Virus record (IMG/VR): IMGVR_UViG_3300045968_000421
Span: 1 to 26,938 of that record
Origin: a virus
Reading direction: 5' to 3' (one strand)
DNA length: 26,938 bases
In this document: one piece after another, positions 1 to 26,938 of the stretch
Layout: each line of letters opens with the position of its first letter
How positions within the stretch are numbered: position 1 is the stretch's first letter
The notes under the pieces: generated by a model
The model's database searches: none
Told to the model about the DNA's origin: nothing
What the model saw: only the letters and a program-made list of their open reading frames with translations
Program-made: the position numbers and the translations under genes

Positions 1-2
1 AG

Positions 3-891
3 TTCGGCGACAAGTGGAAGAAGGGAGTCATCGGCACGGCCGGCTTCTCCAAGAAGCTGGCGGACGAGACCTGGGACCAGCTCTGCACCTTTGGCATGTG
101 GGCGTTCAACAAGAGCCACTCGGTGGCGTACGGGATCATCTCGTACTGGTGCTGCTGGCTGAAGGCCCACCACCCCCTGGAGTTCTGCGCCGCCACTCTG
201 GACGCCCTCCAGGACCCAACCAGGCAGATCGACCTGCTCCGGGAGCTCGACCGAGAGGGGATCCGGTACGTGGCCGTGGACCGGGACAACTCCGAGGATC
301 GGTGGGTGGTCAAGGGCAAGGTGCTGGTCGGCCCCTTAACCAACATCAATGGGATTGGCCCTGCCATGGTCATGAAGGTCATGGACGCCCGCCGGGCCTG
401 GGCCTGGTGGAAGGGCCTGACCGACGGCCAGAGGGACCTGGTCATCCCCCGCCTCCCATCGGCAGCCCGCTACCTGGGGGCGAAGGGCTGGATGGACCTG
501 CTCACCCCCTCCTCGAGGGAGAAGCTGGAGGGCGCCATCACCCCGATCGACAGCCTGACCCCGATCCAGGATGCCGCGATCCGCACCCCCGGCTGGGCAG
601 ACATCGTCACCGAGCAGACCAGGGTCGGGGACCTCAAGCCGGGGAGGTTTGCCATGATCATCGGGAGGGTGACGAGGCTCTCGCCAAAGAACGAGAATGA
701 CCCCCAGGCCGTCAGCAAGCGGGGAGGGTACAAGCTCGACGGGCCGGTAGAGTCGTTGAACCATTTAGTCCGGGAACGCGTTCATCGAGAACGGGGTCGA
801 TGCCATCTACGCGATCAAGGGCAATGTGCCACCGGACTTCCGGATGCTCAAGGTCCAGGACGTCAAGTGCCTGTGGAGGAAGGGCGAGTGA
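3..891 (+). CDS. dnaE: DNA polymerase III alpha subunit (DnaE), C-terminal part, frame broken
   Basis: This is the C-terminal end of a bacterial-type replicative polymerase, which extends phage DNA chains; the start lies left of the window. Reading from position 3, the segment FNKSHSVAYGIISYW followed by WLKAHHPLEF is the typical end of the DnaE palm/fingers region. A helix-hairpin-helix-like stretch (INGIGPAMVMKVM) and an OB-fold-like tail follow. The frame starting at 3 stays polymerase-like to about 765. The polymerase-like C-terminus (NAFIENGVDAIYAIKGN, then PPDFRMLKVQDVKCLWRKGE) continues one frame over, from about 769 to TGA at 889-891. The second frame has stops at 748, 757 and 766, so the switch must fall between about 763 and 775. 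It could be a sequencing indel, a genuine lesion or a +1 recoding site. The family is certain; whether the product is intact is not. Confidence 0.85.
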
Positions 892-1100
892 CCGCGGAGA
901 GCATGGTCGCCAAGAGACTGAGGGAGAGGGTGGCCGGCCTTCGCCTTCTGCTCGAGGAGGAGAGGAGGAAGGAGGCCGAGGCGGTCTTGATTAAGTCGGT
1001 CCCCGATGGTCACTGGAAGGAGCGCCACGCCCTCGAAAGGAGAATCGCCATCATTGAGAATGTGATCGAGGCTCTGGACCACTTTTCCGATTACCCCTGA
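888..1100 (+). CDS. small hypothetical protein, 70 aa, coupled to dnaE
   Basis: GTG at 888 overlaps the dnaE stop codon (GTGA), a common coupled arrangement in this genome; ATG at 903 is an alternative start. The product is charged and helical: it is rich in Arg, Glu and Leu (RLRERVAGLRLLLEEERRKE), with a second helix near the end (ALERRIAIIENVIEALDHF). It may form a short coiled coil. It shares its frame with the first part of dnaE, so the two look like one longer open frame. I do not recognise a family. Last gene before the 629-nt gap. Confidence 0.6.
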   Translation: MTAESMVAKRLRERVAGLRLLLEEERRKEAEAVLIKSVPDGHWKERHALERRIAIIENVIEALDHFSDYP

Positions 1101-1365
1101 ATTCGTGCGGTAATCGCGACGATTGCGACATAGGAATATATTGACAAAACGGCACGAACGATCCCGGACGCATATAGGTACGCAAAACTGCTAGTTGCGT
1201 TCTATGACCGTTTATTTGGGTTTTAGACGCAACCCGGTTTTTGGCCCCATTCCGGGCCCCCCTCCCCTCCCCTAGATCCGTGCGTTATCCCCAGCCCTTT
1301 AGGGCTGCCTCAAAAAAAGTCGAAATAAACGCACTCAGGCTCTTTTCTTTTTGTCTTTCATCGTC
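1101..1365 (+). other. gene-free AT-richer segment with hexamer repeats
   Basis: No convincing gene lies here. The left half is markedly more AT-rich than the rest of the window (for example TAGGAATATATTGACAAAAC at 1131-1150). The hexamer ACGCAA occurs at 1180-1185 and 1227-1232, with its reverse complement TTGCGT at 1195-1200. TTCGTGC (1102-1108) is matched by GCACGAA (1152-1158). A perfect hairpin, CAGCCCT-TT-AGGGCTG, sits near 1292-1307. TTGACA at 1141-1146 matches a sigma70 -35 box, but no good -10 lies 16-18 bases on. The stretch could hold promoters, operators or an origin. Confidence 0.5.
1180..1232. repeat. ACGCAA / TTGCGT repeat cluster
   Basis: ACGCAA at 1180-1185, its inverse TTGCGT at 1195-1200 and a second ACGCAA at 1227-1232 lie in AT-rich DNA. 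The first pair forms a dyad whose arms can be extended with AACT/AGTT around a GCT centre. Clustered short inverted copies upstream of a gene block suit a repressor or initiator binding site. No protein is assigned to it. Confidence 0.35.
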
Positions 1366-1371
1366 TATATA
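1366..1371 (+). promoter_or_regulatory. possible -10 box TATATA of the early leader
   Basis: TATATA sits in a short AT-rich pocket just before the purine-rich, hairpin-rich leader. The -35 position at 17-bp spacing is TTTTCT (1343-1348), a weak match. It is placed to start a transcript of about 350 nt of leader ahead of the gene at 1730. This is a weak call based on position and one box. Confidence 0.3.
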
Positions 1372-1379
1372 GAGGGGGA

Positions 1380-1690
1380 AGGAGACAAGAGGGACCAAGA
1401 GGCCCTCACACCCTGGGTGCCCGGGATCAGGCACAACGTCCGGTAGGACCGAAATACCTTCGAACCTGGAGGTAGTACCCCGAGAGGGGGAGTGAGCCAG
1501 GGGAAGAAATGAGGGTCGAGGTTCTGGTTTCCGGCGAGACCGAGCAAGCGGTTTAGGGGCGGGGTCCAAACCTCCCTACGCTAGGCAGCCGGCGACAAGA
1601 GAAAAGAAAGCTCCCCTCCCCCAGCTAGGGGGAGGGGGAAGCTCTAGGCCCTCCCCTAAGAGAGAGAGCCTAGACCTTCCCCCTGGAAGG
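1380..1690 (+). ncRNA. candidate structured 5' leader or noncoding RNA (hairpin chain)
   Basis: About 310 nt without a convincing gene contain at least eight consecutive local helices. They are GAGGG/CCCTC (1389-1393 with 1403-1407); GTGCC/GGCAC (1417-1421 with 1430-1434); GTCC-GGTA-GGAC (1438-1449); TACCT/AGGTA (1455-1459 with 1470-1474); CCCC-GAGA-GGGG with a GNRA loop (1478-1489); GGTTTC-CGGC-GAGACC (1526-1541); GGTTT/AAACC (1550-1554 with 1568-1572); a 10-bp CCCCTCCCCC stem (1613-1622 with 1628-1637) extended by AGCT pairing; TCTAGGC/GCCTAGA (1643-1649 with 1668-1674); and CCTTCC-CCCT-GGAAGG (1675-1690). An unstructured A-rich run with the ribosome-binding site of the 1730 gene follows. 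No known RNA family is recognised. Confidence 0.45.
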
Positions 1691-1729
1691 ACCAACCCTC
1701 AACCAAATCAAAATCAAAGGAACAAGACA

Positions 1730-2416
1730 ATGACGAAGCTCACCACCATGCAGTACGCCCTCATGAACCGCATCGCCCATGACCAGTACAACACCACGAA
1801 CGGCGCCACCCCGACCAAGCATACGGACGTCAACTGCTGGCTGTTCGCTGACGAGTTCGCCGCCGACCTCGGCCTGACCGAGAAGCAGGTCGGCGGCCTC
1901 CTGACCACTCTCCAGGAAGCCGGTCTGATCGAGATGCACATCGACAAGAAGAAGACGACCAAGAACCACACCAACGAGAGCAGCGTGTGGTTCACCGAGG
2001 AAGGCTTCCAGGCCTGGAAGGAAGCAGCCCACGACGCCGGAGACGCGGCCAACAAGGTTGGCCCCAAGAAGAAGGTCGCCAAGAAGGCGGTTGTCGAAAC
2101 CAAGAAGGAAGAGACAGTGACGAACAACGTGATCGACCTCCTCGCCGCCCGCGAGGGCAGCCACAAGCGCATCGCCGCCCAGACCCTCCTCAAGAGAGAG
2201 GGCAAGGCGATCACCATGGCCGACCTGGCCAAGGCAGTCTACGGAGAGCCGGAGTTCACCGGTCAGGTCGGGATGGTGCTCAAGGGCATCGCCAAGGCCA
2301 TCGAGGTCCAGGGCCTGGCCCTGACCCTGACCAGAGAGAAGGGCAGCGTCACCCTCTCCTCCCTCGAGCCCAAGCCGGCCCCGGCCAAGAAGAGCCGGGC
2401 CAAGAAGGCCGCCTAG
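1730..2416 (+). CDS. two-domain winged-helix DNA-binding protein with Lys-rich tail
   Basis: A 228-residue protein, first gene of the rightward block; ATG follows AAAGGAAC at good spacing. Residues 36-95 look like a MarR/phage-replication type winged helix: helix pair FADEFAADLGLTEKQVGGLL, recognition helix LLTTLQEAGLIE, then a basic wing. A Lys/Ala linker (111-126) leads to a second domain at 145-210 with DLAKAVYG (165-172) and VGMVLKGIAK. That second domain is repeated in the protein at 8355. The C-terminus is Pro/Ala/Lys-rich (KPAPAKKSRAKKAA), like histone H1 or HU tails. A DNA-binding or transcription-regulating role is inferred. Its position directly after the structured leader suggests it is the lead product of the early block. 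Confidence 0.75.
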   Translation: MTKLTTMQYALMNRIAHDQYNTTNGATPTKHTDVNCWLFADEFAADLGLTEKQVGGLLTTLQEAGLIEMHIDKKKTTKNHTNESSVWFTEEGFQAWKEAAHDAGDAANKVGPKKKVAKKAVVETKKEETVTNNVIDLLAAREGSHKRIAAQTLLKREGKAITMADLAKAVYGEPEFTGQVGMVLKGIAKAIEVQGLALTLTREKGSVTLSSLEPKPAPAKKSRAKKAA

Positions 2417-2423
2417 TCACCCA

Positions 2424-2452
2424 GCCCCTTCCCTCTCCTCGAGGGAAGGGGC
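2424..2452 (+). promoter_or_regulatory. intergenic hairpin, 11-bp stem
   Basis: GCCCCTTCCCT (2424-2434) pairs perfectly with AGGGAAGGGGC (2442-2452) around a CTCCTCG loop. It lies right after the stop of the 1730 gene. There is no T run after it, so it is unlikely to be a simple terminator. It may stabilise the upstream mRNA end or act as a processing site. It resembles the first hairpin of the three two-hairpin elements downstream but lacks their second hairpin. Confidence 0.6.
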
Positions 2453-2493
2453 ATCGTCGTCAGAAACAACAACCAACCAAAGGAACTTTCGAA

Positions 2494-3267
2494 ATGACCG
2501 ACAGCATGGACAAGATCATCGCCCGGGTGCAGAAGCTGCTCAACCTGGCCGGCAACAACCCCAACGAGAATGAGGCAGCCGCGGCGGTAGAGAAGGCCCA
2601 CGCCATCCTCGCCGAGCACAACCTCGACATGGCCCACATCAAGGCCTCCTCCCTGGACAAGGAGCCGGAGGACATGCTCCGGACCAACCTGGACATCGAG
2701 ACGAAGATCAAGATCAAGTCGTTCTCGTGGCTCTGGAACGCTGTGGCCAAGGCCCACTTCTGCAAGCTCTACCAGCGGACCAACCACAAGGGTCACAAGG
2801 TCTACACCTTCGTGGGTCGGAGGATCAACACGATCGTCGCCGCCCAGATGGCCCAGTACCTCTCGACCACCGTGTGGCGGCTGATGAGGGAGGAGGCCAA
2901 GAGGGTCGAGGCAGAGCGCCCGGGCGCCGGCTTCAAGCCCACCGGGGCACTCAACTCCAACTTCGTGACCAACTTCGTCGAGGGTGCGGTTCACCGGCTG
3001 ATGAAGAGGCTCAAGGAGATGGAGACGAGCGGAGCCCAGGAGAACGCCCTGGTGCTCTACAACGCGGACGAGGCCAAGCTCAACGAGGCATACATCCGGG
3101 AGCAGCTTGGCATCCGCCTCCGGGCAGGAAGGAACTCTGGCAACGCTCGGCACAACTCCGACGCCTACGCCAGGGGAGACAGGGCCGGTGGGAACATCAG
3201 CCTCAACCAGCAGGTCTCCGCCTCCTCCCCCAAGCCGGCGGTCGGCAACACGAGACTGCTCAAGTGA
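2494..3267 (+). CDS. DUF2786-type protein
   Basis: A 257-residue protein of a family common in phages and some bacteria; its function is unknown. The N-terminus (MDKIIARVQKLLNLAG, then NEAAAAVEKAHAILAEHNL) is the DUF2786 signature. The middle is a basic alpha/beta region with aromatic residues (FSWLWNAVAKAHFCKLYQ, then VYTFVGRRIN). The C-terminus (AYARGDRAGGNISLNQQV) is the conserved family tail. The start ATG at 2494 is chosen because CCAAAGGAAC precedes it; upstream in-frame codons belong to the other-frame shadow of the previous gene. It is probably cytoplasmic. The next small gene is translationally coupled to it. Confidence 0.85.
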   Translation: MTDSMDKIIARVQKLLNLAGNNPNENEAAAAVEKAHAILAEHNLDMAHIKASSLDKEPEDMLRTNLDIETKIKIKSFSWLWNAVAKAHFCKLYQRTNHKGHKVYTFVGRRINTIVAAQMAQYLSTTVWRLMREEAKRVEAERPGAGFKPTGALNSNFVTNFVEGAVHRLMKRLKEMETSGAQENALVLYNADEAKLNEAYIREQLGIRLRAGRNSGNARHNSDAYARGDRAGGNISLNQQVSASSPKPAVGNTRLLK

Positions 3268-3353
3268 ACGAGCTCCTCGTTGCTCTCTGGTGCATGGTCC
3301 CGGTAGCGACCGGGGTCATGCTCTTCTTAATCGCCCTGATGATCGGGGCATAA
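3264..3353 (+). CDS. 29-residue membrane peptide
   Basis: GTG at 3264 overlaps the previous stop (GTGA). The product is essentially one hydrophobic helix (LLVALWCMVPVATG, then VMLFLIALMIGA), predicted to sit in the inner membrane. It was found by coupling and hydrophobicity, so confidence is moderate. The next gene has its own ribosome-binding site 10 nt after the stop. No function is assigned. Confidence 0.5.
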   Translation: MNELLVALWCMVPVATGVMLFLIALMIGA

Positions 3354-3376
3354 CCCAAAGGAAAGGAACTACGGAA

Positions 3377-3925
3377 ATGGACGATCTAATAGGCCGGCTC
3401 GAGAAGCCGGAGGACGCCCAGCGGTTCATCTTCGCTGGCAACGCCATCGTTACGCTCAGGTCGGTCAAGACCGGGACAAGGTTCACCTACAAGATCGCCA
3501 AGAAGGAGGAGGAGGGCAAGAACGACGTGTTCTTCGTCAACCTCCTCTCCGGCCCGGACAACACCTCCGACTACATCTACCTCGGATGCTTCTGGGGAAG
3601 GGACAGGGCCTGGCGACACGACAAGAAGGAGCGCGTGGCCTACGACGCTCCCTCTGCCGCCGCCTGGCGCTTCTTCATCAAGCAGCTCGATGGACTCTCC
3701 TTCCACGAGGCCTTGGAGGTTTGGCACGAGGGAAGGTGCTGCCGCTGCGGCAGGCTCCTGACCGTGCCCGAGAGCGTCAAGTATGGCATCGGACCCGAGT
3801 GCGCGGGGAAGATGGGCCTCAAGTTCAAGGCCGAGGCCGTCCAGGACGAGTTCGATGCGGCGGCGCCAAGGAAGGCTCCTCCCCCGCACCCGGACCTCCG
3901 GCTGATTAAGGGAGACGAGTCATGA
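3377..3925 (+). CDS. DUF6011-type protein with C-terminal cysteine motif
   Basis: A 182-residue protein. The N-terminal part (about 1-105) is alpha/beta and includes VTLRSVKTGTRFTYKIAKK and a YIYLGCFWGR strand, a layout seen in phage proteins of unknown role. Residues 117-142 carry the motif H-x3-CC-x-CGRLLT, then GIGPEC. The four cysteines (C121, C122, C124, C142) and H117 are candidate zinc ligands. This is the hallmark of the DUF6011 family, as I recall it. ATG at 3377 follows AAAGGAAAGGAAC. Its stop overlaps the next start (ATGA). A nucleic-acid-binding role is a guess. Confidence 0.75.
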   Translation: MDDLIGRLEKPEDAQRFIFAGNAIVTLRSVKTGTRFTYKIAKKEEEGKNDVFFVNLLSGPDNTSDYIYLGCFWGRDRAWRHDKKERVAYDAPSAAAWRFFIKQLDGLSFHEALEVWHEGRCCRCGRLLTVPESVKYGIGPECAGKMGLKFKAEAVQDEFDAAAPRKAPPPHPDLRLIKGDES

Positions 3926-4131
3926 GCGAGATCCGATACGTGGAGGTGACGCGGAGGCGCCGCCCCAACCACATCCTTCACCTTCTCCTCTCCCTCGTGA
4001 CCCTGGGCTTCTGGCTCCCAGTCTGGCTCCTCCTCTCCATCTTCATGGGAGGGAGCGAGACCCTGGGGAGCAAGCCCCGCCTGATCATGGCCGCCGTGGC
4101 CATGGTCATCATCTACATCTTCACCCGATAA
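3922..4131 (+). CDS. small two-helix membrane protein
   Basis: A 69-residue protein coupled to the previous gene by ATGA. A basic N-terminus (RYVEVTRRRRPNH) is followed by two hydrophobic helices at about 17-42 and 53-67, with GGSETLGSKPR between them. The positive-inside rule puts the N-terminus in the cytoplasm. It resembles small phage and bacterial inner-membrane proteins but no family is certain. Confidence 0.7.
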   Translation: MSEIRYVEVTRRRRPNHILHLLLSLVTLGFWLPVWLLLSIFMGGSETLGSKPRLIMAAVAMVIIYIFTR

Positions 4132-4151
4132 CCAATAAGGAACGAAACGAA

Positions 4152-4424
4152 ATGAGCAGAACCATCCTGGCCCGCGCGGCCCTCCCCTCGAAGAGGGGGA
4201 ACCAAGAGGCCGACATCATCCTGGTCGCCCTCGATCACAACGAGGTCACCCCCTACGTGACCTGGCAGCACAACCTCGAGGACGAGTCGACGTACTGGGG
4301 CCACTACCACGCCACGTACTCCGAGGCCCTGACAGAGTTCCACGAACGCTGCCGGAGAAAGGGAGCCTTCGTATACGAGAGCGCCCACGTCTGCGTGGCT
4401 CGTCCATCCTTTGAGGAAGCATGA
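4152..4424 (+). CDS. hypothetical protein, 90 aa
   Basis: ATG is preceded by AAGGAACGAAACGAA, the A-rich ribosome-binding leader seen across this block. The product is mixed alpha/beta, with a core strand (ADIILVALDHNEVTPYVTW) and an aromatic stretch (STYWGHYHATYSEALTEF). This fits small phage proteins that read like a regulator or modifier, but I cannot name a family. Its stop is followed after one base by the first two-hairpin element. Confidence 0.65.
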   Translation: MSRTILARAALPSKRGNQEADIILVALDHNEVTPYVTWQHNLEDESTYWGHYHATYSEALTEFHERCRRKGAFVYESAHVCVARPSFEEA

Positions 4425-4425
4425 A

Positions 4426-4487
4426 GCGAAACCTCCCTCGAGGGAGGTCACCCGTGACCATGGCTGGCCGGGTCTGATGAGCAAGCC
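4426..4487 (+). promoter_or_regulatory. two-hairpin RNA element, copy 1
   Basis: It starts GCGAAACC just after a stop codon. Hairpin 1 is the palindrome CCTCCCTCGAGGGAGG (4432-4447). Hairpin 2 pairs ACCCG (4450-4454) with CGGGT (4469-4473), with an inner CCA/TGG. The tail TCTGATGAGCAAGCC matches copies 2 and 3. The second hairpin differs from theirs in length and loop, so this is the most divergent copy. It precedes the ribosome-binding site of the protease gene at 4509. Confidence 0.65.
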
Positions 4488-4508
4488 CAACCCTAAAGGA
4501 ACTAACAA

Positions 4509-5381
4509 GTGACGAAGATGATAAGAGCGGCGATGGCGGCCTGCGCGGCCCTCGCCCTCACTTCAACCGCGCAGGCAATCGAAATCTATCCGATGAAGGA
4601 GTTCTCGACGAGCATCTACATCACCGGCAACATAGAGTACGGCGACGAGGCCTTCCTGCTCAAGGTGCTCCAGGAGCGCCAGGGCAAGGGACAGGCCACG
4701 GAGTTCGCGGTGCTCAACTCCCCCGGAGGCAATATGCACGCCGGCATGGAGATGGCCCTGCTCATGAAGGGCTGGGGGATCAAGACGGTGGTTGGGGCAG
4801 ATGAGGCGTGTGCCTCCGCCTGCATGCTGATGTACGCCGGAGGCGTCCAGCGCTATGCCTGGCGGGGAGCCCTGCTGGGGGTCCATGGAGCATCGACCAC
4901 CATCAACGGCTACACGGAGGACACCGGAGACGGCACCGTGAGGCTGGCCAAGATGATGGCCTTTCTTGGGGCTCCCGACTCGGTCATCGCCCTCCTGGTG
5001 GTCACCTCCTCAGACGACATGACCTGGCTCGACAACCAGGCAGTCCAGGGCTGGGTTCAGCTCCTCGATCCTCGCAACGAGCAGAGAGAAGAGCAGCAGA
5101 CCACGACGACGACGACGACGACGACCGGCAACAAGAACATGACCTGTCGATCGACCGAATCAGGGATCGTCTATCAGGTCACGCTCGGAGACGCGAACAT
5201 CGTCGTCAACGGCAAGCTCTATCAGGTCAACGAACAGCACGCCGCCACCAAGGAGACTGGGGCGTGGGTGGCCACCGGGCCGACCCGGTGGGGCAAGTAC
5301 GGGGCAGTGTTCTACGGTCCCAATCCGAGAATGGCATTCATCAACACCAAGGGCGAGAAGGCAGTGGATCGCTGCTGGTAG
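4509..5381 (+). CDS. exported ClpP/crotonase-like serine protease
   Basis: A 290-residue protein with a signal peptide (1-23, cleavage after AQA), so probably periplasmic. GTG at 4509 follows TAAAGGAACTAAC; ATG at 4518 is an alternative. The ClpP/crotonase fold is supported by the oxyanion-type NSPGG (70-74), CASACMLMYAGG (101-112) with likely nucleophile Ser103, and GVHGAS with likely catalytic His126. This is the pattern of COG3904-type periplasmic proteins. A Thr9 linker encoded by an (ACG)7 run joins a small C-terminal beta domain with two cysteines. An exported protease in an early block could act on the host envelope or block superinfection; that is inference. The substrate is unknown. 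Confidence 0.75.
   Translation: MTKMIRAAMAACAALALTSTAQAIEIYPMKEFSTSIYITGNIEYGDEAFLLKVLQERQGKGQATEFAVLNSPGGNMHAGMEMALLMKGWGIKTVVGADEACASACMLMYAGGVQRYAWRGALLGVHGASTTINGYTEDTGDGTVRLAKMMAFLGAPDSVIALLVVTSSDDMTWLDNQAVQGWVQLLDPRNEQREEQQTTTTTTTTTGNKNMTCRSTESGIVYQVTLGDANIVVNGKLYQVNEQHAATKETGAWVATGPTRWGKYGAVFYGPNPRMAFINTKGEKAVDRCW
5103..5123 (+). repeat. (ACG)7 trinucleotide repeat
   Basis: Seven perfect ACG units inside the protease gene encode most of the Thr9 linker between the protease-like domain and the C-terminal domain. Copy-number slippage would change linker length without breaking the frame. Confidence 0.9.
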
Positions 5382-5405
5382 CCCACAACCCTCAAAGGAA
5401 AGAAA

Positions 5406-5855
5406 GTGACGAAAATGAGAAACTCAATCGTAGCGGCGTTCGGCGCCGTGTTCGCAGTCGCCATCCCCCAGAAGCTCATCGTGTTCCTGGAGACCCCCTC
5501 CGCTCACGCGGGCTTCGTCAAACCAAACGAGCCCGCGGCTCAAAAGGGAGACAGGCTGGTCAGGGCCGGGGTCATCGGCCCCGTCCCCTCCTACGCCCTG
5601 ACCCTGACCCACGCCAACGGCCTGACGACCAAGGTAGTGGAGGGCCAGCCATACGCCGACTGCCGGATCCTGGCCTCGGCCTACGTCAGCGAGAACAACG
5701 TGCTCATCGTCCAGCAGCCGCTGGGCAATGTCCGCGTAGTCCCGATGGACATCAAGGTGTCCTGCGTAATCGACGGGGTCCTGCCCTTCCCTCCAGTCCT
5801 TCCGGAGACGGCTCCCCTGCCGACGCCCAGGGACGAGAATGCCCCATCGTTCTAA
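5406..5855 (+). CDS. exported hypothetical protein, 149 aa
   Basis: GTG at 5406 follows AAAGGAAAGAAA; the N-terminus MTKMRN mirrors that of the protease before it. A hydrophobic segment (8-28) leads to a plausible signal cleavage site after SAHA (about residue 36). Two cysteines in the mature part (YADC and KVSC) could form a disulphide, which fits the periplasm. The C-terminus is Pro-rich. It sits 24 nt after the protease gene, so the two probably form an exported pair. No family is recognised. Confidence 0.65.
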   Translation: MTKMRNSIVAAFGAVFAVAIPQKLIVFLETPSAHAGFVKPNEPAAQKGDRLVRAGVIGPVPSYALTLTHANGLTTKVVEGQPYADCRILASAYVSENNVLIVQQPLGNVRVVPMDIKVSCVIDGVLPFPPVLPETAPLPTPRDENAPSF

Positions 5856-5859
5856 AAAA

Positions 5860-5920
5860 GTGAAACCTCCCCTCGAGGGGAGGTAGTCGCGGGGTGGTGC
5901 CCGCGGCCTGAAGATCAGCC
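5860..5920 (+). promoter_or_regulatory. two-hairpin RNA element, copy 2
   Basis: GTGAAACC leads into the palindrome CCTCCCCTCGAGGGGAGG (5866-5883). A second hairpin follows: GTCGCGGG (5886-5893), loop GTGGTG, CCCGCGGC (5900-5907), with one G-T pair. The tail CCTGAAGATCAGCC ends just before an AAAGGAAAGGAAC ribosome-binding site. The second stem differs from copy 3 at several positions while the loop is identical. Confidence 0.75.
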
Positions 5921-5939
5921 AAAAGGAAAGGAACCCAAA

Positions 5940-6155
5940 ATGGCGATGACTACACGAGACCATTACATTCTCGCTCAGGCCCTCTACGTGGCCTCGAGGG
6001 AGATGGCCAAGGAGAAGTGGCCCGAGCTCTCCAACATCGAGGACATGAAGCGCCTGCTCGACGAATACTTCCCGAGCTTCAAGGCAGTGTTCGAGAGCCA
6101 GGAGAGGAACCGGGCAGAGGCGATCGCGGCCTCCGACAAGGAGACTGCGGAATGA
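5940..6155 (+). CDS. hypothetical protein, 71 aa
   Basis: ATG follows AAAGGAAAGGAACCCAAA. The product is a small, acidic, helical protein (HYILAQALYVASREMAKEKW, then EDMKRLLDEYFPSFKAVF). It is first in a run of four coupled small genes and its stop overlaps the next start (ATGA). No family is recognised. Confidence 0.65.
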   Translation: MAMTTRDHYILAQALYVASREMAKEKWPELSNIEDMKRLLDEYFPSFKAVFESQERNRAEAIAASDKETAE

Positions 6156-6514
6156 CCTGGACCCTGGAGACGAAGGAGGGGCGCGCCTACGCGGGGCGCC
6201 TCATCAAGGAAGTGCTCAAGGTCATCACCGGCGACGAGCCGAACATCGAGACCGGGGAGGGAGAGGGACAGGGGGAGGTATCCTTCGAGAACCTCTTCGT
6301 CCTCGGCCAGGAGGACGGCTATGCCATAAGCTACGCCGTAGAGGTCCCGGCCACCAGGTGGGAGCCCTCTGGCGTGGACATCGTCGAGGTGGCCGTCGTC
6401 GCCTCCCTGGACGAGGCCATCGAGCTGGCCCTCAAGACCCACCTCTGCCAACTGGTCGACGTGGCCCTGGAGGGAGAGCGCATGGTGAGCCTAGTAGAGG
6501 AGGAGCAGTCGTGA
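6152..6514 (+). CDS. hypothetical protein, 120 aa
   Basis: ATG at 6152 overlaps the previous stop. The protein is acidic (IETGEGEGQGE) and alpha/beta, with alternating strands (GYAISYAVEV, GVDIVEVAVVA) and a closing helix (LDEAIELALKTHLCQL). It ends by overlapping the next start (GTGA). No family is recognised; it is probably cytoplasmic. Confidence 0.65.
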   Translation: MTWTLETKEGRAYAGRLIKEVLKVITGDEPNIETGEGEGQGEVSFENLFVLGQEDGYAISYAVEVPATRWEPSGVDIVEVAVVASLDEAIELALKTHLCQLVDVALEGERMVSLVEEEQS

Positions 6515-6699
6515 TCACCCCGGAGATGTACCAGAACGCCAAGGACAGGATCGAGCATCTCGAGCGGGAGCTTCGACAGTGCCAGGAGATCGGCAACAAC
6601 CTGATCGTAGAGAACGTCCAGATCAAGGCCGAGCTCGACCGGGTCAATTCGGAGCTGGAGGGATGGAGGAGGGCCAAGACGTGGGCAGACACTCCCTGA
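6511..6699 (+). CDS. small coiled-coil protein, 62 aa
   Basis: GTG at 6511 overlaps the previous stop, with GAGGAGGAG just upstream. Nearly the whole product is one amphipathic helix with heptad-like spacing (IEHLERELRQCQEIGNNLIV, then IKAELDRVNSELEGWRRAK), so it should form a coiled-coil dimer or oligomer. Such small proteins are common in phage early regions. No specific role is assigned. The next gene starts inside its 3' end. Confidence 0.6.
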   Translation: MITPEMYQNAKDRIEHLERELRQCQEIGNNLIVENVQIKAELDRVNSELEGWRRAKTWADTP

Positions 6700-6968
6700 T
6701 CCTCCTCCTGGCCCTGGCAGGAGCCTCGCCAGCCGCAGGGAAGGACCTTCCCCGCAGTCAGGAGCCCCCACCCCCTCCGCGGCCCTTGGTGACCGTCCCT
6801 GCGGAGGCCTTTGCCCATCCCGGATCGCCTCGGACCAGGTGGAGGAGCACCAACCAGATCATCGAGGAGTATCGAACCCCCGGAACCGGGCGGTCGGACT
6901 TCGTCGACCAGAGAGGGAGAAGGATCGATTGCTATCGGTCATTCACCGGAAGGGTAGACTGCCGATGA
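6681..6968 (+). CDS. small secreted protein, 95 aa
   Basis: GTG at 6681 follows GGAGGAGGG at 8-10 nt and gives a compact signal peptide (GRHSLILLLALAGASPAAG, cleavage near residue 20). ATG at 6663 would add six residues in front. The mature part is Pro-rich at first, then basic, and ends with two cysteines (RIDCY and VDCR) that may pair in the periplasm. It overlaps the previous gene by 19 nt and the next by ATGA. It is the third exported product of this block. Confidence 0.6.
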   Translation: MGRHSLILLLALAGASPAAGKDLPRSQEPPPPPRPLVTVPAEAFAHPGSPRTRWRSTNQIIEEYRTPGTGRSDFVDQRGRRIDCYRSFTGRVDCR

Positions 6969-7141
6969 TGATCCCGATCTGGAGGACCAAGGACGGTAGG
7001 CTCATCCCGGTCAACCAGATGAGCGAGTCGCACCTCCGCAACTCCATCAACCTCATCCTCCGATCTGGTGGCCGGTGGAGGGGGGATCAACTGAATGGCC
7101 TCCTGATCGAACTCGAGATCAGGAGGATCACCGGACGATGA
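6965..7141 (+). CDS. small phage protein with WxTKDGRxIPV motif, 58 aa
   Basis: ATG at 6965 overlaps the previous stop. The sequence IWRTKDGRLIPVNQMSESHL, then a helix around NSINLI, matches a pattern I recognise from many short phage proteins of unknown function (W-x-TKDG-x-x-IPV-x-x-M-x-x-x-HL). The remainder is basic and helical. The stop codon is followed at once by the third two-hairpin element. Confidence 0.6.
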   Translation: MMIPIWRTKDGRLIPVNQMSESHLRNSINLILRSGGRWRGDQLNGLLIELEIRRITGR

Positions 7142-7203
7142 GCGAAACCTCCCCTCGAGGGGAGGTCGTCACGACGTGGTGGTCGTGACCTGAATGAGCA
7201 GCC
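7142..7203 (+). promoter_or_regulatory. two-hairpin RNA element, copy 3
   Basis: GCGAAACC leads into CCTCCCCTCGAGGGGAGG (7148-7165), identical to copy 2. The second hairpin is GTCACGAC (7168-7175), loop GTGGTG, GTCGTGAC (7182-7189), a perfect 8-bp stem. The tail CCTGAATGAGCAGCC ends 21 nt before the next ATG. Compensating stem changes relative to copy 2 support a paired RNA form. Confidence 0.75.
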
Positions 7204-7224
7204 AACACCGAAGGAGCATACGGA

Positions 7225-7605
7225 ATGAAGAAAATTTCAAAGGGCGACGTTTCCAAGCTTGAGGAGATCGTGGCCGATCTTACCAGCAAGAAGACGGATG
7301 TCGAGACGGCAATCGAAAAGGCCAACGAGGCCATCGTGGAGGCCAACGCCGCCATCGAGGAGTACAACGGCCATCTGGAGGAGGCCGAGGCTCTCCGCGA
7401 CTCGGTGGTCGGAGCCATCGAGGAGTACGTCGGAGACAAGTCGGAGAAGTGGCAGGAGGGCGACGCCGCCGCCTCCTACGAGGACTGGAAGGGAGAGTGG
7501 GAGGGCATCGACTTCTCCGAGGTCGATCCGATCGAGGAGCTGACCGCTCCGGACATGGACCACTCCTCCGAGCTCGAGGGCCTGCCCCAGGAGGTATCGC
7601 TGTGA
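7225..7605 (+). CDS. coiled-coil protein, 126 aa
   Basis: ATG follows GAAGGAGCATACGG. Residues about 8-70 form a long heptad-type helix rich in Ala, Glu and Lys (IVADLTSKKTDVETAIEKAN, then EAIVEANAAIEEYNGHLEEA). The rest is acidic and largely disordered, with Asp and Glu clusters and a Trp pair. A cytoplasmic, oligomeric protein is expected. The next gene is coupled by GTGA. No family is recognised. Confidence 0.65.
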   Translation: MKKISKGDVSKLEEIVADLTSKKTDVETAIEKANEAIVEANAAIEEYNGHLEEAEALRDSVVGAIEEYVGDKSEKWQEGDAAASYEDWKGEWEGIDFSEVDPIEELTAPDMDHSSELEGLPQEVSL

Positions 7606-7880
7606 GACTGGTCAATCTGGAAATCAATCCCCTCGACGCGGGAGGGATAAGGGTCAAGGCAATCTCCCGGTTCTCCGGGGAGGAGCACGAGATGGTCCTG
7701 CCAATGTCCCTGGACGAGTTCGGCAAGGCCCTCGAGGACTGGGAAGCCAGGAGGGTCCCCATCCAGGAGGCCTTCCCGACGCTCACCGATCAGCAGCGGG
7801 AGTTCCTCATGACGGGGAGCACCCAGGAGGAATGGGACAAGGCATTCCCGGAAGACGATGAGGACGAGAAGGGAGACTGA
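7602..7880 (+). CDS. conserved phage protein, AFP..REFL.TG..EEWD type, 92 aa
   Basis: GTG at 7602 overlaps the previous stop and follows GGAGG. The N-terminus is a beta-rich stretch (LVNLEINPLDAGGIRVKAIS). The C-terminal half (IQEAFPTLTDQQREFLMTG, then EEWDKAFPEDDED) matches a motif I have seen in many small phage proteins encoded among replication-region genes. Function is unknown. The acidic tail could interact with a basic partner. Confidence 0.65.
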   Translation: MRLVNLEINPLDAGGIRVKAISRFSGEEHEMVLPMSLDEFGKALEDWEARRVPIQEAFPTLTDQQREFLMTGSTQEEWDKAFPEDDEDEKGD

Positions 7881-7881
7881 T

Positions 7882-8211
7882 GTGAAGGTAACGATCGAGT
7901 TCGACGCCGACGAGGAGACGGTCCAGAAGGTTCTGGCCCTCCTCTCCGGGAAGCCGGCGACGATCCCTCCCCTCGAGGGGAGGCCAAAGCGAAGGAAGGC
8001 CGGTCACCCCTACCGGGGAGACAAGGGACTGGTCGATGTCATATTCGGCATCGTCAACGACAGGGGAGGAGAGGCCCGCCTGTCCGAGATCAAGCGAGAC
8101 GTGAGAAAGCTCAAGGCCTGGAAGACGACCAGCATCTCCGCGGCCATCCACATCCTCAAGCGATCCGGGAAGCTGGCCAAAGCCAACGGGGTCTACACGA
8201 TCCAGCACTAG
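7882..8211 (+). CDS. winged-helix-like protein, 109 aa
   Basis: GTG at 7882, one base after the previous stop, follows GGGAG; the ATG at 7880 runs straight into TGA. A short N-terminal alpha/beta part (VKVTIEFDADEETVQKVLAL) and a basic linker (RPKRRKAGH) precede a winged helix. Its helices are VDVIFGIVN, LSEIKRDVRKL and TSISAAIHILKRSGKL, and the wing strand is KANGVYTI. It is probably DNA-binding. The linker codons at 7966-7983 spell the same 18-bp palindrome as element hairpin 1. It is the last gene before the terminator at 8269. Confidence 0.7.
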   Translation: MKVTIEFDADEETVQKVLALLSGKPATIPPLEGRPKRRKAGHPYRGDKGLVDVIFGIVNDRGGEARLSEIKRDVRKLKAWKTTSISAAIHILKRSGKLAKANGVYTIQH

Positions 8212-8220
8212 AGTTGGAAG

Positions 8221-8246
8221 GGGGGAGGGCTCTTAACCCCTCCCCC
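8221..8246 (+). promoter_or_regulatory. hairpin upstream of terminator, 9-bp stem
   Basis: GGGGGAGGG (8221-8229) pairs perfectly with CCCTCCCCC (8238-8246). No T run follows directly. It stands 22 nt before the terminator stem and may protect the 3' end or support termination. Confidence 0.55.
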
Positions 8247-8268
8247 TCATCGAGCTCTAATTGCTCGG

Positions 8269-8298
8269 GAGAAGGGACAATAGTCCGCTTCTCTTTTT
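8269..8298 (+). terminator. rho-independent terminator
   Basis: GAGAAG-GGAC (8269-8278), loop AATA, then GTCC-g-CTTCTC (8283-8293) with a single bulged G, followed by TTTTT. This would end the transcript of the 7225-8211 genes or lower readthrough into the gene at 8355. Confidence 0.75.
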
Positions 8299-8354
8299 CT
8301 CTGATCTGGCCTAGTCTGGTCAGGTCACCCAACGTCATCAGAAGGAGTTAAAAC

Positions 8355-8924
8355 GTGACGAAACTGCAAGACGAAATCAATGCCATGACCTCTACGGCCC
8401 AGCTGGTCGGGTTCTACAACCAGATCGCCAACGATCACGACAAGCCTCAGGTCAAGAGGTTCAAGACCATAGAGGAGGGGCGCGACAAGGCGTACCATCT
8501 GGCCTGGACCCTGGGCCTAGACGAAGAGGCTCCAGGCGCCGGCAACACCGAGGAGGAGGCCACCGAAGCCAAGCCCAATGGCGGGAAGGCCAAGGCCCCT
8601 GCCAAGGCCAAGGGGAAGGCAGCCAAGCCGGCCAAGGAGAAGGAGCCCAAGGAGAAGGCCGCCAAGCCGGCCAGGGAGGACCAGGAGAAGGGACCTCTCG
8701 ACACCCGGGTGGGAACCCACAAGCACAAGGTCGTCGAGCTCCTGCTAGCCTCCAATGGCAAGGGGGTTGGCCTGAAGGACCTGGCCAAGAAGGTCTACGG
8801 ATCGGAGGAGAGCCTCGGCAACGTCAAGATGGTGCTCAAGGGCGTCAAGAAGAGTTGCGACGAGAACCCCAGGTTCAAGTTCTCGATCGACAAGGAGACT
8901 GCCTCCCTGACCAAGGTTCGCTAG
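8355..8924 (+). CDS. winged-helix protein with H1-like Lys/Ala-rich linker
   Basis: A 189-residue protein. GTG at 8355 follows AAGGAGTTAAAAC. Residues 11-52 (STAQLVGFYNQIA, then VKRFKTIEEGRDKA) match a motif of phage and plasmid proteins that often begin with TxxxLVxxYN. Residues 71-112 are a Lys/Ala/Pro-rich linker resembling histone H1. Residues 121-187 repeat the C-terminal domain of the 1730 gene: HKHKV, KDLAKKVYG and NVKMVLKGVKK align directly. It is probably a nucleoid- or transcription-acting DNA-binding protein. It starts a new segment after the terminator. Confidence 0.75.
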   Translation: MTKLQDEINAMTSTAQLVGFYNQIANDHDKPQVKRFKTIEEGRDKAYHLAWTLGLDEEAPGAGNTEEEATEAKPNGGKAKAPAKAKGKAAKPAKEKEPKEKAAKPAREDQEKGPLDTRVGTHKHKVVELLLASNGKGVGLKDLAKKVYGSEESLGNVKMVLKGVKKSCDENPRFKFSIDKETASLTKVR

Positions 8925-8956
8925 GGACGAATGACGTCTGGAAAGGAAGGTCGAGA

Positions 8957-9220
8957 ATGAAGGACGAAGTCCGCTTCTCTCCAAGCGAGAAGAGAATGCT
9001 CGCCATCCTCGAGAAGGAGAGCGAGCCGATCGCGACGACTGACCTAGCGCCGAAATTCTACAAGGGTCGAAAGGGTGGCACGCCGGAACACGCCGTGTCC
9101 ACCGTCGTCTCGGTATCGAGAGCCCTGGAGAAGAAGACGGCGAGAGGGTTCCCATTCAAGGTGCGGAGATCGGAGAGGGCGGGACCCTATCCGATCAAGG
9201 TCTGGATCGATCGAAAGTAA
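8957..9220 (+). CDS. small winged-helix protein, 87 aa
   Basis: ATG at 8957 follows AAAGGAAGG. The sequence SEKRMLAILEKESEPIATTD, then LAPKFYKG, a helix VSTVVSVSRALEKK and a basic wing (FPFKVRRSERAGPYPIKVWI) read as a compact winged helix. The TTDLAPKFYKG stretch resembles DLAKAVYG and DLAKKVYG of the 1730 and 8355 proteins, so the three may be related. It is likely DNA-binding and lies 32 nt after the 8355 gene. Confidence 0.7.
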   Translation: MKDEVRFSPSEKRMLAILEKESEPIATTDLAPKFYKGRKGGTPEHAVSTVVSVSRALEKKTARGFPFKVRRSERAGPYPIKVWIDRK

Positions 9221-9226
9221 ACCAAA

Positions 9227-9250
9227 GGGGCGGGGAATGACCCCCGCCCC
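9227..9250 (+). promoter_or_regulatory. GC-rich hairpin before the helicase gene
   Basis: GGGGCGGGG (9227-9235) pairs perfectly with CCCCGCCCC (9242-9250) around AATGAC. AAAACC rather than a T run follows. It lies between the 8957 gene and the helicase start, so an attenuating or mRNA-stabilising role is possible. Confidence 0.6.
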
Positions 9251-9277
9251 AAAACCATGGAAAAAGGAACGAGAGAC

Positions 9278-10741
9278 GTGAAGAAGTACAAGCCGAAGAG
9301 GAAGCCCAGAGCCCACCAGGCAGAGGCCCTCGACAACATGAAGGGAAGGGAGGCGTACGGCCTGTTCATGGCCATGCGCACCGGCAAGACCAAGACGACC
9401 ACCGACGACTTCGGCAGGCTGTGGGCCGCCGGCGAGGTGGACGACTTCCTCCTGATTGCTCCCGCCGGGGTCTACAAGACCTGGCCAGAGGAGATGGACA
9501 AGGACCTGGACCCCCTCCTCGAGGGAGAGCTGGACAAGCTCCTGTGGGGCTCCGGCTCCTCCAAGACTGCCAAGGGGGAGGAGGCCATCGACGAGTTCAT
9601 CGCCAGGAGGAAGAAGGGCGACCGTCCTCGGGCCATGTTCATCAACGTCGAGGCCCTCTCCACGGTGGAGAGAGCCCAGCGGCTGGTCTCGGAGTTCGTC
9701 CGGCAGCGCCGCTGCTACGTGGCCATCGACGAGAGCACCAGCATCAAGGAGGGAAGGAGCAAGCGAAGCAAGTTCCTGATCACCAAGGTTGCCCCCTTTG
9801 CCACGTACCGCCGGATCCTGTCCGGCCTGCCCACTCCCCAGAGCCCGCTGGACATCTACGCCCAGTTTGCCTTCCTCCAGCCCCAGAAGCCGCTGGGCTT
9901 CTCTTCCTTCGTCAACTTCCGGGCCCGGTACGCCGTGGTCCGGAGACAGCAGATGGGTGCCCGGTGGTTCGACCTGATCGTCGGCTATCGGTTCCAGGAA
10001 GAGCTGGCGGAGAAGATCAGGGACCATAGTTTCCGGGTCACGCTCGAGGACTGCTACGACCTCCCCGAGAGCGACTATCAGATCAGGCACGTTGCCCTGA
10101 CCAGGGAGCAGAAGGACGTCTATGGTCAGCTTCGAGACAGGGCCGTGGCCGTGCTCTCCGAGACGGAGAAGGTCACTGCTGATCTGGTCATCACCCAGCT
10201 GCTTAGGATGCACCAGGTGCTCTCCGGGGTGGCGGTCGACTCGACTGGGAAGATGCACGCCATCCCGGAAAACCGCACGGGCGAGCTGTTGGACCTCCTC
10301 GAGGAGTACGACGGCAAGGCCGTGATCTGGTGCGCCTACGACGTCTCCGTCCGGCAGGTCGTCGAGCAGCTCGAGAGGAAGTACGGCGAGGGCTCCGTCG
10401 CCCGGTTCTGGGGAGGCAATGCCAACACCCGGGAGGAGGAGGAGAGGGCCTTCAAGAACGATCCCGAGTGCCGGTTCATGGTCGCCACCGCGGCGGCCGG
10501 GGGAAGGGGAAGGACCTGGAGCGTCGCCGACCTGACCGTCTACCACTCCAACACCCACAACCTCGAGCACCGATCCCAGAGCGAGGAGCGGGTCAAGGGC
10601 ATAGGCAAGGAGAGCCGGGCCCTCTACGTCGATCTCGTCTCCCCTGGCACGGTGGACGAGAAGATACTCATGAGCCTGAAGAACAAGATCAACCTGGCGT
10701 CGATCCTCACGGGCGACGAGTGGCGAAAATGGGTGGTGTGA
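9278..10741 (+). CDS. SNF2-type DEAD/DEAH superfamily helicase
   Basis: A 487-residue ATP-dependent DNA translocase of superfamily 2. GTG at 9278 is chosen because AAAAAGGAAC sits 8 nt upstream, as for other genes here; ATG at 9257 lacks such a site. Motifs in order: Q-like HQAEAL (13-18), Walker A AMRTGKTKT (32-40), motif Ia LLIAPAGVYKTW, motif II DEST (151-154, where DEAH is usual), motif III SGLPTPQSPLDIY (from 182), motif V ATAAAGGRGRTW and motif VI SQSEERVKGIGK. The usual second arginine of motif VI (QxxDRxxRxGQ) is Gly here. This gene type is common in phage replication regions, where it probably remodels DNA for replication, recombination or transcription. The next gene overlaps by one base. 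Confidence 0.88.
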   Translation: MKKYKPKRKPRAHQAEALDNMKGREAYGLFMAMRTGKTKTTTDDFGRLWAAGEVDDFLLIAPAGVYKTWPEEMDKDLDPLLEGELDKLLWGSGSSKTAKGEEAIDEFIARRKKGDRPRAMFINVEALSTVERAQRLVSEFVRQRRCYVAIDESTSIKEGRSKRSKFLITKVAPFATYRRILSGLPTPQSPLDIYAQFAFLQPQKPLGFSSFVNFRARYAVVRRQQMGARWFDLIVGYRFQEELAEKIRDHSFRVTLEDCYDLPESDYQIRHVALTREQKDVYGQLRDRAVAVLSETEKVTADLVITQLLRMHQVLSGVAVDSTGKMHAIPENRTGELLDLLEEYDGKAVIWCAYDVSVRQVVEQLERKYGEGSVARFWGGNANTREEEERAFKNDPECRFMVATAAAGGRGRTWSVADLTVYHSNTHNLEHRSQSEERVKGIGKESRALYVDLVSPGTVDEKILMSLKNKINLASILTGDEWRKWVV

Positions 10742-10923
10742 TGACGAGCGAGCACAAGAGAATGAGAGACGGGTTCGCCGCCGCGGTGGAGGAGGTGCTC
10801 AGGGCCTCCCTCGTGGCGGGGGAGAAGATCGAGAGGCGAGAGAACCTGATCGAGATCAGGTTGCCGACCGTCGCCTTCAATGTCATTGTAACGATCAAGA
10901 GGGGGAGCCTGGTCGATGGCTAA
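10741..10923 (+). CDS. hypothetical protein, 60 aa
   Basis: ATG at 10741 shares one base with the helicase stop (TGATGA). The N-terminal two thirds form an amphipathic helix (EHKRMRDGFAAAVEEVLRAS). The end is a pair of strands (LIEIRLPTVAFNVIVTIKRG). It may be a helicase partner by position only. Its end overlaps the next gene by 8 nt. Confidence 0.6.
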   Translation: MTSEHKRMRDGFAAAVEEVLRASLVAGEKIERRENLIEIRLPTVAFNVIVTIKRGSLVDG

Positions 10924-11245
10924 CAGGAAGAAGATCGTCGGGACCCTGGTCGTCATCGGAGTCGATGGCAAGATAGAGGAGAGGCCGATCGAGGTCGGGG
11001 ACGTGGCCAAGGAGGTTCGCGCCGTCCTCGACGATCACCTGGAGGCGGTTCCGTACTTCTCCCAGTACAAGGGGAAGAGGTGCGTCGCCTTCTGCGGGGA
11101 GAACGGCAAGAGGAAGGGCCTGGCCCCGAACCTGCTGGCGACTACCATATGGCAGCTGGAGTTCCCCCCTCCCCACAACCAGGACTACATCGCCGGACCG
11201 GTGGCCATCGTCCACGGGCCGGCCAACTTCATGAGGGCACTATGA
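10916..11245 (+). CDS. DUF3846-like protein
   Basis: A 109-residue protein. The N-terminal strand pair (IVGTLVVIGVDGKIEERPI), a middle FCGENGKRKGLAPNLLATTI and the end YIAGPVAIVHG follow the DUF3846 pattern of a small phage protein (NExGkxxGLPxNxxAT, then GpvvivG). The function is not established. ATG at 10916 follows GGGGGAGCC. Its stop overlaps the next start (ATGA). Confidence 0.7.
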   Translation: MANRKKIVGTLVVIGVDGKIEERPIEVGDVAKEVRAVLDDHLEAVPYFSQYKGKRCVAFCGENGKRKGLAPNLLATTIWQLEFPPPHNQDYIAGPVAIVHGPANFMRAL

Positions 11246-11694
11246 CATACTACCCGAAGACCTACGAGGAGGTCGAGGCCCTCTGCAGGGAGGTCCACTC
11301 CCTGCTCGACCAGGCCCTCGCCGAGGGCTGGCGGGCACAGGCCAGGGAGAGCCATACCGTCGCCGATATCCTCTCCCGGAAGGGGGAGGAGGACAGCATC
11401 GAGGGCGGGCTGATGTGGGACGACTTCGTGATCCTCCGCCTGCTCCAGAGCATGGCCAGGGCGGACGGGGCCTCGTACCCCCTGTTCTGCATCACCCGAC
11501 ACACCGCCGCAGCGGGCGAGCTGATGAGGCTCTCCCCCCACTACCCCTTGGAGAGGGCCAAGAACGTTCGAATCGAGGAACGGATCTGGGCCATGGACCG
11601 CCTCGCCCACGGGGAGAGACTGGAGCACCCCAACGACGTCACCCCCGGCCATGCCAGGATGTTCTTTCGAGACTTCAAGGCGAGGCGAGGGTGA
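11242..11694 (+). CDS. hypothetical protein, 150 aa
   Basis: ATG at 11242 overlaps the previous stop. The protein is largely helical (YEEVEALCREVHSLLDQALA, then DDFVILRLLQSMARADGA) with aromatic and histidine-rich loops. No catalytic signature is clear. It is coupled on both sides. No family is recognised. Confidence 0.65.
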   Translation: MTYYPKTYEEVEALCREVHSLLDQALAEGWRAQARESHTVADILSRKGEEDSIEGGLMWDDFVILRLLQSMARADGASYPLFCITRHTAAAGELMRLSPHYPLERAKNVRIEERIWAMDRLAHGERLEHPNDVTPGHARMFFRDFKARRG

Positions 11695-11894
11695 AGGACT
11701 ACGACGACCCAGCAATTCGAACTCTTGTCGTCCGGGCCATGGCCTCGGTCTTAATCTCCTCCCAGGTCGACCTCTCCGACGAGGTGGCCTGCTGGAGGAG
11801 GCTGGTTAGGGCGGGGTTCTCCAGGGAGAGCATCGGGGACGTCCTCCCCGAGATCCGATCCACCTGGAGGAGAAAAGGGGGGAGGTCTCGATGA
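11691..11894 (+). CDS. hypothetical protein, 67 aa, last gene of rightward block
   Basis: GTG at 11691 overlaps the previous stop. The product is helical (IRTLVVRAMASVLISSQVDL), with a basic C-terminus (IRSTWRRKGGRSR). Its final codons lie inside the first arm and loop of the terminator that closes the block. No family is recognised. Confidence 0.6.
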   Translation: MKDYDDPAIRTLVVRAMASVLISSQVDLSDEVACWRRLVRAGFSRESIGDVLPEIRSTWRRKGGRSR

Positions 11895-11910
11895 GGCTTC
11901 CCCCCTTTTT
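11873..11910. terminator. bidirectional rho-independent terminator
   Basis: AAAAGGGGGG (11873-11882) pairs with CCCCCCTTTTT (11900-11910). Read rightward, the stem ends in a T run; read leftward, it also ends in TTTT. It lies between convergent units and overlaps the end of the last rightward gene, so it can stop both transcripts. Confidence 0.8.
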
Positions 11911-12256
11911 CGTTTCTAGAAAGCCCGCAGGGGAGGCTCGCCAGAAGCCGCCGCGGGGTCCCGGGCCTCCTACCACGTCCCTGCCCCTTGGTGCGGCCTG
12001 GCGAGCGGTCCCTACAGGCTGGCGAGGCATTTTCCCCATTTCCCCTCCATCTGGTGCGCATCCTGGCGGTCCGAATGCCCGGCCGGGGTACTATCCCCAG
12101 GGCCCGTGCGCCAGAAAGGGGCTCCCCCTCCCTCGAGGAAGGGGAGCCAGGGAGGTCCCCGGGACAGCCTATTCCCCGGGGACCGTGGGCCAGATGGCTC
12201 GAGGGAGGAGAAGCGTCGGCCCATGGGGAGAAGGAGCTTTTACCCCAAAGACGCTC
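11911..12256. other. convergent intergenic region with hairpins
   Basis: No gene is supported across about 345 nt. It holds a perfect 10-bp hairpin, GGTCCCCGGG (12154-12163) with CCCGGGGACC (12175-12184), and an 8-bp stem, GGCTCCCC (12120-12127) with GGGGAGCC (12141-12148). Read leftward, that 8-bp stem is followed by CCCTTTCT. It also holds a spaced inverted repeat, GCTCGCCAG (11937-11945) with CTGGCGAGC (11998-12006). These may help end the late transcript or protect its 3' end. Confidence 0.6.
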
Positions 12257-12952
12257 TCAGGCCCCAGGCACCTTCCCCACCTCTTCCCCCTGGGCATCGA
12301 GCAGCTTGACCTCGATCGGGGAGTCGGAATAGACGGCGATCAGGTACGAGTTGTTCGGCTCCGGCTTGGGGGTCGGCACGGGCTCCTCTACGGACGCCGC
12401 CTTGATCGCCTCGAGGAAGGTCCTGTGGTAGCCGGCGATCTGCTCGTCGCAGTCGTTGCCGTTAACGATCTGCCGGGCGTTGACCGGGTCGTCGTCCTCC
12501 TCGTTGAAATACTGGTCCAGCTTCCTCCCGGTGAACCAGCCCTCCGCCATGCCCCTGAACGTCACCCTAGAGGCGATCAGGGAGTCGAGCGCCATCTCGG
12601 GGTGCGCCACCAGGTCCCGCTCGTCGATAAGGCCGAGCTGGTCGGAGGCATTTCGATAGTTGGTCTCCCAGGTCAGCATCACGAAGCCGCGGCCGATGTA
12701 CGGCCAGTACTCCTTGCCCTGCAGATACTCGTCGGAGCCGTACTCGGTGATCGGCCACATCCGAAAGGCGGTCTCGTGGTAGGCGGTCGCCAGAATGTAG
12801 GCGAGCCACCGAATGTCGGTCATCTCCCCTCCGGCGACCTGATAGTCCCAGACCGCTAGGATGACGTTCTGTCCGTCGACCTGGATCTGCTCCATTGATC
12901 CGGAGAAGAGCTCGGCCCTGACGGCATCGAAATACACGTCCCTGTCAATCAT
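12257..12952 (-). CDS. GH19 chitinase-like endolysin
   Basis: A 231-residue peptidoglycan hydrolase that would cleave the host cell wall at lysis. The core matches the GH19/lysozyme-like type: LATAYHETAFRMWPI (55-68) with the likely catalytic Glu60, YIGRGFVMLTW (about 84-94) and GWFTGRKLDQYF. DPVNARQIVNG follows. A Pro-rich linker (about 189-200) joins a short C-terminal beta segment that could bind the wall. There is no signal peptide, so release needs a holin; a holin-like gene lies just upstream. Its start overlaps the 39-residue membrane gene by ATGA. Confidence 0.85.
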   Translation of the reverse strand: MIDRDVYFDAVRAELFSGSMEQIQVDGQNVILAVWDYQVAGGEMTDIRWLAYILATAYHETAFRMWPITEYGSDEYLQGKEYWPYIGRGFVMLTWETNYRNASDQLGLIDERDLVAHPEMALDSLIASRVTFRGMAEGWFTGRKLDQYFNEEDDDPVNARQIVNGNDCDEQIAGYHRTFLEAIKAASVEEPVPTPKPEPNNSYLIAVYSDSPIEVKLLDAQGEEVGKVPGA

Positions 12953-13068
12953 TGCTTTGGTCCTTCCAACATCATGGGCGGCCCCGACGGCCAGAATGCC
13001 CAGACCGAGATCGCGACGACGGCGGTCAGGAGGAGGATGGCCAGCATAACCGCTCCCTCCCTGCTCAT
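12949..13068 (-). CDS. 39-residue membrane peptide in lysis cassette
   Basis: ATG at 13068 overlaps the stop of the gene upstream (ATGA), and its stop overlaps the endolysin start (ATGA). The product is a short N-terminus (MSREGAV), one hydrophobic helix (MLAILLLTAVVAISVWAFW) and a small tail. It sits tightly between holin-like and endolysin genes. It could be a holin partner, an antiholin or an inner-membrane lysis factor. The call rests on exact coupling at both ends and hydrophobicity. Confidence 0.65.
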   Translation of the reverse strand: MSREGAVMLAILLLTAVVAISVWAFWPSGPPMMLEGPKQ

Positions 13069-13262
13069 CTGATCCTCGGCAGCCCGATGTCGACGCCGGT
13101 CAGGGCCAGGAGGTCGAGGACGATGATCAGGATGCCGACGACCATCGAGACGATCTTGGCGATCTTGTTCAGTGGCTCCGGGAAGGGGACGTAGTCCGCC
13201 GCCCAGAAGATCAGGCCGACGATGAGGCCGACGATCAGAATGTGAATGAGGATGGTGACCAT
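13065..13262 (-). CDS. holin-like membrane protein, 65 aa
   Basis: ATG at 13262 is preceded by AAAGGAATCGAACC; longer in-frame starts have no ribosome-binding site. There are two membrane helices: residues 3-24 (ILIHILIVGLIVGLIFWA) and 36-57 (VSMVVGILIIVLDLLAL). A PFPEPLNKIAK turn separates them. This layout fits a small two-helix holin that permits endolysin release. It resembles small bacterial and phage proteins of the Thivi_2564 type. The role is inferred from context. Confidence 0.7.
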   Translation of the reverse strand: MVTILIHILIVGLIVGLIFWAADYVPFPEPLNKIAKIVSMVVGILIIVLDLLALTGVDIGLPRIR

Positions 13263-13275
13263 GGTTCGATTCCTT

Positions 13276-13782
13276 TCACTTCTTTGACTGCCCCGGTGGC
13301 TCTCCCCCGTGACCAGGATTGGCCCCGGCCTTGTTGCCCTGGCCGGGATTGCCCGGCCTCCCGGTAGACCCATCCGGGTTGTGCCCCGGGGGACCCCCAT
13401 CGCCAGGACCAGGACCAGGGTCGGGACCAGGGTCGGGACCAGGGTCGGGACCAGGATCGGGCCCAGGGCCGCCGCCAGGAGGGTTCCCCCCTCCCGGGGG
13501 TGTTCCTCCCCCTGGAGGAGAAGAACCGCCTCCAGCCCCGTCCCCCACGGGAGGAGGACCAGAAGAGTCGGGGCTCGAGGGAGGGGAGGAGGATGGGGAG
13601 GCCGAGGTTGGGCTCGGGCTCGTGGCCGATACTCCAGGGGGCCTCTTGCACAGCAGGGAGGTGTTGACCCTCTTGACCCTCTGGAGGAACCGACATTGGA
13701 CGTCGTCGAACTCCACGTTGGAGGACGGGGTCATGCAGCCCGAGAGGAGGAGCACGGTCAGGGGAAGGAGCCATCGCTTCAC
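13276..13782 (-). CDS. Pro/Gly-rich lipoprotein, possible outer-membrane spanin
   Basis: A 168-residue protein starting with GTG at 13782. The signal ends in a lipobox, LLSGC, with lipidated Cys16. A short folded part (about 20-48, with two cysteines) is followed by a very long Pro/Ser then Pro/Gly tract, including DPGP repeats encoded by a 12-bp tandem repeat. Rz1-type outer-membrane spanins are Pro-rich lipoproteins but usually much shorter. If this is one, its partner would be the membrane protein just upstream. The position next to holin and endolysin supports a lysis role. Confidence 0.6.
   Translation of the reverse strand: MKRWLLPLTVLLLSGCMTPSSNVEFDDVQCRFLQRVKRVNTSLLCKRPPGVSATSPSPTSASPSSSPPSSPDSSGPPPVGDGAGGGSSPPGGGTPPGGGNPPGGGPGPDPGPDPGPDPGPDPGPGPGDGGPPGHNPDGSTGRPGNPGQGNKAGANPGHGGEPPGQSKK
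13418..13465 (-). repeat. 12-bp tandem repeat encoding DPGP units
   Basis: On the plus strand GGGTCGGGACCA occurs three times in tandem (13418-13453), followed by a degenerate fourth copy. On the minus strand it encodes a run of Asp-Pro-Gly-Pro units in the lipoprotein, presumably a stiff spacer. Confidence 0.85.
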
Positions 13783-13791
13783 CTCTCCCTC

Positions 13792-14331
13792 TCATTTCGC
13801 TTCTTCTTTGGCGGGGGTCGGGGGTCCGGAGGGGGAGGGCATATGTCCGTTGTGTCCACTCCCGTTTGTCGGAGCACCCGGCACTGATCCTCGCTGAACC
13901 TCGGGGGCTTCTCCGCCGCCGCCAGGAGCATTGCCAGAGCTATTGAGCATGCGATCCGCGATGAGCTTGAGGCTCGCGCAATAGGAAACCATCTCGTCGT
14001 CGCTTGGCCTGTGGTTGACGACGACCGAGACGAACCACCTGTCGATGCCCGAGAAGGCGAAGCCGCTCGACACGCTCCACAGATCCGGGCCGCCTCTCTC
14101 CTTGACGTGGCGAAGAGTGCAGCCACTGGATTGATCGATCTCCTCATAGGTGCTCATCAGTCGATTCATGACCTTCTCATCATTGAGGGCCTTCCATATC
14201 ACGTAGACCGGCACCGCGACAATGGCCAGCAGGGCGATGACCAGGACGTTCGAGACGGTCAGCCCCCTGATGGCATTGAGCCACCCCATCCAGCCTCCCT
14301 GCGAGGGAGGGGGAGGAGGGGCGTCGATCAC
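13792..14331 (-). CDS. membrane-anchored protein, possible inner-membrane spanin
   Basis: A 179-residue protein starting with GTG at 14331; the overlapping ATG at 14338 is in another frame. A Pro-rich N-terminus is followed by one membrane helix (about 26-46, VLVIALLAIVAVPVYVIW). A periplasmic region of about 85 residues carries two cysteines (GCTL and SYCASL), and the tail is Gly/Ser/Pro-rich. It lies 9 nt ahead of the lipoprotein gene. A membrane-anchored protein plus lipoprotein pair fits i-spanin and o-spanin, though the typical long coiled coil is not obvious. Confidence 0.55.
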   Translation of the reverse strand: MIDAPPPPPSQGGWMGWLNAIRGLTVSNVLVIALLAIVAVPVYVIWKALNDEKVMNRLMSTYEEIDQSSGCTLRHVKERGGPDLWSVSSGFAFSGIDRWFVSVVVNHRPSDDEMVSYCASLKLIADRMLNSSGNAPGGGGEAPEVQRGSVPGAPTNGSGHNGHMPSPSGPPTPAKEEAK

Positions 14332-14334
14332 TCG

Positions 14335-14556
14335 TCATCCCTCTTCTTCCTGTCCCGGCATGACCTCTGGCTCTGGAGGGGGAGGAGCAACGAACTCCCC
14401 CTCGACGTAGGTCCAGCCAGGGCCGGCCTCCTCCGTCTCCACCAAAATGGCATCTCCGGGAATGGCCCCGATCGCCGCCAGGTCTTGCTGCTGGTCGACG
14501 CTCTCGACCTCTATGACGTTGATGACTTCCTCTCCGACGATGACTGCCGCTCTCAT
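14335..14556 (-). CDS. tail fibre assembly-like protein, 73 aa
   Basis: ATG at 14556 shares one base with the adhesin stop (TAATG). The beta-rich N-terminus (AAVIVGEEVINVIEVES) and the GPGWTYVEGEFVAPPPP motif recall short phage proteins encoded just after tail fibre genes, some of which act as fibre assembly chaperones. The C-terminus is acidic and Pro-rich. The role is inferred mainly from the GWTYxxGxFxxP motif and the position after three fibre-type genes. Confidence 0.5.
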   Translation of the reverse strand: MRAAVIVGEEVINVIEVESVDQQQDLAAIGAIPGDAILVETEEAGPGWTYVEGEFVAPPPPEPEVMPGQEEEG

Positions 14557-15326
14557 TACCTGTACTCCGTTACGATGACGAGGCCGGCCGTGCCGCTGCC
14601 GCCGGCCAGCGACCCGCCTCCATTGATTGCCCCGGCTCCTCCCCCTCCGGCCCCGTTGCCGGTGGCGGCTCCTCCCAAACCCGACTGGGCGGACGTGGTG
14701 GTAGTGGCGAAGCCAAGGCCTCCATCGCCGAATCTGGAACCGCCTCCAGTTCCGGCGCGGACCAGGGTGGTCGCCCCATTGTAGATGCCGATCGACCAGC
14801 CTCCCCGACTTCCCGGAATGTTAATGTCACCTCCGGTTGCGGCTCCGCCGCCTCCGCCGTTATAACTGATCATCCCGGCCGAGCCGGAAGCGCCTCCACC
14901 ACTCCCGCCGCTGGCGGTCAGAAGATTGGTTCCGTCGTTGTAGACCGAATTGCCTCCTGCCGCTCCATTGGTCCCGAACGATCCTATCGTGCAGGCCGGG
15001 GAGAACGTGCCGGCGGGCCTGATTATCCACTTGGACGCATAGCCGCCGCTCCCTCCCCCGGGGGCCGGGGAAGCCTGGTTGGCAGAGGTACCGTTGCACG
15101 CCCCGCCTCCTGCTCCCCCTCCCTGGACCTCGACCTGAAAGGCCTTGGTGTCGGCATGAAGGGAGATGGCCCCGCTGCTCAACAAGACCTGTTGCCTGAC
15201 GAAACTGTACTCCGGATTGGCAACCCCGACCGTCTTCCAGACCGCTCCGTCCCACTGGTAGACGGGACCTCCCGGAGGGGAATAGGTCTGACCGACCGTT
15301 GGGGAATTGGGAAAATTGAAGGCCAT
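14556..15326 (-). CDS. glycine-rich tail adhesin
   Basis: A 256-residue protein from ATG at 15326, which shares one base with the fibre stop; TTG at 15329 would add one residue. The N-terminal module (about 4-34, FPNSPTVGQTYSPPGGPVYQ, then WDGAVWKTV) is an attachment-type motif of phage fibres. From about residue 60 the chain is dominated by Gly-rich loops (GGGAGGGACNG, GGGSGGYASKW, GGGGGAATGG). This resembles polyglycine-helix adhesin tips such as those of phage S16 gp38. It likely binds a host surface receptor and is the probable host-range determinant. Confidence 0.75.
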   Translation of the reverse strand: MAFNFPNSPTVGQTYSPPGGPVYQWDGAVWKTVGVANPEYSFVRQQVLLSSGAISLHADTKAFQVEVQGGGAGGGACNGTSANQASPAPGGGSGGYASKWIIRPAGTFSPACTIGSFGTNGAAGGNSVYNDGTNLLTASGGSGGGASGSAGMISYNGGGGGAATGGDINIPGSRGGWSIGIYNGATTLVRAGTGGGSRFGDGGLGFATTTTSAQSGLGGAATGNGAGGGGAGAINGGGSLAGGSGTAGLVIVTEYR

Positions 15327-17035
15327 CAACCGGCTCCTCCCTCGAGGGAGGCCAAGCGGGCCTCCAGTTCCTCATTCTTGGCTACCAGGGCATCGACCCT
15401 GGCGTTCAGCTCCTGGACGTTGGCCATCAGCATCGGGACGAACTTCGAATGATCGATCATCCACGGCATGAAGTCGGGGTCGCCGAACTTGGCGTCCGGG
15501 TTGTACCCCTCCATCTTCGGGTCGGGGGCAGTCACCGCCTGCGGGTAGACCGTGTATGCCTGCTGGGCCGACATGCCGAAGTAGGTCTGGTTTTCCGGGG
15601 GCTCCACTCCCTCGACCTCAATGTAGCGGTGGGCCTCCTCTCCCTGGGGCACGATGTGCTGGTACTCTATCACCTCGATGGCGTCGACCAAGGCCCTGGC
15701 GTCCGCCGCCGAGGCCGGATGGACGTCGGATTTGATCCTGATGTCGGACGAGGTGGCGTATGTCGTGGAAGTGGTGTTGGGAGAGCTGATGCTGCCGGCC
15801 GTAGAGGAGGTGTTCCTGAACAGGATCATCGGCCCGTTGCCGGTGACCCTGTTCCTGCAGATGAGGCCCCAGCCGTACTGATAGTCTATGCCCACGTCGG
15901 TGACTATGCTGTCGAAGGTTATGCCTCCATTCTGGTCTCCAAGGGACACCCCCGCCGAGGAAGAGAACCCCCTGAAAGTGCTTGACCCACCGGAGGCCAC
16001 GAAGCCGGTGCCGGCAACGACTGCTCCGCCCGCATAGATGGCGCCGGCGGCCCCAAAACCTCCCCTGCACGTCAGGGACCCGGTAGTGGTGTTGGTGGAA
16101 GCCACGGTGGAGTAGACGACGCATTCCCCGGTGTTTCTAAGAAACGATAGGACATTGCCAATGGCAGTCCCATTATCATCGGAGCGACCCAGTATGAAAT
16201 TGGACCCGGTGTTGGAGCCGCTCTCCGCGGTCGAGTCTCCCAGCACCATGTACCAGCGAACCTCGTTGCCGGCCTTCCCGTTAATCGTGCAGCTCGCCCC
16301 CGACGCCCACTTGTTGAGGGCAAAGACGGCATTCTTTTCCTGCGTCCCTGAGCCGCTGGCGTTGATCTGCATCTCGCTGTACTCGTTCATGGTCAAGACG
16401 CCAGAGCCACTTCCATCGAAACTGTTCGAGACCACGAATGCATTGATCGCTCCAAGGTCCTTGAAGCCGGCCCACATGTCCGCGCTGGCGGAGGTTATGT
16501 AATCGTCGACGTGAGCAGCGACGTTCATCTGCACCCACTGGGAGGAGTCGGCGTCGGCGTACCAGATGTACGTGTTCCCGGTGTCGCTCTCGAACCACTG
16601 CTGTCCGGGAGTGGGATTGGCAGGCGGGCCATCGCTGATCGGGGTACTGACGACCACCCCCTGCCAGGCGGCATTCTTTCGAACGTACTGGACCCCATCG
16701 GTCGGGGCCTCGTTGATCTTCAGAGCCAGGTCATGCGTGGTTCCCCCTATCCTGACCTTGTAGCCGGAGGCTGTGCTCCAGACGTCTCCCTCGAGGGGGG
16801 AAGCGGGGTCGAAGCCCGGGGCGACGTTGAGGCCGGCCCCCTCCACGGTGGCCGACGGTATCGTGGTGATCTTGCCGGTGAAGTCTCCCCCGGAGGTCGG
16901 GAACTTGTCGGTGGCCAGGTCCAGTATCTGGTCGACCGTCAGCTTGCTGGTCAGCCCGCCGAGCATGGTCGGCAGCTCGTGGGCCCTGTCCACCGCGCCG
17001 GTCTCGGGGAGTTGATCGATTCGAATGCCTACCAT
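15326..17035 (-). CDS. tail fibre with C-terminal S74 intramolecular chaperone
   Basis: A 569-residue trimeric fibre. ATG at 17035 follows AGAAGGAGACGACC; the open frame continues upstream only as a shadow of the preceding gene. The first 130 residues are attachment-type. A PTPGQQWF...WVQM module follows (about 137-165). The middle is Ser/Thr/Gly-rich and beta-structured. Residues 429-569 are the peptidase S74 domain: SSDIRIKSDV contains the self-cleavage-type serine and downstream lysine. EVIEYQHI and YFGMSAQQAY follow, and a C-terminal coiled coil (VQELNARVDALVAKNEELEA) ends the chain. The chaperone trimerises the fibre and is then usually cut off. Confidence 0.85.
   Translation of the reverse strand: MVGIRIDQLPETGAVDRAHELPTMLGGLTSKLTVDQILDLATDKFPTSGGDFTGKITTIPSATVEGAGLNVAPGFDPASPLEGDVWSTASGYKVRIGGTTHDLALKINEAPTDGVQYVRKNAAWQGVVVSTPISDGPPANPTPGQQWFESDTGNTYIWYADADSSQWVQMNVAAHVDDYITSASADMWAGFKDLGAINAFVVSNSFDGSGSGVLTMNEYSEMQINASGSGTQEKNAVFALNKWASGASCTINGKAGNEVRWYMVLGDSTAESGSNTGSNFILGRSDDNGTAIGNVLSFLRNTGECVVYSTVASTNTTTGSLTCRGGFGAAGAIYAGGAVVAGTGFVASGGSSTFRGFSSSAGVSLGDQNGGITFDSIVTDVGIDYQYGWGLICRNRVTGNGPMILFRNTSSTAGSISSPNTTSTTYATSSDIRIKSDVHPASAADARALVDAIEVIEYQHIVPQGEEAHRYIEVEGVEPPENQTYFGMSAQQAYTVYPQAVTAPDPKMEGYNPDAKFGDPDFMPWMIDHSKFVPMLMANVQELNARVDALVAKNEELEARLASLEGGAG
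15336..15351 (-). promoter_or_regulatory. palindrome overlapping the adhesin ribosome-binding site
   Basis: CCTCCCTCGAGGGAGG, identical to hairpin 1 of element copy 1, spans the last codons of the fibre gene. Read leftward, its second arm contains GGGAGG, the ribosome-binding site for the adhesin ATG at 15326. Folding would hide that site unless ribosomes are translating the fibre gene, which would couple the two. Confidence 0.55.
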
Positions 17036-17049
17036 TGGTCGTCTCCTTC

Positions 17050-17988
17050 TCAGTACCGCCAGGCCGACAGGGTGGTCTCTCCCCACGGACCGTGAGTGGC
17101 GTTGGTCATCGGCCACTCCCAGTCGCCGGTCGTCTGGGTGTTGACCGTGTATCGATTCTGGGTCGTGATCGCCACCCTGTTCATGTATCCGCTCATGAAG
17201 TTCCCCTTGGTCTGGCCGCAGACCGAGTGGATCGAGACCATTGGGGTTCTCCCCCAGTCGATGGAGAACTGGGCAGCGTAGACCACGCCATCCATCGGCA
17301 CGCCGGCATTGAAGATTATTCCTGGGCCGGTCTTGACCTCGAACTTCTCCAGACGCACGGCATTCCTCAGGTTGGTGATGGTCGCGATGTTGCTCGAAGA
17401 GGTGGTCATCCTGGCGATCAGCATGTCGTCGTAAGTCGAGTCGAACAGACTGTTGGCCTCGGACAGGGAGGTCGGGTTGTAGGCGGCGTCGGTCAGCCTC
17501 CTCAGCCTGAACCCATTGGTCTTGTCCCACCGGAGGTGATAGGTCGTGCTCGGGTCCGTGGCGAAGTCCGTCTGGACCGTGGTTACCGGGTAGATGCCTC
17601 GGTGAAGGAAGTCCACTCCTCCGGGCATCCTGACCGATCCGGCAGCCGGCTGGGTGCAGATGATCCGATTGTCGATGTTCATTATCTCTGGGTGGATCGG
17701 CAGTCTGCTCCTGGCCTGGCTCATGAGCAGGTAGTCGGTAGTGTCCCCTGACCCGGTGGCGGCGGCTATGAGTTGCTCGATGGCTTCCCTCAGCTGGGTG
17801 TATCGATCGTCGGTTGGAACTAGGCCGGCATACTCTATGACGTGACCGATCTCCGCCTCCAGTCTATGCTGGAGGAGATTGAACAGCTGCCTGTCGGCCG
17901 GCCCGCAGGCGTGACCAAGGCTCTTCTCCGTTGACGTCGGGAATCGCTTCTCGCCCGTATTGGCGAATGGAGGAGTAAAATTTGCCAT
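17050..17988 (-). CDS. tail fibre or tail collar protein
   Basis: A 312-residue structural protein. The N-terminus (FPTSTEKSLGHACGPADRQL, then FNLLQHRLEAEIGHVIEYAG) is a pattern of phage tail fibre proteins that attach to the baseplate; it includes the helix YTQLREAIEQLIAAA. The remainder is beta-rich with repeated strands (DDMLIARMTT, GIIFNAGVPMDG). Its place between the DUF2612 baseplate gene and the S74 fibre suggests it links baseplate and fibre. Confidence 0.75.
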   Translation of the reverse strand: MANFTPPFANTGEKRFPTSTEKSLGHACGPADRQLFNLLQHRLEAEIGHVIEYAGLVPTDDRYTQLREAIEQLIAAATGSGDTTDYLLMSQARSRLPIHPEIMNIDNRIICTQPAAGSVRMPGGVDFLHRGIYPVTTVQTDFATDPSTTYHLRWDKTNGFRLRRLTDAAYNPTSLSEANSLFDSTYDDMLIARMTTSSSNIATITNLRNAVRLEKFEVKTGPGIIFNAGVPMDGVVYAAQFSIDWGRTPMVSIHSVCGQTKGNFMSGYMNRVAITTQNRYTVNTQTTGDWEWPMTNATHGPWGETTLSAWRY

Positions 17989-17996
17989 CTCTCAGG

Positions 17997-18827
17997 TCAC
18001 CTTATGTTCGTGCACTCGTATGGACCGACATTGATTTCGCACATCCAGTCGGCGTCACCGAGAACCGTTCCCGTTATGATTTCCGTCACCCCGTCCTCCG
18101 TTACCAAAGGATCGTCGCCCTCCGTGATGATCGGGGCATCTCCCTCTCTAAACTCGTCGCAGAAGCCTCCCCATCCCTCGCCGAAACCGAAGATGGGATT
18201 GGTGAAGAAGTGGAACCTTGCCTGAACTCCCATGGGGATGGGCAAGACTCGAGGATAGAGCTGGAGGAAGGTTCTCTCGTTGGCAGTCAGCTCCCTCCCG
18301 GGAGAGATGACTGCCCTCCCGTGACCGGCGTCGATGACCCAGGCGGTCTCTCCCCAGAATATCTGAATGGCCGCAGTCAGGTCATCGAGGGAGTAGAGCG
18401 ACATCATCTGGTAGCGGCGGACCTGGAGGAACTTCCGATACAATTCGTCGTCGTCTATGCAGATGTCAACGACCGAGAATATTCCGCAGTCGAGCCAGGT
18501 CTGGGAGTCGTCGCAGAACCCGGTGACGTTGTGCTCCGGCTCGTAGTACGGATCGTCTTGGCAGTCGAAACCAAAGACTGCCTGGGTGACGCAGGTGCAG
18601 TGACAGCGAGGCCAGCCCATCCTCTCCCCGATCAGGGTCAGCTGATCGCCGACGGCCGAATCGAGATCAAACTGCTCCGGCAGGTCGCAGATGACCCTGA
18701 TCACCTCGCCGGCCTGGCGAAGATAGGTCCTGATCATGTGGAGCAGCTTCGGGCTCTCCCGATACTGGGTCAGAACCCGGTGAACGTGCTCCTCGACTAG
18801 AACCTCTATGATCGGGCAGTCGGCCAT
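17997..18827 (-). CDS. DUF2612 (gpI-like) baseplate protein
   Basis: A 276-residue protein. ATG at 18827 lies one base after the baseplate J stop; TTG at 18836 is a poor alternative. The N-terminal helices (RTYLRQAGEVIRVICDLPEQ, then FDLDSAVGDQLTLIGERMGW) and LYRKFLQVRRYQMMSLYSLD match the DUF2612 family, the counterpart of P2 gpI at the outer baseplate. An unusual insert of about residues 76-122 is Cys-rich (CHCTCVTQAVFGFDCQDD, with more Cys after), perhaps metal-binding. It probably connects the baseplate to the fibres. Confidence 0.75.
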   Translation of the reverse strand: MADCPIIEVLVEEHVHRVLTQYRESPKLLHMIRTYLRQAGEVIRVICDLPEQFDLDSAVGDQLTLIGERMGWPRCHCTCVTQAVFGFDCQDDPYYEPEHNVTGFCDDSQTWLDCGIFSVVDICIDDDELYRKFLQVRRYQMMSLYSLDDLTAAIQIFWGETAWVIDAGHGRAVISPGRELTANERTFLQLYPRVLPIPMGVQARFHFFTNPIFGFGEGWGGFCDEFREGDAPIITEGDDPLVTEDGVTEIITGTVLGDADWMCEINVGPYECTNIR

Positions 18828-18828
18828 G

Positions 18829-19740
18829 TCACACAATGACCTCCACGTCGGCCGCCTCGAACGTGGCGAGCTCGGAGAACGCGATCGGAAGATCGCCGAG
18901 CATGGGTTCTCCAGGCCCTCCCTTCCTCATGGTCTCTATCGACACGACCTCGACGTTTGGAAACAGAGCCTCGATCACCGATCGGATCCGGTAGTGGGTG
19001 ACGTCATCCCCGTTGAGCATCTGGTGACTGCCTCCAGGAGCCAGAGCCTCCAGCAGGGCCTCCTCCATCGACATGATCGACGGGGGAGGACAGCCATAGA
19101 CATCCTTCCTGACTCGAATGTTGATATTCATCAGAACGGGCACCAGATAGGGCCTGAGGATAACCAGAGTTCGGCAGTATCCCTCCGTAACTGTCGTGAT
19201 GTAGGTATTGCCGTAGAGCGATATCCCGGGTGCAACGAATCGTCTAATAGCCTCTCCGACCTCCTGATCTGAGCCTCCGAGAACGGCAACGCAGAGGGTT
19301 CCTCCTGGAAGCCCGGTGACCTGATCGAGAAGCGAGGTGTCGTTGACCCAGACGTGGCAATAGGTGACCCCATCGACGTTCGTGACTGCTCTGGCCAGGT
19401 CCTGGACATCGACCCGAGCTCGGCCCTGGTTAGTGATGGCCTTCCTGAAGTCCGCATCGCTCTCTCCCGTCATTCGATCCATGAGCCTGATCTTGGCCAG
19501 GATGTTGAGGCGACTTCCCTCTGCCTGGTCGACGTCGTAGCTCTGATAGACGTCCTCGGCGAACTCCCAGAGGATCGTGGTCATCATGGCGAACAAGCCG
19601 TTGACCTGCCCGAAGGGAGACTGAGGCGTCTGGATGACATTACCTCCGAACTCTGTGATCATGGCATTCTCGATGTCCAGGAGGATGGCGTTGAAGCCCT
19701 TCCTGTTGAACCCGGTAGGTACGACTCCGTAGTCCGTCAT
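18829..19740 (-). CDS. baseplate J-like protein
   Basis: A 303-residue baseplate wedge component of the gpJ/gp6 class. Family features are the N-terminal helix region (FNAILLDIENAMITEFGG), SPFGQVNGLFAMMTTILWEF and AEGSRLNILAKIRLMDRMTG. ESDADFRKAI and the alpha/beta end with LMNINIRVRKDV also fit. ATG at 19740 overlaps the stop of the gp25-like gene (ATGA). Together with gp25-like and DUF2612 it forms the conserved wedge set of contractile tails. Confidence 0.85.
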   Translation of the reverse strand: MTDYGVVPTGFNRKGFNAILLDIENAMITEFGGNVIQTPQSPFGQVNGLFAMMTTILWEFAEDVYQSYDVDQAEGSRLNILAKIRLMDRMTGESDADFRKAITNQGRARVDVQDLARAVTNVDGVTYCHVWVNDTSLLDQVTGLPGGTLCVAVLGGSDQEVGEAIRRFVAPGISLYGNTYITTVTEGYCRTLVILRPYLVPVLMNINIRVRKDVYGCPPPSIMSMEEALLEALAPGGSHQMLNGDDVTHYRIRSVIEALFPNVEVVSIETMRKGGPGEPMLGDLPIAFSELATFEAADVEVIV

Positions 19741-20141
19741 GTCGATATTCCCACGTTGGCGATCCAGACAGTCTGGTCATCGTATTCGGTGGCCACGTCC
19801 ATGCCTCGAATCATGAGGTCCCTCCTGGCTCGGTCATAGCCGATGGACAGGGCATTTATACCAGTCACCCCCGGAGTTTCTAAGACCTCATTTTTGACCA
19901 TGACCTCTGCCAGGGTGGGATTGAATCGATGCCCCATGATGTCCTCTAGCCACCTGACCCCGGCCTCGACATCGAGGAACCACTCTCCCTCAAAGGTCAT
20001 GAGCCTCCAGCGAACATGATGAGCCACGGCCTCCGGGCCAAGGGCGATGCCGATCTGGTGATCGTCCCTGACGAAGAGGTCCGAGATGCCATCCTCGTTC
20101 GGTCGCATCGACAGGGTGAAGTGAGGAGGTTCCACGCTCAC
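19737..20141 (-). CDS. gp25-like baseplate wedge protein
   Basis: A 134-residue protein from GTG at 20141, coupled to the spike gene (GTGA). It has the layout of gp25/GpW-lysozyme-like wedge proteins: VRWRLMTFEGEWFLDVEAGV, then RWLEDIMGHRFNP. LAEVMVKNEVLETPGVTGI follows, and then a closing pair of strands. Such proteins join sheath and baseplate and are encoded next to baseplate J, as here. Confidence 0.75.
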   Translation of the reverse strand: MSVEPPHFTLSMRPNEDGISDLFVRDDHQIGIALGPEAVAHHVRWRLMTFEGEWFLDVEAGVRWLEDIMGHRFNPTLAEVMVKNEVLETPGVTGINALSIGYDRARRDLMIRGMDVATEYDDQTVWIANVGIST

Positions 20142-20803
20142 AGAGCCATCCCCTTTATCTTGGCGGCAATCGACATGAGGGCGGCCCTGTTCTTGAGGGC
20201 GTGCCCCGTGCCGGCAGACGATCCGTAGTTTATCTGAAGCTCGTCAGAGGCGACCAGCTCCATGAACTCGGCTATGAGGGCGTAGATATTGCCCTCGCTC
20301 CCCTCGATCTTCACCTTGCCCGAGGAGGAACCCTTTATGCCGAACTTGCCATCCTCGTCGAACCTGATGTGGGAGTTCTCCGAGTCGAAGTTCTTGATCG
20401 GGTTCTGCAGGCTCTCTCCCCCATCGAGGTGAGCCTCCATGTCGGAGATGTGGAAGGACCTGGCATCGGAGGCCTCCCCGTCGTCCTTGGAGTGGTAGTT
20501 CTCGCTGCTCCTCATCTGGGGACGAAGCGTGACGAAGTCTCCGGCCTTGATCGGATAGGTGACTGCTCCTCCCCCGGCCCTGGTGAACCTGATCGGAACC
20601 TCGTACAGCTCCGGCATGTCGATGGCCTTGCCATTATGGCGAGGCTTGTGGAGGGGCTGGATCGTTGCCGTCTGCTTGGCAGAATCGAACGACACCACCT
20701 TGCCTGGTATCTCTCCCCACATGGACTGACGCTCGTCGAGCGTCTGCTGTCCAGAGACATCGTCCGGGTGATTGGTCGTTTTTCCTAGCCTGCCTGGCAT
20801 CAC
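20138..20803 (-). CDS. Gp138-type membrane-puncturing spike
   Basis: A 221-residue tail spike. GTG at 20803 overlaps the hub stop (GTGA); ATG at 20800 is the alternative. The N-terminal OB-fold (IPGKVVSFDSAKQTATIQPL, then YEVPIRF and IKAGDFVTLRPQ) matches the phi92 gp138 family. A beta-helix-like part follows (DGKFGIKGSSSGKVKIEGSE). The protein tips the tube and pierces the outer membrane. The order hub, spike, gp25-like, J is typical. Confidence 0.75.
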   Translation of the reverse strand: MMPGRLGKTTNHPDDVSGQQTLDERQSMWGEIPGKVVSFDSAKQTATIQPLHKPRHNGKAIDMPELYEVPIRFTRAGGGAVTYPIKAGDFVTLRPQMRSSENYHSKDDGEASDARSFHISDMEAHLDGGESLQNPIKNFDSENSHIRFDEDGKFGIKGSSSGKVKIEGSEGNIYALIAEFMELVASDELQINYGSSAGTGHALKNRAALMSIAAKIKGMAL

Positions 20804-21765
20804 GCCACCACGTCATCTTTCTCTTTTCCAGGAAACGTCTTGATCTCCGGCGACTCGGTGTTCTCGACCGTCTCGTTCTTCTTGCCCTCGTCGACCTTCC
20901 CCTCCTTCATCGACTCGGCAGTGATGAAGACGATCATGCTTCCCTCTCGGTTGTCTCCGGCGTATCGACACTCACCAACCCTGTACTCTCCCCCCTCCGC
21001 ATTCATCTCCAGGACCTGGCTCTCGATCCTCACCTTGATCCCCGGCTTGATCTCCGGGTTGAGCAGGACCGACACCTTGATCCCGTTGTCGGTTATGGTC
21101 GGCACGTTGATCATCCCGGACTGAGGCGTTATGTGGACGATCCCTCCCACGGTTCCGTCTCCGGGCATGACCTCTGTGTTGCCATTCTGAATCGACCAGT
21201 AAAAACCGAAGCCTCGAGAGAGGATGTCGAACTCGCGCTTGACGGAGCCAACGACCGCGTAGGGCCTCTTCATGGTCGGCAGTTTTTCGGGCAGCTTCCA
21301 TTCTCCCTTTCCCACTCCTTCCTTCTCGAGCTCTCCCTGCAAGTCGTTCATGACGGTCTCGACCTTAGTCCCAGACTTGTACGACTTGCTGACGGTAGAG
21401 TTCCTCACTCCCTTGTCGCCGTCCCCACAGGTCAGGGTCGTAATGATCGTCGGGCCATCCCTCGTGTGCATGACGTCTCGAATGTTTCCCTTGAAGATGA
21501 CCCCTGTGTTGTCGCTCCCGAGGGGAGGCCAATAACCGGCCTCGAGCTCCACCTCGTCAAGCTCCTTGCCCAGGGCATTCCTCGAGCTCTCCGAGAGGTT
21601 GAACAGCTTGATCTCAGCCTCGTTCTGGGTCGACGAAATGCTCTTGCTGACATCGAACTCTATCTTCAGGTCATGAGGCTGCCACTGATCGTCGTGGTTG
21701 ATCAGGATGGTGCCTCCGGACCCGGAGCACTTGAGCTTGACCTTACGGAGATATTGTAATGGCAT
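20800..21765 (-). CDS. baseplate hub protein
   Basis: A 321-residue protein. ATG at 21765 follows TGGAGGAGG and overlaps the plug gene by 23 nt. Features are YLRKVKLKCSG, DLKIEFDVSKSI, AEIKLFNLSESSRNALG, TLTCGDGDKGVRNSTVSKSY and ILSRGFGFYWSI. These match the hub (gp27 or gpD-like) proteins of contractile tails, which form the trimeric ring under the tube. The Lys/Glu-rich C-terminus looks disordered. Identification is by motif and by its place before the spike. Confidence 0.7.
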   Translation of the reverse strand: MPLQYLRKVKLKCSGSGGTILINHDDQWQPHDLKIEFDVSKSISSTQNEAEIKLFNLSESSRNALGKELDEVELEAGYWPPLGSDNTGVIFKGNIRDVMHTRDGPTIITTLTCGDGDKGVRNSTVSKSYKSGTKVETVMNDLQGELEKEGVGKGEWKLPEKLPTMKRPYAVVGSVKREFDILSRGFGFYWSIQNGNTEVMPGDGTVGGIVHITPQSGMINVPTITDNGIKVSVLLNPEIKPGIKVRIESQVLEMNAEGGEYRVGECRYAGDNREGSMIVFITAESMKEGKVDEGKKNETVENTESPEIKTFPGKEKDDVVA

Positions 21766-22108
21766 AAGTTGCCTCCTCCACCAGAGCGTCTACGTCTGAC
21801 TGAAGGGCGTGGTACAGCTTTACGTCTCCTCCCACGAGCTGAAGCCTCCCCGGCTCTATGTCCTCTCCACCGATCCTGTCGGTTCCCGCGAAGAGCACCC
21901 CGATGCCAAAGTCGAACGGCTCGAGGAGGTCCACGCCGGCGACTATCCTCCTGCCGTGGAGGACCATGTTCTCGTCGATGCCGAGGTTCATGTTCCACCG
22001 GTTCATCGTCGGGTTGTACCTGATCCTGATGGTCACCCTCTTCCCTCCCAGAGTTGCGGAGAACTGCTGGTCAGGGGCGTCTATGATCCTGAACGACACG
22101 AGGCTCAT
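21743..22108 (-). CDS. baseplate plug protein (DUF6983-like)
   Basis: A 121-residue protein. ATG at 22108 overlaps the stop of the previous gene (ATGA); the longer in-frame start lies within that gene. The beta-rich sequence (VSFRIIDAPDQQFSATLGGK, VTIRIRYNPTMNRWNMNLGI, then FGIGVLFAG) matches a short phage baseplate plug type as I recall it from Pam3-like tails. Its place before the hub agrees. Moderate confidence. Confidence 0.65.
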   Translation of the reverse strand: MSLVSFRIIDAPDQQFSATLGGKRVTIRIRYNPTMNRWNMNLGIDENMVLHGRRIVAGVDLLEPFDFGIGVLFAGTDRIGGEDIEPGRLQLVGGDVKLYHALQSDVDALVEEATYAITISP

Positions 22109-22668
22109 CTTGGACCTCCGAAGCTCGGGCCAGTTCCCGGGGCTGGCTCTGGGGTCAGCCACCTCTTGAGGATCGAGCGGTTGGGCTCCGGCTTGGTCGG
22201 CTGATCCCCTCGAGTCGTTGTCCCATCGGTCCTGTCCTTCGTCGGCTGGCTGTCGGACTTCCCGTTGCCGGCGGCCTTGCTTCCTCCTCCCTCCGCCTGG
22301 GTCTTTGCCGTCGAGACCATGATCACCTCCTGGAGCAGGGCCGATCCTTTAAGAACGCATGAGGTGATCGAGTCTCGCTCGGCGCGAAGGTCCTTTATGA
22401 GCATCGACTTGTAGATGTTCAGCCCGGCTATGATGAGGAAAGGAATGCGAGTCTCCTGAAACTTGACCAGGGCGATGTAGGTCAGGGCGGCGAAGCGATC
22501 TGCGAACTCCAGCTCCAGCCTCTTCGGCTCGACGTACGAGTGGTCGGTGATCTTGGCCCCAGTCTCGATCGGCAGCTCCGTGATCCCGAGGGAGGAGGAG
22601 TGCCCCTCCTTGAGGATGACCGAGAGTGGAACCGGTCCGATTCGAGAGTTGTAAAATATGATGCTCAC
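22105..22668 (-). CDS. Dit-like baseplate protein
   Basis: A 187-residue protein from GTG at 22668, coupled to the tape measure stop (GTGA). The N-terminal part (about 5-120) has the pattern of Dit-like N-terminal domains in contractile tails: SSSLGITELPIETGAKITDH, then YVEPKRLELEFA. It would form a ring under the tube. The C-terminal third is Gly/Lys/Pro-rich and probably disordered, ending in a helix and FGGPR. Confidence 0.65.
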   Translation of the reverse strand: MSIIFYNSRIGPVPLSVILKEGHSSSLGITELPIETGAKITDHSYVEPKRLELEFADRFAALTYIALVKFQETRIPFLIIAGLNIYKSMLIKDLRAERDSITSCVLKGSALLQEVIMVSTAKTQAEGGGSKAAGNGKSDSQPTKDRTDGTTTRGDQPTKPEPNRSILKRWLTPEPAPGTGPSFGGPR

Positions 22669-25073
22669 GCCGCCGCACTCCCCTGCATTCTGGCCGGCTT
22701 GGAGGCAAGGCCTGCTCCCCTGGTCACGGCATTGCCGACGGCCCTTGCGGTGGCGTCTGGCGCCTGGTCTGGGTTGGTCACGTTAACGTTGACCGGGGCG
22801 GTGATGGAGACGTTGGAGTTGGTGTTGGATCGATCGCTGTTGATGGTCGCCCCTGCCGCAGCTCCTCCCGTCTTTCCAGAGTTCCCGGCGTAGTTGTCCA
22901 TGAGGCTCATCGGAGGTCCGAACTGCTCCCCCGTGGCCCTGGCCGTGGCGGTGCCAGAGTAGCCGCCAGAGAGAAGCTTCCGGGCCTTGGCTCTGTGGCC
23001 TCCCATCTGCTTCTCCCACTTGTCCCTGACCGTTCCCCAGGTCCCTCCCGCGGCAGCGTCCCTTGCCCCAGTGGCCGTGGCCGACCCAGCATTGACGGCG
23101 GCGTAGGCATTGAGGCCCGTGTGCTTACCCGGGATGAAGCCGTGATCGAGGAGGTACTGCTCGGCCGCGACGACCTGGTCGGTGATGCTGGTGTTAGGCC
23201 CGACGCCGTACTTCCTGGCCTGCGGCTCTCCCCACTGGATGAGCCCTCGGTGCTGGCCCCACTTGGTCCTCGGGCCCTTCTGCCACGGATCGAACGTCCC
23301 TCCGGTCTCGAAGCTCATGAAGGTGGCCAGGTCCTCTGGGCTCATCTGGAGCCTGGCCGCAGAGGCCTTGATCGCCTGGGACAGCTCGGTGGCTCGAGCG
23401 CTGCCAAGCTTGATCCTGCCGGCGCTTCCTCCTCCCCCAGTGCCGCCAGTCCCTCCACCGGTCCCATAGTTGTCGTTTCCTGCCCCGCCAGAGCCTCCCC
23501 TGGCGCCGCCACCGGATCCCCCGGTAGAGTATGAGGCATTGGTCACCATGCCGCCATAGCCTCCTCCCCCTCCCGTGGAGTAGGAGGCAGGGGAGGCTCC
23601 CCCTGCCCAGCCCGGGAGAATGGACTTGAACCAGTTGATGAAGTCGTCCTTCATCGCCTTGATCCCCTCGAGGATAGCCGCGCCCATCTTCCTCCCGAAG
23701 TCGACTAGGGCCTTGTAGACCGCCTCGCTCATGTTGGCGATGCCGGTGAGGAACTCGTTCCACTTGTCGATGATAGCCTGGATGGCCATCTCGCCCCTGG
23801 CCCTCAGGCCGGTCCAGAACCTGGAGATTGTGTCGAATGCCGACCTAAACGCCGCGACCATGTCGTTGATCTTGGCCTGCATCGTGTCGACGAACTCGTT
23901 CCGGAGCCTAATGATGTTATTCCACCACTCCTCGAACGTCCTCCAGGCATTCTTCATCAGGTCGATGAAGCCCTTGATCGCCTTCTCGATCCACGGGAAC
24001 TGATCCAGGAAGGACCCTATGACCGAGTCGCCTCCCTCCATGTACGTGAAGAAGTCGTCGAGCGCCAGCCCGGCGGCGATGAACAGGGCGGCGATCGGGT
24101 TGGCCGCTATGACCAGGGCTCCAAGAGCGATAGCCAGGCCCTTGAGGATCGGCCCGAAAGTCTCCCAGTGCTTGTTGATGAAGGCGACGTGGGTGGCTAT
24201 CCTCTCGGCCACTACCCCAATGACATCGGCGGCCTTCATGAAGATGCTGCCGATGAACTCCGCCGCCTTCTGAAGGGTCCCGTCCTTGTCCCACTTGTCG
24301 ATCGTCTCGAGGAGGGAGCTGAGGCGCTTCTTGGCCTGCTCGAAGAAGCCAGTCTCGGATATCCGCCGGAGGAAGCCAGTCCAGGCATCGCCGAGGTTCG
24401 ACATCATGCCCTTGAAGGTCTTCGACTGCTTCTCCATGGCGCCGCCGAAGCGCCTCTCGAAAGTCTCCCCCAGGAACTTGGTGATTTCAGTTCCGCTCTT
24501 CTTGACGGTCTTGCTCAGCTCCTTGCCGTTCTCGATCCAGGAGAAGGTCACCTCATCGCCGGCAGTCTTGGACTTGATGCCATACTCCTTGAGCCGCTCG
24601 AACTCCCCAGTGGCCGCGTCAGCGAATGCCTCGACGGCGGAGTTGAGGTCCTTGCCCATGGCCGAGGCGGTGTCGCCAAGGGTCTTGAGCGTCCCGTCCA
24701 TCGGGTCGATGCCGTAGGCCTTGAGCTTGACGAAGGCCTGGGTGATCCCCTCCACCTCGTACGGCGTCGTCCGAGCGAACTGGCTGATCCAGTCCATGCT
24801 CTTCTTGGCCTTGGCGGAGGAGCCCTCGATCGTCTCGAGGGTGACTTGGAATTGCTCGAACTTACCGGCTGTATCCAGGATGGCCTTGCCCAGGAAAGCG
24901 AAGCCGGCGCTGGCGGCCGCCCCGGTAACCATGGCCATCCTGCCGATGGCTCGCCCGACATTGTACGCCGTCTTCTCGAGGCCCTTTAGGTTCTGCTCGT
25001 ACTTACGAATCTCGGCCTGAGAGTTCGGGTCGACCTTGTATCCGAGTATGGCGACTAGTTCGTCTATGATCAC
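22665..25073 (-). CDS. tail tape measure protein with internal peptidoglycan hydrolase domain
   Basis: An 802-residue protein from GTG at 25073, overlapping the chaperone-extension stop (GTGA). The N-terminal 200 residues match the tape measure core (GKFEQFQVTLETIEGSSAKA, then QFARTTPYEVEGITQAFVKL). Two hydrophobic segments (about 45-65 and 315-345) should insert into the host membrane. A long Gly-rich tract (about 495-560) precedes a lysozyme-like domain (about 562-710). That domain has SFETGG with likely catalytic Glu589, WGQHRGLIQWGEPQARKYGV and YAAVNAG. The chain sets tail length. The hydrolase opens the wall during DNA entry. Confidence 0.88.
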   Translation of the reverse strand: MIIDELVAILGYKVDPNSQAEIRKYEQNLKGLEKTAYNVGRAIGRMAMVTGAAASAGFAFLGKAILDTAGKFEQFQVTLETIEGSSAKAKKSMDWISQFARTTPYEVEGITQAFVKLKAYGIDPMDGTLKTLGDTASAMGKDLNSAVEAFADAATGEFERLKEYGIKSKTAGDEVTFSWIENGKELSKTVKKSGTEITKFLGETFERRFGGAMEKQSKTFKGMMSNLGDAWTGFLRRISETGFFEQAKKRLSSLLETIDKWDKDGTLQKAAEFIGSIFMKAADVIGVVAERIATHVAFINKHWETFGPILKGLAIALGALVIAANPIAALFIAAGLALDDFFTYMEGGDSVIGSFLDQFPWIEKAIKGFIDLMKNAWRTFEEWWNNIIRLRNEFVDTMQAKINDMVAAFRSAFDTISRFWTGLRARGEMAIQAIIDKWNEFLTGIANMSEAVYKALVDFGRKMGAAILEGIKAMKDDFINWFKSILPGWAGGASPASYSTGGGGGYGGMVTNASYSTGGSGGGARGGSGGAGNDNYGTGGGTGGTGGGGSAGRIKLGSARATELSQAIKASAARLQMSPEDLATFMSFETGGTFDPWQKGPRTKWGQHRGLIQWGEPQARKYGVGPNTSITDQVVAAEQYLLDHGFIPGKHTGLNAYAAVNAGSATATGARDAAAGGTWGTVRDKWEKQMGGHRAKARKLLSGGYSGTATARATGEQFGPPMSLMDNYAGNSGKTGGAAAGATINSDRSNTNSNVSITAPVNVNVTNPDQAPDATARAVGNAVTRGAGLASKPARMQGSAAA

Positions 25074-25728
25074 TTCGTCGACTCCTCGTTGGCCTTCTCA
25101 TTCCTGGCCGCTATCAGATCGAGGGCCTCGTGGGCATCAAAGACGTCCTTCAGCGTCACCCACTCATAAAGGTCCCTCTGCGTGTAGATGGGAGGATCCG
25201 CCACGACCGGCCTCCACAAAAAGAGGTCCAGGTTCGGGGCGATCATTCTCATCTCTCTGATCGTCAGGCCCGACCGCTTGTCCTTTGGCTCCCAGCGGCC
25301 AGGAGCCCGGAGAAAAAATCGCCGAACTGCTCCTGGGCTACCCAAACCACGACTGGGATGATGTCTCCGCCATAGCCGGTAAAGTCACCATCGAAGTCAA
25401 CCCTGTCATAATCCCCGGAAGGCCTCTTGACCTCGGCCAGCTCGGCGAGCTCCTTGATCATCCCGGCGAGTTCCTCGGGATCGGTCTTGGAGAAGATGTC
25501 AGCGAATGCCTGAACCGCATGGGCATTGGCCAGCTCCCTCTCCTGATCGCTCCTGTTGGGTCCAACTCCCCTGAGGATTTCGGGAAGCCTCTCGATCGCC
25601 GGTCCGGCCAACCTGAAGAGCCTGGCCTGGACCATCATCGCTCTGGTCGCCAGCATAGGCTCAACTCTGAAGGTCCTTCCATTGATCTTCTTTTCCGATA
25701 CTCTGTACGCACTCTTTTCGTCAGCCAT
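25070..25728 (-). CDS. tail assembly chaperone, -1 frameshift fusion (219 aa)
   Basis: The frame below the short chaperone has no ribosome-binding site of its own, and no credible start before the overlap. It encodes about 80 residues of good protein (LRAPGRWEPKDKRSGLTIRE, then NLDLFLWRPVV). A -1 shift on TTTTTTC (25318 down to 25312) joins residues 1-139 of the short form to these 80 residues. This is the G/GT arrangement known from lambda and many tailed phages. The extension typically contacts the tube subunit while the common part binds the tape measure. The stop overlaps the tape measure start. Confidence 0.8.
25264..25728 (-). CDS. tail assembly chaperone, short (0-frame) form
   Basis: A 154-residue protein from ATG at 25728, which follows GAAGGAAGGAGCAGCC. 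The sequence (MLATRAMMVQARLFRLAGPA, then IERLPEILRGVG) and the FADIFSKTDPEELAGMI helix are of the type seen in tail assembly chaperones that sit between tube and tape measure genes. It would hold the tape measure protein before tube polymerisation. A slippery site near the 3' end lets some ribosomes make the longer product described next. Confidence 0.8.
   Translation of the reverse strand: MADEKSAYRVSEKKINGRTFRVEPMLATRAMMVQARLFRLAGPAIERLPEILRGVGPNRSDQERELANAHAVQAFADIFSKTDPEELAGMIKELAELAEVKRPSGDYDRVDFDGDFTGYGGDIIPVVVWVAQEQFGDFFSGLLAAGSQRTSGRA
25287..25318 (-). promoter_or_regulatory. -1 programmed frameshift site with downstream stem-loop
   Basis: On the minus strand T-TTT-TTC (25318-25312) is a canonical X-XXY-YYZ heptamer in phase with the 0-frame codons GAT TTT TTC. 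Four bases later a perfect stem, GGCTCC/GGAGCC (25307-25302 with 25292-25287), closes a 9-nt loop and would pause the ribosome. Confidence 0.85.
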
Positions 25729-25750
25729 GGCTGCTCCTTCCTTCCGTCAG

Positions 25751-25785
25751 GGCTCGAGGGGAGATGGGCCGTCCCTCCTCGAGCC
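25751..25785 (-). promoter_or_regulatory. hairpin between tail tube and chaperone genes
   Basis: GGCTCGAGG (25751-25759) pairs perfectly with CCTCGAGCC (25777-25785). It lies between the tail tube stop and the chaperone ribosome-binding site, with no T run after it. It may act as a partial attenuator or a processing site that lets the tube protein be made in larger amounts than the chaperone. Confidence 0.6.
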
Positions 25786-25796
25786 GTTGGCGACGA

Positions 25797-26243
25797 TCAT
25801 GGGAACGGGATTTCGGGTATCCACTGTCCGGTAACGAGGACCCACTCCCTGGCCGCCGCGTTGACGCCCTTCTGATCGCTCGGGGCGGTCTGGATAAACG
25901 CCTGATCGGCGGAGCCTCCCTCGTTCGAACAGACGTCGATGATCTGGACGGGGAAGCCGAGCTGCACGCAGCCGACATTCCTCTGCCGAGAGAGCTTCTG
26001 GGAAAGCAGCCGGTGAGCTGGAGAGGTGTGCTGGAGACGAACGGTGATCGTTGCTCCCTCGTTGGCATGAGCAGAGAAGATGGAGGAGCCATCGGCCCCG
26101 ACCATCATGGTTCCCACGTCGATGAGGGGAGCGATCTGCACGGCATCGTCTCCATCCCACAGACCGTTGACCAACTGGCCATCGATCGTGATCGAGACGT
26201 TTTTCATGCTGTAGGCAGACGACTTTGCTCCGGAACTGGGCAT
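25797..26243 (-). CDS. tail tube protein (DUF3277-like)
   Basis: A 148-residue protein from ATG at 26243, which follows AGAAGGAGG. The sequence VSITIDGQLVNGLWDGDDAV, ANEGATITVRLQHTSPAHRL, LGFPVQIIDV and REWVLVTGQWIPEIP matches the DUF3277-type tube subunit of contractile tails. It stacks into the inner tube through which DNA passes. It is placed between sheath and chaperone as expected. Confidence 0.8.
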   Translation of the reverse strand: MPSSGAKSSAYSMKNVSITIDGQLVNGLWDGDDAVQIAPLIDVGTMMVGADGSSIFSAHANEGATITVRLQHTSPAHRLLSQKLSRQRNVGCVQLGFPVQIIDVCSNEGGSADQAFIQTAPSDQKGVNAAAREWVLVTGQWIPEIPFP

Positions 26244-26279
26244 GTGATGAACCTCCTTCTATCAGTTAGCCGTCCTTCC

Positions 26280-26938
26280 TCAGAACGTCATGCGGTAGTT
26301 GATGGTCGTGTAGTGGATCGCCCCGGCGTACCGGAACTCGACCTGGATTTCTGGCGCGATGCGGGCCTTCCTCTGGGAGGCCGGCACGGAGAGCACCGGA
26401 GGGATCCGGTAGGTGATGGCGGGGAGATAATCGCCTGTCTCCGGATCGAGGTCATCGGCGATGAGCCCGGCCCTGATCGCCATCTGCATGACGGTCCTGG
26501 GCCCGCTCGCCAGCTGCTGCATGCCGACGTCGGTGTAGGGGATCCGGTTGTTGTTGAGCAGGATGCCCAAAGTCTCCTCCTCGGTCCTGGCAATGATCCA
26601 GTCCGTGGCATGGATTTCGTCGATGAACACGTTCGGGATCAGGGTCGATCCCTCGGCAACGAAGAATTGGCCTCCGATGTCGATGAAGGTATTGGCCATG
26701 GCACCAGTCTCGAGGGCCTGACCCAGGGCGGGCGTGAAGCCGGTGACCGCCTGGACCACGGCGGAGCCCTTATTGACCACGGGGACCCCTCTGAGCTTCT
26801 TGAACTTCGCCGTGTAGGCAGAGTTTGCCTGATCGAAGTTAAAGGTCCCACACAGGGCGGCGAGGCTCAGGCCTGGGTACTGCTCGTCGTCATCGTGGTA
26901 AAAGATGGCAGTCCGATCGAACTGGCCCTTGTTCCTCC
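26280..26938 (-). CDS. tail sheath-like protein (DUF3383-type), C-terminal part
   Basis: The frame stays open to the window edge, so the start lies outside; an internal ATG near 26696 and a GTG at 26780 are not true starts. About 218 codons are seen: FDRTAIFYHDDDEQYPGLSL, NTFIDIGGQFFVAEGSTL, FIDEIHATDWIIARTEEETL and a closing basic strand region. This matches the DUF3383/sheath type that contracts to drive the tube. It precedes the tube gene by about 36 nt. Sheath presence marks the phage as myovirus-like. Confidence 0.75.
   Translation of the reverse strand, partial: RNKGQFDRTAIFYHDDDEQYPGLSLAALCGTFNFDQANSAYTAKFKKLRGVPVVNKGSAVVQAVTGFTPALGQALETGAMANTFIDIGGQFFVAEGSTLIPNVFIDEIHATDWIIARTEEETLGILLNNNRIPYTDVGMQQLASGPRTVMQMAIRAGLIADDLDPETGDYLPAITYRIPPVLSVPASQRKARIAPEIQVEFRYAGAIHYTTINYRMTF

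Follow-up and report, generated by a model that had tools for sequence, protein, structure and literature searches.

Because they diverge more rapidly than genes do, structured RNAs of phages are difficult to detect. Among those described, the put RNAs comprise ~70 nt that fold into two stem-loops, and putL is located just downstream of its promoter (PMC9378689). GOLLD and ROOL represent large RNAs of this kind (PMC12286853), and type II hammerhead ribozymes are known from phage and prophage settings (PMC3088659). The window analyzed here, meaning the whole stretch of 26,938 nucleotides of IMGVR_UViG_3300045968_000421, comes from a virus record and represents part of an uncultured phage, with matches to tail-sheath, baseplate, and tape-measure proteins. 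Between its dnaE operon and the ORF at 1730–2416 lies a stretch for which a structured leader RNA of an ordinary kind is a credible, yet unproven, reading.

The features of this locus, all on the plus strand, are as follows:

1216–1242, plus strand: terminator-like hairpin followed by a T run (pattern scan)
1343–1371, plus strand: sigma-70–like promoter, TTTTCT-N17-TATATA (pattern match)
1377–1729, plus strand: proposed structured leader RNA of ~350 nt (ORF-free gap; fold z of −2.49 against shuffles)
1509–1556, plus strand: possible 15-codon leader ORF (MRVEVLVSGETEQAV) with AGGGGAAG before its ATG (direct sequence reading)
1716–1721, plus strand: ribosome-binding site AAAGGA, read from the sequence, with mostly unpaired surroundings
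1730–2416, plus strand: gene that opens the operon, encoding 228 aa, with weak winged-helix-like matches below the cut-off

The gene-free stretch that the sequence-only reading placed at 1380–1690 falls in the window's only gap of at least 250 nt devoid of an ORF of 80 aa (1101–1669), which confirms this part of the claim. Placing it upstream of the first early gene overstates the case; it comes after the dnaE operon and stands at the head of the operon that follows. The transcript of the dnaE operon probably ends at the hairpin 1216–1242, one of four terminator-like sites that the pattern scan found in 900–2600, where 2.5 are expected by chance. The promoter pattern TTTWCW-N17-TATATA, with up to one mismatch allowed, has its single match in the window at 1343–1371 against an expectation of 0.01, a value that overstates independence since the pattern was generalized from the sites of relatives together with the window site. 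The position of this promoter suggests a transcription start at about 1377–1379. The 15-codon ORF may be there by chance.

A second contig, IMGVR_UViG_3300045926_000300, matches the window across 12.1 kb. Over the first 10.4 kb, one substituted base (position 28) and a cluster of changes in 763–797 are all that sets the two apart; hence, this near-identical contig adds no variation for testing the leader RNA. The cluster disrupts the dnaE frame of the window by absent and changed bases. As the other contig of this phage carries an intact dnaE, the break may be an assembly fault. The nearest distinct relative, IMGVR_UViG_3300043313_002965, begins near window position 3550 and therefore comes without the leader stretch. 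Downstream of the leader, the first gene is followed by a long intergenic hairpin at 2425–2454 (plus strand, CCCCTTCCCTC/GAGGGAAGGGG) that has no T run. In addition, 2222–2290 and 8778–8846, located in two genes of the operon, are 75% identical, which suggests a repeated protein domain.

The predicted fold of the leader consists of a five-way junction and several separate hairpins, listed below with pair probabilities that are means in the modeled transcript 1377–1729 unless other ends are given:

1389–1407, plus strand: hairpin GAGGG-A-CC-AAGA-GG-CCCTC, probability 0.96
1411–1502, plus strand: five-way junction, closing stem 1411–1416/1497–1502, probability 0.99
1417–1434, plus strand: junction hairpin, probability 0.99
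1438–1449, plus strand: junction hairpin, probability 0.95
1455–1474, plus strand: junction hairpin, probability 0.92
1478–1489, plus strand: junction hairpin CCCC-GAGA-GGGG with a GAGA loop, probability 0.65
1613–1637, plus strand: 10-bp C/G hairpin CCCCTCCCCC/GGGGGAGGGG, its stem extended by AGCT pairing, probability 0.92
1644–1673, plus strand: hairpin CTAGGC/GCCTAG, probability 1.00
1675–1690, plus strand: hairpin CCTTCC-CCCT-GGAAGG, probability 0.87

The junction 1411–1502 and the hairpins 1613–1637 and 1644–1673 are stable in nearly all transcripts modeled. The hairpin 1389–1407 depends on the 3′ end, with a probability of 0.01 in 1377–1600 and 0.29 in 1377–1690 (range 0.01–1.0), and is replaced by other pairings in some shorter models; likewise, that of 1675–1690 spans 0.15–0.87 with the modeled 3′ end. 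The chain of hairpins described by the sequence-only reading is mostly predicted at high probability, except for GGTTTC-CGGC-GAGACC (1526–1541), which reaches only 0.04. The A-rich ribosome-binding leader, described as unstructured, is indeed open, with 0.85 unpaired at 1700–1729. A closing stem 1373–1382/1675–1684 was discarded as not robust. Including it lifts the fold z to −3.92; however, it draws on nucleotides that precede the likely start at 1377–1379, and its probability collapses from 0.80 in 1350–1760 to 0.02 in 1375–1760.

Compared with shuffled sequences, 1380–1690 folds with a z of −2.22, and one of 100 shuffles is as good. For the domain 1388–1512, the limits of which were picked after inspecting the fold, z is −3.86 and none of 200 shuffles is as good. 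The genome background, determined from nonoverlapping 310-nt plus-strand segments, has a mean z of −0.62 (sd 1.26). Set against it, 1377–1686 has a z of −2.0, and 13 of 172 segments on both strands lie below −2.55. For the minus strand of the stretch, z is −3.27, a better value than that of the plus strand. The folding energy of the whole leader is lower than that of the controls, by a modest z of −2.0 to −2.5, and the result that the sequence-only reading named as a refutation did not arise. Since the z of the whole leader lies inside the spread of the genome, energy alone is weak evidence.

A dnaE profile search yielded 80 loci (numbered with the prefix L). Among distant relatives, with dnaE at about 50%, long gene-free leaders after dnaE occur at L023/L024, L029, L030, L041, L047, and L099–L101, with stretches of 350–550 nt; these carriers were chosen by inspection and not by a blind classifier. 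Their order is dnaE, in several a small or nuclease-like ORF, promoter, gene-free stretch, and operon. A TTTWCW-N17-TATATA–type promoter precedes the leaders of L041 and L099–L101; the promoters before the L047, L023/L024, L029, and L030 leaders are looser versions of it. At L025, L038, L046, and L092, among others, a gene follows soon after the promoter, and four changes are required to place the leader carriers on the dnaE tree. The window has the same arrangement of dnaE operon, promoter of this type, gene-free structured stretch, and operon, the definition of the group being partly derived from the window itself and hence not independent of it. L099–L101 match the window on both flanks, namely dnaE upstream and two genes downstream (40% identity in the C-terminal part of the first gene and 49% in a later gene). 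In most loci of L092–L101, the dnaE matches extend over about 3.5–4 kb as opposed to about 2.8 kb, which suggests inserted sequence, an intein for example.

The leaders share their position. Neither an RNA sequence nor a fold common to the group was found, the search for the domain 1411–1502 in the other leaders gave no match, and no shared descent of the RNAs is claimed. Folding z values of the relatives, computed against shuffles, are −3.58 for L041, −3.28 for L047, −2.76 for L024, −4.68 for L030, and −2.94 for the entire L099 leader, ribozyme included; the shorter L100 stretch (−1.58) and L029 (−0.42) fold more weakly. Between L041 and L047, promoter and leader are 94% identical across 271 nt, compared with 84% over a 3.6-kb block holding dnaE, so that by sequence identity conservation is higher in the leader than in dnaE. 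The final hairpin of this pair stays paired via two compensatory C-G to G-C double changes. By eye, a hairpin in which CGAA faces GUAGUA, resembling loop E (sarcin-ricin), recurs in the leaders of L029 (three times), L041, and L047. A CCGCAGTAGCGAGTT hairpin is common to the leaders of L023/L024 (twice) and L030, which belong to two lineages.

For the window leader itself, sequence searches found no homologs among phages, and plasmids gave just 28-nt pieces at chance level. None was found in the fetched dnaE loci by blastn or nhmmer, and a covariance model of 1411–1502 found no relative. Scanning viral contigs with a degenerate motif returned only the same phage and L107, the latter match looking like chance. 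Local alignment of the leader with six other leaders stayed at shuffle level, and a search of genome contigs for close dnaE relatives gave best matches of only 32–34%. With no homolog to align, covariation lends no support to the window leader. In the literature searched, which was covered in part, no leader RNA at a locus following dnaE was found. Several other identities were rejected for the stretch. A degenerate hammerhead within 1380–1690 reaches 5.7 bits as the best partial match to a model of the phage's own hammerheads; a CsrA/RsmA-titrating RNA finds no excess of GGA (11 versus 9.6 in shuffles, sd 2.4); GC-skew shows no clear switch indicating a replication origin; and a loop-E–like CGAA/GUAGUA module fails in the window leader, where the outer helix is unable to form.

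Three type II hammerheads are found in the operon of the leader (plus strand, 4424–4491, 5858–5924, and 7140–7207), each directly after a stop codon and ahead of the next ribosome-binding site. One of them is present in the relative L003 as well (1764–1831), and these four sequences served to build a hammerhead model. With this model, a hammerhead was found at the 3′ end of the L099 leader (6114–6187), ~13 nt ahead of the first gene; another lies at the 3′ end of the L029 leader (9735–9815; Rfam score of 36.4 bits versus a cut-off of 37). In L099–L101 and L029, a type II hammerhead separates the leader from the first gene. Behind the L024 leader lies a long hairpin with a T run, seen by eye and absent from the pattern-scan list. 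Pattern and model scans found neither a hammerhead nor a terminator between the window leader and its first gene. A weaker hammerhead candidate lies after the first gene of L099 (6471–6546). A further candidate, located in Aminobacter phage Erebus ahead of the DUF2786 gene (E 0.024), reads as a terminator-like hairpin and was rejected.

From these data, a structured 5′ leader RNA of ~350 nt, running from the promoter 1343–1371 into the operon at 1730, is proposed with close to an even chance of being correct. It builds on computed features, namely the promoter match, the gap, the domain 1388–1512, the open ribosome-binding site, and the leaders of relatives. Transcription would start at this promoter and pass through the leader into the operon, and the leader would act in cis: folded at the front of the operon mRNA, it would most likely shield the 5′ end of that mRNA and keep the ribosome-binding site clear. 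Action in cis is the weakest link of this explanation; in the window, it is favored by the open ribosome-binding site and by the lack of any visible element between leader and first gene that would separate them. The suggestion of a long regulatory 5′ leader or separate phage RNA has gained a promoter just upstream and structured leaders in relatives, which support it in part as a predicted RNA. The hammerhead of L099–L101 and L029 would cut the leader away and hence favors a separate RNA in these phages. A noncoding RNA that forms the front of the operon transcript, is released by cleavage, and acts in trans would further agree with the T-run hairpin behind the L024 leader and with the strong conservation of the L041/L047 leader beyond that of dnaE. 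For the window, such an RNA is somewhat unlikely: the 3′ end of its leader bears no visible ribozyme or terminator, and the RNA species is purely predicted, with no known target or partner. Extending the idea to a fast-diverging class of phage noncoding RNAs that heads the operon after dnaE, freed either by a hammerhead or, depending on the phage, by a terminator or nucleases, makes for a rather unlikely proposal.

Against any leader RNA, the stretch might be an ordinary promoter and spacer that folds through its sequence make-up. The whole-leader z inside the spread of the genome, the good folding on both strands with the minus strand ahead, the missing homologs, and the unalignable leaders of relatives all speak for this explanation. 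It is nevertheless quite unlikely, as the domain 1388–1512 beats all 200 shuffles, relatives repeatedly carry long gene-free stretches at the corresponding position, and the L041/L047 pair combines strong conservation with compensatory changes. The location just downstream of a promoter and before a long operon would also suit antitermination by nascent RNA as in HK022 put, wherein the leader binds RNA polymerase and carries it through the operon. However, the leader far exceeds put in size and branching, the plus strand of 1700–12200 contains few and weak terminator-like sites, with a total near chance, and hammerhead cutting in relatives would untether the RNA, rendering this mechanism highly improbable.

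The proposed structured leader RNA resembles GOLLD and ROOL in being a large gene-free structured region of a phage (PMC12286853). In contrast to these RNAs, which are often located near tRNA genes, it is shorter, the window contains no tRNA gene, and the leader stretch has no Rfam family match up to an E value of 5, GOLLD/ROOL and the hammerhead family RF02276 included. Compared with the type II hammerheads of phages (PMC3088659), three occur in the operon of the leader and none inside 1380–1690. The window alone would offer an unproven leader RNA; a recognizable site after dnaE and behind a recognizable promoter, together with a ribozyme that marks the RNA end in some phages, would make these RNAs testable by RNA-seq and comparison. 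By position, the nearest analogue is put of HK022, the leader being predicted as a folded RNA that, like put, lies just downstream of a phage promoter and before an operon (PMC9378689), the promoter of put being an early one. This likeness is one of position, and the two stem-loops of put contrast with a leader about 350 nt long that is organized around a five-way junction.

Follow-up and report, generated by a model that had tools for sequence, protein, structure and literature searches.

Type II hammerhead ribozymes predicted in three early intergenic gaps of a phage genome

Several ribozymes flank single genes or short blocks in the clustered prophage hammerheads of Agrobacterium tumefaciens (a triple around ardA), Azorhizobium and Clostridium scindens (PMC3088659). 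Perreault et al. (2011) proposed that hammerhead clusters cut polycistrons and showed cleavage for similar clusters, in vitro with the tandem sets from three hosts and in E. coli with that of A. tumefaciens (PMC3088659). HHphage of the haloviruses HF1/HF2 lies directly upstream of an early gene and has a variant core, and a mapped mRNA 5' end falls no more than 3 nt from its cleavage site (PMC3088659). According to a 2017 review, the role of prokaryotic hammerheads is an open question (PMC6155905).

We analysed a stretch of 26,938 nt that makes up a whole virus record (IMGVR_UViG_3300045968_000421; hereafter the window). The original prediction had placed a repeated two-hairpin element on the + strand at 4426-4487, 5860-5920 and 7142-7203, with a shared layout and gaps of 1, 4 and 0 nt to the preceding stop codons; all of this holds. 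It knew of no named family with this form. However, all three elements match a family of self-cleaving RNAs described in 2011, Hammerhead_II of Rfam (RF02276), with covariance-model scores of 60.8, 48.7 and 44.6 bits (gathering score 37) and E-values of 1.7e-10, 2.6e-7 and 3e-6 (cmscan of the whole window against all 4227 families). The elements and their neighbouring genes are as follows.

4152..4424, + strand, ORF of 90 aa; its TGA ends 1 nt before copy 1
4424..4491, + strand, hammerhead copy 1 (RF02276, 44.6 bits; parsed alignment): stem II 3' half 4426-4427; GAA 4428-4430; stem III 4431-4448, loop UCGA; C17 4449; stem I 4450-4473; core CUGAUGA 4474-4480; stem II 5' half GC 4481-4482; tail AAGCC
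4509..5381, + strand, protease-like protein (phrog_26024, E 3e-8), first gene after copy 1; GTG start behind AAAGGA
5406..5855, + strand, second gene between copies 1 and 2; no family match; its TAA ends 4 nt before copy 2
5858..5924, + strand, hammerhead copy 2 (RF02276, 48.7 bits): stem II 3' half GU 5860-5861; stem III 5865-5884; A17 5885; stem I 5886-5907; core CUGAAGA 5908-5914; stem II UC (U10.1.U11.1 mismatch); tail AGCCA
5940..6155, + strand, 71-aa gene, first after copy 2; behind AAGGAAAGGA
7140..7207, + strand, hammerhead copy 3 (RF02276, 60.8 bits): stem II 3' half GC 7142-7143; stem III 7147-7166; C17 7167; stem I 7168-7189; core CUGAAUGA 7190-7197, with one A inserted after A6; stem II GC; tail AGCCA
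7225..7605, + strand, 126-aa gene after copy 3; no family match; behind GAAGGAG

The rest of the record holds no fourth copy and the window no tRNA, and neither the window nor copy 3 has a nucleotide match among GenBank phages. Positions 12257-26938 form a leftward structural block of a tailed phage, with a tail fibre, a baseplate hub (E217 gp41-like) and a tape measure, the latter with relatives in Pam3, Aminobacter phage Erebus and Rhizobium phages.

Each element reads, from 5' to 3', stem II 3' strand (GC or GU), G12 A13 A14, stem III closed by UCGA (A15.1...U16.1), H17, the predicted cut, stem I with its loop, C3 U4 G5 A6 N7 G8 A9, stem II 5' strand and the tail AGCC. Alignments, folds and the parse agree on the type II permutation, with stems I and III closed by loops and stem II open (2 bp). 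The GAAAC and CTGA..GA letters outside the hairpins, which the original prediction did not recognise, are the invariant catalytic core. This core (i.e. CUGA-N-GA, GAA, A15.1-U16.1 and H17) is complete in copies 1 and 2 (N7 is U and A), fully canonical in copy 1, and canonical in copy 3 save for the extra A after A6 (CTGAATGA). Copy 2 has N7 = A, A17 and a U10.1.U11.1 mismatch instead of the G10.1-C11.1 closing pair of copies 1 and 3. None of the three copies has a G at position 17, and the cuts are predicted between 4449 and 4450 (copy 1), 5885 and 5886 (copy 2) and 7167 and 7168 (copy 3).

Folds predict stems III and I in all three copies. Stem III is an exact palindrome in each, as had been noticed for the first hairpin; it reads CCTCCCCTCGAGGGGAGG in copies 2 and 3 and is shorter by one pair in copy 1. 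The stem I stretch of copy 1 differs from those of copies 2 and 3 and is longer; its pairing is short and irregular (five outer pairs, then an inner 3-bp hairpin), and the folding energy of the whole copy 1 element is no better than that of shuffled sequences (z -0.14). In the minimum-energy fold of copy 2, CUGA is paired with UCAG, which would occupy the core.

These features can be set against the known systems. The window shares with RF02276 the permutation, the core, the 2-bp stem II, the GUGGU-type loop I and the AGCC pseudoknot, as well as the position between phage genes and several copies per genome (PMC3088659). It departs from the family in the U10.1.U11.1 mismatch with A17 of copy 2 and the A inserted after A6 of copy 3, but the mismatch and an insertion after A6 have both been reported, the former as the best tolerated mismatch and the latter with low activity (PMC3088659). 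As judged from these letters, copies 2 and 3 probably cleave more slowly than a fully canonical core. Compared with the clustered prophage hammerheads, other genes and other phages are involved, and cleavage is shown there but predicted here (PMC3088659). HHphage differs in belonging to an archaeal virus and in having its insertion near C3 rather than after A6 as in copy 3 (PMC3088659).

No RF02276 match occurs in any of 14 control genomes, which together with the cmscan E-values excludes chance. Family identity, layout and covariation mark the three elements in the rightward early block of this tailed phage as type II hammerhead ribozymes, and we consider it likely (probability about 0.8) that they self-cleave and split a polycistronic early mRNA. 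The original prediction was right that the element acts as RNA, and of the roles it offered, that of a processing site appears to be the correct one. The copies are ordinary members of this class and so open no new kind; the leading functional idea is already known too.

Selection on pairing had been proposed from copies 2 and 3, whose second stems differ while the loop GTGGTG is identical, and this part stands. Several stem I pairs are changed on both sides between the two copies, and the strands stay paired in copy 2 (GUCGCGGG/CCCGCGGC), in copy 3 (GUCACGAC/GUCGUGAC) and in a diverged relative, contig L126 (GCCGGGGGA/UUCCCCGGC). The covariation across phages was assessed on 121 instances picked by core letters only, regardless of pairing; a larger set of 190 instances was not used here because it had been selected for pairing. 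Among the 121 instances, stem I positions 1-7 are paired in 97-100% (shuffled means 50-91%), with up to six pair types, and stem III is paired in 79-98% (shuffled means 46-64%), above shuffles at all five positions tested. Stem III sequences are entirely different in other phages, and the pairing is kept.

A pseudoknot between loop I and the tail is usual in the type II class (in the majority, with 4 bp or more). By inspection, loop I pairs with the tail as GGCU/AGCC in copy 1 and as UGGU/GCCA (one G.U) in copies 2 and 3, the latter being among the commonest pairings in the phage instances, while L126 has a perfect pseudoknot, AUGGCUU/AAGCCAU. On average, loop I/tail complementarity amounts to 4.37 bp against 4.15 +/- 0.03 with tails shuffled among instances; the difference is small since AGCC is the tail of most instances. 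Changed pairs are the strongest evidence, i.e. swaps from UGGU/GCCA to UCGC/GCGA or GGGGU/ACCCC and the pairing of L126. Since loop I and tail are complementary and change together, the bound loop of the original prediction is most simply explained by this pseudoknot: the constraint on loop I most likely reflects pairing with the AGCC tail rather than a bound protein.

Two relatives bear on the distribution of the copies. With 99.5% identity over an overlap of 12.1 kb, contig L124 (43.7 kb) represents the same phage; it contains the same three ribozymes and no other. In protein searches it is the only relative found for the protease-like gene, while the helicase also finds L126 (89% aa identity to the window; 66-83% nucleotide identity in other aligned blocks). 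L126 contains one hammerhead (1764-1831, 38.6 bits), which immediately precedes the L126 orthologue of the gene that starts at 7225 in the window. The L126 hammerhead has the position of copy 3 but the U.U/A17 core of copy 2, and its stem I is different.

L126 lacks the protease-like gene (4509), the gene at 5406 and copies 1 and 2. Copies 1 and 2 therefore lie on either side of a block of two genes whose presence varies among relatives. In addition, stem III is letter-identical in copy 2 (5865-5884), copy 3 (7147-7166) and L126 (1771-1790), and the neighbouring sequence has diverged; this identity could reflect gene conversion or an extra constraint.

The layout of the window, in which a stop codon, the ribozyme, a Shine-Dalgarno sequence and a start codon follow each other, is the phage norm. 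In the core-letter set, 107 of the 121 instances start within -6 to +12 nt of the upstream stop codon, most often at 0. In the larger set, stop-codon adjacency holds for 147 of 190 instances compared with 8% of random positions, and a Shine-Dalgarno sequence and start codon lie within 70 nt downstream in 153 of 190 compared with 24% of random positions.

A single long transcript probably contains the ribozymes: a scan, which is a weak test in a GC-rich phage, finds nothing promoter-like on the + strand of 1-12500 and nothing terminator-like on that strand where the ribozymes lie. In such a polycistronic early mRNA, each element would fold (stem III, stem I, a 2-bp open stem II and the loop I/AGCC pseudoknot) and cut itself 3' of H17. 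This would leave the upstream mRNA with a 2',3'-cyclic phosphate just behind the stem III hairpin, ∼25-30 nt past the stop codon. The 5' end of the downstream mRNA would be a hydroxyl borne by the stem I hairpin, ∼55-60 nt before the start codon, and the ribosome-binding site would be free. Cleavage would yield products of ∼1436 nt (4450-5885) and ∼1282 nt (5886-7167) in addition to flanking pieces. All of these would be capped by hairpins, and so decay rate and dosage would probably be individual to each product mRNA. A 5'-hydroxyl end is not recognised by 5'-phosphate-sensing enzymes such as RNase E and RppH. We infer that the type II arrangement, with stem III at the upstream 3' end and stem I with the 5'-hydroxyl at the downstream 5' end, would protect both products because the hairpin ends are stable and the new 5' end is a hydroxyl. 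Cleavage might also be coupled to translation, because a ribosome that terminates at the adjoining stop codon would sit on GAAAC.

Other explanations were weighed against self-cleavage. The identity of the GUGGUG loop in copies 2 and 3, despite their different stems, could point to operators read by an RNA-binding protein, without self-cleavage. However, unrelated phages throughout RF02276 share GUGGU as the loop I consensus, this loop changes in step with the tail, and the invariant letters are those of the core, outside the loops. On these grounds the operator reading is rejected as the main explanation, and we consider it very improbable. Transcription terminators or a dispersed palindrome acting at the DNA level (centred on CTCGAG), unrelated to RNA catalysis, would agree with the perfect stem III palindrome and with its same sequence in copies 2, 3 and L126. 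But the + strand has no T run, as had been correctly observed, the letters conserved outside the palindrome are the hammerhead core, and stem III sequences vary elsewhere with pairing kept, so that this is the least credible of the alternatives; the terminator reading was rejected for its missing T run.

A more serious doubt concerns copies 2 and 3 only, which might be attenuated or decaying: they would either persist as hairpins with a stabilising or insulating effect on mRNA or cleave slowly, so that only a fraction of the transcripts is cut. The low activity in the literature for an insertion after A6, as in copy 3 (PMC3088659), and the U.U mismatch with A17 in copy 2 are consistent with this view. 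Yet core and H17 are otherwise intact in both copies, and both stems are paired through compensatory changes. Moreover, unrelated phages have the form with U.U and A17, as does the diverged relative, at the same gene boundary; the CUGAAUGA form is shared by two further contigs, which likewise keep their stems paired. The variant cores therefore look maintained rather than decaying, and we regard attenuation as a possible but rather unlikely account of these two copies. Self-cleavage by type II hammerheads remains the preferred reading.

The variant core of copy 2 was followed across the wider data set. U10.1.U11.1 occurs with A17 in all eight distinct sequences, from three unrelated groups, in a scan that allowed A, C or T at position 17 (i.e. 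window 5858-5924, L126 1764-1831 and L129-L138). With G10.1-C11.1, A17 occurs in 7 of 170 sequences, most of these seven coming from a scan aimed at A17. The pattern suggests a possible compensatory coupling in the catalytic core, and we know of no report of it.

A strict type II pattern scan found at least 120 stretches in viral contigs and at least 119 in bacterial genomes. Contig G003 (IMGVR_UViG_3300017605_000570; L127) has 24 type II hammerheads within 7.6 kb (9932-17520, - strand); 22 of the 23 intervals between them hold one ORF whose stop lies no more than 3 nt from the next ribozyme, and most starts lie ∼10 nt after the previous one. This 24-ribozyme contig and the U.U/A17 coupling merit more attention than the three copies of the window. 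Tentatively, and with low confidence, type II hammerheads might generally punctuate the gene ends of phage early operons, with as many as one ribozyme per gene, as in G003. Each would abut a stop codon, so that terminating ribosome and ribozyme compete for the same nucleotides, and slow-core forms (U10.1.U11.1 with A17; insertion after A6) might be kept to set the fraction of transcripts cut, the window phage being one case with two tuned copies. This idea of mRNA punctuation is directly testable, given the tight stop/ribozyme/start layout across phages, the array of 24 copies and the linked variants of the core. Other phage records (L128, L065, L082, L110, L122 and L006) contain 6-11 type II hammerheads each, and in a hammerhead class of the form CCGAAAC...CUGANGAUG, position 10.1 looks like an extra U.
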